In this document: one piece after another, positions 1 to 53,320 of the stretch | Layout: the number at the start of each line of letters is the position of its first letter | Numbering within the stretch: position 1 is the stretch's first letter | Source of the DNA: a bacterium | Lineage (GTDB): Bacteria; Patescibacteriota; Minisyncoccia; JAUYLV01 | NCBI GenBank assembly: GCA_030649025.1 | Contig: JAUSGO010000033.1 | Span: 1-53,320, forward strand | Direction of reading: 5' to 3' | DNA: 53,320 bases | The notes under the pieces: generated by a model | Database searches by the model: none | Seen by the model: only the letters and a program-made list of their open reading frames with translations | Told to the model about the DNA's origin: nothing | Made by a program: the position numbers and the translations under genes

Positions 1-1282
<1,282 letters not shown>

Positions 1283-1497
1283 CTAGAAATATATCTTACA
1301 AGGATATATTTCTGGGTGTCGGTACGGACGTCGTATAAGTGTACGGTATTGTGCGGTGTTGTGTGGATCGAACCACCACGCCGCACCAAACGGTATGCTG
1401 CAGCGGCGAATAAGCCGTAAGTGTTTGCCGAAGGACTTTGGAAGATCGGCTCGTTTCCGGTGACGTCCACCGGAAAATTCAGGGCAACGAAAAGCAC
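1283..1497 (+). other. Structured non-coding tail of the 16S transcript
   Basis: No gene is recognisable here. Three hairpins are visible: an 11-bp perfect stem at 1285-1295/1303-1313 directly behind the 16S end, a GC-rich stem around 1348-1385 (loop near ATCGAA), and a short stem at 1457-1474 (CCGGTG/CACCGG). Together with the terminator behind it, this looks like the trailing, processed part of a 16S-only transcript. It has no 23S, 5S or tRNA signature. A separate small RNA cannot be excluded. Confidence 0.5.
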
Positions 1498-1532
1498 AAA
1501 AACCCCCTTTTGCGGGGGTTTTTGTGTTTTTT
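1498..1532 (+). terminator. Rho-independent terminator ending the 16S transcript
   Basis: AAAAACCCCC pairs with GGGGGTTTTT around a six-base loop and is followed by a T-rich run. Its position closes the rRNA transcription unit before any 23S gene. Confidence 0.85.
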
Positions 1533-1540
1533 CATTTTAT

Positions 1541-1569
1541 TTGAAAGGATCCCCCGCATAGGGTAATCT
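1541..1569 (+). promoter_or_regulatory. Sigma70-like promoter, leaderless, for the YdcF-like gene
   Basis: TTGAAA (1541-1546), 17-nt spacer, TAATCT (1564-1569). The ATG begins 7 nt after the -10 box, so the predicted transcript would start at or next to the start codon, with no room for a Shine-Dalgarno site. Confidence 0.55.
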
Positions 1570-1575
1570 TATAAA

Positions 1576-2340
1576 ATGAGAGAGGCAGGATCCGAACCAA
1601 AATCTTATACTATAGTAGAGACGGAGAGGAAGGAAGCCTATGAACGCCTGTGCGAGGGCAAGCCCGACGCCCTTTATATTTTGGCTCGTGATATTGTAAA
1701 AAATGAAGCAACCGGAGAATATAAATCGGGAAGTTACGGGAGCAAAGGAGACGTCCATGGGTTGATGGGTGGCGCAAAGGCCCGAAGTATCGCGGCGGCC
1801 GAACTACATCGTTTCTTTCCCGAAGCAAAAGTGGTTGCCAATAGCTGGATAAAGACTGAACCGGCAAGCTTTGCCCGTGTAACTGCCGAAGAACTCCAGA
1901 AAAGGGGCGTAGATGAAAAAACGATCATTCTTCAAGAAAACTCCTACTCTACATTTACTGAACTTCTCGAGCTTATAAAGCTAATCGCGGCAAACGACTG
2001 GCATCACGTATCGGTAATAACCAGCGACTTCCATATCCCGAGGTCGAAGGCAATGCTTGAGCATATTGACGAGCTCCATGATCCAAACGGCTACTGGGAA
2101 CAACCGGAAGTTCAGGAAGCCCTAAAAAAATTTAAAGAAATGCGATCAAGTGTACGAATCACTTTTGTCTCCGCGGAAGAAGTGCTGCTTGCGACTAGCC
2201 CGCATTATAAAAAAGTCGTTGACGAGGCACGAGGGCTTCCCGCCTGGAAAACCACAATGGAAATGGAGCAGGCTGGAACGGCACAGGTTCTTGAAGGGAC
2301 ATATTGGAAGAACCTTCCGCCAACATCTGTAAAGCAATAG
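1576..2340 (+). CDS. YdcF/SanA-like DUF218 protein
   Basis: 254 aa, cytoplasmic as read (no signal peptide or membrane segment). Family features seen: a glycine-rich segment with the GGAKARS signature near residues 65-70, a central ENSYST motif near residue 117 matching the conserved E-x-S-x-x-T of DUF218, and TSDFHIPRS near residue 144 matching the family's S-x-x-x-H-x-x-R block. DUF218 proteins bind an adenosyl cofactor or act in envelope processes; the exact reaction is unknown. It stands alone between the 16S terminator and a tRNA on the other strand. Start chosen because the ATG lies 7 nt behind a good -10 box. Confidence 0.75.
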   Translation: MREAGSEPKSYTIVETERKEAYERLCEGKPDALYILARDIVKNEATGEYKSGSYGSKGDVHGLMGGAKARSIAAAELHRFFPEAKVVANSWIKTEPASFARVTAEELQKRGVDEKTIILQENSYSTFTELLELIKLIAANDWHHVSVITSDFHIPRSKAMLEHIDELHDPNGYWEQPEVQEALKKFKEMRSSVRITFVSAEEVLLATSPHYKKVVDEARGLPAWKTTMEMEQAGTAQVLEGTYWKNLPPTSVKQ

Positions 2341-2356
2341 CTTTTTCTAATTGATG

Positions 2357-2428
2357 TGCCCTCGACAGGAATTGAACCTGTACTACCTCCTTCGGAGGGA
2401 GGCGTTGTATCCGTTCAACTACGAGGGC
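2357..2428 (-). tRNA. tRNA-Arg (anticodon CCG)
   Basis: Read on the minus strand: acceptor GCCCTCG pairs with CGAGGGC, the D-stem is GTTG/CAAC, the anticodon stem CCTCC/GGAGG encloses the loop CTCCGAA (anticodon CCG, codon CGG), and the T-arm is ACAGG/CCTGT. Discriminator A. The 3' CCA is not encoded, so it must be added by the CCA-adding enzyme. Confidence 0.95.
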
Positions 2429-2440
2429 ATGATGCTCACT

Positions 2441-2469
2441 GTTATACACTATTTACGCGCCGCGGTAAA
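2441..2469 (-). promoter_or_regulatory. Promoter of tRNA-Arg
   Basis: On the minus strand TTTACC (2464-2469), 17-nt spacer, TATAAC (2441-2446). Transcription would start a few bases before the mature tRNA 5' end at 2428. Confidence 0.6.
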
Positions 2470-2471
2470 TC

Positions 2472-2495
2472 CCGCACTTATCGCGATAAGTGCGG
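2472..2495. promoter_or_regulatory. Perfect 24-nt palindrome just upstream of the tRNA-Arg promoter
   Basis: CCGCACTTATCG followed at once by its exact reverse complement, with no loop. It lies directly behind the -35 box of the tRNA-Arg promoter. A protein-binding site is possible; a spacer palindrome of the kind common in this genome is equally possible. Confidence 0.4.
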
Positions 2496-2512
2496 AGCAA
2501 ACTCCATAGAAA

Positions 2513-2640
2513 CCCCCGACACTAATCGTCCGCAGTCGGTATATCCGTAGACATGTGACAAAATTATTTTTTAAAATCTTTATGCATCTTACACGTTATT
2601 TGCGGCGCGTTGCCCCGCTAGCGGACAATTAGTGTGGGGG
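2513..2640. repeat. MITE-like inverted-repeat element, copy 1
   Basis: 128 bp bounded by CCCCC(G)ACACTAATCGTC and its inverse GACAATTAGTGTGGGGG. A second copy with the same ends and a diverged but alignable interior lies at 21170-21301. No ORF inside. Copy 1 has one extra G after the leading C run. Confidence 0.7.
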
Positions 2641-2650
2641 TAAAGAAAAA

Positions 2651-2676
2651 ACCCGAGCCCGAAGGCTGGGGTTTGT
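2651..2676 (-). terminator. Terminator after phoH-like gene
   Basis: On the minus strand ACCCCAGCC pairs with GGGCTCGGGT around a short loop and is followed by a T run. It lies about 20 nt behind the stop codon of the gene at 2694-4130. Confidence 0.7.
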
Positions 2677-2693
2677 TTGTATGAATATGTAAA

Positions 2694-4130
2694 TCACAGA
2701 AGTTGGTCGGCAAGCTCTGCCAGCAGTGAGCGCTCGGTTTTCACAAGGGTGATGTGCCCATATACCTCTTGCCCCCTGAACGCTTCAATGGTATCCCACA
2801 ACCCATTCGATGTGGGGTGGCAGTACGGATTGACGATCTGATGTACGTCGCCGACAAGCACAATCTTGGTGCCTTCGCCCATGCGGGCAATGAGAATCTT
2901 CGTGTCCGCGTGGTCGATGTTCTGCACCTCATCTGCGAGCACGAAGCTCTTGTGGATGGTGCGTCCCTGCTCGTAATTTATAGGAGTAATACGAAGCAGT
3001 CCCGCCCGGATGAAATCGCCCATGCTGGTAAGAGCCGCTTTGGTTTCCGTATCTCTGTCGGACTTTTTCCATTTTGAATTTTGTTGACACGCAGAGACCC
3101 CTCTTCGTTTTTCGAGCATTAAGTCAAAGTTGTCGAGGATGGGAAGCGTCCATGGGCCAAACTTTTCAGAGATGTCGCCGGGAAGAAATCCAAGCTGATT
3201 CCCAAGCTCGAATGTCGGACGATAGATAACCAGCTGATCGTACAATTCCTCGAGCTGTTCGTATCCGGCAACGAGCGGCAAAAGGGTCTTCCCACTGCCG
3301 GTCGCCCCCTTCAGGGTCACAATGAGTATCTGGGGATCTTCGAGGAGGGCGCATGCGAATGCCTGTTCATTATTAATGGGGCAGATGCCCCGTTCTGTTC
3401 CCTTCGGAGTAGGTTTTGGAACATAGCGGAATACCCCGTCCGCCTTTTTATAAATTGCCAAAAGAGTCTGACCGGTCGGGCGCACCAAGTAGCAACAGTG
3501 ATTGGGATATAGGTTCTCCGGAGGCTGCTCCAGGGCTTCAAACACTTTTTCGACAGGGACCGATTCTTGTTCATGGAGCTGCCGGAAAATATCGTATGCT
3601 CCTTCCCGAATGAGGGGAAGGGTCATGATTCCCGTGAAAGACTCGTCAGTCGCCGAAGAGCTTTTCTGGAAGGTATATGCTTCGGTTTCAAGGCCGATGG
3701 CGCTCGCAATGATTCGTACGTTAAGGTCGTTACTTTTGACCACGACAGGCCGACCGTGTTTTTTTTGCCAACGATATCCGGCGAGTATGATCCTGCTATC
3801 GTTGCTCTCTTCCAGCGCAATGGGGTGTTCTGCGAACTTGATCGGCTCAATATCCACATAGAGTCTGCCACCGCCTTGTTTCGGCACTCCCTTTTGGAGA
3901 GAAGCCGCATCCCCGTATTTGGCAATGTTGTTGGAGGCCTGTCTTGACTTACTCTGCGCATTCCTGTCGCGTTGATCGCTCTTGAGTTTATCAAGTTCCT
4001 GAATGACGCAGATATGCACGAGCACATCGTTATCCCCGAATTTCTCTACGGCCTCGGGGTCTTGGATCAATACGTTGGTGTCCAGATCGAAGACCTTTTT
4101 TTCGTCAGGCAAGTTGCGCTCCTTTGGCAC
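2694..4130 (-). CDS. phoH2: PhoH2-type protein: PIN domain fused to PhoH ATPase
   Basis: 478 aa. Residues 12-140 form a PIN nuclease domain: FDLDTNVLIQDP carries the first acidic site, E45 lies in the second conserved acidic stretch, and SNDLNVR (133-139) holds the third. Residues 250-478 form the PhoH P-loop ATPase, with Walker A GATGSGKT (275-282) and Walker B ADEVQN (399-404). PhoH2 proteins are reported to have RNA helicase and RNase activity. Starts with GTG and has no Shine-Dalgarno sequence. It has its own terminator and is separated from leuS by a hairpin. Confidence 0.9.
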   Translation of the reverse strand: MPKERNLPDEKKVFDLDTNVLIQDPEAVEKFGDNDVLVHICVIQELDKLKSDQRDRNAQSKSRQASNNIAKYGDAASLQKGVPKQGGGRLYVDIEPIKFAEHPIALEESNDSRIILAGYRWQKKHGRPVVVKSNDLNVRIIASAIGLETEAYTFQKSSSATDESFTGIMTLPLIREGAYDIFRQLHEQESVPVEKVFEALEQPPENLYPNHCCYLVRPTGQTLLAIYKKADGVFRYVPKPTPKGTERGICPINNEQAFACALLEDPQILIVTLKGATGSGKTLLPLVAGYEQLEELYDQLVIYRPTFELGNQLGFLPGDISEKFGPWTLPILDNFDLMLEKRRGVSACQQNSKWKKSDRDTETKAALTSMGDFIRAGLLRITPINYEQGRTIHKSFVLADEVQNIDHADTKILIARMGEGTKIVLVGDVHQIVNPYCHPTSNGLWDTIEAFRGQEVYGHITLVKTERSLLAELADQLL

Positions 4131-4209
4131 TCGGGATTTGGTAGGGATTATTGATGTCTTTCAATGTACAGAATCGGATACTACCATATTTTGCAAAAAT
4201 TTACAAGTC

Positions 4210-4240
4210 CGCCTAAATTTTGTTCAGAAAAATTCAGGCG
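4210..4240 (-). terminator. Hairpin behind leuS, possible terminator
   Basis: CGCCTAAATTTT (4210-4221) pairs with AAAATTCAGGCG (4229-4240), with one A-C mismatch. It lies about 20 nt beyond the leuS stop codon. CCGCCTAAATTTT also forms the end of the element at 38117-38256, so it may be a remnant of that element. Confidence 0.45.
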
Positions 4241-4259
4241 AGCAGGTTCTAAGAGTCTG

Positions 4260-6716
4260 CTATGCCTCGGGGAAAATGACATTTATGAGGCGGTCTTTCA
4301 CAAAGAAGATTTTTGTGGCAGTTCTGCCATTAAAATATTTTTTCAACTTCTCATCTTTCTCTGCGGCATCCTGCGCATCTTTTTCTTCTGTGCCTTTATG
4401 AAGGTTGATGGTGCCGCGCACCCTTCCGTTTATCTGCACGACGAGATTGAACATTTCATCTTGCGCAAGCCCCTTCTGATACGCGGGCCATGGCGCAAGA
4501 TGAATGCTCTTGTTGTAGCCGAGTGATTCGCTCCAGAGCTCTTCCGTTACGAACGGCGCAAAAGGAGCGAGTAGCTTCAGGAATGATTCCCGATATTCCG
4601 TAGAAATGTTGTCGGAGTTCTCCATCTCGCGAAAGCAGACCATGAGTGCGCTTATGGCCGTATTGAACTTTAACTGCTCAATATCTTCGCCAACCTTCTT
4701 TATGGTCTTGTGTAGAGTTTTTAGAATATTTTTGCTATCTGTCGCGTCTTTCTTGCTTGCCGGCGCGCTTTGATAGAATTTCCAAACGCGATTTAAAAAT
4801 CGGTTCACGCCATGTATCCCACCCGGGTTCCACGGACCGCCCTGGGAGTAATCTCCCATAAAACAAAGATAGAGGCGCACTGTGTCTGCCCCGAAATTCT
4901 TCACAAGGTCGTCGGGGTCAACAACATTGCCCCGCGACTTAGACATTTTTTCTCCATCGGGGCCCAAAATAATACCCTGGTGCCGCAAGGCGGTGAAAGG
5001 TTCTCGGAAGGTAAGATGCCCGGCGTCAGCCAGGGCCTTGGTGAAAAACCGGGCGTAGAGCAGGTGCATCACCGTGTGCTCGCTTCCGCCGATGTAGAGG
5101 TCTATAGGAAGCCAATGTTTCAATTTTTTTGCAGACGCGAATTCTTTGTCGTTCTTAGGGTCGGCATAACGCAAAAAGTACCATGAAGAGTCCACAAACG
5201 TGTCCATGGTATCCGTCTCGCGCTTGGCAATAAGGCCGCACTTGGGACACGTTGTCTTTACGAACGCATCCGAGCGCGCAAGAGGGGATTTGCCGTCTCC
5301 CGGCGGATTGTAATCGTCAACGTCCGGCAGGAGAACAGGAAGCTCTTTTTCGGGTACCGGGACAATGCCGCATGATGTGCAATATATGACAGGAATAGGT
5401 GCTCCCCAGTATCTTTGGCGCGATACTATCCAGTCATGGAGCTTATAAGTTACCTTCGGACATCCCCAGCCCTCTTTCTCCATCCAGCGAATCATCGCCG
5501 GAAGTGCTTTCTCCGTCTCTATGCCGGTAAATTTATCCGAATCCGCCATCCACCCGTTTCCGGTATACGCATGATCTCCGACGGTTTTTTGCCAAATGTC
5601 GGTTTCCACATCCCCCATGCCGGGAGCAATGCCTTTAATGACCCAGGTTATCGGTAAGTGAAATTTTTTGGCAAATTCAAGGTCTCGTTCGTCGTGCGCC
5701 GGAACGGCCATGATTGTGCCCGTGCCATAGTGCCCCAGTACGTAATCGGATATCCAGATGGGAATTTCTTTTTTTGTAGCCGGATTTATGGCATAGCTTC
5801 CGGTGAACGCTCCGGTCTTTTCTCGCTCGGTGCTGGTGCGTTCTATCTCCGTGGCCTTCGCGGCCTGCATAATGTATGCTTCAACGGTTTTTTGTCGTTC
5901 CTTTGTTGTCAGATCCTTTACCATCGGGTGCTCCGGCGCAAGCACTAAGTATGTAGCGCCGAATATCGTATCCGGGCGCGTAGTGAATACTTTGATATCC
6001 GATCTTTTGTCCTTGATGCCAAATTGTATTTCCGCTCCTTCGGAACGGCCAATCCAATTCCGTTGCACGGTCTTTGTTTTTTCCGGCCAATCGAGCATAT
6101 CGAGGTCGCGCAAAAGCTCGTCCGCGTATGCGGTTATCTTGAACATCCACTGTTCTACTTTTTTACGAATAACCTCTTCTTTGCACCGTTCGCATCTTCC
6201 GTCCACCACTTGTTCGTTGGCAAGCACTGTTTTGCATGATGGACACCAATTTGCGGGTATTTTCGCCCTATAGGCAAGCCCTTTTTTGAATAATTGCAGG
6301 AACATCCATTGGGTCCATTTGTAGTATTCGGGATCTGCGGTAATAACCTCGCGCGACCAGTCGTATGACGGTCCCATGCTGTAAAGCTGTTTGCGCATCC
6401 GCTCTATATTCGAGTACGTCCAGTCTTTCGGGTGTAATTTTCTTTTTATCGCGGCATTCTCGGCGGGCAGTCCGAACGCGTCAAAGCCAAAAGGGCTCAT
6501 GACGTTATATCCCTCCATGCGTTTTTTTCTGGCGACAACATCCGCCGGAGCGAAATTATACCAATGGCCGATATGGAGATCCCCGGAGGGATACGCGAAC
6601 ATGACGAGGTGATAGAATTTCTTCCTCGAGTCATCATCCGCGGCCTTATACGTGCCGTCTTTCAGCCACGCCTTCTGCAACTTCTCTTCAATTTTTTTGT
6701 GGTTATAGAGTTTCAT
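4260..6716 (-). CDS. leuS: Leucyl-tRNA synthetase
   Basis: 818 aa with the start at 6716, 13 nt behind the tatD stop; upstream in-frame codons overlap tatD and lack family similarity. Charges tRNA-Leu. Class I signatures: HIGH at 48-51 (PSGDLHIGHWYN) and KMSKS at 590-594 (KMSKSRGNVVDP). The zinc region WCPSCKTVL with a downstream CERC and the CP1 editing domain (TTRPDTIFGATYLVLAPEHP, with the later GTGTIMAVPAHDERD block) are present, so post-transfer proofreading should be intact. The C-terminal anticodon-binding domain ends in the usual NGRVRGTI / TATKIFFVKDRLINVIF block. Last gene of the rsmI-metG-tatD-leuS cluster. Confidence 0.97.
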   Translation of the reverse strand: MKLYNHKKIEEKLQKAWLKDGTYKAADDDSRKKFYHLVMFAYPSGDLHIGHWYNFAPADVVARKKRMEGYNVMSPFGFDAFGLPAENAAIKRKLHPKDWTYSNIERMRKQLYSMGPSYDWSREVITADPEYYKWTQWMFLQLFKKGLAYRAKIPANWCPSCKTVLANEQVVDGRCERCKEEVIRKKVEQWMFKITAYADELLRDLDMLDWPEKTKTVQRNWIGRSEGAEIQFGIKDKRSDIKVFTTRPDTIFGATYLVLAPEHPMVKDLTTKERQKTVEAYIMQAAKATEIERTSTEREKTGAFTGSYAINPATKKEIPIWISDYVLGHYGTGTIMAVPAHDERDLEFAKKFHLPITWVIKGIAPGMGDVETDIWQKTVGDHAYTGNGWMADSDKFTGIETEKALPAMIRWMEKEGWGCPKVTYKLHDWIVSRQRYWGAPIPVIYCTSCGIVPVPEKELPVLLPDVDDYNPPGDGKSPLARSDAFVKTTCPKCGLIAKRETDTMDTFVDSSWYFLRYADPKNDKEFASAKKLKHWLPIDLYIGGSEHTVMHLLYARFFTKALADAGHLTFREPFTALRHQGIILGPDGEKMSKSRGNVVDPDDLVKNFGADTVRLYLCFMGDYSQGGPWNPGGIHGVNRFLNRVWKFYQSAPASKKDATDSKNILKTLHKTIKKVGEDIEQLKFNTAISALMVCFREMENSDNISTEYRESFLKLLAPFAPFVTEELWSESLGYNKSIHLAPWPAYQKGLAQDEMFNLVVQINGRVRGTINLHKGTEEKDAQDAAEKDEKLKKYFNGRTATKIFFVKDRLINVIFPEA

Positions 6717-6729
6717 TGCGTAAGACGCA

Positions 6730-7584
6730 TTAGATCGCAAATGCCGTTCTGGCATTTTGCGTTGTTTGACGCGCCACTTCATCAAAAGATATATTTTTTA
6801 TCTCTGCGATTTTTTCTGCGGTGAATTTTACGTAGCTTGGTTCATTGCGCTCTCCCCGGTGGATTGCGGGCGCGAGGTAAGGGCAATCGGTTTCCAGCAC
6901 CATGCGTTCAAGGGGAATATTTTTCACTGCTTCCAGAAGTTCGGGATCGGAAGCTCCTGGAGTTTTTTCTTTTCGGGGTTTGAAGGTGATGATGCCGTTG
7001 AAACTGATGTAGCAACCCAGGTCCAGAAATTTTTTCGCTTCCTCCCAGTTGCCAATAAAGGAATGGATGATAACATTGCTTAATATTTTGCGGCGCTCTC
7101 TGAGAATCTCATAAATATTCTGATAGGCGTCGCGCGAATGTACCATGAGGGCCTTTTTAAGTTCCGAAGCCAGCTCTATTTGCTGTATGAATGCGTCTTT
7201 CTGAGTGCGTTTTATTTCCTCTGCCTCGCTATCCGGCAGGTGGAAGTATTCAAGCCCGCATTCGCCGATGCCAATCACTTTCTCATGTTTCGCAAGCGTC
7301 TTATATGCTTCATAGTCGAATTTCTCCTCTCGAGAGTCAAATCCGAATTCCTCCTCGTCGATATGCTGTGAAAAAAGATGTACGGGGTGGAGCCCCACAA
7401 CCGCGTATACGCCTTCTGGGTAGTGCCCGGCATATTCCACCGCGCGGCGCGAGGTATCAATTTGCGAGCCGACGTTTACAACCCAAGTACCTTCGTCAAG
7501 CGCGCGCTGTATGACCGCATCACCATCGTTCTTGAAGGCGTTGAAGTTCACATGCGCGTGAGTGTCGACGAGGAGGGGATTCAT
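6730..7584 (-). CDS. tatD: TatD family metal-dependent hydrolase (DNase)
   Basis: 284 aa, full length for the family. VDTHAHVNF gives the first metal pair H9 and H11; GECGLEYFH supplies the conserved Glu, MVHSRDAY and IIHSFIGN supply the later histidines, and LETDCPYLAP supplies the C-terminal Asp. TatD enzymes are Mg-dependent 3'-5' exonucleases acting on DNA or RNA. The start overlaps the metG stop by 4 nt (ATGA), showing translational coupling; metG-tatD is a common gene pair in bacteria. Confidence 0.93.
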   Translation of the reverse strand: MNPLLVDTHAHVNFNAFKNDGDAVIQRALDEGTWVVNVGSQIDTSRRAVEYAGHYPEGVYAVVGLHPVHLFSQHIDEEEFGFDSREEKFDYEAYKTLAKHEKVIGIGECGLEYFHLPDSEAEEIKRTQKDAFIQQIELASELKKALMVHSRDAYQNIYEILRERRKILSNVIIHSFIGNWEEAKKFLDLGCYISFNGIITFKPRKEKTPGASDPELLEAVKNIPLERMVLETDCPYLAPAIHRGERNEPSYVKFTAEKIAEIKNISFDEVARQTTQNARTAFAI

Positions 7585-9068
7585 ATACGCGGGAAAAGTG
7601 GCTTGCCTTTATGGACCCGAAGCTTCACATTTCGGTCTATCGTAAGAGTATCGTCGGCAATACCGAATTGTTTATCGATTTCTTTATAGATGTCAGGAAG
7701 AAATCTTCTTGAGAGTCTTCTGATGCGCAGGATCAGGCGTGAAAGATTCGCTAAAATACTTTCGGTATCATCACCCGATTTACTCCAAGGTTTTTGTTCG
7801 TCTATATATTGGTTTCCGAGCATCACGAGCTCCCATAATACGGAGAGTGCCATATGCAATTGATAGTCGACAAGGCCTACATTGATTCGGCGCTCAGCGT
7901 CTTCCATGGGTTTTGTGAAAGTTTCATCGCTTCGTCCGAGGTTTGCAATTCCTGACTTTTCTGCGAGTGTAGCCACTCGAGAAACTAAATTCCCAAGGCC
8001 ATTGGCCAGGTCGCTATTATAGCGCTGGATGAATTTTTCTTCGCTGAAGTCACCATCTTCAGTTGCCGGAATCTCGCGTAAAAGGAAGTATCGTACTGCA
8101 TCAGCGCCATATTTCTCTACCAGTTCAAATGGGTCAACCGTATTTCCGATGGATTTTGAGATTTTCTGGCCATTTACCGTCACATATCCATGCACCATGA
8201 TATCAATGCCGTTTTTGGGGAATATGCCGGCCGATTCAAGCATCGCGGGCCAATAGATGGCATGGAACCGCATAATGCCCTTGCCAATGACATGGAGCAC
8301 CTCTGCGTCGGGCGCATTCCAGTATTTTTCAAATAACGCCTCGTCGCCAGAGCCATATCCGAGCGCGTTGATATAATTGGTAAGCGCATCAAACCATACA
8401 TACATCATCTGCGAGTCATCCCCGGGCACAGGAATACCCCAGTTCTTTGCGCGCTCGTTTGAGCGCGAAATGCTAAAATCTTCCAGTCCCTCTTTGATGA
8501 AGTTCAAGACCTCGTTCTGGCGGCTTTTTGGATGAATGCGGATTTTATTGTTCTCAAAAGCGTCCAGAAGGAATTTGGAGTAATCCGAGAGCTTGAAAAA
8601 GTAGTTTTTTTCGTGTACGGGCTCCGGTTGCGTTTTGTGTTCGGGGCACAAGCCGTTCTCCAGTTCTTTTTCAAGGTAAAATGTCTCACAGCCCGTACAG
8701 TAAAGCCCCTCGTATTCTTTTTGGAAAATGTCCTTTTTACACGCTTCCCAAAATTTCTGCGCGCCTTTTTTGTGACGTTCCTCCGTTGTGCGGATGAAAT
8801 AATCAGCCCCAATATTGAGCGATTGGGTCAATTTGAAGAATACATTAGCATTTTCGTCAACGAACTGCTGGATCGGCACACCTGCTTTTTCTGCCGCCTG
8901 CACGTTCTTTATGGAGTTTTCATCGGTGCCGGTGAGAAACCGCACGTCATCTCCCGCTTCCTTGTGAGCCCGCGCAATAACGTCGGCCTGCACCAATTCC
9001 AAAGCAAAACCAATGTGGGGTTTGGCATTTACATAGGGAATTGCGGTAGTGATGTAGGATTTTGACAT
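7581..9068 (-). CDS. metG: Methionyl-tRNA synthetase
   Basis: 495 aa, short form without the C-terminal tRNA-binding (Trbp111-like) domain. Class I signatures: HIGF at 18-21 and KISKS at 302-306, a usual variant of KMSKS. A zinc knuckle is visible as C124-x2-C127 and C141-x2-H144, so one cysteine is replaced by histidine. The anticodon-binding helical domain fills residues 330-480. Sits 6 nt behind rsmI and overlaps tatD. Confidence 0.96.
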   Translation of the reverse strand: MSKSYITTAIPYVNAKPHIGFALELVQADVIARAHKEAGDDVRFLTGTDENSIKNVQAAEKAGVPIQQFVDENANVFFKLTQSLNIGADYFIRTTEERHKKGAQKFWEACKKDIFQKEYEGLYCTGCETFYLEKELENGLCPEHKTQPEPVHEKNYFFKLSDYSKFLLDAFENNKIRIHPKSRQNEVLNFIKEGLEDFSISRSNERAKNWGIPVPGDDSQMMYVWFDALTNYINALGYGSGDEALFEKYWNAPDAEVLHVIGKGIMRFHAIYWPAMLESAGIFPKNGIDIMVHGYVTVNGQKISKSIGNTVDPFELVEKYGADAVRYFLLREIPATEDGDFSEEKFIQRYNSDLANGLGNLVSRVATLAEKSGIANLGRSDETFTKPMEDAERRINVGLVDYQLHMALSVLWELVMLGNQYIDEQKPWSKSGDDTESILANLSRLILRIRRLSRRFLPDIYKEIDKQFGIADDTLTIDRNVKLRVHKGKPLFPRI

Positions 9069-9074
9069 GGGTTA

Positions 9075-9749
9075 CTACGACACGATGATTACGAATTCGC
9101 CACGCGGATTTTTTTCAATTTCCGGAAGAATTTCATCAAAAGTTCCGCGATACACTGTCTCAAACTTCTTGGTCAATTCCCGGCAAACAATCACCTTTGT
9201 TACTTGTTTTTTGTTATCTGCTTCTTTGAGCTCTCGAAGAGAGCGAATGATGCGATGTGGAGATTCGTAAAATATTACCGGGTATTGCGCCAGCACGATT
9301 TCTTCAAAGAATTTTTTTCGTTTCTTCTTGTGCGGCGGGAACCCCATAAATAAAAAACGGTCTAGGGGAGTTCCTGCAATGCTGGAGGCGGCAATTAAAG
9401 CGCTTGGACCCGGGACGGGAGAAATGGTTACCGTGCTCCCAAGTGCGCGTACTACTTGAGCAACAAGTTTTCCGCCGGGATCCGAAATGCCCGGAGTCCC
9501 CGCATCGGTGGCATAGGCAATGTCCTTCCCGTCTTGCAGGAGCGCAATGGCTTTTTCTATGGCTTTATCCTGGACCCGCTCTCGCAGTGACAGAAGAGGC
9601 TTGGATATGCCAAAGTGCGCAAGCAGTTTTCCGGTGACACGCGTGTCTTCGCAAAATAACGTATCAACTTCTTTAAGAATCCGTAATGCCCGAAGCGTCA
9701 TGTCTTCCAAGTTTCCGATAGGAGTGGCTATGATATAGAGCGTAGGCAT
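9075..9749 (-). CDS. rsmI: 16S rRNA (cytidine-1402-2'-O)-methyltransferase
   Basis: 224 aa. The N-terminus TLYIIATPIGNLEDMTLRAL is the RsmI signature of the tetrapyrrole-methylase fold; FCEDTRVTGKLL, ATDAGTPGISDPG and the SAM-binding VTISPVPGPSALIAAS follow. The family methylates the 2'-O of C1402 in the decoding centre of 16S rRNA. The protein is shorter than the E. coli enzyme (286 aa), lacking the C-terminal extension, as is common in small genomes. First gene of the cluster rsmI-metG-tatD-leuS. Confidence 0.94.
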   Translation of the reverse strand: MPTLYIIATPIGNLEDMTLRALRILKEVDTLFCEDTRVTGKLLAHFGISKPLLSLRERVQDKAIEKAIALLQDGKDIAYATDAGTPGISDPGGKLVAQVVRALGSTVTISPVPGPSALIAASSIAGTPLDRFLFMGFPPHKKKRKKFFEEIVLAQYPVIFYESPHRIIRSLRELKEADNKKQVTKVIVCRELTKKFETVYRGTFDEILPEIEKNPRGEFVIIVS

Positions 9750-9821
9750 GTGGGAGTGCTACCGAACAACCATTCGATTTCGCTTTAAAAGTCTATTCGA
9801 CAGCAGTCACATTTTAGCCGA

Positions 9822-9902
9822 TTTCGGTGTGTTTGGCAAAGAACCTCGGGCATCGGCCCGAGGATATTTTGGTTGCGTGTCCAGATTTGGCAGACACCGA
9901 AA
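9822..9902. repeat. Palindromic spacer element with inner terminator-like hairpin
   Basis: Outer arms TTTCGGTGT (9822-9830) and ACACCGAAA (9894-9902); inner perfect stem CCTCGGGC (9844-9851) with GCCCGAGG (9856-9863). The inner stem, read on the minus strand, is followed by TTCTTTG and can end the pilus transcript, whose last stop codon lies at 9904. Confidence 0.6.
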
Positions 9903-9903
9903 G

Positions 9904-10467
9904 CTAATTCTTATATAAATTCGTAAGATATGCTTCTATGGCAAGCGTTTTGGTTCCTGTTTGCGTACCCCAGGTCAGAGTTATTGTGAATTTTTTGGTG
10001 TCCGGATCAAGGGTTCCGGAAGAGGCAATGTCATCATTGGTGTCGCGATACACGTTTTGCATCACCGCCGTCCGAGTGAAAAAACCGTCGAGCGCTCCGG
10101 GATCGGAAGAGGAGAGTATCCAAGCGCTTGCGGTCGGCACGATATAATAGGTGGTGCTTGCGGAGAGTGTGCCGATGCGCGTGGACCAGCTCTCATCCCG
10201 CATGGCGTGTAAAGCCTCAACACCTTCATGGGCATAGTACCCCGCGCGCAGTTCAAGTTTCTTCTCGGAAGAGATGCGGTGCGAGAGGCCGGCAACTTCC
10301 GCGATAGAAAAAAGTAGAACGGTCGCGACGAATATGACGATCATGACTTCGATGACGCTGATGCCGCGCTGAGAATTTCGAATCGCGTATTGCCCAGCCT
10401 CGCCTCGCCGTCTCGGCGAGGCGGGCGTATTGCGGATTAAATTCGTGATTCGTGATTCGTGATTCAT
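9904..10467 (-). CDS. Type IV prepilin-like protein (minor pseudopilin)
   Basis: 187 aa. The prepilin signal RG|ISVIEVMIVIFVATVLLFS has cleavage after Gly and Glu at position +5, followed by a hydrophobic helix; the rest is a small secreted head domain (GspI/PilV-like at best). The leader before the cleavage site is unusually long (about 35 residues) because it is encoded by a palindromic element with tandem 7-nt units (10372-10467), which also supplies the ATG. No better start lies closer to the cleavage site. Begins 6 nt behind the preceding pilin gene and ends at a palindromic terminator-like element. Confidence 0.75.
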   Translation of the reverse strand: MNHESRITNLIRNTPASPRRRGEAGQYAIRNSQRGISVIEVMIVIFVATVLLFSIAEVAGLSHRISSEKKLELRAGYYAHEGVEALHAMRDESWSTRIGTLSASTTYYIVPTASAWILSSSDPGALDGFFTRTAVMQNVYRDTNDDIASSGTLDPDTKKFTITLTWGTQTGTKTLAIEAYLTNLYKN

Positions 10468-10468
10468 A
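10372..10468. repeat. Palindromic element with heptamer arms inside the prepilin leader
   Basis: The inner stem CGCCTCGCCG (10401-10410) pairs perfectly with CGGCGAGGCG (10414-10423) over a 3-nt loop. The right arm carries three exact ATTCGTG units (10441-10461) plus a degenerate fourth; the left arm GAATTTCGAATCGCG is partly complementary. GCGTATTGC occurs on both sides of the inner stem. Confidence 0.65.
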
Positions 10469-10473
10469 ATTCT

Positions 10474-11364
10474 TTATTGAACGCTCATCACTCCTCCATA
10501 AATTTCCACCGTGGAAGTGCCGCTTGCGGCGTAAGACACAACATCTTTTTCAACCCCATCAATGATTGAAACTTTCACTGCTTTTGTATTTTGATCTTTG
10601 TGGCGCTGGATAGAAAGGAGTGTATTGGAAATATCAAGCGAGTGCGCACTGACCTTAACATGCTGATTTTGGCCGTATACATCGGTATCTCCCTCCCAGG
10701 AAAATGATGTACGCGGAGGAGTTGGCGTCATGGTGACGTCGGTTACCACGTCCGGATTCGGGGAGTCATAGAAACGAAGACGGAGTGTTGTTGCGTTTTG
10801 TATCGACCAGCCCAGGTCAAAGTGAAGATGCCGGGTATCCGTGATGCGCGTATTGAGTGCCGAAATACTCGAGGCGGCAACGGATACATCTCCCGAGCTA
10901 TCGATTTGGATTGTTCTTGCCGTCACAACACTTCCTTGCGGACGGATGCTTATGGTTCCAATTGTTGAAGTATGTCCGGTAAGGCGGTCAAATACCACCG
11001 CTTGCGTTGAGGTGGATAAGGCAATGTTGAATATTTCTACCTGGGAAGGCAGGGCATGGTCTTCATTTAAGGAACTGCCGGAAGTATACGTGCGGCCCAT
11101 GAAAAGCGTGTACGTTGCCGACTCGAAGTGCACGCCGTAGCTGGAGGCGTTCTCGGATGAAATCGTCTTGGAGCGCGCCAAGCGCAGAGCCCCTAATATT
11201 CCCTCGCCGACGCTGTCAATGTCGGATTGCTGTCTGAATGTGGTGAGAGTATTGAATACGAAAACGGTGATAAGGGCGATTATGGAGACAACCAATAATA
11301 ACTCAATGAGCACAAAACCATTTTTTGTCGAACGTATGTATGGTTTTCGTAAATATACTGCCAT
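10474..11364 (-). CDS. Type IV pilin/GspH-FimT-like pseudopilin
   Basis: 296 aa. The prepilin peptidase site NG|FVLIELLLVVSIIALITVFVF has Glu at +5 and a following hydrophobic helix, preceded by a basic 16-residue leader. The downstream text (DSVGEGILGALRLARSKTISSENASSYGVHF) resembles the GspH/FimT family. The long C-terminal beta-rich head is unassigned. Likely an initiation or minor subunit of the pilus encoded by the genes upstream. No prepilin peptidase or pilT is in the window. Confidence 0.82.
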   Translation of the reverse strand: MAVYLRKPYIRSTKNGFVLIELLLVVSIIALITVFVFNTLTTFRQQSDIDSVGEGILGALRLARSKTISSENASSYGVHFESATYTLFMGRTYTSGSSLNEDHALPSQVEIFNIALSTSTQAVVFDRLTGHTSTIGTISIRPQGSVVTARTIQIDSSGDVSVAASSISALNTRITDTRHLHFDLGWSIQNATTLRLRFYDSPNPDVVTDVTMTPTPPRTSFSWEGDTDVYGQNQHVKVSAHSLDISNTLLSIQRHKDQNTKAVKVSIIDGVEKDVVSYAASGTSTVEIYGGVMSVQ

Positions 11365-11369
11365 CGCCG

Positions 11370-11451
11370 AATTTCAAATATCTAATATCAAATATCTAAT
11401 AAAAATCCTCAAAGTTTTATTGGAAATTAGATATTAGGCATTGGATATTAT
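11370..11451. repeat. Palindromic spacer with heptamer arms
   Basis: Left arm built from ATATCTA/ATATCAA units (11378-11400), right arm ATTAGATATTAGGCATTGG (11426-11445), imperfectly complementary. Same design and motif as 15331-15405. It fills the gap between the pilin gene and pilC. Confidence 0.6.
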
Positions 11452-11458
11452 GTGCAAT

Positions 11459-12688
11459 TTATCCGGCTTGGCTCACGATCGCATAAAGCGGCTGGATCAT
11501 GGATACGGCGAAAAACCCGACGGCAACGCCGATAACCACCATGAGTGCAGGCTCAATAATGGAAGCAAGGTTCTTGGTTATGGCGGAAACCTCTTCTTCA
11601 TAGAAATCGGCAACCTTCACCAAGATCTCCGAAAGTTTTCCGGATTCTTCCCCAACCTCGATCATTTGTGTAATGAGTCCGGGGTAAAGTTCGTGATATT
11701 CGGCAAGCGATTTAGACAGCTGTTTGCCCTTTTGCACTTCTTCGCTTGCGGTGATAAGCGATTTGCGGAAATAATAATTGGAAAGCGTGCGCGCACTGAT
11801 CTCCAAAGCCCGCACCATGGGCACGCCGGATTCGATGAGGGAAGAGAGAATTCGCGACATGCGGGCGGAATTTACTTTTTTTGCGATATTTTTAAGAATG
11901 GGAGCCTTCAGGATAAGCTTATGAAAGATTTTCTTACCGATTTCTTTCTGAGAAAAAGTGCGCAGGGCATAGATGAGGGCAAAAATAGCAGCGAATACGA
12001 GCAGGGCATATTTTTCCATAATATGCGAAGTAAAAATGATGACTTTGGTCGTAAAGGGAAGCTCGACGCCAAGATCCACGAATATTTTGGTCAGTTTGGG
12101 AATGACGAAGATCATCATCATGGCACCAACTAAAAACATGATGACGACAACCACTGCCGGGTAGATCATCGCTCCCTGCACCTTCGAGCGTAAGTCGTGT
12201 TCTTTCTCGTAGTGAAGCGCAAGAAGTTTCAAAACTTCTTCTAAGTTTCCCCCGGTCTCTCCCACACGGATCATGCTGGTATATATCTCTTCAAATATTC
12301 CGGGGAATTGCTCCAGGGCATCGCTGAACGGCTTCCCGGATCTTACGCGTTCGGAGACTGCAAGAATGGTCTTTTTAAACCGCTCCTTCTCCATTTCCTT
12401 GGCAAGAATATCGAGAGCCCGGTTTAACGAAACCCCCGCTCCCACAAGCACCGCAAGGTTGCGGGAAAAAATCATCTTATCCGCAAGCGAGATGTGCTGG
12501 AGAAAGTCAAAACCTTTTTGCAGGAACGCAAGCTTCGGTTTTTGGGTTTTTAACGCTTCTTCCGAGAATGTTAACACATAGCCGTCTTTGCGAAGTTGCC
12601 CCGCAACATCAAGCGTGTCAGTCGCCTCTAATTCTCCGGTCTTTACTTCTCCCTTAAAATTTTTTGCTGAATATGAAAATAAGGGCAT
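11459..12688 (-). CDS. pilC: Type IV pilus inner-membrane platform protein PilC/GspF
   Basis: 409 aa, normal length. Two T2SF domains (about residues 70-195 and 275-398), each with the family signatures (RNLAVLVGAGVSLNRALDIL; RMSRILSSLIESGVPMVRAL). Three membrane segments: about 170-195, 222-242 and 375-400. PilC anchors the assembly ATPase and feeds pilins into the growing fibre. The gene lies between the pilins and pilB, but is parted from pilB by a palindrome-flanked nuclease-like gene. Confidence 0.93.
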   Translation of the reverse strand: MPLFSYSAKNFKGEVKTGELEATDTLDVAGQLRKDGYVLTFSEEALKTQKPKLAFLQKGFDFLQHISLADKMIFSRNLAVLVGAGVSLNRALDILAKEMEKERFKKTILAVSERVRSGKPFSDALEQFPGIFEEIYTSMIRVGETGGNLEEVLKLLALHYEKEHDLRSKVQGAMIYPAVVVVIMFLVGAMMMIFVIPKLTKIFVDLGVELPFTTKVIIFTSHIMEKYALLVFAAIFALIYALRTFSQKEIGKKIFHKLILKAPILKNIAKKVNSARMSRILSSLIESGVPMVRALEISARTLSNYYFRKSLITASEEVQKGKQLSKSLAEYHELYPGLITQMIEVGEESGKLSEILVKVADFYEEEVSAITKNLASIIEPALMVVIGVAVGFFAVSMIQPLYAIVSQAG

Positions 12689-12690
12689 GG

Positions 12691-12821
12691 ATTTTATTGC
12701 TGGTTCTCGATTATGCGATTTTTCTCCACCAAGGGGGAAACCGCTCCAACCCCCTTATGTTTAATTGGTTGACTCCCCCTTGAGTTGCGAAAAATCGCAT
12801 AATTCTCGAAAGCAATAAAAT
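12691..12821. repeat. Palindromic element family C, copy 1
   Basis: 131 bp imperfect palindrome. Outer arms ATTTTATTGCT and AGCAATAAAAT, then GATTATGCGATTTTTC pairs with GAAAAATCGCATAATTC, then CAAGGGGG pairs with CCCCCTTG. The conserved core runs TTTCTCCACCAAGGGGG to CCCCCTTGAGTTGCG. Homologous copies at 13433-13572 (inverted) and 31329-31465. It sits directly before the pilC start codon. Confidence 0.75.
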
Positions 12822-12913
12822 TCGGAAAGGGGAGGAGATTGGATAAGGAGTCCCGGCGGCTGCCCATCTTCGGTGGGAACCCATCCGCCGATTTGGGAGA
12901 TTTAACTTCAAGT

Positions 12914-13351
12914 TTATAGTAGTTCTTTAGAAATCCGTTTAAATTCTCTTAAGCTAGGATTGCGTCTTTTCAGTCTTTTTAATACGGGACGCAACTTTTT
13001 ATATGTTGTTTGCCACAAACCAGAAACTTTATATTTTTTATCCAATATTACTAGGACTGCGTAGTCAAAATCATGTTCCGAAAATCTGCTTGTTCTTCCC
13101 CGGTCGCTATGCCCATGTCTGGTTTTAATTTGATATCTTCGACCCTTCTTATCAATAGCGTCATATCCGGCAATTAACGGGTTGGCTACAAGATTTAGTT
13201 TAAGTTTTTGGCAAGTCAGTAATTCGCCAACTTCACCAGTGATTCCTAACTTTCTTCCAGTCAGCTTTTCATATTCTAGTTCGGCGGAAACTGCTTTTTT
13301 AACTGCGCGCAAAGCCGGATGGCCGATTTTAATTATTTTTTCAATCCTCAT
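12914..13351 (-). CDS. Predicted PD-(D/E)XK nuclease-like protein (DUF6998-like)
   Basis: 145 aa from the ATG at 13351; a TTG start at 13411 would add 20 residues. GEVGELLTCQKL (acidic helix), GYDAID and RYQIKTR together form a plausible E...D...QxK catalytic core of the restriction-endonuclease fold. A basic C-terminus (KKLRPVLKRLKRRNPSLREFKR) could bind nucleic acid. Assignment to DUF6998 is from recall of the motif pattern. It interrupts the pilB-pilC pair and lies between two inverted copies of palindromic family C, which suggests it arrived as cargo of a mobile unit. Substrate unknown. Confidence 0.55.
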   Translation of the reverse strand: MRIEKIIKIGHPALRAVKKAVSAELEYEKLTGRKLGITGEVGELLTCQKLKLNLVANPLIAGYDAIDKKGRRYQIKTRHGHSDRGRTSRFSEHDFDYAVLVILDKKYKVSGLWQTTYKKLRPVLKRLKRRNPSLREFKRISKELL

Positions 13352-13432
13352 AATTTTAATCGGCGGTTTTGCAAAGCCATTCCGAAGGAACGAAAACCGA
13401 CGGAACTCCAACTAACACTTTTTATTTTTTTC

Positions 13433-13572
13433 AGGAATAATTTGCCGAGTGCGGGTTGTCGCAATTCTGAAGCTCAAGGGAGGGATCAATCCTTTAACTT
13501 GGGGAGGGTTGAAACGCGCTCCTCCCTTGGTGAAAGAATTGCGACAACCCAAACGAGTTGCAGATTATTCCT
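13433..13572. repeat. Palindromic element family C, copy 3 (inverted)
   Basis: 140 bp. Outer arms AGGAATAAT and ATTATTCCT, then GGGTTGTCGCAATTCT pairs with GAATTGCGACAACCC. Read on the minus strand the core matches copies 1 and 2 (CACCAAGGGAGG ... GTTTCAACCC ... CCTCCCTTGAG). The pilB stop codon lies inside it. Confidence 0.7.
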
Positions 13573-15322
13573 GCGTCGCCCGTAGCACTTCCTCGAGCGA
13601 TGTCACCCCCTGCACGGCCTTAATGAACCCATCTTCGATCATAGAAACCATACCCAGTTTCTCGCGCGCAAATCGGTCTATTTCATCGGCATTGGCGTTC
13701 TTTTCTATCAGCATCCGCACATCCTCCGTCACATCCAGCACCTCGTAGATGCCAACTCTGCCTTTGTAGCCGTCGGGAGATTCGGGAGCGGGTTTCGGCC
13801 GGAAAAGTTCGATAGTCTCCCAAGTTGCTTTTTGAGGCACGATTTTCTCCCGCTTCATAAGTTCCAGAATTCTGTCGAAATCGGCAAGTTTCTTGAGGTT
13901 TGTAAGTTCCGCGCCGGTGAGCTTATATTTTTCAGCGCTGTCACGCCAGAGCTTTCTCACCAGCCGCTGTCCGACGATGACGTTTACGGTGGAAGAGATA
14001 AGGAACGGCTCCACTTTCATATCGATGAGACGGGGAAGGGCTCCGGAAGCGCTATTGGTGTGGAGCGTTGAGAGTACAAGGTGCCCCGTGAGCGAGGCGT
14101 TCACGGCCATATCGGCAGTTTCCTGGTCGCGGATCTCCCCAACCATGATGATATCGGGGTCCTGGCGAACGAGCGAGCGCAGGCCCGAGCCAAAGGTAAG
14201 ACCGATATCCGATCTTACTTGTGTCTGATTGATGCGTGGCATGCGGTATTCGATGGGGTCTTCGATGGTTGAGATGTTCACATCGGGCGTGTTGAGAATG
14301 TCGAGAATGGTGTAAAGCGTTGTTGTCTTTCCCGATCCGGTAGGACCCGTGACCAGAAGCATTCCATGTGGGCGCTGGATGTTTCGGTGCAGAACTTCAA
14401 GCGCAACTCCGTGGAATCCCAGATTTTCCAGCGTATAACCTTTCGAGTCTTCGGGCAGGAGACGCATTACGATCTTTTCTCCGTCGTACACCGGCAAAAT
14501 GGAGACGCGGAACGATACTTTGTAATCTTCGCTCTCAATCTTAAAGCGTCCGTCTTGCGGCAGGCGATGTTCATCAAGGCGCAAGTTTGAGAGCACCTTG
14601 ATGCGCGCCACAAGCCCCGCATGCACTTGTTTGGGAAGCGTCATCGTGTCGTGCAAAATTCCATCGATGCGGTAACGGACAATAACCTCATGCTCATACG
14701 GTTCAACGTGGATGTCGGATGCGCTTTGCAGGATGGCGTGTTTAATGAGGGTGTCCACAATACGCACGATGGGAAGATCTTCCGCAATCTTCCGCAGATC
14801 GCCGGCTTCTTCCTCGCCCCCCGCCTTTTCTTTTATGACGTGAACCGCTTTGGATTCTTTGTCGATAATGTCGCCGAACTCCGCGGAGAGCGAGCGTTGG
14901 TACTGGGTGAGAATGTGCTTTATGGATTCGGCATTGGTGAGCCTCGGGAGTATGGCGAGGTTCGATTTCTTGCGGATGAATTCAATGGTTTGCAGATCTT
15001 CCGGGTCAAGCATCGCAACGTGCAGCTCCTTATCCTTCTTTTTGAAGGCGATGATGCTATGTTTGCGGGCAATGGGTTCGGGAATGATCTGGAGAATTTC
15101 AAGGGGGATGTTTTCGCGCGTAAGGTCTACGAAGGGAATACCTAAAATATACGCTTCGAGTTTAACAAGCTTTTCTTTAGAAATAATTCCGAGGTCCAGA
15201 AGAACGTCTCGGAATTTCTTTTTGGTGCGTTCGGTCTCCTGCTCTGCTTTTTCGAGATTCTCGACGCTTGCCAAGGCCCCATCAAGCATGAACGCTTTCA
15301 ATTGTTTTGGGTCAACCCTCAC
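13565..15322 (-). CDS. pilB: Type IV pilus assembly ATPase PilB/GspE
   Basis: 585 aa from a GTG start. N-terminal MshEN/N1N2-like domain about 20-150; ATPase domain with Walker A GPTGSGKT (326-333), Asp box (EDPIEYRM), Walker B (DPDIIMVGEIRD) and His box (GHLVLSTLHTN). Drives pilus extension. The tetracysteine zinc motif usual after the His box is absent: the stretch LVRKLWRDSAEKYKLTGAE carries no cysteine. The last residues overlap a palindromic element. Transcribed behind the CheY-like gene, ahead of pilC and the pilins. Confidence 0.95.
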   Translation of the reverse strand: MRVDPKQLKAFMLDGALASVENLEKAEQETERTKKKFRDVLLDLGIISKEKLVKLEAYILGIPFVDLTRENIPLEILQIIPEPIARKHSIIAFKKKDKELHVAMLDPEDLQTIEFIRKKSNLAILPRLTNAESIKHILTQYQRSLSAEFGDIIDKESKAVHVIKEKAGGEEEAGDLRKIAEDLPIVRIVDTLIKHAILQSASDIHVEPYEHEVIVRYRIDGILHDTMTLPKQVHAGLVARIKVLSNLRLDEHRLPQDGRFKIESEDYKVSFRVSILPVYDGEKIVMRLLPEDSKGYTLENLGFHGVALEVLHRNIQRPHGMLLVTGPTGSGKTTTLYTILDILNTPDVNISTIEDPIEYRMPRINQTQVRSDIGLTFGSGLRSLVRQDPDIIMVGEIRDQETADMAVNASLTGHLVLSTLHTNSASGALPRLIDMKVEPFLISSTVNVIVGQRLVRKLWRDSAEKYKLTGAELTNLKKLADFDRILELMKREKIVPQKATWETIELFRPKPAPESPDGYKGRVGIYEVLDVTEDVRMLIEKNANADEIDRFAREKLGMVSMIEDGFIKAVQGVTSLEEVLRATQE

Positions 15323-15330
15323 TGCAAAGA

Positions 15331-15405
15331 ATCTCTAATATCCAATATCTAATATCTAATCAAGGCTTTGCCATTAGAGATTAGGAGTTAGACATTAGAA
15401 ATTAT
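15331..15405. repeat. Palindromic spacer with heptamer arms
   Basis: Left arm of AATATCT-type units (15336-15360), right arm ATTAGAGATTAGGAGTTAGAC (15373-15393), imperfectly complementary; same motif as 11370-11451. It separates the receiver gene from pilB and abuts the pilB GTG start region. Confidence 0.6.
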
Positions 15406-15408
15406 ATG

Positions 15409-15789
15409 TCAGGAATTTCCCAACACGTTCTTTATTTTCTCGGTGATGTGCGCAATTTCATAGTTCGGCTTCACAAGGTACGCGGTTGCGCCAAGAGACA
15501 CCGCGCGATCAACGTTTTCCACCGTCTCGAGATTCGAGAGCACTATGACCGAAATATGTTTAGTGGCGGGATTTGCCTTTATGGCTTCCAAAATCTCGAA
15601 TCCGTCTTTTTTCGGCAAGATAAGGTCAAGGAGTACGAGGTCAGGATTTTCTTTCATGATAAGGGCTAATCCCGCTTCTCCGTCATATGCGTTTTTAACG
15701 GTGTACCCCTCTTCAACCAATGCTGCCGTGAGCTCCTCTTGCAGGTGCGGCTCATCTTCGATAAACACGATAGTTTTTTGTTTAGACAT
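15409..15789 (-). CDS. CheY-like single-domain response regulator
   Basis: 126 aa, receiver domain only. Acidic pocket E11/D12, phospho-acceptor D55 (LVLLDLILPKKDG), switch Ser at 85 (VIVLSN) and K107 (AYLVKPN) are all present. No output domain, so it must act by protein contact. Directly ahead of pilB in the same direction; in this setting it probably controls pilus assembly, much as PilG/PilH do in other bacteria. No histidine kinase is in the window. Confidence 0.9.
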   Translation of the reverse strand: MSKQKTIVFIEDEPHLQEELTAALVEEGYTVKNAYDGEAGLALIMKENPDLVLLDLILPKKDGFEILEAIKANPATKHISVIVLSNLETVENVDRAVSLGATAYLVKPNYEIAHITEKIKNVLGNS

Positions 15790-15803
15790 AGCAAGTAGGA
15801 GAA

Positions 15804-15880
15804 TTATGTCATTGCGAATTACGTATTGCGCATGATGCGTGTCCGAAATTCGTAATCCGTAATCGACTAATTCCTATAAG
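15804..15880. repeat. Palindromic spacer with heptamer-like arms
   Basis: ATTGCGAATTACGTATTGCG pairs imperfectly with CGAAATTCGTAATCCGTAAT. Same composition as the element at 10372-10468. Confidence 0.45.
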
Positions 15881-16153
15881 GAAGCATAGCCAAAAAATCC
15901 GCTTTTTGGAAGTGGATAAGATAAAAACAGCTTTTCTGGCCGATGTTAGTCCGGAAATAGATAAGCCTTCAATGTTTTTTTGTGGGTGAAGTTGGATTCG
16001 GTTTTGTGCTTGGCTCGTTCCCCCTGGGCAGACAATCATTCTACCGAAACAACGCATCTGCCCGCGAAACGTAAAGACGTTTACGTTTCGCCCGCCTCCG
16101 CAAAACCCCGGGATGTCCCCCGGACATCCCTTCGAATCCATCCACGAGCACAA
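15881..16153. other. Non-coding stretch between tRNA-Ile terminator and CheY gene
   Basis: No supportable gene. Two perfect hairpins: GCGAAACGTAAA/TTTACGTTTCGC (16064-16091, loop GACG) and GGGATGTCC/GGACATCCC (16110-16130, loop CCC). With the flanking terminator stem this could be a structured leader for the CheY-pilus transcript or a small RNA. I see no known riboswitch signature. Confidence 0.4.
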
Positions 16154-16194
16154 GATAGCAAAAACGCCTCCTCAAGGGAAGCGTTTTTGCTATC
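16154..16194 (-). terminator. Terminator behind tRNA-Ile
   Basis: GATAGCAAAAACGC (16154-16167) pairs perfectly with GCGTTTTTGCTATC (16181-16194). It lies 2 nt beyond the tRNA 3' end. The stem contains A5/T5 runs, so it could work in both directions. Confidence 0.7.
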
Positions 16195-16196
16195 TG

Positions 16197-16270
16197 TGGG
16201 TGCAGATGGATTCGAACCATCGACCCCGGCTTTATAAGAGCCGTGCTCTAACCGACTGAGCTATGCACCC
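16197..16270 (-). tRNA. tRNA-Ile (anticodon UAU)
   Basis: Acceptor GGGTGCA/TGCACCC, D-stem GCTC/GAGC, anticodon stem CGGCT/AGCCG with loop CTTATAA, so the anticodon is TAT, reading AUA. T-arm GATGG-TTCGAAT-CCATC; discriminator A; CCA not encoded. Most bacteria read AUA with a CAU tRNA modified to lysidine by TilS; a UAU anticodon is the rarer solution. Confidence 0.92.
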
Positions 16271-16300
16271 AAAAGCCCTTCACTCCACTCCTTGCCGCCG

Positions 16301-16306
16301 ATTATA
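16301..16306 (-). promoter_or_regulatory. Consensus -10 box ahead of tRNA-Ile
   Basis: TATAAT on the minus strand, about 30 nt before the tRNA 5' end. No convincing -35 hexamer at the usual distance. Confidence 0.35.
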
Positions 16307-16316
16307 ATCGCGCCCC

Positions 16317-16337
16317 CCACCATTGAGCTACGGGCGC
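16317..16337 (-). pseudogene. Possible tRNA 5'-end fragment
   Basis: On the minus strand GCGCCCGTAGCTCAATGG matches the acceptor and D-arm start of many tRNAs, but no D-stem closure, anticodon arm, T-arm or 3' acceptor strand follows. It is at most a remnant. Confidence 0.3.
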
Positions 16338-16395
16338 ATGATAGGCCCATCGTACGATATTTTTCTCAAAAAATCAAAAAATCTTCCAAAATAAA

Positions 16396-16436
16396 ATATG
16401 GCGGCTGGGGTCCCATTCAAAATGGGCAGACGCCAT
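16396..16436. repeat. Hairpin
   Basis: TATGGCG (16396-16402) pairs with CGCCATA (16430-16436); inner CCCATT pairs with AATGGG. Function unknown. The rest of 16338-16487 shows nothing else recognisable. Confidence 0.45.
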
Positions 16437-16489
16437 ACTCCAACGTACACACTTTTTTCCCCGCGCGATGCGTTATTCTTTCTCGTTAA

Positions 16490-16655
16490 GTTTTATTGTG
16501 CATGGAGTATGTTGTTTCAGAAAGCCTCTCGGAGGCTTTGCGTGCACGGTTCCCGCCTTGGCGGGAGCGCAAAGCCGAGAGCGGAGCGGCGCCTGCCCGC
16601 TGGAGTGAGGCGACCGCGTCTTTATGAAACAAGCGTGCGGAATGCACAATAAAAC
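16490..16655. repeat. 166-bp palindrome directly behind ftsH
   Basis: Outer arms AAGTTTTATTGTGCAT and ATGCACAATAAAACTT, then GTTTCA/TGAAAC; the interior has further GC-rich stems (e.g. CCCGCC/GGCGGG). It starts at the ftsH stop codon and could act as a terminator or an RNA-stability element as well as being a repeat. Confidence 0.65.
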
Positions 16656-18470
16656 TTACTCCTTCATCAACTTCTCAAACACATCGCGCTCTATCGTCTC
16701 TTTTTCCATTAGCTCCTTGGCAATGCGGTCAAGTTTGTCCCGGCGCGTCGTTATAATACGCTCCGCAGTTTTTTGCGCATCGGTGATAAAGCGCGAAACT
16801 TCCTGGTCGATAACACGGGCAATGTCATCGGAATAGTTTCTCTCCGTCGAGATTTCTTTGCCCAAAAAGATAAGCTCCTGCTGTTCTCCGAACGTCATGG
16901 GGCCCAGCTTCTCCGACATGCCGAATCGCATTACAAGTTTGCGTGCAAGGCCGCTTGCTTTTTCCAGATCGTTGGAGGCGCCGGTGGTAATGTCTCCGAA
17001 AACCGTTTTTTCCGCGACGTGTCCTCCCAGCAGAACCGCAAGGTCGGCGAGAAACTCCTTTTTGGAGTGAAGGTGTCGGTCCTCAATAGGAAGCTTCAGC
17101 GTGTATCCTCCTGCCCGGCCCCTCGATATGATGGAAATTTTGTGCACGGGGTCTGCCTCCGGCAAAGAGGCAGCAACCAAGGCGTGTCCAGCTTCGTGGT
17201 AAGCCGTGATTTCTTTTTCTTTGGGCGAGATGATCCTGCTTTTGCGCTCGGGTCCGAGCATGACCTTTTCGATGGATTCGAACAGCTCTTCTTGCCCGAT
17301 TATTTTTTTATCCCTGCGCACCGTGAGAATTGCCGCCTCATTCATGAGGTTGGCAAGATCCGCTCCCGAAAATCCCGGCGTGCGCTCCGCTACCGAGCGC
17401 AAATTCACATCCTTAACAAGCGGTTTGCCCTTAATGTGGATTTTGAGAATTTCTTCGCGGTCGGCGATATCCGGTTCATCAAGCGTGACCGAACGGTCAA
17501 ACCTTCCCGGGCGCAAAAGAGCTGGGTCGAGAATATCCGGCCGGTTGGTCGCCGCTATCACGATGACGTTGGTATCGGTGTCAAACCCATCCATCTCCAC
17601 CAAGATCTGGTTAAGCGTCTGCTCGCGCTCGTCGTGTCCTCCGCCAAGCCCCGCTCCGCGATGCCTTCCCACGGCATCGATTTCATCAATGAACATAATC
17701 GCCGGAGCATGTTTTTTAGCTTCTTTGAAAAGGTCGCGCACGCGGCTTGCCCCAACGCCTACAAAAAGCTCCACGAATTCTGATCCGGACATATTGAAAA
17801 ATGGGACGCTCGCTTCTCCGGCCGCGGCTTTGGCAAGCAGCGTCTTTCCGGTTCCGGGAGCGCCCATCAAAAGTACTCCTTTGGGTATCTTCGCTCCCAT
17901 CTCAAGGAATTTCTTGGGATGTTTCAAAAACTCAACTATTTCCTGAAGCTCTTCCTTTGCCTCCTTAAGCCCCGCAACATCTGCGAAGGTGGTGCGTGCT
18001 TTTTTATCGTTTGGGTCTATCATGCGCGCCTGCGACTTGCCGAAAGAAAAGGCTTGCATGTTGCCGCGAGAAGCCTGCCGTATCATGAACCAGAACAAAA
18101 GCCCTATGAATAGGAAGGGGAGTATGATGGGCAGGAGCGCAGAAAGCCAATAGAGAAACCCGGAAGGGTCCTTTACCTCGATATTCACTCCCGAAAGCTT
18201 CTCCGGTTCTACGCCGTAGGTTTTTAATATTTCGGCCAGAGAACTCTCATTTTCCTTCCGGGAAGTCTCTTTTTTACCGTCTTTGAGAACGATATGCAGA
18301 TCGTTGCCCTCAACCGATATCTTTTCTACTTTTTCTTCCTTGATCTGCGCAACAAGCGTGTTGAAGGCGATTTTCTCCTGTTTATCCGCGGGGCGCATGA
18401 ACGCAAAAATACTCGAGATGGCGAGCAGTGCTATAACGACCGTCAAGAAGTTTTTGAAGGCTTTGTTCAT
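16656..18470 (-). CDS. ftsH: ATP-dependent zinc metalloprotease FtsH
   Basis: 604 aa. Two membrane segments (about 9-25 and 107-130) flank a small periplasmic domain. AAA domain: Walker A GAPGTGKT (203-210), Walker B with DE at 262-263, SRH around 307-324 ([20 protein letters not shown]). Protease site HEAGH (425-429). It degrades damaged membrane proteins and regulators. Shorter C-terminus than E. coli FtsH but complete through the protease domain. Own promoter with a roughly 40-nt leader that carries GGAAAG before the ATG. Confidence 0.97.
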
Positions 18471-18515
18471 TTTCTTTCCACAACTCTATTGGGATTCTTA
18501 CTCTTCCACTCCCAG

Positions 18516-18544
18516 AGTATACCAACGCTCCTTTTTGTTGTCGA
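18516..18544 (-). promoter_or_regulatory. ftsH promoter
   Basis: On the minus strand TCGACA (18539-18544), 17-nt spacer, TATACT (18516-18521) preceded by TGG (extended -10). The same TGGTATACT serves the divergent gene at 18610-18618. Confidence 0.6.
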
Positions 18545-18588
18545 GGTCCATGCCCTAATAATAAAAAAGGTCGCTCAAATAGCAAACT

Positions 18589-18618
18589 TTGCGGCTGCCA
18601 GTCTCAAAATGGTATACT
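18589..18618 (+). promoter_or_regulatory. Promoter of the surface locus (first gene)
   Basis: TTGCGG (18589-18594), 18-nt spacer, extended -10 TGGTATACT (18610-18618). It likely drives the first WxL-interacting-like gene and its overlapping partner. Confidence 0.5.
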
Positions 18619-18675
18619 ACGGGCTGATTCAAAAATTCTCAAATGCATCGATACCATACTGCCAATGATCAAAAA

Positions 18676-19770
18676 ATGGAACGGGGAAGATTAAAATTCA
18701 GTTCCCTACTATTTGTTATTTGTTATTTGCTATTTGCTTCTTTTTTTGGGCGTGGCGCGCATGCCCAGTCTCCCGGCTTTTCCGTTTCTCCCGTAAAAAC
18801 ATTCACCACTCTCCGGCGCGGAGAAACTTATCGGGGCGTTTTCGAGATCGTAAATAAAAGTTCCGTACCTCTGCCTCTTGCGGTAAAGGCGGAGTTCTTC
18901 GGCATTTCGGATGAGTTGGGTTCCGTGGTGTTTCGCGATTCATTGGGCTTTGCCTCCGGAGACAATCCCGATACGTGGCTCGTGCTGTCGAATCCCTTCT
19001 TATTGCTTGGACCAGGAGAGTTCCGCCCGGTTCCCTACACGCTCACCGTTCCAGCCGATGCGGCTTTCGGCACCTATACGATAGCGGCGGTTTTTCAATC
19101 GAAGTTCCCCGAATTGACCGAAGCAAAAAACAGCGCCCAGCTTCTTCCGGGAATAGGCGCGCTCTTTTTTGTTGACGTGGTGTCCCGGCCGGGAGAGGCG
19201 CTTGCGGAAAAAGGCCAGCTTACGGTAAAGGATTTCTCCATTCCGGAGAGCCAAATAGTGCAGTTCAGGCCATTCGGCGCCTCACTCGTCCAGACCCTGA
19301 AACTAGATCGCATATCGTTGGCTTTTATTGAAGGAAGTCCTCTCACATTCACCGCGCGGCTTTTCAATGAAGGGCGGTATCTGGCCCGTCCTACAGGACA
19401 CGTTTCCATCTCTAACATTTTAGGGAGCGAGATAGGGCGCGTTCCGTTTCCCGATGGGGCGGTTCTGCCGGAAGCTTTGCGCGCGTACGCGATATCGTTT
19501 ACAAGAACGCCCCGTTTCCCGTCCCTGGGCTTCATTCCCGATTTCTTGCAAAGAGGGTTTCTTCCCGGCCGCTACACGGCCCGTCTTGTCCTTGACGCCA
19601 ATTCCGATTATGTGGCCTCTCCGGGGCCTTCCGTCATCACGTTCTGGGCATTTCCAAGGCTGTTCGTGTTATCCACAGCTCTACCCCTTACATTCCTTTT
19701 GTTATTCGTGGTATTATATAGAAAGCGATTCTTATCCGCCTTAAAAGTACTTCTATGGCGAAAATCATAA
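18676..19770 (+). CDS. Membrane-anchored WxL-interacting-like protein (DUF916-like), copy 1
   Basis: 364 aa from the ATG at 18676 (an in-frame ATG at 18643 is possible). Signal peptide RLKFSSLLFVICYLLF...AHA|Q; the ectodomain opens GFSVSPVKTFTTLRRGETY followed by VFEIVNKSS, the pattern of DUF916/WxIP beta-sandwich domains; the C-terminus has one membrane segment (about 328-350) and a short basic tail. In Firmicutes such proteins pair with WxL surface proteins; here the stop overlaps the start of the next gene, a WxL-like secreted protein. The hydrophobic core of the signal peptide is encoded by four tandem 7-nt units (18710-18737). Assignment rests on domain pattern and layout. Confidence 0.65.
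   Translation: MERGRLKFSSLLFVICYLLFASFFGRGAHAQSPGFSVSPVKTFTTLRRGETYRGVFEIVNKSSVPLPLAVKAEFFGISDELGSVVFRDSLGFASGDNPDTWLVLSNPFLLLGPGEFRPVPYTLTVPADAAFGTYTIAAVFQSKFPELTEAKNSAQLLPGIGALFFVDVVSRPGEALAEKGQLTVKDFSIPESQIVQFRPFGASLVQTLKLDRISLAFIEGSPLTFTARLFNEGRYLARPTGHVSISNILGSEIGRVPFPDGAVLPEALRAYAISFTRTPRFPSLGFIPDFLQRGFLPGRYTARLVLDANSDYVASPGPSVITFWAFPRLFVLSTALPLTFLLLFVVLYRKRFLSALKVLLWRKS
18710..18737 (+). repeat. Heptanucleotide tandem repeat in signal-peptide codons
   Basis: Two TATTTGT units followed by two TATTTGC units, 28 nt without interruption, inside the coding region. As 7 is not a multiple of 3, a change of one unit shifts the frame of the surface protein. Confidence 0.8.
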
Positions 19771-21071
19771 AACGGTATTCTTTCAAAGTGTTTGCTTTGG
19801 TTTTGGCCATTAGCATGTTCGGTTTCTATTTTTCCTTTGTAGACAGGTCACAGGCGGCACAGGTTTCAAGCCGTAGCGATACGCTCAATAACTCCGGAGC
19901 CTCGTTTAGCTTTGTGCAACCCACCGCTGTAACGTCCAATCACACGTTCGTTTTCACGATAGAAAACAGCCTGGATACTGTTGGATGGAACGGGGCAGAT
20001 AGCAAAAGCGCGTCGGATACCATCGTGATCACTATTGATCCTGACGCAAGCGGCTTTGATTTAACCGGAATTGATTGCGGAGATGTGGACCTTGCTTTTG
20101 GCGCAATACCCGGCACATCAGCCAGTATTTCTGATAATGCAAATGGCGGCAGCCGCACGACACGGACAAGTTGCCCGGGGTCAGCGACGACCTGGGGCCT
20201 TTTCATTGATTCTTCGGCGGATACCCTTACGTTTTACACGCCAACAGCGGTGCAGACGCATGTGGTGACCAGCACCATTGTGAATGTTCGCGTTGGCCTT
20301 AACGCAACGTTTCAAGACACGGGGAACGAGGTTATTACCAATCCTACGGCCGTAGGAACCAAGAAGATGCGTGTTGGCGGCACATTTGGAGGGACCGGCG
20401 ATATGCTTGTTGCTATTTTGAGCGGCGTTGAAGTGTCGGCAACGGTAGCCGAGACGCTTACTTTCAACATTTTTGGGCTTCCCGGTCAGGGTCCTGCGGG
20501 AAACATTAATAACATGGCTTCTTGTAATTCGATTCCGGGAACAACCGACGATGATGACAGCGAGACCATTACGCTTGTTACCACCACGGCAACCTCGGTT
20601 CCTTTTGGAGCAATCACTTCAGGTAATGTATATCAAGGATGCCAACGTCTTGCGGTTTCCACCAATGCGGCGGGAGGCTATACTGTAAGCCAGCGTTCAA
20701 ATAACTCCCTGAAAACCACTGGTGACGCGATTATTCCTGATACCGTATGCGATGGTACCCCGAATTGTACGCCATATATAGAGGACACCTGGACTAGTAA
20801 TGCCCCGGGGCTTGGCGTGAGCTGTAAGAGTTCCACCAATACATCCTCATCTTGTTCAGCATCAAGTCCAAACTATGCTAATGGTGCTAACTTTACTCCC
20901 TTTGCCAACGAGAGCGCAGGATTTGTCTCCTCAACGCGGTTTTCCACCACCTCGGTTGCTCCATGGGGAGAGATTCAAATAAAAGCAAAGTATCGCCTGA
21001 TAATTCCGGGTACCCAGGCCGCAGGAACATACACGAATATCGTTAATTACATTGCAACGCCTATATTTTAG
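19755..21071 (+). CDS. Secreted WxL-like surface protein, copy 1
   Basis: 438 aa, overlapping the previous gene by 16 nt. Signal peptide with site near QAAQ (about residue 35); mature part begins VSSRSDTLNNS. The N-terminal 200 residues share a domain with the protein at 22445 (VSSR.D.L.NS; TSNHT; IDCGDVD; VVTSTIV...R.G.NATFQ; TNP). The C-terminal part is rich in Thr, Ser and Asn with paired Cys and ends GTYTNIVNYIATPIF, the kind of terminal beta strand seen in WxL-like and CPR surface proteins. Probably a secreted cell-surface or fibre subunit. Followed by a strong terminator. Confidence 0.65.
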   Translation: MAKIIKRYSFKVFALVLAISMFGFYFSFVDRSQAAQVSSRSDTLNNSGASFSFVQPTAVTSNHTFVFTIENSLDTVGWNGADSKSASDTIVITIDPDASGFDLTGIDCGDVDLAFGAIPGTSASISDNANGGSRTTRTSCPGSATTWGLFIDSSADTLTFYTPTAVQTHVVTSTIVNVRVGLNATFQDTGNEVITNPTAVGTKKMRVGGTFGGTGDMLVAILSGVEVSATVAETLTFNIFGLPGQGPAGNINNMASCNSIPGTTDDDDSETITLVTTTATSVPFGAITSGNVYQGCQRLAVSTNAAGGYTVSQRSNNSLKTTGDAIIPDTVCDGTPNCTPYIEDTWTSNAPGLGVSCKSSTNTSSSCSASSPNYANGANFTPFANESAGFVSSTRFSTTSVAPWGEIQIKAKYRLIIPGTQAAGTYTNIVNYIATPIF

Positions 21072-21112
21072 ACCTCGGCGCATTCCCACAAACTATTGCA
21101 AAAGTTGTGTAT

Positions 21113-21138
21113 AAACTCCCCTTGTAAGGGGAGTTTTT
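21113..21138 (+). terminator. Terminator behind the first surface pair
   Basis: ACTCCCCTT pairs with AAGGGGAGT over a 2-nt gap and is followed by T5. It separates the two WxIP-like/WxL-like modules. Confidence 0.8.
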
Positions 21139-21169
21139 GGTGTGGTATGATAATTTTGCAGTTTTTGTG

Positions 21170-21301
21170 CCCCCACACTAATCGTCTGCCTATAGGATGT
21201 CTATAGGTTTGTTACGAAGTCTAGTTTTTTAGTGAATACTTTGTTCTTCGAGAGTGTTACTTGTGACGCTTCGCGTCGCAAACAGACAATTAGTGTGGGG
21301 G
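21170..21301. repeat. MITE-like inverted-repeat element, copy 2
   Basis: 132 bp. CCCCCACACTAAT (21170-21182) pairs exactly with ATTAGTGTGGGGG (21289-21301); then GTCTG/CAGAC continues the stem past one mismatch. The interior aligns with copy 1 (2513-2640) in patches. It lies between a terminator and the next surface gene, and no target-site duplication is obvious. Confidence 0.7.
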
Positions 21302-21314
21302 TGTGAGCTAAATT

Positions 21315-22235
21315 ATGCAAAAACTATTTTTGTGGCTATCTTCTTTTTTTGTGGGCATGAGCATGCCCATTTTTGCGTTGGCGCAGTCGTCAGGAATTAC
21401 GATTTCACCCCTTACCTTTGAACTTACGGCCGACCCCGGAGAGATGGTTTCAAATAAATTACTGGTTACCAATCCAACCGGAGGCTCTCTTATTTTTGAA
21501 ATGGAAGTGCAGGATTTCACGGCCGCGGGAGAAGGAGGAGAAGTTATCGTGGGGCCCGATGTGGATGAAACCCTTTCCATGGAGCGATGGGTTTCAACGA
21601 ATCCCATGCGTTTTACCCTGGAGCCCGGAAAAACCCAAGTGGTTGATTTTACCGTCTCGGTGCCCCAGGACGGCGAGCCGGGGGGGCATTATGCTACGAT
21701 TCTTGCGACCATCAAGGGCTCTACGGACGTAACGGGGTCTGCTATATCGCAAAAAGTTGGCTCACTGGTGCTTCTTTCCGTCTCCGGATCCATCCGCGAG
21801 GAGTTATTTATCCGTGAATTTTCCGTACCGTCTTTTTCCCAGCAGGGTCCCATATCGTTCCTGGTGCGTTTTGAGAATATCGGTTCGGTGCATGTGATGC
21901 CGATGGGCTTTGTCACCATCGCGGATTTTTTTGGGAACAAGGTTGCGGATGTTCCGCTCTCTCCGAAAAGAGTTTTGCCGGGCAATACGAGAAAAATAGA
22001 GGTCATGTGGGATAAGCGCTATCCTATTGGAAAATTTACCGCGACGCTCGTGGGAAGTTTTGGGATTTCAAACACGCCTATTTCGGCGGTCACGACATTT
22101 TGGGTCTTCCCGTGGAAAATTGCGCTTGAAGTTCTCGGAGGACTTATCGTGCTTCTTGTGGTGCTTATCAAAACGCGGAAACGCTTCCGTGCGGCCTTCA
22201 ACATATTGTTTAAAGGGGAACATGCTTCGTTATAG
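21315..22235 (+). CDS. Membrane-anchored WxL-interacting-like protein (DUF916-like), copy 2
   Basis: 306 aa. Signal peptide (cleavage near ALAQ, about residue 24), ectodomain opening SGITISPLTFELTADPGEMV then KLLVTNPT, with PGGHYATILATI in the middle as in DUF916 domains; C-terminal membrane segment about 268-290 and a basic tail. Paralogue of the protein at 18676, sharing the layout signal - beta domains - membrane anchor - basic tail. Placed ahead of the dockerin-tagged secreted protein, so it may tether or help export that protein. Confidence 0.65.
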   Translation: MQKLFLWLSSFFVGMSMPIFALAQSSGITISPLTFELTADPGEMVSNKLLVTNPTGGSLIFEMEVQDFTAAGEGGEVIVGPDVDETLSMERWVSTNPMRFTLEPGKTQVVDFTVSVPQDGEPGGHYATILATIKGSTDVTGSAISQKVGSLVLLSVSGSIREELFIREFSVPSFSQQGPISFLVRFENIGSVHVMPMGFVTIADFFGNKVADVPLSPKRVLPGNTRKIEVMWDKRYPIGKFTATLVGSFGISNTPISAVTTFWVFPWKIALEVLGGLIVLLVVLIKTRKRFRAAFNILFKGEHASL

Positions 22236-22260
22236 CTTCCGCTTTGCCTGCAAAGCGAAG
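22236..22260 (+). terminator. Hairpin behind copy 2 WxIP-like gene
   Basis: CTTCCGCTTTG pairs with CAAAGCGAAG with one bulge. No T run follows, so it may be an mRNA 3' structure rather than a terminator. Confidence 0.35.
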
Positions 22261-22338
22261 CAGATACGTGGCATTACCGACTCTCTTGTGCAAATTTTCC
22301 CCTAGTTCGTAATCAAGCCGCGAGGTACACTAAGCCTG

Positions 22339-22429
22339 CCCGCCACAGCCCCTCTTCCGATGTTTGACACGCATCCGATGCCCCGAAGTACTATCGGAAG
22401 ACCGCCGCATCTTTTATGGCGGGCTTTGG
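22339..22429. repeat. Palindromic spacer element
   Basis: AAGCCTGCCCGCCA pairs with TGGCGGGCTT; the inner CTTCCGAT pairs with ATCGGAAG. It fills most of the gap before the dockerin-bearing gene. No ORF inside. Confidence 0.55.
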
Positions 22430-22444
22430 TAAGTAGGAAGGACC

Positions 22445-23908
22445 ATGGCGAGTCCTATTTTTTATCTTAATAACAAGGGAAAGAACCTACGTTCTCAATG
22501 GAAGAACGCGCTTGTTGTTGTAATTGGAATGAGCGCGTTCTTTTCTTTTTATTTTGGACGAACGCTCATTGTTCAGGGCGCACAGGTCTCAAGCCGTGGC
22601 GACGAGCTTTCCAACTCAAATATATCCGCAACATCGAACCATACGCTGACCTTTGTCGTACAGGATGATATCGCCGCGGGAGAGACGCTCACGATAGATT
22701 TCCCTGATTTTTCGGGGCTGGCGGACATTGACTGCGGAGACGTTGACGCCTCAACGTCCGTTGAATTCGGTTTTAACTCCGCCTCGCATCTTTCCAGCTG
22801 TGCCGCAACTGCAACGGCATGGGGCTTTGCAGTATCGGGAACGGCGTTGACCTTGACGGCTCCGACCGCTCCGGGAGTGTATGTGGTAACGAGCACCGTC
22901 GTTATCATACGCATCGGATCCAATGCGACGTTCCAGGAACAAGGAACGAGCTGGATGACCAATCCTGCAAGCGCAGGAACAAAATTCGCGAACATATCCG
23001 GAACATTCCAGCAAAATGTAGTGATTTCTGGCATCGTTGTTGCCATTGGCGAAGGCTCTGCAGTGAGTGCAACGGTTCCGGGTCCCTCGTTAACTCCCAC
23101 GCCTACGCCCGCGCCAACGCCGACTCCCGCTCCGGGAGGAGGGGGAGGAGGAGGGACCATCTTGCCTCCTGCGGGCGAGACAGCGGTAACGCTTGCCGGC
23201 AAGGCCTATCCGCGGGCATTTGTTACGGGGCTCAAAAATAGCCAGGTCGTTTCAACCGTCAGCGCGGGGGAAGACGGCATGTTTGAGATAAAACTCAAAG
23301 GGATACAGCCCGGAATTTATACATTCGGCGTATTTGCGGAAGATGCAAAAGGGCGTAAATCGCTTACCCTCTCGTTCACCATCAATGTCATTAAAGATCT
23401 GACGAACATGGTCAGCGGTATTTTTATTCCGCCGACCATCATCACCAACCGCGACATCTTTTACCCGGATGAGACGCTTGAAATTGATGGATATGCGTTC
23501 CCAAAAAGCAATGTCAATGTCGTATTTAATTCCTCGCATGAAATTTTAGAGCGCGTCTCGTCTGACGCAGACGGCCTATGGTTGCTCGCCTATTCTTTGC
23601 AAAATCTCGGCATTGGAGACCACTCGACGCGCGCAAAGACGCAAGCGCCGGATGGGGATCAGAGCACTTTTTCGGAAACGCGGCTTTTTCGCATTTTCCC
23701 CAAAGGCGTGCCGCTTCCCACTCCTACGGGGCCCGTATGTCATGGGGCGGATCTGAATAACGACGGAAAGGTGAACCTTGTTGATTTTTCCATTTTGCTC
23801 TTCTGGTGGCAGTCGCGGAATCCCCAGAATCCCTGCGCCGATATCAATAAAGATGGTATTGTGAACCTAGTTGATTTCAGTATTATGATGTTCCAGTGGA
23901 CCCGGTAG
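22445..23908 (+). CDS. Secreted surface protein with WxL-like, Ig-like and C-terminal type I dockerin domains
   Basis: 487 aa. Signal peptide about 1-44; residues 45-215 repeat the WxL-like domain of the protein at 19755; residues 216-240 are a Pro/Thr then Gly-rich hinge; two Ig-like/carboxypeptidase-regulatory-like domains follow (about 245-325 and 330-420); residues 428-487 form a dockerin, two EF-hand-like calcium loops (ADLNNDGKVNLVDFSI and ADINKDGIVNLVDFSI) with D1, N3, D5, G6 and D12 in place. The two loops are near-identical, as in classical dockerins. SD-like AGGAAGG lies just before the ATG. Four cohesin-like anchors follow at once on the same strand, so this protein is the obvious dockerin partner. 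Confidence 0.8.
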   Translation: MASPIFYLNNKGKNLRSQWKNALVVVIGMSAFFSFYFGRTLIVQGAQVSSRGDELSNSNISATSNHTLTFVVQDDIAAGETLTIDFPDFSGLADIDCGDVDASTSVEFGFNSASHLSSCAATATAWGFAVSGTALTLTAPTAPGVYVVTSTVVIIRIGSNATFQEQGTSWMTNPASAGTKFANISGTFQQNVVISGIVVAIGEGSAVSATVPGPSLTPTPTPAPTPTPAPGGGGGGGTILPPAGETAVTLAGKAYPRAFVTGLKNSQVVSTVSAGEDGMFEIKLKGIQPGIYTFGVFAEDAKGRKSLTLSFTINVIKDLTNMVSGIFIPPTIITNRDIFYPDETLEIDGYAFPKSNVNVVFNSSHEILERVSSDADGLWLLAYSLQNLGIGDHSTRAKTQAPDGDQSTFSETRLFRIFPKGVPLPTPTGPVCHGADLNNDGKVNLVDFSILLFWWQSRNPQNPCADINKDGIVNLVDFSIMMFQWTR

Positions 23909-23910
23909 GC

Positions 23911-24095
23911 GCGGGCAAGCGGTTGCATTCTTTTCGCTTAACGCTCCGGATGAGAAAACCAAACAAAGCCTCGCAACGTAGTATTGCGAACTCCTCGCCC
24001 CCGGCTCGTCAGACAGCGCAATACTACGGCTCGGCTTTGATGGCTTTAACTCATCCGCCGCTAATCCGCTCAAAGAAAACAACCGCTTGCCCAGA
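23911..24095. repeat. 185-bp palindrome between dockerin and first cohesin gene
   Basis: Arms of about 75 nt: GGGCAAGCGGTTG ... CGTAGTATTGCG against CGCAATACTACG ... CAACCGCTTGCCC, with matching blocks GGATGAG/CTCATCC between. The central loop is about 28 nt. It is the largest palindrome in the window. Confidence 0.7.
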
Positions 24096-24155
24096 GGTGA
24101 ATAAATTTTCTATTTGAAAAATAAAAAATCCGTGGCATGGATGGAAAAAACTAGT

Positions 24156-25334
24156 ATGCGGTCATACCTAAAACATCTTATTAATATCCTGTTGTTGGTT
24201 GTTGGTTGTTGGTTGTTGGTCGCAGGCGTCGCTAATGCTTCCGCGCTGTTTTTCAATCCGCAGGACGGGATAGAGGTTGAGGAAGGAGAGAGTATAGTGG
24301 TGGAGGCAAGACTTGATACCGAGGGGAACTCCATCAATGCCATTGACGCACTGATGCATTTTTCTCCGCAAGCATTTGAGGTGGCTGACGTTTCCCGTGG
24401 CGACTCGGCGATCACGCTCTGGATAACAGAGCCGCTTATCGATAATGCCAACGGAACGGTGCGTTTTATGGGAGGAATTCCTTTGGGGGCGTCTTTCACT
24501 TCCGGGCTTATCGCAAAAATCACCCTGCAGGCGCGTGCCGTTGGAGAATCCATGCTGGGTTGGGACAGAGCTTCTCAAATTCTGCTCAATGACGGGCGGG
24601 GGACGAAGGACGAACTGGAGGTGCTTGAAACATCTGCGAAGGTCACGCCGGCTCTTACGGACGTTCCCCGCATTTCCTCCTCATCCCATGAAAATCAATC
24701 GAAATGGTACAAGGGAACAACGCTTGTCGTGTCCTGGATTCCTGCGAAAGAAGCATTATACAGTTATGTGCTTGACCATGATTCGCGTAGCGTTCCGGAC
24801 ACGCTTGCGGATACTCCGCAGGGCGAACTTCGCTTTGACGGATCTTTAAAATACGAAGGCCTTACGGAAGGAGTGTACTATTTCCATCTGCGGGAAGGCG
24901 TTAAAGAGCCTGACGTGGTCCGATGGAGCCGCACAAGAACATTTCGCGCGCAAATCGATACCACGCCGCCGAACGCGCTCTCTGCCCAAATCGGCTCGGA
25001 CCCTTCCTTGTATGAAGGAAAATTTTTCGTGTCATTTTCCGGGAGTGATACTTTGAGCGGCACAGACCGGTATGATGTTTGGGAGGTGTCGGGCGACTGG
25101 ACGGAGCGTGCTATCTCTCCGCACAAACTTCTCGGCCAAGAAACTGACGCGCCAATAAAGGTACGGGTTTTGGATAAAGCCGGAAATCAGCGGGAAATTC
25201 TTGTTTCCTATCCCCCAAAGCCCGGAAAGGAACCCATGACCCTCTATGAGATTATTGGGGGGGTAGTTGTTTTAGCGGCCCTGCTTATTGCTGGATGGAT
25301 TTGGCGATATCGCAGAAAGAGAAGCAAGCTTTAA
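24156..25334 (+). CDS. Membrane-anchored cohesin-domain protein 1
   Basis: 392 aa from the ATG at 24156 (in-frame upstream starts at 24141 and TTG 24114 exist). Signal peptide, then a cohesin-like domain (about 30-165: ALFFNPQDGIEVEEGES, NAIDALMHFSPQAFEV, GTVRFMGGIPLG, LLNDGRGT), an Ig/FN3-like module (YYFHLREG..., DTTPP) and a second one, a membrane segment (about 365-384) and a short basic tail. Of the four cohesin proteins this is the only one without a proline-rich C-terminus. Signal-peptide codons consist largely of four exact GTTGTTG units. The cohesin call rests on motif pattern and the adjacent dockerin. Confidence 0.72.
   Translation: MRSYLKHLINILLLVVGCWLLVAGVANASALFFNPQDGIEVEEGESIVVEARLDTEGNSINAIDALMHFSPQAFEVADVSRGDSAITLWITEPLIDNANGTVRFMGGIPLGASFTSGLIAKITLQARAVGESMLGWDRASQILLNDGRGTKDELEVLETSAKVTPALTDVPRISSSSHENQSKWYKGTTLVVSWIPAKEALYSYVLDHDSRSVPDTLADTPQGELRFDGSLKYEGLTEGVYYFHLREGVKEPDVVRWSRTRTFRAQIDTTPPNALSAQIGSDPSLYEGKFFVSFSGSDTLSGTDRYDVWEVSGDWTERAISPHKLLGQETDAPIKVRVLDKAGNQREILVSYPPKPGKEPMTLYEIIGGVVVLAALLIAGWIWRYRRKRSKL
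24191..24218 (+). repeat. Heptanucleotide tandem repeat (GTTGTTG x4) in signal-peptide codons
   Basis: Four exact, uninterrupted GTTGTTG units inside the open reading frame of cohesin protein 1. One unit more or less would shift the reading frame before the cohesin domain. Confidence 0.85.
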
Positions 25335-25373
25335 AAGGGAGGCCACTTCTCCATAACCCTCTTAAATTGGTCA

Positions 25374-25382
25374 TGGTACAAT
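25374..25382 (+). promoter_or_regulatory. Extended -10 promoter, leaderless, for cohesin protein 2
   Basis: TGGTACAAT with the -10 hexamer at 25377-25382. The ATG at 25389 lies 7 nt after the hexamer, so the transcript would begin at the start codon. No clear -35. Confidence 0.5.
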
Positions 25383-25388
25383 AGTATT

Positions 25389-26792
25389 ATGCCTTTTTTG
25401 CGTTTATTTTTCTCTTTTTTGCTTATTGTAGGGGTTTTAAAATCAGCAATTCCGGCCCGGGGGGCGGAAAGTGCCTCGTTGTCTTTGGCACCGGCATACG
25501 GCGCATATCTGGTAGGAAGCACTTTCGAAGTATCCATATTTCTTGATACCCATGGAAGCCAAATAAATGCGGTTGAGGTACAGATGACCTATCCGCCGGA
25601 CATTCTACAGATTATCAAGCCCGCAGGCGGCACGTCGTTCATTCAAACATGGTTTTTCCCGCCGACATTCTCCAATAAAGATGGAACGCTGGCGCTTGCC
25701 GGCGGAATTGCGCCCGGAGGCATCAACACATCAAACGGGCTTATTACCACCGTGACCTTTCGTGCGGTAGCCCCGGGAGATGCCGCTCTTTCCATTTTAA
25801 AGACGTCAAAGGTCCTTATGCACGACGGCAAGGGGACCGATATTCTGGGTTCCCGGGGGAGTGCGGTTTTCACCATTCGCGTTCGTCCTCCGGAAGGTCC
25901 GAATGTTTCTTCGCCCACAAACCCGGATCCGAACCGATGGTATCAAAATAACGCCCCGCTTTTTACCTGGCAGCCGACAGAGGGGGGCGGCGGCTACAGT
26001 TTCTCGCTGAACGAGAACTCGGAAGACATTCCTCTGCCGGAAGTGCTTACTGGAGACCTGGTGAAAGCGTACTCCGATGTGAAAGACGGTATCCAATACT
26101 TTCATATTCGAGTTTACAAGGACGGCGCGTGGAGCGGCGTAACGCATCTTCCCGTACGGATCGATTCAACTCCACCCCTCCCGTTTACTCCGCGAATTGA
26201 GTATGCGCCGCAACTGGGCGCGCCGCCGATAGTGTTTTTTGAAACCAAAGATGCGCACGCAGGGGTAGACCACTACGCCGTCAAGGTCATTCGAACGGAT
26301 GAAACAAGCGGCATTGAAGAGGACATAACGCCGTTTTTTGTGGAAACCGAAAGTCCCTATAAAGTTCCGGTGAGTTTTCCCGGAAAATACACGGTGGTGG
26401 TGCGCTCGTTCGATAAAGCGGGAAATACCCGGGATGCGGTCGTGAATATCGTTACGCCGACGGTGGCGTTACTCTCCGATCAGGGCATTAAATTCAAAAA
26501 CTATTTTATTCCTTTCAAGGTGGTCTATATGTTCTTTGGGTTTTTGCTTATCGCGCTCTTCTTGTGGGGCGTGTATCTTCTGCGCAATGTCCGCGCGATA
26601 CGCTTGCGCACCACGCGCGATATTGCCTCGCTCTCCCAGGAGATGCAAAAAGAATATTTGCGGTTCGGAGAGCACTTCACACACGAATTCGAGAATAAAA
26701 ATCCTCAACAAAACTCGTACCAGGTGCCGCAAGGGAAGATAGAAGAACCGGCTTCCGAGGCTCCGGACGCGCCACTACCCCCGCCGCAATAA
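25389..26792 (+). CDS. Membrane-anchored cohesin-domain protein 2
   Basis: 467 aa. Signal peptide (about 1-24), cohesin-like domain (27-160: ASLSLAPAYGAYLVGSTFEVSIF, NAVEVQMTYPPDILQI, ALAGGIAPGGINTSNGLI, MHDGKGTDILGS), Ig/FN3-like modules (WYQNNAPLFTW, YFHIRVYKDGAW, IDSTPP; then VRSFDKAGN), membrane segment about 376-398, then a 69-residue cytoplasmic tail ending APLPPPQ. Close in layout and sequence to the protein at 28794. Predicted anchor for dockerin-bearing partners; the conserved tail suggests an intracellular contact. Confidence 0.75.
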   Translation: MPFLRLFFSFLLIVGVLKSAIPARGAESASLSLAPAYGAYLVGSTFEVSIFLDTHGSQINAVEVQMTYPPDILQIIKPAGGTSFIQTWFFPPTFSNKDGTLALAGGIAPGGINTSNGLITTVTFRAVAPGDAALSILKTSKVLMHDGKGTDILGSRGSAVFTIRVRPPEGPNVSSPTNPDPNRWYQNNAPLFTWQPTEGGGGYSFSLNENSEDIPLPEVLTGDLVKAYSDVKDGIQYFHIRVYKDGAWSGVTHLPVRIDSTPPLPFTPRIEYAPQLGAPPIVFFETKDAHAGVDHYAVKVIRTDETSGIEEDITPFFVETESPYKVPVSFPGKYTVVVRSFDKAGNTRDAVVNIVTPTVALLSDQGIKFKNYFIPFKVVYMFFGFLLIALFLWGVYLLRNVRAIRLRTTRDIASLSQEMQKEYLRFGEHFTHEFENKNPQQNSYQVPQGKIEEPASEAPDAPLPPPQ

Positions 26793-26795
26793 CAA

Positions 26796-26888
26796 TGCAA
26801 AATAATGGATGCGCGAAGGTTTTATGTGTAAAATCTTCGCAAGATTCCAAAATTTTGATTTTTGACTTTTGATTTTTACATTTGTGCA
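26796..26888. repeat. Palindromic spacer sharing a roughly 70-bp unit with the lysS leader
   Basis: A hairpin GCGAAGGTTTTA/TAAAATCTTCGC (26814-26841) is followed by AGATTCCAAAATTTTGA and TTTTGAT-type heptamers. The same order and nearly the same bases occur at 46160-46232 before lysS. In both places the next gene starts right behind. Confidence 0.7.
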
Positions 26889-26891
26889 GGC

Positions 26892-28715
26892 ATGAAGTTA
26901 TCTACGAGAAGTTCCATTCTGCTTATTGGTATATGTTTGCTTGGGTTCTCTACCCGTATACTTTTTCTGCCTGCGCAGGCCGCCGGAGCTACTCTTTTTA
27001 TTTCTCCGGCTACCGGAACCTCGGCCGTTGGAGTGAATTTTTCGGTTTCCTTCAGACTTAATTCCGGTGGCGTCTCTATTAATGCCGCAGAAGGCAATCT
27101 TGCATATGAACCCGATGAGCTTGAAGTCGTCTCGATTTCAAAATCCGGGTCCATTTTTAACATCTGGACGCAAGAACCCGTTTTTTCAAATACTGCCGGC
27201 TCCATCAGTTTTGGCGGCGGCGTTCCCTCGCCCGGGTTCAACGGTTCCTCGGGTCTTATCTTTACCGCAACGCTGCGGCTCAAAAAATCTGTAAGCACGA
27301 CACTCCGGTATGTATCCGGCTCAGTCCTTGCAAATGACGGGCAAGGCACAAATGTGCTTGCCGCAAGCCAGAGCGCGACATTTTCTCCGGGTGTCCCAAA
27401 GCCGAAACCAACGCCGGTTCCTTCCCAGGTTCCTATCACACTTCCTTCTCCGCCGCTCATATCCTCTCCCACTCATCCGGTAAATCTCGTTGAACATCCC
27501 GATGCGACGCTCTGGAGCAATAATAACGATCCGGAATTCAATTGGAGATCGGATCCGGATGCCAACAGTTTTTCGTATGTGTTTAACCGCGATCCCTCGA
27601 CGGTTCCCGATACGGTATCGGAAGGGTCGTTGACCGCCAAAGTGTATTCTGATGTTGAAGATGGCATCTGGTTCTTCCATATTCGCTCCCAGAATGCAGG
27701 CGGATGGGGAAGCATGGTGCACTATGAAGTGCACATTGACGCAACACTCCCGGAGAGTTTCGATGTGAATATAGTGGGCGGACGAGATATTTTTGATCCG
27801 GAGCCGGAAATCCAGTTCGGTACCAAAGACATCACATCGGGCATTGACCATTACATAGTTCGACTGGGAAGCGCCGAGCCCCGCATAATAACTCCCGCCG
27901 AAGCCGGACATCCCGTTGGGCTCGGTACGCTTTCAGGGGGTATCCATGCGGTGCGGGTGCGTGCGTATGATCGTGCAGAAAACCATCGCGAGGCGTTTGC
28001 GGAATTTACTATCGGGACGCTGGAACCCCCCGTCATTACCGCATACGCGAAAACCATCTCATCGGACGAGGTCATATTTCTTGAAGGGAAAGCAATTCCG
28101 AACATCACCGTTATCGTTGCCATTGAACGTGTTGACGGCACCCAGCGAGTTACCCGCGAGGTCGCAAGTGACGCAGACGGCAGTTGGACGTTCCTGGGAA
28201 AGCAATTCCGGGGCGCGGGCCAGTGGCGCATCACGGCCCAGTCGAAGAATGCACAGGGCGCGGTCTCGGAAAGAAAAGCGGAGGTTGCTTTTGAGATCCT
28301 TTCCTCGGTAATACACATCGGCAGCTACACGCTCACCTATGCTTCCGCGTATGGCATGGGAGGAAGTGTCCTTTCGCTGTTATCGGTTATCGTTCTCATA
28401 GCCTTTCTCCACTACAGAAAAAAAATCAAGAAGTTCCACAAAAGAGTCCTTAAGGAAGTCACGGAGGCCGAGTATGCGGTGCGCGCGGGTTTTCAGACCC
28501 TGCGCGGGGATGTGATTGAAGAATTGCATACCATAGATGCCCTACAGGCCATGCGTACGCTTATGCCCGAGGAGACGGCAAGACGGGAAAAGCTTTTGAG
28601 GGATCTGGCGTTCATTGAATTTCAGGTAACCAAGGAAGTTCAGGACATTGAAGGGGTACTTAAGGGTTACTCGCTTTCCAAAGAGGATTTGCCGCCCCCA
28701 CCCCCGCCGCAATAG
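26892..28715 (+). CDS. Membrane-anchored cohesin-domain protein 3
   Basis: 607 aa from the ATG at 26892. Signal peptide, cohesin-like domain (about 29-160: ATLFISPATGTSAVGVNFSVSFR, NAAEGNLAYEPDELEV, SISFGGGVPSPGFNGSSGLI, ANDGQGTNVLA), Pro-rich linker, Ig/FN3-like modules (WSNNNDPEFNW, WFFHIRSQNAGGW), and an extra Ig-like domain (LEGKAIPNITV...VASDADGSW) akin to that in the dockerin protein. One membrane segment (about 487-506), then a 101-residue, partly helical and charged cytoplasmic tail ending DLPPPPPPQ. The longest of the four, and the one with the largest cytoplasmic part. Confidence 0.75.
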   Translation: MKLSTRSSILLIGICLLGFSTRILFLPAQAAGATLFISPATGTSAVGVNFSVSFRLNSGGVSINAAEGNLAYEPDELEVVSISKSGSIFNIWTQEPVFSNTAGSISFGGGVPSPGFNGSSGLIFTATLRLKKSVSTTLRYVSGSVLANDGQGTNVLAASQSATFSPGVPKPKPTPVPSQVPITLPSPPLISSPTHPVNLVEHPDATLWSNNNDPEFNWRSDPDANSFSYVFNRDPSTVPDTVSEGSLTAKVYSDVEDGIWFFHIRSQNAGGWGSMVHYEVHIDATLPESFDVNIVGGRDIFDPEPEIQFGTKDITSGIDHYIVRLGSAEPRIITPAEAGHPVGLGTLSGGIHAVRVRAYDRAENHREAFAEFTIGTLEPPVITAYAKTISSDEVIFLEGKAIPNITVIVAIERVDGTQRVTREVASDADGSWTFLGKQFRGAGQWRITAQSKNAQGAVSERKAEVAFEILSSVIHIGSYTLTYASAYGMGGSVLSLLSVIVLIAFLHYRKKIKKFHKRVLKEVTEAEYAVRAGFQTLRGDVIEELHTIDALQAMRTLMPEETARREKLLRDLAFIEFQVTKEVQDIEGVLKGYSLSKEDLPPPPPPQ

Positions 28716-28791
28716 CAGCTTATAGCTGTTAGCTGATAGTTTATGGGAATTTCGGTCCAAAAGCTAAAAGCTAAAAGCTAAAAGCTATAAG
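28716..28791. repeat. Palindromic spacer with AGCTATA/AAAAGCT heptamer arms
   Basis: Left arm CTTATAGCTGTTAGCTGATAG, right arm three AAAAGCT units plus ATAAG; the arms are complementary. Same motif as 42696-42786 and 45580-45666. It fills the gap before cohesin protein 4. Confidence 0.7.
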
Positions 28792-28793
28792 CG

Positions 28794-30170
28794 ATGAGAT
28801 TCTCTTCAAAAAAACTACTCCAGATTTTTCTTGTGCTCGCTGTTATCAGCGCACAGTTTTTATTCGGTTCCTCATCGCAGGCGGCCGAAGGTGCTTCATT
28901 GCAATTTTCTCCCTCAAGCGGGACATTTTTTTTGGGAAGCACTTTTAATGTGTCGCTCACGCTTAATACGGGAGAAGCGGCGGTAAACGCCCTGGAAGTG
29001 CAGGTGAAATTCCCTCCAGACAAATTACAGGTGGCAAGTCCTTCTATTGGCACGTCGTTTATCTCTATTTGGGTCACCCCCCCAAGCTACTCGAACACCG
29101 AAGGCACGCTTACGTTTCGCGGCGGGGTGCCCAATCCCGGCATTATCACTTCTAACGGCGTTATCTCTACCGCGACGTTCCGTGCAAGAGACACGGGGGA
29201 GGCGGAATTGGAGTATATTGTGACATCCCAGGTTCTTGCGAACGACGGCAAGGGCACGAATATTCTAAAAAGCCGCGGCATTGCCCGGTTTACTATTGTT
29301 ATTCCCCCTCCCGAAGGACCCGAGGTGTTTTCTCCAACCCAACCGGATCCGAATGTGTGGTATAAAAAGACCGATGCGGCATTTTTTTGGAAAAGCGGAG
29401 AGAGCGTTGATGGGTTCAGCTACGCATTAAGCCAGGATCCATTCGAGACTCCCGACGAGATTTCCGAAGGCGTAAATACCTCTGCGACATTCTCGAACAT
29501 TCTCGACGGCATATGGTATTTTCATATCCGTTCCCATGTCGGTGATGTGTGGGGCGGCGTGACGCATTACCTTATACGTACTGATCGGGGACTGCCCGCG
29601 GCTTACACACTCTCCATAATTCCAAAAGGACCGCTCACCCCGCTTGAACATCCGCTAGTTACGTTTTTTACTACCGATGAAACGAGCGGCATGGACCATT
29701 ACGAAGTGCGCATTGCCAAATTAAGCGGGGAGGAAGAGAGTCGTTCCGTTTCGTTCTTTACCGAGGAAACAAGCCCCTTTGCGTTTCCGGTTGTTGAGCC
29801 GGGCACCTACCAGGTGGTGGTACGTGCGTTTGACCGGGCAGGCAACACGCGCGATTCGCTGGAAAAAATTGAATTAACGCCGCCCCAGCCACAGCGGTTT
29901 ACCAAAGACGGTTTTCGGGTTTATGCCATGATTATCCGATGGACATGGGCGTATCTGTTTCTTGGTCTTCTTTTGCTTCTTTTGCTTTTTTTGGTGTGGC
30001 TTTTGCGCCACAAACACTATACGCGCGAGGAAGAATTGCAGAAAAATCTTACCGAAACCGAAGAGAAACTTCTGCAAGAATATCAGGAGATGTATCAGCG
30101 CGTTCGGACGTATCGGACGGCTCCTCCGATTGACGAGAGTTCTCTTCCCCCCCCGCCCCCGCCGCAATAA
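28794..30170 (+). CDS. Membrane-anchored cohesin-domain protein 4
   Basis: 458 aa. Signal peptide ending near QAAEG, cohesin-like domain (27-160: ASLQFSPSSGTFFLGSTFNVSLT, NALEVQVKFPPDKLQV, TLTFRGGVPNPGIITSNGVI, ANDGKGTNILKS), Ig/FN3-like modules (WYKKTDAAFFW, WYFHIRSHVGDVWGG; VRAFDRAGNTRDS), membrane segment about 382-404, and a 54-residue tail ending SLPPPPPPQ. Closest relative in the window is protein 2 (25389), which suggests duplication. Last gene of the cohesin series. Confidence 0.75.
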   Translation: MRFSSKKLLQIFLVLAVISAQFLFGSSSQAAEGASLQFSPSSGTFFLGSTFNVSLTLNTGEAAVNALEVQVKFPPDKLQVASPSIGTSFISIWVTPPSYSNTEGTLTFRGGVPNPGIITSNGVISTATFRARDTGEAELEYIVTSQVLANDGKGTNILKSRGIARFTIVIPPPEGPEVFSPTQPDPNVWYKKTDAAFFWKSGESVDGFSYALSQDPFETPDEISEGVNTSATFSNILDGIWYFHIRSHVGDVWGGVTHYLIRTDRGLPAAYTLSIIPKGPLTPLEHPLVTFFTTDETSGMDHYEVRIAKLSGEEESRSVSFFTEETSPFAFPVVEPGTYQVVVRAFDRAGNTRDSLEKIELTPPQPQRFTKDGFRVYAMIIRWTWAYLFLGLLLLLLLFLVWLLRHKHYTREEELQKNLTETEEKLLQEYQEMYQRVRTYRTAPPIDESSLPPPPPPQ

Positions 30171-30181
30171 TATCCTATTTT

Positions 30182-30526
30182 GTGAAAAATCTTTTCACTA
30201 TTCATGTTGAAACCCGTGTTGGTGCCGCGATCATTCTTTGCTGTGCGGTCCTGGTTTTTTCGTTGGTAATGCGCGCCATATCAAATTTTTCGAGTTTTCT
30301 TATTCTGCTCGAAGCGGATACGCCTATTGCAAAAACGGTTGTCCGCGCCGAACACGACCGTATCAACCAGTGGCTGCAAGAACAAGGCCTGAATGCGCAC
30401 GGCGACGCTCCCGATACGGTCTACGAGAATGGTTCACCGCTTTTTGACGAAGGAGAAGACAAGCCCATTGACCGCTATGCCTATCTTGTGAGAAAATTCC
30501 CGAATAAGCCGTGGCACATACGGTAA
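30182..30526 (+). CDS. Small single-pass membrane protein, unknown function
   Basis: 114 aa from a GTG start, 11 nt behind cohesin protein 4. One membrane segment near residues 15-37, then a soluble domain with AEHDRINQWLQEQGL and DRYAYLVRKFPNKPWHIR. I do not recognise a family. Its place at the end of the cohesin series, with almost no gap, suggests a link to that system. Confidence 0.6.
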   Translation: MKNLFTIHVETRVGAAIILCCAVLVFSLVMRAISNFSSFLILLEADTPIAKTVVRAEHDRINQWLQEQGLNAHGDAPDTVYENGSPLFDEGEDKPIDRYAYLVRKFPNKPWHIR

Positions 30527-30573
30527 GTGCAAATATCAAAGCCCAAATGTCAAAAATTTTGATTTAAGAAATT

Positions 30574-31332
30574 ATGGGCAAACAGCAAAAACTTAAAGAA
30601 TTTCGGAGAACCGAGCGCATGACCGCAGGTCCCCAGGGTCCCAGCCGCGGAGCATATATTATTGCCGCGCTTTTTATTATTGGCATAAGTGTTCTTGGCT
30701 GGAAGCTGCTTTTGGGCAAGACGGAAAACTCTTCAAAGATTCCCGAGGTTTCCGTTTCAGTCTCGCCCTCTTCCCCCATAAGTCCTATGACAAGTTTTAT
30801 TCCCGTTGCATCCAATACGGTTTTGCTCGAAACGTCACGAGGAAAAATTGAGATCGAGCTGTATCACGGCGTTGCTCCGAAGACAGTTGAAAATTTTGTA
30901 AAACTCTCGCGCGAGGGATTTTACAATGGAACAAAATTTCACCGGGTCATCAGCGATTTCATGGTCCAGGGCGGAGATCCAAATTCAAAAGACAATGACC
31001 CGTCCAACGACGGCCAGGGAGGGCCGGGATATAGTTTTGCGGATGAGATAAATCCCAGGTCTTTGGGGCTTTCCGATGCCCAGATCCAACAACTTGAGGC
31101 GCAAGGGTACGTATATGACTACGGCGTACAGTCTCTGCCGGTGGATCCGGGTTACCTTGCTATGGCGAATGCCGGCCCCAATACTAACGGAAGCCAATTC
31201 TTTATCGTGACCACCAAACCACAAATGCATCTCTATGGGAGACATACAGTGTTTGGGAAGGTGGTGGAGGGAATGGATGTGGTATTGAAAATTGAGCAGG
31301 GAGATGTGGTGAAGAAAGTGACGGTGAAATAG
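30574..31332 (+). CDS. ppiA: Membrane-anchored cyclophilin-type peptidyl-prolyl isomerase
   Basis: 252 aa. A basic N-terminus and one membrane segment (about 27-45), a Ser/Pro-rich linker, then a cyclophilin domain from residue 85: [30 protein letters not shown] (catalytic Arg), [14 protein letters not shown] and [14 protein letters not shown]. The active-site Trp common in eukaryotic forms is replaced by His (LYGRHTVFG region). It probably folds exported proteins at the outer face of the membrane, in keeping with the surface locus just upstream. The stop codon lies in the arm of a palindromic element. Confidence 0.93.
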
Positions 31333-31465
31333 TTTTACCTCCCTTTTTCGGTTACGCAATTTTTCTCCACCAAGAGGGTGACCGTTTCAACACCCCTAAG
31401 TTAAAAGGTAAGACTCCCTCTTGAGTTTCGAAAAATTACATAACTTTCAAAAGCGGCAAAACTAT
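31329..31465. repeat. Palindromic element family C, copy 2
   Basis: 137 bp. Outer arms ATAGTTTT and AAAACTAT, then GCAATTTTTC against GAAAAATTAC, CAAGAGGG against CCCTCTTG. The core TTTCTCCACCAAGAGGG ... CCCTCTTGAGTTTCGAAAAAT aligns with the copies that flank the nuclease-like gene at 12914-13351. Confidence 0.7.
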
Positions 31466-31538
31466 TAGAAAAATATATCTCCTTGCCGGGAGGGGGGGGT
31501 GAAATAAAAAAAGTATCACGGGGCGTGAGAAATAAAGT

Positions 31539-33188
31539 ATGCCAAAAACTAAATTCATATTCGTGGTAGGCGGGGTGGTGTCCGGTATCGGGAAGGGGAC
31601 GTCGGTGTCCTCTATCGCGCTTTTGCTTAAGGCGCGGGGGTTTCGCGTCACGGCCGTAAAAATTGACCCATATCTAAACGTGGATGCAGGCACCATGAAT
31701 CCTACCGAACATGGTGAAGTATTTGTGACGCTTGATGGGCTTGAGTGCGACCAAGACATCGGTAATTATGAGCGGTTTTTGGATACGGACCTTTCCCGTG
31801 TGAACTATATGACCAATGGCCAGGTGTATCTCTCTGTCATCGAGCGCGAGCGGAATTTGGGATACGGGGGGAAATGCGTTGAAGTGGTCCCGCACATTCC
31901 CCAGGAGGTCATTAGGCGCCTGGAGCATGCCGCACGCGTCGCGCGCGCGGAATTCTGCATTGTGGAGATAGGTGGCACTGTCGGTGAATACCAAAGTCTG
32001 CTATTCCTTGAATCGGCGCGCATTATGCAGCGCGCAAACCCCGGCGATGTGCTTACGGTGCTTGTCTCATATTTTCCCATCCCGCCATCCATTGGCGAGA
32101 TGAAATCAAAACCCACGCAAGCCGCGATCCGCTCGCTCAATGAGGCCGGACTTCAGCCCGATATCGTCATCGGCAGGTCGGAGAGGCCGATTGATGATAT
32201 CCGCAGGGCGAAGGTCGCCGTTAATTCCAATCTGGACATCGCTGATATTATTTCCGCTCCAGACGTTGCTTCCATATACGACATTCCCATGAATTTTGAG
32301 AAAGGAGGCATTGCCGACCGCATTCTTGAAAAATTGCATCTCTCCTCAAAGGGAAAGGATTTGAAAGGGTGGCGCGCTTTTGTGGCGGGTAGCCATAAGG
32401 CAAAAAAGAAGGTCCGTATCGGCGTTGTAGGGAAGTATTTTGGGGTAGGAGACTATAGTCTTGGAGATTCCTATATCTCGGTCATCGAGGCCATCAAGCA
32501 TGCTTCCTATGCCGAAGGGGCCAGTCCCGAGATAACCTGGGTAGATGCGGAGAGGTTCGAAAAAAAGAAAAAGAGCGTTTCTCTGCTCGAAGCGTATGAC
32601 GGCATTATCGTTCCCGGAGGATTCGGCGGTCGGGGCGTGGAAGGAAAAATTCAGGCAATTCGTTTTGCCAGGGAGAAGAAAAAACCATATTTGGGGTTAT
32701 GCTACGGCATGCAGCTTGCCTGCATCGAATTTGCGCGCCATGCACTGGGACTTAAAGGAGCGCATACCACCGAAGTAGATCCAAAAACCCCGCATCCCAT
32801 AATCGACATACTTCCCGAGCAAAAAAAACTTATGGAGAAAAAAGATTACGGCGGCACGATGCGGTTGGGCGGATACGCGTGTTCGTTGGGCGAAGATACC
32901 AGGGCCTACAAAGCATATCGCGTATTCGGTCGCGAACGCATGCGAGGCAGCGTCATACAGGAGCGGCATCGCCACCGCTATGAATTCACGAATAGCTATC
33001 TTGGCAAGTTCGCAAAAGCGGGCATGGTCGCATCCGGCATCAATCCCGACCGGAACCTTGTGGAGATCATGGAGCTTAAAAATCACCCGTTCTTTGTGGG
33101 TACCCAGTTCCATCCCGAACTGCAGTCGCGTCCCTTGCGAGCGCATCCTCTTTTCAGGGCATTTATAAAAACCGCGCTAAATCATTGA
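31539..33188 (+). CDS. pyrG: CTP synthase
   Basis: 549 aa, full length. Converts UTP to CTP with glutamine. Synthetase domain: FVVGGVVSGIGKGTSVSSIA (P-loop), KIDPYLNVDAGTMNPTEHGEV, and the EIGGTVGEYQSL block. Glutaminase domain from about 290: IIVPGGFGGRG, nucleophile Cys in GLCYGMQLA, and catalytic His and Glu in GTQFHPELQSRP. A palindrome precedes it; the nfo start overlaps its stop region. Confidence 0.97.
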   Translation: MPKTKFIFVVGGVVSGIGKGTSVSSIALLLKARGFRVTAVKIDPYLNVDAGTMNPTEHGEVFVTLDGLECDQDIGNYERFLDTDLSRVNYMTNGQVYLSVIERERNLGYGGKCVEVVPHIPQEVIRRLEHAARVARAEFCIVEIGGTVGEYQSLLFLESARIMQRANPGDVLTVLVSYFPIPPSIGEMKSKPTQAAIRSLNEAGLQPDIVIGRSERPIDDIRRAKVAVNSNLDIADIISAPDVASIYDIPMNFEKGGIADRILEKLHLSSKGKDLKGWRAFVAGSHKAKKKVRIGVVGKYFGVGDYSLGDSYISVIEAIKHASYAEGASPEITWVDAERFEKKKKSVSLLEAYDGIIVPGGFGGRGVEGKIQAIRFAREKKKPYLGLCYGMQLACIEFARHALGLKGAHTTEVDPKTPHPIIDILPEQKKLMEKKDYGGTMRLGGYACSLGEDTRAYKAYRVFGRERMRGSVIQERHRHRYEFTNSYLGKFAKAGMVASGINPDRNLVEIMELKNHPFFVGTQFHPELQSRPLRAHPLFRAFIKTALNH

Positions 33189-33190
33189 AT

Positions 33191-34027
33191 ATGAAGATTG
33201 GCGTCCATATATCCGGAGCCGGAGGACTGGAACACATACCCGAGCGGGCGCGTAAGCTGGGATGCGAGACATTCCAGTTTTTTTCGCGATCGCCCCGGGG
33301 CGGCAAGTCCGTTCTTTCCGTAGGTACCGCGCGAATGTTCAAAGAGAGTGCCAAAGAGTTTAGTTTTACTCATTTTTATATCCACGCTCCCTATTTTATC
33401 AATCTTGCTTCCCAAGAAGCGCGCATCTGGGAAGGTTCTGTGGAAGTATTGCGCGATGAGCTGGATCGTGCCGAGAGTCTGGGCGCGCGCGGCGTCATCA
33501 CGCACATCGGAAGTGCAAAGGGGATGACGCATGAAGAAGCATTGGAAAGGGTCATTATGGGAGTGCGAAGAATTGTGCAACATGCGCCCTCCACATTGTT
33601 TCTTGAGATATCTGCCGGTTCGGGTGATATCATCGGCTCAACCCTGGAAGAACTTAAGGAGATCTATGATGGGGCAAAAGGAAATGAGGACGCGTCATTA
33701 CGTGTCATGCTGGACACCGCTCACGCGTTCGCATCAGGCTATGATATCCGAACCGCCAAGGGCCTAGGTGCATTACTGGATGCGTATGACAGGTTTTTCG
33801 ACCTTGAACATCTTGAAGTTGTACACGTGAACGATTCAAAAGTGGACCTGGGAGAGAAAAAAGACAGGCATGAGGAGATAGGGAAGGGGAAGCTTGGCAT
33901 TAAGGCATTCCGCGCGTTCGTGAACGAGAAGCGTCTTGCGCACATCAACGCGGTACTTGAGACGCCAAAAGATTCCGACGAGGATGACCTGCGGAATTTG
34001 GCTATACTCCGGTCGCTTAGAAACTAA
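33191..34027 (+). CDS. nfo: Endonuclease IV (AP endonuclease)
   Basis: 278 aa from the ATG at 33191, 2 nt after the pyrG stop (a TTG at 33185 would overlap). Base-excision repair, cutting 5' of abasic sites. Opens MKIGVHISGAGGLEHIPERA; metal-binding residues appear in FLEISAGSGDIIGS, LDTAHAFASGYD, VVHVNDSKVDLGEKKDRHEEIGKGKLG and LETPKD. Its last 4 nt overlap tgt on the other strand. Confidence 0.95.
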   Translation: MKIGVHISGAGGLEHIPERARKLGCETFQFFSRSPRGGKSVLSVGTARMFKESAKEFSFTHFYIHAPYFINLASQEARIWEGSVEVLRDELDRAESLGARGVITHIGSAKGMTHEEALERVIMGVRRIVQHAPSTLFLEISAGSGDIIGSTLEELKEIYDGAKGNEDASLRVMLDTAHAFASGYDIRTAKGLGALLDAYDRFFDLEHLEVVHVNDSKVDLGEKKDRHEEIGKGKLGIKAFRAFVNEKRLAHINAVLETPKDSDEDDLRNLAILRSLRN

Positions 34028-35133
34028 TTTCCAGATTTTCTCCGGAGCGTTTGCATGAGTCTTAAATAGAATGCGAGGTTGTGCAGCGTTGCCAGGTGCT
34101 GGCCGAGCATTTCGTTGACCGAAAAAAGATGCCGGAGATAAGCGCGTGAGAAATTTTTGCATGCCACACAAGGGCAATGTGCGTCTATGGGCTTTGCGTC
34201 TTTTGCGAAAGCCTCTTTTTTAATGTTGATGGTTCTATAAAAATCACCCCCGATGCTGGCGGGTTTTTTCATCACATACAGTTTTCCGTGCCGCGCTTCG
34301 CGGGTCGGAATGATGCAGTCGAACATGTCCACGCCCCGTTTCACTGCCCAGACGATTTCTTCGGGTTTCCCAAGCCCCATGAGGTATCGCGGTTTGTTTT
34401 CGGGGAGATATTTAAGAGACCACATAATCTCTTTTTGCTTGGATGCCCTTGGTTCGCCGACCGAAACTCCGCCGATGGCGTATCCGTCAAACTCAATCTT
34501 CACCATTTCTTTTACGCTCTTTTCGCGCAGGTCTTTGTATGTTCCCCCTTGGATGATGCCAAACAACAAGGGGCGTTTTTTAGGATGTAGCGCTTTCATT
34601 CTTTTTTCAAAATAGACTTTTGCGCGCTTGGCCCATCGGATGGTCCGTTCAAGCGATTTTTCCATGTAGGAGTGTTTGGCAGGATATGGAGGACATTCGT
34701 CCAGAACCATGATGATATCAGAGCCAATGGCAAGCTGTGCTTCGACAACATTCTCCGGCGTAAGAAAGACCTCTTTCCCATCAATTTCCGACCTGAACCG
34801 GACACCTTTCTCGGTTATTTTTCTTTTGTGAGAAAGCGAGAACACTTGGTATCCCCCGCTGTCGGTAAGAATGGGACGCGACCAGCGCATAAAGCCATGC
34901 AGTCCGCCGAATTTTTTAAGCACCGCAAGCCCCGGCCGCTGAAGAAGGTGATAGGTGTTTGCAAGAATAATTTCAGCCCCAAGTCCTTCCAGTTCCTGTG
35001 ACAGAACATGTTTTACCGCGCCGCGGGTTGCAATCGGCATAAAAAAGGGCGTATGTGTGTTGCCATGCGGGAGCGACAAGATGCCTTTTCGGGCGCCGCT
35101 CTTGGATTTTTTATAGGAAAAGGTGATACTCAT
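34024..35133 (-). CDS. tgt: Queuine tRNA-ribosyltransferase
   Basis: 369 aa. Exchanges guanine-34 for a queuine precursor in tRNAs with GUN anticodons. The general base Asp is in ILTDSGGYQVFSL, the nucleophilic Asp in MFDCIIPTREARHG, and the zinc site is CPCVACKNFSRAYLRHL. QGG (IIQGGTYKDLR) and the GGVSVGE loop are intact. No queuosine biosynthesis gene is in the window, so the cell may salvage the base. Convergent with nfo, divergent from the SpoU gene, with only 24 nt between the two starts. Confidence 0.95.
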   Translation of the reverse strand: MSITFSYKKSKSGARKGILSLPHGNTHTPFFMPIATRGAVKHVLSQELEGLGAEIILANTYHLLQRPGLAVLKKFGGLHGFMRWSRPILTDSGGYQVFSLSHKRKITEKGVRFRSEIDGKEVFLTPENVVEAQLAIGSDIIMVLDECPPYPAKHSYMEKSLERTIRWAKRAKVYFEKRMKALHPKKRPLLFGIIQGGTYKDLREKSVKEMVKIEFDGYAIGGVSVGEPRASKQKEIMWSLKYLPENKPRYLMGLGKPEEIVWAVKRGVDMFDCIIPTREARHGKLYVMKKPASIGGDFYRTINIKKEAFAKDAKPIDAHCPCVACKNFSRAYLRHLFSVNEMLGQHLATLHNLAFYLRLMQTLRRKSGN

Positions 35134-35142
35134 GACATAGCC

Positions 35143-35150
35143 AATATAGC
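35143..35150. promoter_or_regulatory. Compact divergent promoter between tgt and the SpoU gene
   Basis: Only 24 nt separate the two start codons. TATAGC (35145-35150) lies 7 nt before the SpoU gene's ATG; TATATT on the minus strand (35143-35148) lies 9 nt before the tgt ATG. Both transcripts would have almost no leader. -35 boxes, if any, fall inside the opposite gene. Confidence 0.4.
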
Positions 35151-35157
35151 ACCCCGT

Positions 35158-35634
35158 ATGCCTAAAATCTATCTCATTCTCGATAATATCCGCTCACTGC
35201 ATAACGTGGGCAGTATGTTCCGTACGGCCGATGCGTTCGGCGTATCAAAAATATATCTTTGCGGGTATACGGGCCGTCCCATTGGACGGGACGGGAGACC
35301 AGTAAAAGAAATTGCAAAGACCGCACTCGGGGCAGAAAAGAGCGTGCCGTGGAAGCACGAACGCCATACCTGGAGAGTTATAGAGATGCTTAAGAAAGAG
35401 GGCGTACGGATCGTCGCGCTTGAAAATAACACACCTTTTCGCGCGGTAGCGCTTACTCGATTCAAACCCCGTTTTCCCGTAGCAGTAATGCTTGGGAACG
35501 AAGTGAGAGGTCTCTCGCGGCCGGTGCTACGCCGTGCCGACGCGATTGTCTCCATTCCCATGCATGGCGCCAAAGAGTCGCTTAACGTCTCCATTGCCTG
35601 CGGTATCGCGCTGTATGCTCTAAGCAATTTTTAG
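35158..35634 (+). CDS. TrmH/SpoU family RNA methyltransferase
   Basis: 158 aa from the ATG at 35158; the longer frame upstream runs antisense through tgt. SPOUT signatures: ILDNIRSLHNVGSMFRTADAFGV (motif 1), VAVMLGNEVRGLS (motif 2) and SIPMHGAKESLNVSIACGIALY (motif 3). 2'-O-ribose methylation of tRNA or rRNA; the exact target cannot be told. Short, without an N-terminal substrate domain. Confidence 0.88.
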   Translation: MPKIYLILDNIRSLHNVGSMFRTADAFGVSKIYLCGYTGRPIGRDGRPVKEIAKTALGAEKSVPWKHERHTWRVIEMLKKEGVRIVALENNTPFRAVALTRFKPRFPVAVMLGNEVRGLSRPVLRRADAIVSIPMHGAKESLNVSIACGIALYALSNF

Positions 35635-35664
35635 TTGCGTAAACATTGCTAAGTTTGCTATAGT
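35635..35664 (+). promoter_or_regulatory. Promoter of the E1 gene
   Basis: TTGCGT (35635-35640), 18-nt spacer, extended -10 TGCTATAGT with TATAGT at 35659-35664. Predicted leader about 42 nt, holding a canonical Shine-Dalgarno site (AGAGGAG, 35699-35705, 7 nt before the ATG). Confidence 0.6.
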
Positions 35665-35712
35665 GGCCTCGGAGTAAGATCTTTGAATTCATAATATAAG
35701 AGGAGTAAATCA

Positions 35713-37950
35713 ATGAAGGAGAAAAACAAGCCGACCTACGCCCAGCTCGAGCGTTTGGATCGGGTATACGGTCTTGTTGACCGTTCGCTTCATGTCTTTA
35801 CCGGCGAACATCCGTCGTGGGAGTGGATCGACGTACCAAGTTCCTGTGCGCTGGGTCTTGCGCCCGAACAGCACCTTGAACTTTACGGATTCATGTTGCT
35901 TACGCGCGCGACCGATGAGAAGTTACGAACGCTCTCGCTGCAGGGGCTTGCGTTCGGAAAACATCTCATGTCGAGCGGTAATGAAGCGGTAAGCGTGGGC
36001 GCAGCCTATGCGTTGCGGAAAAGCGATTGGTTCACCATTGCCATTCGTGACTTGGGAGCGCTTCTTACACGCGGACTTACCCCCGGGCAAGTTATCGCAC
36101 AGGCATGCGGCAGGGTAGACGGTCCGACCAAAGGATGGGACGGAAGTTTGCATTTGGGATCGAGAGAGCATTGCATTGTGCCGCTCATCAGCCACCTGCC
36201 CATGGTTCCCGTGGCCACCGGTTGCGCGTTCTTCGAAACATATACGGGAGGCGATGGCGTTGCTCTGGCGTTCTGCGGAGATGGCGCTACCAGCACTGGA
36301 GATTTCGCCGCAACGCTGAATATCGCGTCTGTGAAGCGCTTGCCGTTGGTTGTGGTCATCGAGAACAACCAGTGGGCGTTCGGCACGCCAAATGCCTTGC
36401 AATTCGCTCCCCCTACGAAGATCCTCACGGCGCTTGGATACGGGAAGGGTGTTGAGGGGTATCTTATCGATGGCATGAACGTGCTTACGGTTCTGGGAAC
36501 GGTGCAAAAAGCCGTTGAACGCGCGCGGCATGAGCGTGTTATTACGGTCATTGAGGCGCTCTCCATGCGTCTTGAAGGGCACTCGCTCGCAGACCCGTTC
36601 AGGACGTATGTTCCGGAAACGGAACTTACTCGATGGAAGGCACGGGACCCGCTTAAGATTTATCGAGAATTTCTTCTCAAGGAAGGTATCGCCGATGAGC
36701 GGAATCTAGAAATTCTTGAGGATGGTGTGAAACGCCGGATCGTTCAAGCCGTCGCCTTTGCGGAGCAAAGTCCGCTACCGGACGCCATGAATATTGAAAG
36801 TGCGGTTTTCTCTCCCACACCCGCACATCCGGTAGTGTTAAGCGAGCCTCCAAAACCAAATCCAGGGGAGGAAGCGCGATATCTCACGTATCACGATGCG
36901 ATAAGCGAGGCGCTCGCAGAAGAGACAAAGCGCAATCCCGACCTGTTCCACATCGGTGAGGATATCGGCGTCTCCGACGGTCCTTTCAAGATCACGAAAG
37001 GCTTCTCAAAGCTCTTTGACGGGTATGACTGGCAGATGTTAAGCAAGAATCCGGAAACCCGACATCTTCTGGCGATGTTACAACGCCGTGTCATCGATTC
37101 GCCACTTTCGGAAGCGGGTATGTGCGCTTTTGCGGCCGGAGCCGCTATTCGCGGCCTCTGGGCGGTCGTGGAGCTTCAATACGCCGATTTTGCGACAGAA
37201 GCGGTAAAATGGATAGGGAATCATCTTGCAACGCAGAGTGTTCATGGTATGAGTCCCTTGCACATCGTGTTCCGCTTGCCCGCCGGGTGGACGAACCATA
37301 GTGGGCCCTATCACTCGCTCAATCCCGAGCCGCTTTTTGCGAACTTTCCGGGGCTGAAGATCGTCTCTCCCATCACCGCTTTTGACGCAAAGGGACTATT
37401 CAATGCCGCTATCCGCGACGGCAATCCGGTGCTGTTTCTTGAATACAAAGGGTATTACAATGTTCCTTTGGAGAAACTGCCGAATGAACTCAACCTGCCT
37501 GTTCCCAAAAAAGAGCATGATTACGTAGTACCCATCGGCAAGGCGAGAGTTGTGCGTGAGGGGACGGCGCTCACTGTCGTGACATTCGGCTCGCAGATCT
37601 TCCGGGTCCTTGAAGCGATTTCGGAACTGGAAAAGGAAAGACCGGGCGTTTCCATAGAGGTCATTGACCTGCGGTCTTTGGTGCCGTTCGACAAAGAATG
37701 CATTTTGGCTTCCGTCAAAAAAACAGCCCGGGTGCTTGTTACTTGCGAAGCACCGCTTACCGGATGCTTTGGGAATACTATTGCTACCTATTTACAGGAT
37801 GCGGCATTTGGATATTTGGGCGCGCCGGTAAAACTTCTAGCCGCCGCAGATACCCCGGTGCCATTCTCTCCGCCGCTCGAGGAAGCGCATCTTCCCACGG
37901 CCGCAAAGGTTAAAAGCTCCATGTCCGATTTGCTGGACTTCGAGTTCTGA
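35713..37950 (+). CDS. 2-oxoacid dehydrogenase E1, fused alpha and beta subunits
   Basis: 745 aa. Thiamine-diphosphate enzyme that decarboxylates a 2-oxoacid. The E1-alpha part spans about 1-385, with the ThDP/Mg motif GDG (189-191) ... NN (218-219) and GHSLADPFRTY; the E1-beta part about 390-745 (EDIGVSDGPFKITKGF, DSPLSEAGMCAFAAGAAIRGL, VIDLRSLVPFDKE, VTCEAPLTGCFG). The fused layout resembles branched-chain or acetoin-type E1. No E2, E3 or lipoylation gene is in the window, so the partner is unknown. It stands alone with its own promoter, a canonical SD and a terminator, unlike most neighbours; acquisition by transfer is possible. Confidence 0.9.
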   Translation: MKEKNKPTYAQLERLDRVYGLVDRSLHVFTGEHPSWEWIDVPSSCALGLAPEQHLELYGFMLLTRATDEKLRTLSLQGLAFGKHLMSSGNEAVSVGAAYALRKSDWFTIAIRDLGALLTRGLTPGQVIAQACGRVDGPTKGWDGSLHLGSREHCIVPLISHLPMVPVATGCAFFETYTGGDGVALAFCGDGATSTGDFAATLNIASVKRLPLVVVIENNQWAFGTPNALQFAPPTKILTALGYGKGVEGYLIDGMNVLTVLGTVQKAVERARHERVITVIEALSMRLEGHSLADPFRTYVPETELTRWKARDPLKIYREFLLKEGIADERNLEILEDGVKRRIVQAVAFAEQSPLPDAMNIESAVFSPTPAHPVVLSEPPKPNPGEEARYLTYHDAISEALAEETKRNPDLFHIGEDIGVSDGPFKITKGFSKLFDGYDWQMLSKNPETRHLLAMLQRRVIDSPLSEAGMCAFAAGAAIRGLWAVVELQYADFATEAVKWIGNHLATQSVHGMSPLHIVFRLPAGWTNHSGPYHSLNPEPLFANFPGLKIVSPITAFDAKGLFNAAIRDGNPVLFLEYKGYYNVPLEKLPNELNLPVPKKEHDYVVPIGKARVVREGTALTVVTFGSQIFRVLEAISELEKERPGVSIEVIDLRSLVPFDKECILASVKKTARVLVTCEAPLTGCFGNTIATYLQDAAFGYLGAPVKLLAAADTPVPFSPPLEEAHLPTAAKVKSSMSDLLDFEF

Positions 37951-37954
37951 CGAC

Positions 37955-37982
37955 GCCGCTCACAGGAGCGGCTTTTTATTTT
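37955..37982 (+). terminator. Terminator of the E1 gene
   Basis: GCCGCTC (37955-37961) pairs with GAGCGGC (37966-37972) and is followed by TTTTTATTTTT. Confidence 0.85.
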
Positions 37983-37993
37983 TCAGATGCTTC

Positions 37994-38076
37994 ACCCCGT
38001 TAGAAGTCGCGGACGCTCATACTCCTAAGAAACAAGTCTCTTATGGAGCGAATCCGTGTCCTACTTCTAACGGGGT
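37994..38076. repeat. Palindromic spacer element
   Basis: ACCCCGTTAGAAGT (37994-38007) pairs with ACTTCTAACGGGGT (38063-38076); inner CGGACGCTCATA is partly complementary to TATGGAGCGAATCCG. No ORF inside. Confidence 0.6.
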
Positions 38077-38116
38077 TCACAATAGAGGGGAGGCGTGGTA
38101 TTATCAGGACGTCCTG

Positions 38117-38256
38117 CCCGCCTAAATTTTTGCACAGCTATTCTCGTAACACGGGAATAGCCGATATGTGCGTAAGTCAGAACGGGCATCCAATGGTATT
38201 ATATTACGGTATTAAGATAAGTTTTTACGCTCAAGTAGTGCAAAAACTTAGGCGGG
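38117..38256. repeat. 140-bp element with 19-bp terminal inverted repeats
   Basis: CCCGCCTAAATTTTTGCAC (38117-38135) and GTGCAAAAACTTAGGCGGG (38238-38256) pair with one mismatch; an inner hairpin has GCTATTC/GAATAGC arms near 38137-38162. The rseP ATG lies one base behind it. A short relative of the end sequence occurs at 4209-4240. Confidence 0.65.
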
Positions 38257-38257
38257 T

Positions 38258-39331
38258 ATGTTTGCCACTATTTTCATATTTATCGCGCTTATTGCCGTTT
38301 TGATCATGGTCCATGAAGCCGGTCATTTTTTTACGGCAAAAAAAGCCGGCATAAAGGTGGAAGAGTTCGGGTTCGGCTTTCCCCCACGGATTTTTGGCAT
38401 ACAAAGAGGAGAGACTCTTTATTCGCTCAACTTGATACCGCTTGGGGGATTTGTGAAGATTTTTGGGGAGGAAGGGGAGTATACGGAAGACTCGCGGAGT
38501 TTCTCGAACCGTACAGCAGGTGTACGTTCATTGATCATCTCCGCGGGGGTTTTAATGAATATGGCGCTTGCGATGGTATTGTTCTCTGCCGGGCATATGA
38601 TAGGCCTGCCGACTATTCTTGAGGATGGCGCGTCGGAAAAGAATTTTACGCGTGTGCAGATACAGGTTATCGAGATAGCTTCGGAGTCTCCGGCAATGAC
38701 ATCGGGGCTTGCAATAGGCGATGTTATCGTGAGCATCGACGGAAAGCGTTTTGATGCGATTGACGGCTTACGCGGCTATGTGGATGCTCGGCGCGGGAAA
38801 GAGATATCTATCGAAGTTTTGCACGACGGTGTTTCCAAAATACTCGCCGCATCTCCCCGTGAAAATCCTCCGGAGGGAGAGGGGCCATTAGGATTTGCAA
38901 TGGTAAAAACGGCAATTGAAAAATTGTCCTGGCATCAGGCTATCGGGCGCGGAATTAAAGACTCATTTGTGCTCGCGTGGCTTTTTCTGAAAGCTCTTGG
39001 CGATCTGTTTCTCGGACTTTTCACCACAGGAAAAATATCGGGAGACGTTACGGGACCGGTGGGCATTGCTGTCCTTACCGGCCGGGTGGTGAAGCTCGGC
39101 ATTGCGCATCTTTTGCAATTTGCGGGAGTTATTTCGGTGAACCTCGCTCTCATCAACATATTTCCCATACCGGCGCTTGATGGCGGAAGACTGCTTTTTA
39201 TCCTGTTGGAAAAACTGAAAGGGCGTCCCATCCCGCGCCTTGTTGAACAAAAGATCCACCAGGTAAGTTTTGTGGTGCTTTTGACCCTTATGCTGCTGGT
39301 GACGGTGAGGGACGTAGTGCGCCTATTTTAG
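38258..39331 (+). CDS. rseP: Site-2 membrane metalloprotease RseP/RasP
   Basis: 357 aa. First membrane helix holds the zinc motif VHEAGHFF (residues 19-26); EFGFGFPPRIF and LNLIPLGGFVKIFGE follow; one PDZ domain (about 130-205: ASESPAMTSGLAIGDVIVSIDGK); the last helices contain NIFPIPALDGGRLLF with the third metal ligand Asp. Acts in intramembrane proteolysis of signal-peptide remnants or anti-sigma factors. Only one PDZ domain is visible, as in Gram-positive RasP. The start is fixed by the flanking inverted-repeat element. Confidence 0.95.
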   Translation: MFATIFIFIALIAVLIMVHEAGHFFTAKKAGIKVEEFGFGFPPRIFGIQRGETLYSLNLIPLGGFVKIFGEEGEYTEDSRSFSNRTAGVRSLIISAGVLMNMALAMVLFSAGHMIGLPTILEDGASEKNFTRVQIQVIEIASESPAMTSGLAIGDVIVSIDGKRFDAIDGLRGYVDARRGKEISIEVLHDGVSKILAASPRENPPEGEGPLGFAMVKTAIEKLSWHQAIGRGIKDSFVLAWLFLKALGDLFLGLFTTGKISGDVTGPVGIAVLTGRVVKLGIAHLLQFAGVISVNLALINIFPIPALDGGRLLFILLEKLKGRPIPRLVEQKIHQVSFVVLLTLMLLVTVRDVVRLF

Positions 39332-39449
39332 GCTAAATGCAAAATTAAAAAATCAAAAATCAAAATTATGGACTATCGTGAAAGTTTTCTTGAAGAAAAC
39401 TTTCACTCCATAATTTTACATTTTGAGATTTGCATTTTACATTTTTAGC
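39332..39449. repeat. Palindromic spacer with AAAATCA heptamer arms
   Basis: Runs GCTAAATGCAAAAT to ATTTTACATTTTTAGC, with AAAAATC-type repeats on the left; at its centre GTGAAAGTTTTCTT is followed by its near-exact complement ending AACTTTCAC. The proS start codon is the next base. Confidence 0.7.
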
Positions 39450-40724
39450 ATGTTGCAATCCAAGCTTTTCACAAAAACATTACGCGAGAATCCTAAAGAC
39501 GAAACTGCGATAAACGCACAACTGCTTGAGCGCGGAGGTTTTGTATATAAAAATTCCGCGGGAGTGTATTCGTATCTTCCCTTGGGTCTGCGGGTGCTCG
39601 AACGCATTGCCAAGATCGTTCGCCAGGAAATGAACGCCATCGGCGCCCAGGAACTTCTCATGCCGGCTTTGGTAGAAAAAAGATATCTTGATACGACCGG
39701 ACGCTGGGATGTGGAAGTCGGCTTTGAAGCGGTTGGAAAGCGCGACAAGAAAGCATCATTCGTGCTCGGCTGGACGCACGAAGAAGTTTTAACGGACATT
39801 GCATCCAAGTATATCAGTTCATACAAAGACCTTCCGTTTGCGGCGTACCAAATCCAGACCAAATTCCGCAATGAGCCGCGCGCCAAATCGGGTCTTTTGC
39901 GCGGGAGAGAGTTTCTTATGAAAGATCTCTATAGTTTCCATGCCTCTCCGGAAGATTTTTTGAAATATTATGAAACGGTAAGGCAGGCATATATGAAGAT
40001 TTTTGAGCGATGCGGTCTCAAAGCAATCTATACAGTCGCGGCGGGAGGAGATTTTACGGCTTCACATACGCATGAGTTTCAAATGCCCTGTAAGGCCGGA
40101 GAAGATACCATCTTTGTATGTCAAAAGTGCGGATATGCGGAGAATAAGGAAATATCGAAACTCCAAGACGGTACCAAATGCCCAATATGCTCCGGCAATA
40201 TGAAAGAGATCAGGTCTATCGAAGTCGGCAACATATTTCCACTCGGAACGAAATATTCCGATGCGTTTGCTCTTATGTTTGTAAATGAAAAAGGAGAGAA
40301 ACAACCCGTCGTTATGGGTTCTTACGGTATCGGGCTTGGTAGGGTCATGGCTACTATTGTAGAGATATATCACGACGAAAATGGCATAATTTGGCCAAAA
40401 ACAGTGTCTCCCTTTGACGTGCATCTGGTGGCGATTTTTCCGAAGGACGAGGGGGGCAGGACAAAAATATGGAACGCATCAACGGCGCTTTATGAAGATT
40501 TGACTAAGGCGGGGATAGGCGTACTCTTTGATGATAGGGAAGGGATTTCGGCGGGCGAGAAATTTGCCGATTGCGACCTTATCGGGATGCCTTTACGGCT
40601 TGTGGTGAGCGAAAAAACGCTTGAGAAGGACAGTGTTGAAATAAAGCGGCGAGGAGAAAAAGAAACAAAATTGGTCAGGATTTCTACCGCTGTTTCCGAA
40701 TTCAAAAAACAATATGTTCAATAA
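39450..40724 (+). CDS. proS: Prolyl-tRNA synthetase, short form
   Basis: 424 aa from the ATG at 39450; upstream codons fall in a palindrome. Class II motifs: GVYSYLPLGLRVLERI (motif 1 region), FRNEPRAKSGLLRGREFLMKD (motif 2) and MGSYGIGLGRVMATIVE (motif 3). The large editing (INS) insertion of E. coli ProRS, normally between motifs 2 and 3, is missing and is replaced by a short segment with CQKCGY...CPICSG, a probable zinc ribbon. Mischarged Ala-tRNA-Pro would need a separate editing factor. Its 3' end overlaps the mreB start by 11 nt. Confidence 0.95.
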   Translation: MLQSKLFTKTLRENPKDETAINAQLLERGGFVYKNSAGVYSYLPLGLRVLERIAKIVRQEMNAIGAQELLMPALVEKRYLDTTGRWDVEVGFEAVGKRDKKASFVLGWTHEEVLTDIASKYISSYKDLPFAAYQIQTKFRNEPRAKSGLLRGREFLMKDLYSFHASPEDFLKYYETVRQAYMKIFERCGLKAIYTVAAGGDFTASHTHEFQMPCKAGEDTIFVCQKCGYAENKEISKLQDGTKCPICSGNMKEIRSIEVGNIFPLGTKYSDAFALMFVNEKGEKQPVVMGSYGIGLGRVMATIVEIYHDENGIIWPKTVSPFDVHLVAIFPKDEGGRTKIWNASTALYEDLTKAGIGVLFDDREGISAGEKFADCDLIGMPLRLVVSEKTLEKDSVEIKRRGEKETKLVRISTAVSEFKKQYVQ

Positions 40725-41766
40725 ACTCTTAGGAAGATTTTCTCATGATATCGGCATTGACCTGGGCACAGCCAACACGCTGGTCTATGTGCGCGGGAGA
40801 GGCATTGTTATCAATGAGCCGTCGGTTGTTGCCGTCAACAAAAAGACCGGCCAGGTGCTTGCTATCGGCAAGGAGGCAAGGAAGATGGTGGGGAGAACTC
40901 CCGCGCATATCGTGGCGACGCGCCCCTTGGTGGACGGCGTTGTTTCCGATTTTGAGGTGACCGAGCAGATGATTCGTTATTTTATTGATAGCGTGCACGA
41001 GTCGCGGTTTTCTTTCATGCCACATCCCCGCGTCATCGTGGGAATTCCTTCGCAGGTTACGGAAGTTGAAAAAAGAGCGGTCCGCGATGCAACAATGAAT
41101 GCGGGAGCCCGCGAGGTGTATCTTATTGAACAGGCCATGGCGGCAGCCATCGGCGCACGGCTTCCCGTACAGGAAGCATTGGGCAATATGGTGGTTGATA
41201 TTGGCGGAGGCACCACGGACATCGCCATGATCTCTCTTGGAGGCATTGTGATCGACAAATCATTGCGGATCGCTGGAGACAAGCTTAATGACGACATCAT
41301 CCAATATGCGCGGAATGAATTTAAGATGCTGCTCGGCGAACGCACGGCAGAGGAGATTAAGATCGAGGTTGGCTCCGCACTGCCGCTTGAAAAGAGCCTT
41401 GAAACCCCTATGCGCGGCAGAGATCTTGTTACTGGTCTTCCCAAGGAAATTATGGTGAATGATGCGCATATCCGCGACGCGCTTTCCCGTTCCATTAAAG
41501 CCATCGTGAGCGCCATTAAAATTGTTATTGAGGAGACGCCGCCGGAGTTGCTTGCCGATGTCATGAGTCGCGGCATTGTGATGGTCGGCGGGGGAAGTTT
41601 GCTCCGGGGGCTCGATAGGCTTATAGCGCAAGAAACGCTTATGCCGGTACGGCTGGAGGAAGAGCCGCCTACTACGGTGGTGCGAGGAACCGGTGTAGTG
41701 CTTGAAAACCTGGACCAGCTGCGCGAGGTGCTGGTAGATTCGGAGGAAGATCCGCCTATTGGATAG
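40714..41766 (+). CDS. mreB: Rod-shape determining protein MreB
   Basis: 350 aa, normal length. Actin-fold ATPase that forms membrane-bound filaments guiding wall synthesis. Phosphate loop 1 IGIDLGTANTLVYVRGRG, phosphate 2 MVVDIGGGTTDIAMISLGG and the adenosine motif IVMVGGGSLLRGLDRLI are intact. Begins 11 nt inside proS, with no Shine-Dalgarno site, and is followed 21 nt later by mreC. Confidence 0.97.
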   Translation: MFNKLLGRFSHDIGIDLGTANTLVYVRGRGIVINEPSVVAVNKKTGQVLAIGKEARKMVGRTPAHIVATRPLVDGVVSDFEVTEQMIRYFIDSVHESRFSFMPHPRVIVGIPSQVTEVEKRAVRDATMNAGAREVYLIEQAMAAAIGARLPVQEALGNMVVDIGGGTTDIAMISLGGIVIDKSLRIAGDKLNDDIIQYARNEFKMLLGERTAEEIKIEVGSALPLEKSLETPMRGRDLVTGLPKEIMVNDAHIRDALSRSIKAIVSAIKIVIEETPPELLADVMSRGIVMVGGGSLLRGLDRLIAQETLMPVRLEEEPPTTVVRGTGVVLENLDQLREVLVDSEEDPPIG

Positions 41767-41787
41767 CGCTCTCAAGCAAAATTTTTT

Positions 41788-42696
41788 TTGAAGTACGGAT
41801 TCAGAAAAAAAATAACATTTCGCCATGGAACATCGCATACAAAAAAGGCGGTGATTTTTTGTTTTGCGATTGCGCTTGCTGCATTTCTGCTTTACGGGAG
41901 ATTTTTCGGCGGATGGGCCGGAGATATGTACGTGAGGTTGGCAAAGCCTTTCTGGAATCTTGCCGGGTACGGTTATGGCGGATGGCGCAGCGTCCAAGAT
42001 TTTTTTCTCTCACGCGATCAACTGGTCTTACGCGTCTCTATGCTTAGTGAAGAAAATCGGATGTTGCGCGAAGATGCCGGAGAACTTGAGGCGCTTAAAA
42101 CGGAATATGCAGCACTTCGCCACTTGTTTGGAAATCCACCGCACTCGTGGCGCGAAAACGCCGTCGTTGCCCGCGTGGTGGGGAAGGGTTCACATATTTT
42201 CGGGCAAGAGATAGTTTTAGATCGGGGCGCGAGCGACGATATTGGTGAAAATGATACAGTGACCGTAGGGGACCGCTCGCTCGTAGGGCGCGTGTATCGC
42301 GTTTCCCCGCACTACGCGTACGTTACACTGCTTTCAAATCGTAATTTTCGTGCGGGCGCCAAGATTTTTGACGGAAATGCGGAATCTGAAAAATCCGATG
42401 ACAAAGCTCTTAAGAGCGGGAAGGAGGGTGTGTTAGGCTCGGAGGGGCTTGTGCGGGGAGAAGGATTTGGGATGATAACGCTCGACATGGTCCCATCCGG
42501 CGCGCTGCTCAATGAGGGAGATACGGTGCTCACAAGCGGGTTTGACGGGGTATTTCCCGGCAATCTCGTCATCGGCAAAGTTGAACGCATCGTCTCCTCT
42601 CCATCAGATTTTTTTCAGCGCGCTTCTCTTTCTCCTGCGGTAGACGTTGGAAATATAGAAACGGTAACTATTATTAAAACACCGAAGGTGTTTTAA
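41788..42696 (+). CDS. mreC: Rod-shape determining protein MreC
   Basis: 302 aa from a TTG start. One membrane segment (about 20-40), a coiled-coil (about 68-110: SMLSEENRMLREDAGELEALKTEYAAL), then the two-barrel beta domain (AVVARVVGKG, DTVTVGDRSLVGRVYRV, GDTVLTSGFDGVFPGNLVIGKVERI). Links MreB to PBP2 on the outer face of the membrane. No mreD follows; PBP2 comes next. Confidence 0.93.
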   Translation: MKYGFRKKITFRHGTSHTKKAVIFCFAIALAAFLLYGRFFGGWAGDMYVRLAKPFWNLAGYGYGGWRSVQDFFLSRDQLVLRVSMLSEENRMLREDAGELEALKTEYAALRHLFGNPPHSWRENAVVARVVGKGSHIFGQEIVLDRGASDDIGENDTVTVGDRSLVGRVYRVSPHYAYVTLLSNRNFRAGAKIFDGNAESEKSDDKALKSGKEGVLGSEGLVRGEGFGMITLDMVPSGALLNEGDTVLTSGFDGVFPGNLVIGKVERIVSSPSDFFQRASLSPAVDVGNIETVTIIKTPKVF

Positions 42697-42786
42697 TCAG
42701 CTTATAGGTTTTAGCTTATAGCTTATAGGATTTTTTTAGATCCTCTCCTGAAAGCTATCAGCTATCAGCTATCAGCTATCAGCTAG
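42696..42786. repeat. Palindromic spacer with GCTTATA/CTATCAG heptamer arms
   Basis: Left arm GCTTATAGG-TTTTAGC-TTATAGC units; right arm four CTATCAG units (42755-42784). The arms are complementary. The PBP2 start codon (TTG, 42787) follows at once, so repeat number sets the mreC-mrdA spacing. Confidence 0.75.
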
Positions 42787-44685
42787 TTGAGATATTTTGT
42801 CCCGCAAAGAGAAAAGCGCGATCTTACACCGGAAGAATTCCTTTTCGATACCCAAGGAGAAATTGCCAGACGCCTCGAAAAACCGATAGAACGGCGGAAC
42901 TTTTTTTTCTTTGCGGCGCTTCTTGGCATCGGTATGGCTCTATTGCTATTCCGTGTGTTCTGGTTCACCATTCTTCGCTATGACACCTATGCGAGAATTG
43001 CCGAATCGAATCGTACCGAGCTTACGAGCATTCCCGCCGAGCGCGGCATTGTCTATGAGAGGAACGGTATTCCTCTTATGCATAATGTTCCGGTTCTTGA
43101 TCTGTTGGCGTATCCCCAGGAGCTTCCGATACAGGAATCAGAAAAAAATCGCGAGGTCCTGATGCTCGCAGAACTTCTTGGGCTCTCCGCAAACCAAAGC
43201 GGTGATCTTGGGGCGCGGCTTGCCACCACGTCCTCAAAGCCGTACCTTGTTGCCGAGCACATTGATAATCTCTCGGCGATAGCATTTGCCGTTCGGCAGA
43301 CAGAATTTCCCGGCATTCATATGCGCCTTACGCCATCCCGCGTATATACTGACGCAGAAGCGATGTATCATCTGATCGGTTTTTTGGGGCGCGCGACCAA
43401 AAAAGATATTGACGAGGGCGGCTATCTTGCTTCGGATCTTCTGGGTAAGAGCGGCGTAGAGGCATCTTACGAAGCGATGTTAAGAGGTGTATACGGGCAT
43501 GAACTTTATGAAGTTGATGCGCACGGAAGCGTAGTTCGCTTGCTTTCTCGCAGTGATCCCAAGGAAGGAGATGGCGTGGTGCTGGGCATAGACGGAAAAC
43601 TTCAGGCACATGCCTATCGGAAGCTTTCAGAAGCGCTTCGCAGGCATGGTTCCTCGGGCGGGGCAGTGGTAGCAATAGACCCAAGAAATGGGAGAATTTT
43701 GGCTCTGGTGAGCGCTCCCAGCGTTGATGCGAATCTCTTTGTCAGCGGGATATCGCAGGAAGCATACCAAAAAATCTTGCAAGATCCGCGCCATCCATTT
43801 TTTAATCGTGCTATCGCCGCGCGGTATCCTGCCGGCTCAACGATAAAACCTTTTTTGGGAGCCGCTGCGCTCGCAGAAGCCGTGGTTGTTCCCCAAACCG
43901 TTATTCAGGATGCTGGCGCCATCACAATTCCCGATGTGTATAATCCATCAGTGGTGTATACGTTCCGCGGCTATGCGACGCTGGGACCGGTGGATATGGC
44001 GCGCGCCATCGCGCTCTCAAGCGATATTTATTTCTATACCATAGGCGGAGGATACGGCCCGATCAGAGGCCTTGGGGCCGAACGCATTGAAACATACTTG
44101 CAAAAATTCGGTTTTGGAAAGACGCTTGGCATCGATATCCTCGGGGAGGATGAGGGCTTGATCCCATCGCCTGCCTACAAAGAAGCTCAAAAAGGAGAAA
44201 AATGGAGGATTGGGGATACGTATAACATCTCGATAGGACAGGGCGACATGGGCGTTACTCCTCTGCAACTTGCGGTTGCAACCGCCGCGATTGCGAATGG
44301 CGGGACGCTATGGAAACCGCAATTGATGGTTCGCGTTATTGATAAGGATTTTAATACGCTCCGCGCATATGAACCTTTTGCGATCCGGCAAGACGTTGTC
44401 GATCCAGAACACATCGCTGTTATTCGTAATGCCATGCGCGAAACCGTAACATACGGAACGGCGCGTCTACTGCAGCAGCTGCCGGTTTCTGTAGCCGCAA
44501 AAACCGGGACCGCCCAGACGGGAAAAATATCTAGGCCTCATTCTCTCGTTACCGTTTTTGCACCGTACAAAGATCCGGAGATTGTTCTTGCCATCGTTGT
44601 AGAAAAAGCCGGTGAGGGAGGCGAAGTGGCAGTTCCTCTTGCGCGTGATATACTAATGGAGTATTTTAGACCGAAGAGCGAATAG
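42787..44685 (+). CDS. mrdA: Penicillin-binding protein 2 (elongation transpeptidase)
   Basis: 632 aa from a TTG start directly behind a palindrome. Membrane helix about 39-60, PBP dimerisation domain (about 65-250), transpeptidase domain with the catalytic Ser in AGSTIKPF (SxxK), the second motif SSD (as in E. coli PBP2, which has SxD), and KTG in VAAKTGTAQTG. Crosslinks peptidoglycan during elongation with MreB/MreC. No rodA is in the window. Confidence 0.94.
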   Translation: MRYFVPQREKRDLTPEEFLFDTQGEIARRLEKPIERRNFFFFAALLGIGMALLLFRVFWFTILRYDTYARIAESNRTELTSIPAERGIVYERNGIPLMHNVPVLDLLAYPQELPIQESEKNREVLMLAELLGLSANQSGDLGARLATTSSKPYLVAEHIDNLSAIAFAVRQTEFPGIHMRLTPSRVYTDAEAMYHLIGFLGRATKKDIDEGGYLASDLLGKSGVEASYEAMLRGVYGHELYEVDAHGSVVRLLSRSDPKEGDGVVLGIDGKLQAHAYRKLSEALRRHGSSGGAVVAIDPRNGRILALVSAPSVDANLFVSGISQEAYQKILQDPRHPFFNRAIAARYPAGSTIKPFLGAAALAEAVVVPQTVIQDAGAITIPDVYNPSVVYTFRGYATLGPVDMARAIALSSDIYFYTIGGGYGPIRGLGAERIETYLQKFGFGKTLGIDILGEDEGLIPSPAYKEAQKGEKWRIGDTYNISIGQGDMGVTPLQLAVATAAIANGGTLWKPQLMVRVIDKDFNTLRAYEPFAIRQDVVDPEHIAVIRNAMRETVTYGTARLLQQLPVSVAAKTGTAQTGKISRPHSLVTVFAPYKDPEIVLAIVVEKAGEGGEVAVPLARDILMEYFRPKSE

Positions 44686-44752
44686 AATCAGCCAAGCCAT
44701 AACTTACTATTGTTCTCACAACATTTGTGATGTTTGTGTAACTTGTCCTCCC

Positions 44753-45583
44753 ATGCCTATTATTGTCGATGGTAAAAAAATAGCCGCCGGCATCCTTGCG
44801 AGATTACGCGAAGAAATTTCTTTGCTTCAGGTAAAGCCGCACCTTGCCGCGGTTCTTGTGGGGAATGATCCGGCATCCATCTCGTTTCTTAATGAGAAGA
44901 AGAAAAAATGTGACGAAATCGGTATTGAATTTACTCTCTATCGTTTCGATGAGACCATTACAACCACCAATCTTCGAAAAAAAATTCACGATATTCGCGG
45001 ATCAAAAGGTATAAAAGCGGTTGTTATCCAACTGCCTCTGCCGCCGCAGGTGAATACCCAGTATATTCTTGATGCCGTGCGGCCCGAGGAAGACGTAGAT
45101 GCGCTTTCCTCGCGTGCAAGAGGGCTTCTTGCCACCGGAAAATCGAAAGTGCTTCCCCCGACGGCCGAGGCGGTTCTCAATATTTTGGAAACGTATCAGA
45201 TAGACCTTTCGCGTTCGCACGTTGTGCTGGTAGGACTCGGAGCGCTTGTGGGCAAACCCTTGCTTAACCTTCTTGCCGACAAAGCAGCCTCTCTGGGCGT
45301 GGTACATGCCGGAACCCCGGACATTACAAGGTTCACAAAGGATGCGGACATTGTCATTGCCGGGACTGGCAGACCGGGTCTTATCGGAGCGGATATGGTG
45401 AAGGATGGGGTGGTTGCGCTTGATGCAGGCTATAGTAGAATAGACGGCAAGGTTTCAGGAGACATCCAGTTTGAAGAGGTCTCAAAAAAAGCGCGCCTCA
45501 TCACGCCTGTTCCGGGAGGCATTGGCCCCATCACTGTTGCGATGCTCATGAAAAACGTTCTTATATTAGCTAAAAACAGCTGA
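44753..45583 (+). CDS. folD: FolD bifunctional methylene-THF dehydrogenase/cyclohydrolase
   Basis: 276 aa. Interconverts methylene-, methenyl- and formyl-tetrahydrofolate. The folate-site Lys is in FLNEKKKKCDEIGI, but the preceding Tyr of the YxxxK motif is Phe. VIQLPLPPQVN and the PEEDVDALS block match the family; the NAD(P) site reads VLVGLGALVGKPLLNLL, where bacterial FolD has GRSxxVGxP, so the phosphate-binding Arg-Ser pair is gone. The end PVPGGIGPITVAMLMKN is normal. Cofactor preference may have shifted to NAD; this needs a test. Confidence 0.92.
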   Translation: MPIIVDGKKIAAGILARLREEISLLQVKPHLAAVLVGNDPASISFLNEKKKKCDEIGIEFTLYRFDETITTTNLRKKIHDIRGSKGIKAVVIQLPLPPQVNTQYILDAVRPEEDVDALSSRARGLLATGKSKVLPPTAEAVLNILETYQIDLSRSHVVLVGLGALVGKPLLNLLADKAASLGVVHAGTPDITRFTKDADIVIAGTGRPGLIGADMVKDGVVALDAGYSRIDGKVSGDIQFEEVSKKARLITPVPGGIGPITVAMLMKNVLILAKNS

Positions 45584-45666
45584 TAGATAATGGCTTATCG
45601 CTTTTAGGGGGAAAGACTCTGGGCAGATTTTTCCTATAAGCTATCAGCTGTAAGCTATAAGCTAGT
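45580..45666. repeat. Palindromic spacer with AGCTATA heptamer arms
   Basis: Left arm CAGCTGATAGATAATGGCTTAT, right arm ATAAGCTATCAGCTGTAAGC and a further TATAAGC unit. Shares its motif with 28716-28791 and 42696-42786. The left arm overlaps the folD stop codon; greA starts just behind. Confidence 0.65.
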
Positions 45667-45670
45667 CTGT

Positions 45671-46120
45671 ATGGAACACTTTGTTACGCAGGAAGGTTTG
45701 GAGAAGCTCAAAAATGAGCTTAGAGAGCTCGTAAAAAAGCGCCAGGAAATCGCGCGCATGATCGAAGAGGCGAAGCAACTCGGAGATCTTTCGGAAAATG
45801 CTTCTTACACCGAAGCGCTAGATTCCCAGTCTTTCAATGAAGGAAAAATAGCGGAGGTTGAAGAGCTCATACGCAACGCATCCATTATTTCAAAGCAATT
45901 TACGGAAACTGTGGAATTGGGCGCGACGATCGAGGTGGAGGGCGACAATGGCGTTAAAACCTTCACCATCGTCGGCTCTCAAGAATCGGAACCGGCCAAA
46001 GGCCGAATATCCAACGAATCGCCTGCAGGGAAGGCGTTTTTGGGGCATCATAAAAACGATACCGTGGAAGTAAAGACGCCCAAGGGAATGGTGACGTATA
46101 AGATTCTGTCGATAAGGTAG
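45671..46120 (+). CDS. greA: Transcription elongation factor GreA
   Basis: 149 aa. N-terminal coiled coil with the acidic tip GDLSENASYTEA that reaches into the RNA polymerase channel and triggers transcript cleavage; C-terminal FKBP-like domain (ELGATIEVE..., ISNESPAGKAFLGHHKNDTVEVKTPKG). Slightly shorter than E. coli GreA (158 aa) but complete. No Shine-Dalgarno site ahead of the ATG. Confidence 0.95.
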   Translation: MEHFVTQEGLEKLKNELRELVKKRQEIARMIEEAKQLGDLSENASYTEALDSQSFNEGKIAEVEELIRNASIISKQFTETVELGATIEVEGDNGVKTFTIVGSQESEPAKGRISNESPAGKAFLGHHKNDTVEVKTPKGMVTYKILSIR

Positions 46121-46240
46121 CCGGAAAATCAAAATATAAATCTCAAATATCAAAATGGTGGAGGCGCGAAGATTTTATGCATAAAACCTTCGCAAGATTC
46201 CAAAATTTTGATTTTTGACTTTTGATTTTTTAATTTTTTT
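46121..46240. repeat. Palindromic spacer sharing a roughly 70-bp unit with 26796-26888
   Basis: Left arm AAAATCAAAATATAAATC, central hairpin GCGAAGATTTTA/TAAAACCTTCGC (46165-46192), right arm of TTTTGAT-type heptamers (46204-46230). The lysS ATG follows within a few bases. Confidence 0.7.
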
Positions 46241-46242
46241 GT

Positions 46243-47709
46243 ATGCCGCTTGAAGATATAAAAAAATCCAGAGAGGAAAAGATAGCGCTTTTGCGCAAAG
46301 AGGGCATAAACCCCTATCCTCCCTCAAGTTCAAAAACCCATGCCATCAAGGAAGCATTGGACCGGTTTGAGGACTTCTTCGGCAATAAAACCCTCGTTAC
46401 GCTTGTCGGACGTATGATGTTGAGGCGCGAGCACGGAGGTTCCACATTCTTTCATTTTGAAGACGAAACGGGCCGCATCCAGGGATATGCGAAAAAAGAT
46501 GTGCTCGACGAAAATGTATACCGGAAGTTTCTGGACGCCTATGACGTGGGAGACATCATTGAGGTTTCGGGAACGCTTTTTCTGACAAAAAAGAATGAAA
46601 AAACGCTGGAGGCTCACAGCATCACAATGCTTTCAAAATCCGTTCGGCCTCTTCCCGAAAAATGGCACGGACTTTCGGACGTGGAAGAACGGTTCCGCAA
46701 GCGGTATTTGGACCTGGTGATGAACCCGGAAGTGCGCGTCCGGTTTGTGACGCGTTCAAAAATTCTGCAGGCAACGAGGGAGTTTTTTTTGGAATCCGGA
46801 TTTTTGGAAGTTGAAACTCCCGTACTGCACACCATCGCCGGAGGAGCGCTTGCCCGACCTTTTAAGACCCGGATGGAAACATTGGACTTGGATCTTTATT
46901 TACGGGTGGCGCCGGAACTCTATTTAAAGCGGCTTCTGGTGGGGGGATTTGAGAAGGTTTTTGAGATGGGCAAGAGCTTCCGCAACGAAGGAATGGACAA
47001 GGAGCACAATCCGGAATTTACGGAACCGGAAGCCTACATAGCCTATAAGGATTATGAGTGGCTTATGGGGTTTACCGAGCATCTTTTCGGGCACCTCATA
47101 CGGTCGGTTTTCAGCAAAGACCATCCTATTATCCGTTTTGACGGGAAGGAACTGCAATTTGCTACTCCCTGGCCGCGGCTCGATCTTAACGATCTGGTTA
47201 AAAAACATACCGGACTTGATTTTTGGGAAAATTCAGCGGAAGATTTTTTAAAAAAAGCAAAAGAGCTCGGCATTACCATAGAAAAAAAACAAACCAAAGC
47301 CGCGTTGCTCGACGAGTTATTCAAAAAAGTAGTGCGTCCGATGTTGCAGGACCCCGTTTTTGTCATCAATCACCCACTCGAATTATCTCCGCTTGCAAAA
47401 TCTCACAGGGCAGATCCGCGCAAGGTGGAACGTTTCCAGCTAGTTGTGGGAGGAATGGAGGTTGCGAACGCCTTTTCCGAGCTGAACGACCCCGCGGAGC
47501 AGCGCATACGCTTTGAAATACAGGAGAAAGACCGAAAGGCAGGGGACGAGGAAGCGCATCGAATGGATGAGGATTACCTGGAGGCATTGGAGTACGGCAT
47601 GCCGCCTGCCGCGGGCATTGGCATAGGCATTGACCGGCTTGTACGGCTTTTTACCGATAGCGCATCGTTGCGGGAGGTATTGCTGTTCCCCACCATGCGG
47701 AAAAAATAG
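46243..47709 (+). CDS. lysS: Lysyl-tRNA synthetase, class II
   Basis: 488 aa. OB-fold anticodon-binding domain (about 40-145), then the class II core: motif 1 in the VRFVTRSKIL...LEVETPVL region, motif 2 FRNEGMDKEHNPEFTEPEAY, motif 3 GIGIGIDRLVRLFTDS. The family's usual IAGGA/ARPF substrate loop is present (HTIAGGALARPFKT). Full length. Closed by a terminator. Confidence 0.97.
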   Translation: MPLEDIKKSREEKIALLRKEGINPYPPSSSKTHAIKEALDRFEDFFGNKTLVTLVGRMMLRREHGGSTFFHFEDETGRIQGYAKKDVLDENVYRKFLDAYDVGDIIEVSGTLFLTKKNEKTLEAHSITMLSKSVRPLPEKWHGLSDVEERFRKRYLDLVMNPEVRVRFVTRSKILQATREFFLESGFLEVETPVLHTIAGGALARPFKTRMETLDLDLYLRVAPELYLKRLLVGGFEKVFEMGKSFRNEGMDKEHNPEFTEPEAYIAYKDYEWLMGFTEHLFGHLIRSVFSKDHPIIRFDGKELQFATPWPRLDLNDLVKKHTGLDFWENSAEDFLKKAKELGITIEKKQTKAALLDELFKKVVRPMLQDPVFVINHPLELSPLAKSHRADPRKVERFQLVVGGMEVANAFSELNDPAEQRIRFEIQEKDRKAGDEEAHRMDEDYLEALEYGMPPAAGIGIGIDRLVRLFTDSASLREVLLFPTMRKK

Positions 47710-47734
47710 CTCTAACCAATCTTATTTCATATTA

Positions 47735-47765
47735 AGACGGCCTTGGGTTCCCAGGGTCGTTTTCT
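47735..47765 (+). terminator. Terminator of lysS
   Basis: ACGGCCTTGGG pairs with CCCAGGGTCGT around a 2-nt loop and is followed by TTTTC. Confidence 0.7.
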
Positions 47766-47774
47766 AGTAATTAC

Positions 47775-47803
47775 TTGACTATATAATATGAATATGCTAC
47801 TAT
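47775..47803 (+). promoter_or_regulatory. Promoter of the 3D-domain gene
   Basis: TTGACT (47775-47780), 17-nt spacer, TACTAT (47798-47803). It gives a leader of about 45 nt to the GTG at 47858. Confidence 0.6.
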
Positions 47804-47857
47804 ATCAAGTTATCCAAAAAGAAGCTTTTTTTACCAAAATTCCGCTTCTATGTAACA

Positions 47858-48328
47858 GTGAAAAAATGGCTAAAATATGCCAAATTTATGATTCCCTTAT
47901 CTCTTATTTCAGCGACTCTTTCCATGATTTTTGGTGTCTCCTCAACGTTCATTTTGCCTTCTCCGGCCCCTTCGCCTGCTATGACTCCTGAATTTGCCAG
48001 ATCCATTGAGATAGAGAAGAAAAAGCTGGTCATGAAGGCCCATACCATGACCCTTACGGCCTATTCAAGCTCGATCGACGAGACCGACAGTACGCCGTTT
48101 ATCACGGCATCAAATACCCGCGTCCGCGATGGCGTGGTGGCTACCAACATGCTCCCTTTCGGCACCCGTATTCGTATGCCGTCGCTCTTCGGTACTAAGG
48201 AATTTATTGTTGAAGACCGCATGCACCGGCGGCATCAAAACCGCATTGATATTTGGTTTCCTTCAAAAAAGGAAGCTTTGCGCTTTGGCATCGTCCAGGG
48301 AGCCTTAATCGAAGTAGTTGCGGATTAG
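47858..48328 (+). CDS. 3D-domain protein, predicted exported or membrane-anchored murein-active enzyme
   Basis: 156 aa from a GTG start (an in-frame ATG at 47888 is an alternative). Hydrophobic N-terminus (about 8-33), Pro-rich linker, then a 3D domain: TLTAYSSSIDETDSTPFITASNTRV, the barrel segment NMLPFGTRIRM, then VEDRMHRRHQNRIDIWF with the conserved Asp residues. The 3D fold is shared with MltA-like lytic transglycosylases and YabE/Rpf-related proteins. Likely acts on the cell wall outside the membrane. Own promoter; serS follows with its own. Confidence 0.82.
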   Translation: MKKWLKYAKFMIPLSLISATLSMIFGVSSTFILPSPAPSPAMTPEFARSIEIEKKKLVMKAHTMTLTAYSSSIDETDSTPFITASNTRVRDGVVATNMLPFGTRIRMPSLFGTKEFIVEDRMHRRHQNRIDIWFPSKKEALRFGIVQGALIEVVAD

Positions 48329-48379
48329 GAGTAAAAGGGTTTCCAATTCGAATCTTCATAGGCTTTACGCCTTTTTTTA

Positions 48380-48408
48380 TTGCTTATTAAGAAAATAATT
48401 GGTATTGT
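48380..48408 (+). promoter_or_regulatory. serS promoter, leaderless
   Basis: TTGCTT (48380-48385), 17-nt spacer, TATTGT with TGG ahead of it (48403-48408). The ATG at 48415 lies 7 nt after the -10 box, where transcription would begin. Confidence 0.55.
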
Positions 48409-48414
48409 TAAATC

Positions 48415-49698
48415 ATGCTGGATATAAAGTTTATTCGTGAAAATCCGGAAAAGGTCAAAGAAGGCGTTCGAAAAAAGAACGCTAAAGTTGATGTTGACGC
48501 GTTGTTAAGGCTGGATGCCGATCACCGAAAGCTCCTGAGCGAGCTTGAGGAACTTCGAGCTGAACAGAATAAAAAAAGCAAAGAAGCAAAAGGAGAGTCT
48601 GCCGAACTCAAAGAACTTAAGGTGCGTGTCCAGAGTCTTGATAAGGAAGAGTCGGAAAAGAAGGAAGAACTTGACGAAATACTCCACACAGTCCCTAATT
48701 TGCCATTTGAGAATGTCCCGGTAGGACCGGACGAATCAGGAAATGTTGTGGTTCGCGAAGTTGGAGAAAAACCAAAGTTTGATTTTCCGCCCAAGGATTA
48801 TCTTGTCATCAGCGAAAAATTAGACATTATAGATGTCGAGCGGGCGTCTCAAGTTTCTGGTTCTCGTTTTGGATACTTAAAGGGAAGGGCCGCGCTTCTT
48901 GAATTTGCGCTTATCCAGTACACCATGAAGGCGTTGACCGACAAAGAAATCCTTAAAGGAATTATACGGGAAAATCCGCATCTGGAAGGAATCTCTTCCG
49001 AGCCTTTCGTTCCTGTGGTTCCGCCGGTTATGCTCAAACCCAATGTATTTCGTAAAATGGCGCGCCTGAACCCTGGCGAAGAAGAAGAGCGGTACTACAT
49101 TCAAAAAGATGATCTCTATCTAGCCGGCTCTGCCGAACATACGCTGGGGCCTCTTCATATGGACGAGACGCTGGCCGAGGAAAACCTTCCAAAGCGCTAT
49201 ATAGGATTTTCTACCTCGTTTCGCCGAGAAGCCGGTTCTTATGGCAAAGATACAAAAGGAATACTGCGGGTTCACCAGTTCGATAAGCTGGAAATGGAGT
49301 CATTCTGTTTGCCCGAACTTTCCCGGAAAGAGCATGAGTTTATTGTGGCTTGTCAGGAATATCTTATGAAGGGGCTCAACATTCCTTATAGGGTAGTTGA
49401 AATATGCACGGGGGATATGGGAGGTCCCGATGCACGGCAAATCGATCTGGAAGCGTGGATGCCCGGGCAGGGCACGTATCGCGAAACCCATACGGCAGAT
49501 CTTATGACCGATTATCAGGCGCGCAGGCTTCAAACTAAAGTTAAGAGGCGTGCGGGTTCAAAAGAGCTTGTACACATGGTTGATGCAACCGCTTTTGCCA
49601 TAGGGCGTACCCTTATTGCCATCATTGAGAATTACCAGACCAAAGACGGGGAGTTTGCTGTTCCCGAGGCTCTCAAATCCTATCTTCCATATATATAA
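48415..49698 (+). CDS. serS: Seryl-tRNA synthetase
   Basis: 427 aa. N-terminal antiparallel coiled-coil arm (about 28-100) that holds the long variable arm of tRNA-Ser, then the class II core: motif 2 FSTSFRREAGSYGKDTKGILRVHQFDK and motif 3 ATAFAIGRTLIAIIENYQ. The SGTAEHTL-type serine site reads LAGSAEHTLGPLH. Complete. Stands between the 3D gene and alr. Confidence 0.97.
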   Translation: MLDIKFIRENPEKVKEGVRKKNAKVDVDALLRLDADHRKLLSELEELRAEQNKKSKEAKGESAELKELKVRVQSLDKEESEKKEELDEILHTVPNLPFENVPVGPDESGNVVVREVGEKPKFDFPPKDYLVISEKLDIIDVERASQVSGSRFGYLKGRAALLEFALIQYTMKALTDKEILKGIIRENPHLEGISSEPFVPVVPPVMLKPNVFRKMARLNPGEEEERYYIQKDDLYLAGSAEHTLGPLHMDETLAEENLPKRYIGFSTSFRREAGSYGKDTKGILRVHQFDKLEMESFCLPELSRKEHEFIVACQEYLMKGLNIPYRVVEICTGDMGGPDARQIDLEAWMPGQGTYRETHTADLMTDYQARRLQTKVKRRAGSKELVHMVDATAFAIGRTLIAIIENYQTKDGEFAVPEALKSYLPYI

Positions 49699-49787
49699 AG
49701 GGTATTGTCCCCTGTATTTTCTGCGCTCGCTCGGAAATGCAAAAGAGTACTTTTGTATTTCACTCGACTCGCTTGAAAATAACCCAA

Positions 49788-50954
49788 ATGCCAGACGCCA
49801 AAAAAAAAGTATCCAAAGAGAGCGTCCAAGATGTGCGGACATGGGTCGAGGTGGATAAAAAAGCGCTAGAAAGCAACTATACGGCCGTAAGGGCTATGTT
49901 GAAGGAGCATTGCCGCCTTATGGCTGTAGCCAAGTCCAATGCCTATGGCCATGGTCTCATTGATTATACAAGAGAGATGGAGAAGCTTGGCGCCGATTGG
50001 TTTGGCGTCGATTCAATAACGGAAGCGCTTGCTTTGCGAAGAAGCGGCATTCAAAAACCCATACTGGTGTTAGGATATACCCTGTCGTCTCGGCTTTGGG
50101 AAGCCGCAAAGCACGATATTCGGATTTCCGTTTCCTCACCCGATAGCTTAAAGGACTTCATTCGACATGCTGCGTCTTCGCGTCTGCCAAAGATTCATCT
50201 TAAAATAGATTCAGGCATGCACCGGCAGGGCTTTATGGTTTCCGAGATTTCTGCAGCCGCATCCGCTCTCAAAAAGAAGTTCAAGAATTCAGGCATTGTA
50301 GAGGGTGCATTTACGCATTTCGCGGCGGCAAAAAATCCGGCTTTTCCTTCGGAAACGCTGACACAGACAAGAGAGTATGAAAAAGCAATAAAGATTCTTT
50401 CTTCGGCGGGGTTTAGCGTTCTTAAGCATGCTGCGGCAACCGGCGGCATGCTTGTGTTTCCCGACACGCATTTTAACATGGTAAGGGTCGGTATCGGTCT
50501 TTACGGCCTTTGGCCTTCACAAGAGACAAACGCGGTTTTTTCAGATGCCTTGAAACTCAAACCGGCGCTTTCATGGAAGACCGTTATTTCAGAAGTTAAG
50601 GCGTTGCCGGCAGGCAGTAGGATCGGATATGATTTTACGGAGATGTTGAGGAGAGATTCTCGGGTGGCGATATGCCCCATCGGCTATTGGCATGGCTATC
50701 CCAGAGCCCTATCCGGCGCGGGACACGTATTGGTAAGAGGAAATCGGGCCAGGGTTCTCGGCAGGGTTTCCATGGATATGCTGAGCATTGACGTGACAGG
50801 CATTAAAAATACGATGGTCGGAGAAGAAGTAACACTCATCGGGCGAGACGGGAAGGAAGAAGTCTCTGCCGATGAGCTCGGGTATCTTACCGGCACAACA
50901 AATTACGAGATCATTACGCGGCTCAATCCTTTAATGAAAAGGGTTTATGTGTAG
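49788..50954 (+). CDS. alr: Alanine racemase
   Basis: 388 aa from the ATG at 49788; the longer frame (49737) has no family similarity. Makes D-alanine for peptidoglycan. PLP Lys in LMAVAKSNAYGHG (about residue 45); HLKIDSGMHRQGF; catalytic Tyr in RIGYDFTE; the GYADGYPR motif reads GYWHGYPR, with Asp replaced by His; RVSMDMLSIDVT follows. Presence fits the wall genes mreB/mreC/mrdA upstream. Closed by a terminator. Confidence 0.94.
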   Translation: MPDAKKKVSKESVQDVRTWVEVDKKALESNYTAVRAMLKEHCRLMAVAKSNAYGHGLIDYTREMEKLGADWFGVDSITEALALRRSGIQKPILVLGYTLSSRLWEAAKHDIRISVSSPDSLKDFIRHAASSRLPKIHLKIDSGMHRQGFMVSEISAAASALKKKFKNSGIVEGAFTHFAAAKNPAFPSETLTQTREYEKAIKILSSAGFSVLKHAAATGGMLVFPDTHFNMVRVGIGLYGLWPSQETNAVFSDALKLKPALSWKTVISEVKALPAGSRIGYDFTEMLRRDSRVAICPIGYWHGYPRALSGAGHVLVRGNRARVLGRVSMDMLSIDVTGIKNTMVGEEVTLIGRDGKEEVSADELGYLTGTTNYEIITRLNPLMKRVYV

Positions 50955-50982
50955 TTCGGGCTTTTTCTGGGTAAAGCGCTAT

Positions 50983-51007
50983 CAGGCCTTAAGGGCCTGT
51001 TTTTTGT
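50983..51007 (+). terminator. Terminator of alr
   Basis: CAGGCC (50983-50988) pairs with GGCCTG (50994-50999) and is followed by T6. Confidence 0.85.
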
Positions 51008-51022
51008 AACCATGCAAGTCCC

Positions 51023-51050
51023 TTGACGGCTAAACGGGGGGGAGTACAAT
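51023..51050 (+). promoter_or_regulatory. Promoter of the HTH gene and nucleotidyltransferase
   Basis: TTGACG (51023-51028), 16-nt spacer, TACAAT (51045-51050). The leader to the ATG at 51083 is about 25 nt and holds AGGG 9 nt upstream. Confidence 0.65.
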
Positions 51051-51082
51051 AATGCAGGCGTTCTATTTTTAGGGTACATGCA

Positions 51083-51871
51083 ATGGGAAACCAAGTTTTG
51101 GTAAATATCTCCGTAGATAAAGTAAAGCGGCTCACGCTCCTATTACAAAAGGTTTTGGAGCTTCTGGATGAACATGAGCCGTTGAGGACCGATATAAGCC
51201 GGGAAAGCGTCTCATTTTTCTCTCATGTGAGCTTGGCTTCAAAAGGGACACTCCCTGCTTCTCAAAAAGCACTTCTTGAGAGTTTGGAGAAGATATGTAA
51301 TTACCTTGAGCTTGCCGAACATCTGCCCGCCTTCAAAGATATAAGTATAGATATTCTGAAAAGCTTATATGTCGGGATTAGTAGGCGCTTGGCTGAAGAT
51401 GTCCCGATGGTTGAAGCGGAAGAAAAAAATCCCGCTTCGCCAAGATTTCAGACTGTCTCCAGGCGAGATGGACAAGGCCAGCATGAAGAGAAAATCCTTC
51501 ATAAGCAAGCAGGGCGCTCTTCTTTTTTTCAAAAGTCGCGGAAGACAAACTTGATACTGGATAAGCCGGAGAAACATCTTGCTCCAAGTCCTCTCTCCGA
51601 TCGTCAGCAGTTCATGCTTCGCTTCGCCTCGTCCCGCAAAAAGTTTCAACTTAAAGAGCTCATAAGCCATTTCCCCTCTCTTAGCGAAAAAACCATACGC
51701 AACGACCTTCTGGCTCTTTGTGAACATGGCCTTGTCCGGAGGTTTGGAATTGCTCCAAGAAGCTATTATGAAGTTTCTGTCCATGCGGAAGTATCAATGC
51801 ATAATACGGAACATGTTTTTAATCATGCGGAATCGGTCGTTTTTAATACGGAACCCATACAAGTCATATGA
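51083..51871 (+). CDS. Protein with C-terminal DeoR-like winged helix, function unknown
   Basis: 262 aa. N-terminal helical part (about 1-115, no recognised family), a charged linker (about 115-170) and a winged-helix segment (about 172-232: RQQFMLRFASSRKKFQLKELISHFPSLSEKTIRNDLLALCEHGLVRRFG) typical of DeoR/Fic-linked HTH domains. The last 30 residues repeat an SVHAEVSMHNTEHVFNHAESV pattern. Its stop overlaps the start of the sugar nucleotidyltransferase by 4 nt, so the two are made together; it may regulate surface sugar synthesis. Confidence 0.6.
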   Translation: MGNQVLVNISVDKVKRLTLLLQKVLELLDEHEPLRTDISRESVSFFSHVSLASKGTLPASQKALLESLEKICNYLELAEHLPAFKDISIDILKSLYVGISRRLAEDVPMVEAEEKNPASPRFQTVSRRDGQGQHEEKILHKQAGRSSFFQKSRKTNLILDKPEKHLAPSPLSDRQQFMLRFASSRKKFQLKELISHFPSLSEKTIRNDLLALCEHGLVRRFGIAPRSYYEVSVHAEVSMHNTEHVFNHAESVVFNTEPIQVI

Positions 51872-52596
51872 AAGGAGTCATACTTGCTGCAGGCAAGGGA
51901 ACGCGTCTCTTGCCGGTTACAAAAGTCGTCAATAAGAGCCTTGTACTTGTTTACGACAAACCACTTATTTATTATCCGATAACGACGCTTCGGGACTCAG
52001 GTATTACCGAAATCCTCATTATTGCCCGCCCCGGACACGGTGGTCAGTTTCTTGATCTTCTTGGATCCGGAAAAGATCTTGGAGTAAGGCTGACATACGA
52101 TGTGCAGGAAGAACCGCTTGGGATTGCCCATGGTCTTGCGATTGCGGAAGATTTTACAGACGAGGGAAAGTTTGCCTTTATTCTCGCAGACAACATATTT
52201 GAAGATACCTTTGAAGATGTGGTGCGGAAGTTTTCCTCATCTGGTCCCGGTGCGGTAATCGCTGTCAAGAAGGTAGGTGATCCGTGGAGGTCCGGCGTGG
52301 TGGAAATAAAAGATGGTACGGTGATAAGCATTGAAGAGAAACCAAAAAATCCAAAATCTTCACTCGTTGCCACCGGTTTTTATCTGTACGACAATAATGT
52401 TTTTGAGATCATACGGACCTTAAAACCATCGGAAAGAGGGGAGTATGAAATTACCGATGTCAATAAGGCCTACCTTGCGAATGGTCAGCTTTCCACAATA
52501 GAAATAAAGGGAACCTGGATAGATGCCGGAACGTTCGATTCCCTTCTTGAGGCGAATATACACATTGCAAATAAGGTAAAGGCAGGGCGGAAATAA
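51868..52596 (+). CDS. Sugar-1-phosphate nucleotidyltransferase (RmlA/GalU-like)
   Basis: 242 aa. Opens MKGVILAAGKGTRLLPVTKVVNKSLVLVYDKPLIYYP, the nucleotide-binding signature of dTDP- or UDP-glucose pyrophosphorylases; ILADNIFED holds the metal-binding Asp; EEKPKNPKSSLVATGFYLYDNNVF and GTWIDAGTFDSLLEA are family blocks. The usual SKQL of RmlA is NKSL, so the sugar cannot be named with confidence. Provides activated sugars for surface glycans or glycoproteins. Confidence 0.88.
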   Translation: MKGVILAAGKGTRLLPVTKVVNKSLVLVYDKPLIYYPITTLRDSGITEILIIARPGHGGQFLDLLGSGKDLGVRLTYDVQEEPLGIAHGLAIAEDFTDEGKFAFILADNIFEDTFEDVVRKFSSSGPGAVIAVKKVGDPWRSGVVEIKDGTVISIEEKPKNPKSSLVATGFYLYDNNVFEIIRTLKPSERGEYEITDVNKAYLANGQLSTIEIKGTWIDAGTFDSLLEANIHIANKVKAGRK

Positions 52597-53121
52597 AGCC
52601 TTGTAGCTCCATTTGCCGGGAAGAGCGCCGCCATGGATTTCTCCGGACGAGCAAGAACTGTAAGATTTGACTGCTTTTCCCGTCTCTATGTACAGGCAAG
52701 AACTCTTTTAAGGTAAACGGCTTAGCCGACTGAGATTGCCGATAAGCACTCAATAAGGGTACTTAAGGATGATGGTTTATCCACAGTAGAATTTAGCGGC
52801 ATGTGTTAAGCTTATAGTTGCTTAAGATAGCAAATGCCCAGAAAAGTGCGGCCAAACCATTATTTTTAGTGGTTCGTCTGGGTTCATGATGGCGATGTTG
52901 TGGCGGGAAAAGTAAATTTGTGCTACAACATTGCTAGCATGGATTGACCCTTGAAAACAGAAAATTCAAGATAAAAGATAAACGAAACACGGTTTCCTAA
53001 ATATTATTATTTCGGGTTTCTTCGGCGCGCGAAAAGAGTTCTCGATGGGATGCACCCCAAAAGGTCGACATCAGTCGCAGAATGTTGCGCGCAAGAGGAG
53101 ACGTAATTAAAAAATCACACT
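52597..53121 (+). other. 525-bp non-coding region, structured leader of the S-layer-like gene
   Basis: No supportable ORF. Structures: GCGATGTTGTGGC (52892-52904) pairs with GCTACAACATTGC (52922-52934), 13 bp with two G-U pairs; AACCA/TGGTT hairpin near 52854-52873; CTTGAA/TTCAAG near 52950-52972. A possible -35 TTGACC lies near 52944. One exact DnaA-box-like TTATCCACA sits at 52777-52785. Probably the promoter and a long stable 5' leader of the highly expressed surface gene; a small RNA is also possible. Confidence 0.45.
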
Positions 53122-53320
53122 ATGATACATGTTAATTCAGTAATGAGGAAGCGCTTTATCAAAGCGATCTCCCTCACCACGACCATTACCACAACGGTGT
53201 GGATGACCGGCGCGGCATTTCTTATGCCCGTCGCATCCCACGCTGCGGTAACGATCAATGACGGCGATATCTTCCGCGCGTCCAACGACTACAAGGTGTA
53301 CATCGCCAAGTATGTTGGCG
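53122..53320 (+). CDS. S-layer-like surface protein, 3' truncated by window edge
   Basis: First 66 codons only. The start is ATG 53122 or 53143. Signal peptide with basic start (MRKRFIKAISLTTT), hydrophobic core and a site near SHAAV; the mature part begins VTINDGDIFRASNDYKVYIAKYVG, a motif met near the N-terminus of large surface proteins in Parcubacteria. Very Thr-rich and Ala-rich, with a codon use skewed to C-ending codons compared with neighbours, as expected for a highly expressed protein. A strong purine stretch AGAGGAG lies at 53094-53100, too far from either ATG to act as an SD. Confidence 0.7.
   Translation, partial: MIHVNSVMRKRFIKAISLTTTITTTVWMTGAAFLMPVASHAAVTINDGDIFRASNDYKVYIAKYVG

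Follow-up and report, generated by a model that had tools for sequence, protein, structure and literature searches.

A probable cohesin-dockerin docking system in a conserved surface-protein gene cluster of Patescibacteria

What does a bacterium of the Patescibacteria do with a secreted dockerin protein and four membrane-anchored cohesin proteins, encoded side by side? How their surface is made and how they cling to their hosts is a main open question for this huge group, and the source bacterium itself is tiny and probably host-attached. The locus lies in a stretch of 53,320 nucleotides, here called the window, which corresponds to contig C33; the genome has 1.23 Mb, with an estimated completeness of 100% and contamination of 3%. 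It consists of a run of genes at positions 18643-30526, all on the + strand, and begins at 18643 instead of the 18676 given in an earlier note on this DNA. The run is flanked by a cyclophilin-type isomerase gene and, on the opposite strand, by a gene recognised from its sequence as that of an FtsH-like protease, and has the following features.

18643..19770, + strand: WIP1, WxLIP-like protein with signal peptide, extracellular domains and C-terminal membrane helix (lineage WIP HMM, 5e-74; hydrophobic helices at residues 17 and 336)
19755..21071, + strand: PIL, secreted pilin-like protein of two beta-sandwich domains, with a C-domain that weakly matches NCBIfam CPR_Pam_pilin_C
21315..22235, + strand: WIP2, WxLIP-like membrane protein, the most conserved neighbour and the anchor of the synteny scan
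22445..23908, + strand: DOC, secreted protein of 487 aa with a C-terminal dockerin (residues 430-487; Pfam and lineage models)
23732..23905, + strand: dockerin domain of DOC with two calcium loops, the sole dockerin found in the genome
24114..25334, + strand: COH1, 'first' class cohesin (residues 38-179), membrane helix near 375, basic tail of 13 aa
25389..26792, + strand: COH2, 'mid' class cohesin (residues 24-165), membrane helix near 374, tail of 75 aa ending in poly-Pro
26862..28715, + strand: COH3, 'last' class cohesin (residues 38-175), Big domain (392-488), membrane helix near 498, tail of 101 aa
28794..30170, + strand: COH4, 'mid' class cohesin (residues 29-170), membrane helix near 386, tail of 54 aa
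30182..30526, + strand: small membrane protein that ends the run (E 9e-30 to L076_9781)

The membership of the small membrane protein in the system is uncertain, and its only relative is found at the same place in a genome of the same family.

The dockerin is identified by Pfam Dockerin_1 (PF00404), which matches residues 436-481 of DOC at 27.0 bits over a cut-off of 22.9 (E 5e-6), so that the earlier description of a secreted protein with C-terminal type I dockerin repeats holds. The repeats, DLNNDGKVNLVDFSILLFWW and DINKDGIVNLVDFSIMMFQW, are identical at 14 of 20 positions, and both EF-hand-like calcium loops (DxNxDGxxNxxD) are complete and separated by a short linker. Both loops are likewise complete in 49 of the 62 dockerins from the fetched loci. 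Loop positions 10-11 are the positions of partner recognition in known dockerins; the two repeats of a protein agree at them in 20 of these 49, against 3.6 in shuffled sets, a count that is inflated by kinship. According to the lineage models, the genome contains one dockerin and four cohesins, every one of them in this window, while the same models find four dockerins and seven cohesins in the same-family genome. The idea that the cohesins display several dockerin-tagged proteins encoded elsewhere is contradicted by this single dockerin, found with both Pfam and the lineage model.

The identity of the cohesins is less evenly seen by the Pfam cohesin model (PF00963, cut-off 24.1), the check that had been proposed for the four ectodomains: COH4 passes it with 32.7 bits, COH3 and COH1 stay under it with 20.4 and 19.0 bits, and COH2 (25389-26792) has no PF00963 match in the Pfam search. 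All four align together, however, and the lineage cohesin HMM, which was built partly from them, finds them at 8e-40 to 3e-51. COH4 also matches a cohesin of known structure, 4uyp, at E 1e-5, and a family profile search retrieves cohesin chains at E 2e-4. All four proteins have an N-terminal signal, one cohesin per polypeptide and a C-terminal membrane helix with a K/R-rich inner flank, which is followed by tails of very unequal length (13, 75, 101 and 54 aa in COH1-COH4). The earlier note had described the four genes in this way, and its signal, cohesin, helix and cytoplasmic tail stand; the Ig-like modules that it added are convincing only in COH3 (Big_13) and weak in the others.

The fold was predicted with AlphaFold on the DOC-COH1 orthologue of the same-family genome (G001:C40, L076:2626-3606), whose genes are in frame, so the intergenic stretch was read as a linker with only stop codons read through (N = 327). 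In this model the dockerin has pLDDT values of 88-95 and the cohesin of about 90-98, and the linker is of low confidence. The top 50 PDB matches found by Foldseek are all cohesin-containing chains, with a target TM of up to 0.79 for the G001 orthologue of COH1. The best match is 4dh2, the OlpC cohesin of Clostridium thermocellum taken from a cohesin-dockerin complex (E 4e-11, target TM 0.74), and 2xdh, a non-cellulosomal cohesin of Archaeoglobus fulgidus, comes sixth. Unrelated folds, which would have spoken against the cohesin reading, are not what the orthologue model of COH1 gives: its fold is the jelly-roll of a cohesin. The pTM of the dockerin-linker-cohesin model is 0.67, an indirect sign that is consistent with a predicted interface between the two domains, as our own simple estimate for N = 327 is about 0.50 for unplaced domains and 0.61-0.65 for docked ones.

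The four cohesins are not interchangeable copies. A tree was built from the cohesin domains of 29 loci (85 domains, 142 columns), and many of its forks are not resolved. One branch (96/90) separates all 29 'first' cohesins, which are those directly after the dockerin, from the rest, and the position labels change 7 times over the tree, against 40.4 times in shuffles. The cohesin classes are thus specialised paralogues of long standing, as opposed to recent copies. COH1 belongs to the 'first' class, COH3 to the 'last' class, and COH2 and COH4 both fall in the 'mid' class and appear to be a duplication that the sister genus shares. The inner tails differ between classes, being basic and mostly 3-20 residues long in the 'first' class and extended, often coiled-coil-like, in the 'last' class, in which related motifs such as SEKFIGKEIKDIEKELE are kept across families. 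These preserved long tails are what would favour transmembrane signalling as the main function, with the cohesins as receptors whose coiled-coil-like tails report docking and with the surface structure as secondary. We give this explanation little chance, as no known signalling domain is present in the tails and those of the 'first' class, with only about 3-20 aa, mean that signalling cannot be a function common to all.

The pairing of the two modules extends far beyond this genome. A search of the genus gave a single genome. A sample of 384 genomes of the class was examined with Pfam models: cohesins are found in 82, dockerins in 144 and both in 60, an association with an odds ratio of 7.1 (Fisher P 1.5e-13, uncorrected for phylogeny). 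In 38 of the 45 class genomes where both are listed, belonging to 22 families, they lie within 8 kb of each other. Neighbouring pairs are on the same strand in 66 of 66 cases, and 50 of them have the dockerin upstream. Of the 82 cohesin-bearing genomes, 22 have no Pfam dockerin match, a figure to be read with the fact that the Pfam model misses true dockerins such as that of L076. With the lineage cohesin model, matches at E 1e-6 or better occur in 140 of 380 sampled genomes of the phylum and in 123 of 314 genera.

The order of the genes is conserved too. A scan of GTDB contigs was anchored on the WIP2 family, so that loci were not chosen by their cohesins or dockerins, although the query alignment of WIP2 itself comes from loci first picked for one or the other. 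Among the 22 closest WIP2 loci (at least 38% identity), titled Parcubacteria, Nealsonbacteria, Uhrbacteria or Paceibacterota or left without a name, cohesins are downstream in 22 and a dockerin lies between in 21, and the order on one strand is WxLIP, pilin-like, WxLIP, dockerin, cohesins. Of the 23 loci with less similar WIP genes, only L144 has both modules, and L151 has a dockerin. The layout is therefore a trait of a single branch within a broader WxLIP-like family.

These results bear on two explanations in which the dockerin and cohesins of one cell would not hold each other. In one of them, the cohesin folds are generic Ig-like adhesins or receptors, the dockerin is a calcium-stabilised tail, and their neighbourhood reflects a shared pathway and not binding. 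Cohesin folds without known dockerin partners do exist, as in TMEM132 (PMC6030884), and the 22 class genomes with cohesins and no Pfam dockerin match point the same way; the symmetry of the two loops, in which the recognition positions agree, the adjacency and co-occurrence of the modules and a pTM consistent with docking make this explanation unlikely. In the other, docking takes place in trans, and cohesins or dockerin bind partners on a host or neighbouring cell and produce attachment. It is in line with the obligate episymbiotic life of cultivated Patescibacteria (PMC12206443), with the attachment of Paceibacteria to methanogens (PMC10936435) and with the existence of archaeal cohesins, for example that of Methanosarcina acetivorans in our control set. 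A dockerin that adjoins cohesins in nearly all loci, and always on the same strand, is instead what a pair within the cell predicts, and trans docking is accordingly given a low probability.

Such a pair is known from cellulosomes, which digest cellulose, and the locus had been called cellulosome-like. The comparison holds for the binding chemistry and fails for the architecture, which has no enzyme and only one cohesin per protein. The absence of a glycosidase from the locus, also stated earlier, is confirmed by the Pfam search, in which neither a glycosidase nor a CBM was found among the ten locus proteins. There is no scaffoldin with several cohesins per polypeptide in the window, and no dockerin-bearing glycoside hydrolase in the genome, whose sole dockerin is on a non-catalytic protein. 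A cellulosome is thus ruled out for the genome as assembled, with one dockerin and no enzyme. A scaffold of the same kind, in which the cohesins would collect dockerin-tagged hydrolases, has a precedent in a Microgenomates genome with cohesin, dockerin and glycoside hydrolase genes that was read as a cellulosome by its authors (PMC9123182); here it is highly improbable, given the non-catalytic dockerin protein, the single cohesin per polypeptide and the lack of a glycosidase or CBM match in the locus. In addition, ten other sampled dockerin proteins of Patescibacteria have no confident enzyme domain.

The partners of the pair suggest a surface structure. Pfam WxLIP_PGBD matches 10 of 11 relatives of the WIP proteins, with a best value of 2e-9, which supports the WxIP-like partners of the earlier note; WIP2 of the window itself reaches 13.1 bits with this model, below the cut-off of 27.3. 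The name WxL-like, given as a family to the secreted partner, is not sustained, as its C-domain has no Pfam WxL match: 40 PIL C-domains searched against this model gave no match at E up to 1, and PIL was rejected as a WxL member with neither a Pfam match nor a PDB profile match. The nearest named model for the PIL C-domain is NF058581 CPR_Pam_pilin_C ('Pam pilus system pilin subunit'), at 20.3 to 23.2 bits with a cut-off of 55. The PIL C-domains of genomes G000, G001, G114, G240 and G256 align with it over most of the length, at 20-38 bits and so below the same cut-off. Some proteins of about 210 aa consist of this C-domain only, and it is also terminal in proteins of up to 2139 aa. DOC is built from a PIL-like N-domain (residues 56-218), two Big-type domains (237-325 and 332-423) and the dockerin. 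Homology of its N-domain to that of PIL, seen here and at several further loci, suggests that DOC may link a PIL-type surface structure to the cohesins; most relatives of DOC are without this domain, so the link to a fibre is not general. The fold of PIL predicted with AlphaFold has two beta-sandwiches, for which Foldseek gives weak matches to SdrE, antigen I/II and the basal pilin EbpB (TM up to 0.28, rmsd near 25 Å) that do not amount to an identification.

Taken with the gene order, an enzyme-free plug and four membrane sockets within a conserved cluster resembling those for surface fibres lead us to the reading that the dockerin-cohesin pair probably serves to anchor a surface structure on the cell. 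In this non-cellulosomal system, which we consider somewhat better supported than not, docking would secure the secreted surface protein DOC to the cytoplasmic membrane; a surface role had been proposed before, and the present results support it. The dockerin of exported DOC would bind calcium and fold, and would then be gripped by cohesin heads that project from the membrane on Ig-like stalks. The other end of DOC consists of beta-sandwich domains, one of which is here homologous to PIL, and DOC may for this reason be a base or linker through which a PIL/WxLIP fibre or adhesin of the surface is attached non-covalently to the cell. Cohesins of the different classes, with short tails or with long, partly coiled-coil tails, would serve as separate anchors, some of which might oligomerise or signal inside the cell. 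A broader form of the same proposal, which we regard as possible and rather doubtful, is that of a calcium-dependent, non-covalent clamp widespread in Patescibacteria and used in place of a sortase or cell-wall domain, which holds and possibly releases a fibre or adhesin for attachment to other cells, and in which the cohesins are specialised receptors, some reporting to the cytoplasm.

Several known systems share features with this one. The anchoring proteins OlpA and OlpC of C. thermocellum (4dh2, 3ul4, 1ohz) likewise have a surface cohesin head that receives a type I dockerin, but they serve enzyme complexes, whereas the cohesins of the window are single-pass membrane proteins with no enzymes and one ligand in the genome. 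The modules of A. fulgidus (2xdh) and Clostridium perfringens (2w1n/2jh2) likewise show the cohesin fold outside cellulosomes, and such non-cellulosomal cohesin and dockerin modules are reportedly reviewed by Peer et al. in 2009. To our knowledge, no non-cellulosomal system joins one dockerin and 2-5 membrane cohesins in a WxLIP/pilin-like cluster.

The WxL clusters of Firmicutes, which encode WxL proteins together with WxLIP (DUF916-DUF3324-TM), also place a WxLIP-like membrane protein beside a secreted beta-sandwich protein, and their pattern of small and large proteins is similar to that found here, where long proteins encoded elsewhere share the PIL C-domain (PMC10599100). Unlike in those clusters, the PIL partner of the window has no Pfam WxL domain match, and the paper that describes them names neither dockerin nor cohesin (PMC10599100). 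In the Patescibacteria, Southlakia epibionticum, a cultivated Saccharibacterium, has an essential dockerin-domain envelope protein, SEML1_0315, for which glycan targeting was suggested by its authors (PMC10633639); the dockerin is its feature in common with DOC, and the cluster may connect to this protein. Candidatus Shapirobacterales BG1-G2 expresses both cohesin and dockerin genes, and thus has both modules in one CPR genome as here, read there as a cellulosome, unlike in our case (PMC9123182). The claim that the arrangement is not a described one therefore largely stands for the cluster itself and not for cohesin and dockerin proteins of CPR bacteria, to which brief reference has been made (PMC9123182, PMC10633639). 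A search that most of the subscription literature lies outside found neither a paper describing such a cluster in CPR bacteria nor one about the Pam pilus. The conserved order across many families turns scattered 'cellulosome' annotations of CPR genomes into a specific attachment system that can be tested, with dockerin and cohesin domains that are short, soluble and easily expressed.

A second type of locus in the class has cohesin and dockerin in one scaffoldin-like polypeptide (L082, L097, L090, L104, L113, L115, L077), in some cases directly adjoining within about 250 aa, and beside these genes are small cohesins with an N-terminal helix anchor and FN3-dockerin proteins. The sequences suggest that the proteins of this type may be self-assembling head-to-tail chains. 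No enzymes were found in the cases checked, and loci of this type support the view that the pair serves more generally in surface assembly.

Other observations concern the same genome. Proteins of 1291 and 1372 aa that end in the PIL C-domain are encoded at L103 (G000:C14) and L102 (G000:C17); the former adjoins another WIP gene, with no cohesin or dockerin beside it, so a WxLIP/pilin-like system is present in this genome also without those modules adjoining. A search of a plasmid collection gave no match. The gap between DOC and COH1 (23909-24100) contains a long palindrome with a predicted hairpin of -83.8 kcal/mol (z -7), for which no Rfam family was matched; it is a repeated palindromic element, found again on contigs C3 and C27 at about 70% identity. 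Positions 1-1282 of the window hold a partial bacterial 16S rRNA gene that is cut by the contig end. The cytoplasmic tails of COH2 (26750-26792), COH3 (28680-28715) and COH4 (30135-30170) have poly-proline ends, PLPPPQ once and LPPPPPPQ twice, and among relatives a similar end is found in a single cohesin of the same family.

Follow-up and report, generated by a model that had tools for sequence, protein, structure and literature searches.

Heptamer arrays as candidate arms of dispersed palindromic repeats in a Patescibacteria genome

Heptamer arrays in the window

The 53,320 nt stretch of DNA analysed here (the window) comes from a 1.23-Mb Patescibacterium genome, for which our comparison set includes one relative of the same family, the sister-genus genome G001. 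The FtsH encoded in the window is closest to that of Candidatus Azambacteria (69% identity) and to those of other Paceibacteria/Parcubacteria, and an Rfam search of the window returned rRNA and tRNA only. Three heptamer arrays had been reported in this region and are present, each said to lie between the start codon and the mature part of an exported protein. The first, (TATTTGT/C)x4 at 18710..18738 on the + strand, has its units in the order TATTTGT, TATTTGT, TATTTGC, TATTTGC (18710-18737) and encodes the signal-peptide h-region (LLFVICYLLFASFF) of a WxIP-like exported protein (18676..19770, + strand) that is likely to start at ATG 18676, or else at 18643. It is an arm of the E type, and other E-type arms of this genome match it at 87-92% over 24-32 nt. 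The second, an exact (GTTGTTG)x4.3 array at 24191..24220 on the + strand, encodes the h-region in the signal peptide of an exported cohesin-cluster protein (24156..25334, + strand, from ATG 24156; MRSYLKHLINILLLVVGCWLLVAGVANA). This protein has no Pfam domain over the cut-off, and a scan of the flank of its gene against viral contigs gave no match. The array has no inverted partner within 250 nt, and sequence matches revealed one weak relative only.

The position between start codon and mature protein is borne out for these two arrays and is uncertain for the third, (ATTCGTG)x3.6 at 10441..10472 on the - strand, which lies between two pilin-type genes. The repeat itself spans 10441-10465 and a degenerate fourth unit extends to 10472; this degenerate unit supplies the sole ATG of the prepilin ORF (9904-10467), and the leader that begins there is of an unusual 35 residues. 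The region is related to the D-type element L018:4499-4546 (81% over 48 nt). About ten more heptamer arrays lie in the window beyond those reported, mostly in intergenic positions ahead of housekeeping genes, and TRF at a low threshold gives about 20 heptamer rows, the majority between genes.

Period, length and pairing of the arrays

The preference for a 7-nt period extends throughout the genome. Sampling up to 20 kb per contig (615 kb of 1.23 Mb), with gene calls from a home-made finder, we recovered 35 exact arrays of period 7 with 2.5 units or more, whereas three Markov-3 shuffles yielded 0-1 and the periods 8-24 gave 0-3; with mismatches allowed the corresponding numbers are 37 for period 7, 1 in the Markov null and 0-4 for other periods. 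No such arrays occur in 50 kb of E. coli MG1655. Tandem 7-nt units thus exceed those of other periods here, as they do in the long simple-sequence-repeat (SSR) class of Mrazek and in the cyanobacterial STRR repeats. Most of the arrays are intergenic, and the lag-7 autocorrelation averaged over spacers is weak because they are concentrated in a subset of these. There are 107 canonical unit types.

In 2.78 Mb of Patescibacteria sequence, array length has a sharp mode at 30-33 nt that is equal in spacers and in genes, with very few arrays longer than 36 nt, and among exact runs there is a further peak at 30-32 nt; the three arrays described above, of 29, 30 and 32 nt, lie at this mode. Slippage alone should yield a decaying tail, and the sharp mode therefore looks like the signature of a defined unit. 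As an alternative, the polymerase may slip locally in favoured steps of 7 nt, making arrays wherever selection is weak, with inverted pairs formed by hairpin-templated copying; the step preference is attributed to Mrazek 2007 where that work is cited (PMC4692102, PMC4679880). This explanation fits the large number of different units and the predominance of heptamers among the long SSRs of many bacteria (PMC4679880, PMC4692102), but a length so sharply limited is not the geometric distribution that slippage predicts, and we regard it as unlikely.

The arrays between genes are paired in inverted orientation around a core. When partners are sought up to 250 nt away, the best inverted matches score 11.6 on average, compared with 8.0 for the best direct ones and 7.7 in the shuffle null, and pairs of period-7 arrays are 16 inverted and 0 direct in this genome, and 19 inverted and 5 direct at other Patescibacteria loci. 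The arms often begin 1-13 nt past a stop codon and finish 1-15 nt ahead of the next start, and the genes downstream are ordinary ones (PBP2, GreA, LysS and ProS). Unit families with a constant orientation in this genome are AATATCT, TCAAAAA/TTTTGCA, AGCTTAT/CTATAAG, AATTACG and AACAAAT/TATTTGC. A general rule that left arms are of C type and right arms of G type was dropped, being true for only 24 of 35 pairs.

In the window an A-family inverted pair with AATATCT arms and a GGCTTTGCC core lies at 15330..15404 and a second at 11370..11450, upstream of a pilin-type gene (no strand is assigned to these or the following elements). C-family inverted pairs are located at 28717..28792 (AGCTTAT / AAAAGCT arms), at 42699..42785 between mreC and a PBP2-like gene (AGCTTAT / AGCTATC arms) and at 45584..45664 between folD and greA. 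The greA spacers of 29 relatives are without arrays, a lineage-specific turnover at this site. The 42699-42785 pair also illustrates a feature that slippage would readily account for, in that units are homogenised within an arm but can differ from one arm of a palindrome to the other; the dispersal of whole families with their cores, however, argues against it.

In the B family a GTGAAAG hairpin core is flanked by two arms, as at 39335..39446 between the RseP-like and ProS genes; elements of B type with a B2 core lie at 26798..26883, upstream of a cohesin protein, and at 46121..46240, between greA and lysS. A search of the whole genome, rather than of the 615-kb sample, gave about 20 near full-length copies of the ~104 bp B element in this genome, G000, which are 70-93% identical to the copy used as query; there are about 8 copies in G001, and matches in other genomes are mostly to the arm only. 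When 24 copies are aligned, including one of the related B2 type, 96% of the cells in the consensus stem are paired and nine pairs show double changes, with 30 doubly changed paired cells compared with 8.1 in shuffles and 1-9 in slid controls. These compensatory changes indicate that the B palindrome is either preserved, in its core if not throughout, or regenerated through copying.

They also agree with the proposal that the elements between genes function as RNA hairpins, either terminators or processing sites, of which the coding arrays would be by-products, as do the U-rich 3' arm that follows the hairpin and the location of the elements between stop and start codons. The elements are nevertheless found in both orientations relative to the genes, arrays are absent from the greA spacers of the 29 relatives, and the in-frame inserts in enzymes described below would be left unexplained, so that such a role seems quite improbable as the general explanation.

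In-frame arrays and known palindromic repeats

The unit families of the intergenic arms recur in frame within conserved cytosolic genes, including those for TsaD, GyrA, MnmA and UvrC, a RecJ-like gene, glycosyltransferases and others, names having been assigned by inspection and homology. In the window an E-type array (9196..9227, - strand) lies inside the CDS at 9075-9749, RsmI-like by inspection. The coding arrays match intergenic arms of their own genome over 26-52 nt at 80-97%, and this sharing of units among unrelated genes and spacers of one genome again speaks against independent local slippage. The extra residues are absent from homologues: the TsaD insert (residues 130-159) corresponds to an exact gap in the alignment with PDB 8iey, that of MnmA comprises residues 132-150 in comparison with 9hlv, and the GyrA site in G001 (80% identical) is seven codons shorter and without an array, while in a further genome (G032) it has a different, independent array (AAAATTC).

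The same sites are occupied repeatedly. Among the 30 TsaD sequences listed there are 33 arrays of 22 different units from 16 genomes, clustering at own residues 75, 133-158 and 224-228; the 30 listed for MnmA contain 17 arrays of 15 units, 13 of which are at residues 133-149. UvrC has 8 arrays and GyrA 2 (30 sequences listed for each), and FtsH has 2 (81 listed). Tolerant surface loops of TsaD and MnmA thus bear differing heptamers from one Paceibacteria genome to another. A whole palindrome within a gene was not the pattern found, since the coding arrays are mostly without an inverted partner.

We consider it most probable, at about 0.6, that the arrays represent arms, some of them solo, of dispersed palindromic repeats of Patescibacteria that are tolerated where protein sequence is loose, a reading that draws on the period, the inverted pairing, the dispersed families, the inserts missing from homologues, the recurrently used loops, the length limit and the lineage-specific turnover at greA spacers. 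An arm measures about 31 nt, or 4.4 units, and keeps strictly to the 7-nt period, while its unit varies by family and genome. The full element of arm, hairpin core and inverted arm occupies a spacer, and often leaves only a few nt between itself and the stop codon on one side and the next start codon on the other. Within genes a solo arm would persist only where its sense strand contains no stops and extra residues can be accommodated. Read from the A-rich strand such arms give hydrophilic loop peptides in cytosolic enzymes (KIKNQKS, SYKLKAK), and from the T-rich strand hydrophobic stretches in signal peptides (LLFVICYLLF, LLLVVGCWLLV), signal peptides being one of the loose-sequence places in which the repeats may be accommodated. 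The elements presumably spread by copying or insertion, and are perhaps near-neutral or selfish rather than regulatory switches.

Several observations count against this reading. The 107 canonical units are hard to square with a single mobile element family, and the cohesin-cluster array at 24191 has neither an inverted partner nor more than its one weak relative. For a MITE one would expect terminal inverted repeats shared with a transposase gene and a target-site duplication. The arms here are inverted; no target-site duplication is seen in an alignment of the B family with flanks, and the search for a transposase, which was for Y1_Tnp only, found none of the RAYT/IS200 type in the genome, so that a RAYT/Y1 enzyme was rejected as mobiliser.

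Rickettsia palindromic elements (RPE) and their Wolbachia relatives are likewise dispersed palindromes that occur both in intergenic positions and in frame within conserved genes. The Patescibacteria repeats resemble them in lying between genes as dispersed families with inverted arms and in adding in-frame peptides to conserved proteins, and differ in that the arms are 7-nt tandem arrays, with many different units among them, and the coding inserts mostly solo arms; by analogy, they may work in the manner of RPE.

Heptamer excess, inverted heptamer pairs and heptamers ahead of start codons are already known from Xanthomonas, Nostoc and Beggiatoaceae. The GGGAATC heptamers of Xanthomonas and Nostoc are mostly intergenic, with a mode of four units and about 70 convergent inverted pairs per genome (PMC4692102), and so are similar to the Patescibacteria repeats as heptamer arrays in inverted pairs; there, however, a single G-rich unit has a tail to 26 units, whereas here many A/T-rich units share a cut-off at about 33 nt and coding inserts are frequent. 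The TAACTGA direct repeats of Beggiatoaceae, Cyanobacteria and Bacteroidetes lie a few nt ahead of starts, some encoding intra-ORF heptapeptides (LSVISYQ; PMC4679880), but use one unit, are almost never inverted and have their coding copies at protein ends. A favoured 7-nt period is shared with the cyanobacterial STRR heptamers and the long SSRs of Mrazek 2007, for which, as far as they are cited in PMC4692102 and PMC4679880, palindromic families with cores and recurrent loop inserts are not described. The tandem repeats of Borg elements are also reported to create new peptide stretches in proteins (PMC9879509), but these are direct repeats on archaeal extrachromosomal elements. In the openly accessible literature we found no account of heptamers in Parcubacteria, nor a description of a multi-unit, length-limited Patescibacteria class with recurrent in-frame loop inserts.

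If this interpretation in terms of palindromic repeats is right, a single cause would lie behind a large share of the unusual insertions that housekeeping proteins of Patescibacteria show, namely a size-limited repeat that peppers small, streamlined genomes and reshapes protein loops and signal peptides. The old puzzle of the bacterial preference for 7-nt repeats would also become testable, because these repeats allow length, period and sites of insertion to be tallied over hundreds of genomes.

Signal peptides and phase variation

The original prediction was that the three arrays are phase-variable loci, in which gain or loss of units in the signal peptide toggles exported proteins. Its frame arithmetic is correct: a change of one unit truncates the 365-aa and 393-aa exported proteins to 29-63 aa, any change not divisible by three has such an effect, and three units gained restore the frame. 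Haemophilus hmw provides a precedent, with variable 7-bp repeats beside surface-protein genes. Those repeats are in the promoter, whereas the arrays here, although of the same unit length and likewise associated with surface proteins, are coding, generic and of four units, rather than the long open-ended arrays restricted to contingency genes. Many similar arrays are located in the cytosolic and probably essential TsaD, GyrA, MnmA and UvrC, whose frame one unit would shift as well; the majority lie outside exported proteins, most being intergenic, and array length stays close to 31 nt, its distribution lacking a long tail. The arrays are real and far beyond chance, yet not special to signal sequences, and the three are probably not phase switches, a role that we regard as highly improbable. 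Heptamers in surface genes should not be taken as evidence of phase variation where heptamers are genome-wide.

Of the 31 coding arrays in the genome sample, about 29 are not in signal-like N-termini and many are in cytosolic genes, an outcome that the original prediction had itself named as its refutation. The apparent enrichment in signal peptides (16.5 versus 5.5 per 100 kb) is not claimed: three of the eight arrays belong to the window with which the search began, one of those three precedes the likely start, and the remaining loci were partly selected for TsaD, MnmA and UvrC.

The suggestion that a T-rich heptamer array can by itself encode an h-region is supported, by inspection, for both signal-peptide arrays, and heptamers are indeed present in the signal peptides of other exported proteins of WxIP type. 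A more far-reaching possibility, which we put forward tentatively and consider doubtful, is that phylum-wide mobile palindromes with heptamer arms of about 31 nt repeatedly donate signal-peptide cores, leaders and surface loops, because a 7-nt period reads through all frames and the two strands give charged or hydrophobic peptides, the mechanism of their spread fixing both period and arm length. The WxIP paralogue on contig 14 has a heptamer-encoded signal peptide (LFRISGFGFRI), and a WxIP-type protein of another genome (G021) has (TTATTTT)x3 at this position. In a WxIP-type protein of G001 (locus L053) the n-region (TKYQIPDTKY) comes from an A-rich array and the h-region (LITGYWLLV) from a T-rich one, the pattern that reading through an inverted pair should produce.

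Possible unit turnover in palindrome arms

In two of the dispersed palindromes whose arms are heptamer arrays, at 42699-42785 in the window and at 4481-4547 of the stretch L018, the unit variant differs between the two arms of one palindrome while being uniform within each arm, which suggests that units turn over inside the arms once the palindrome has formed.

Repeats in exported-protein genes and spacers

A second prepilin-like gene (L030:12532-13056) carries an array of the C-family of heptamers in its leader (MKFSKPISYKLKAKSSKG|FALVEV), and the WxIP-type homologue in L048, from the same-family relative G001, has a signal peptide of the form (LIG)n, encoded by a 9-nt tandem repeat. Exported proteins of cohesin and dockerin type are clustered at 22445-30170 in the window, in a Patescibacterium, with a dockerin at 22445-23908 and cohesin matches at 26862-28715 and 28794-30170. 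Immediately 5' of the first cohesin-cluster gene with a heptamer signal peptide, at 23909-24140 in the window, is a repeat about 140 bp long; it is dispersed, with other copies at L005:10237-10576 and L029:18998-19171. Another dispersed repeat, intergenic and about 97 bp long, occurs at L004:9955-10051 and in about 12 other spacers (in L016, L011, L024, L008, L021, L029 and L019) at 79-98% identity, apparently lacking heptamer arms.

Long GyrA frames

The GyrA open frames of the genomes G002, G007, G016, G019 and G026 (L336, L337) are 1200-1344 aa long, and the match is interrupted near residue 103-165; these frames probably contain inteins.
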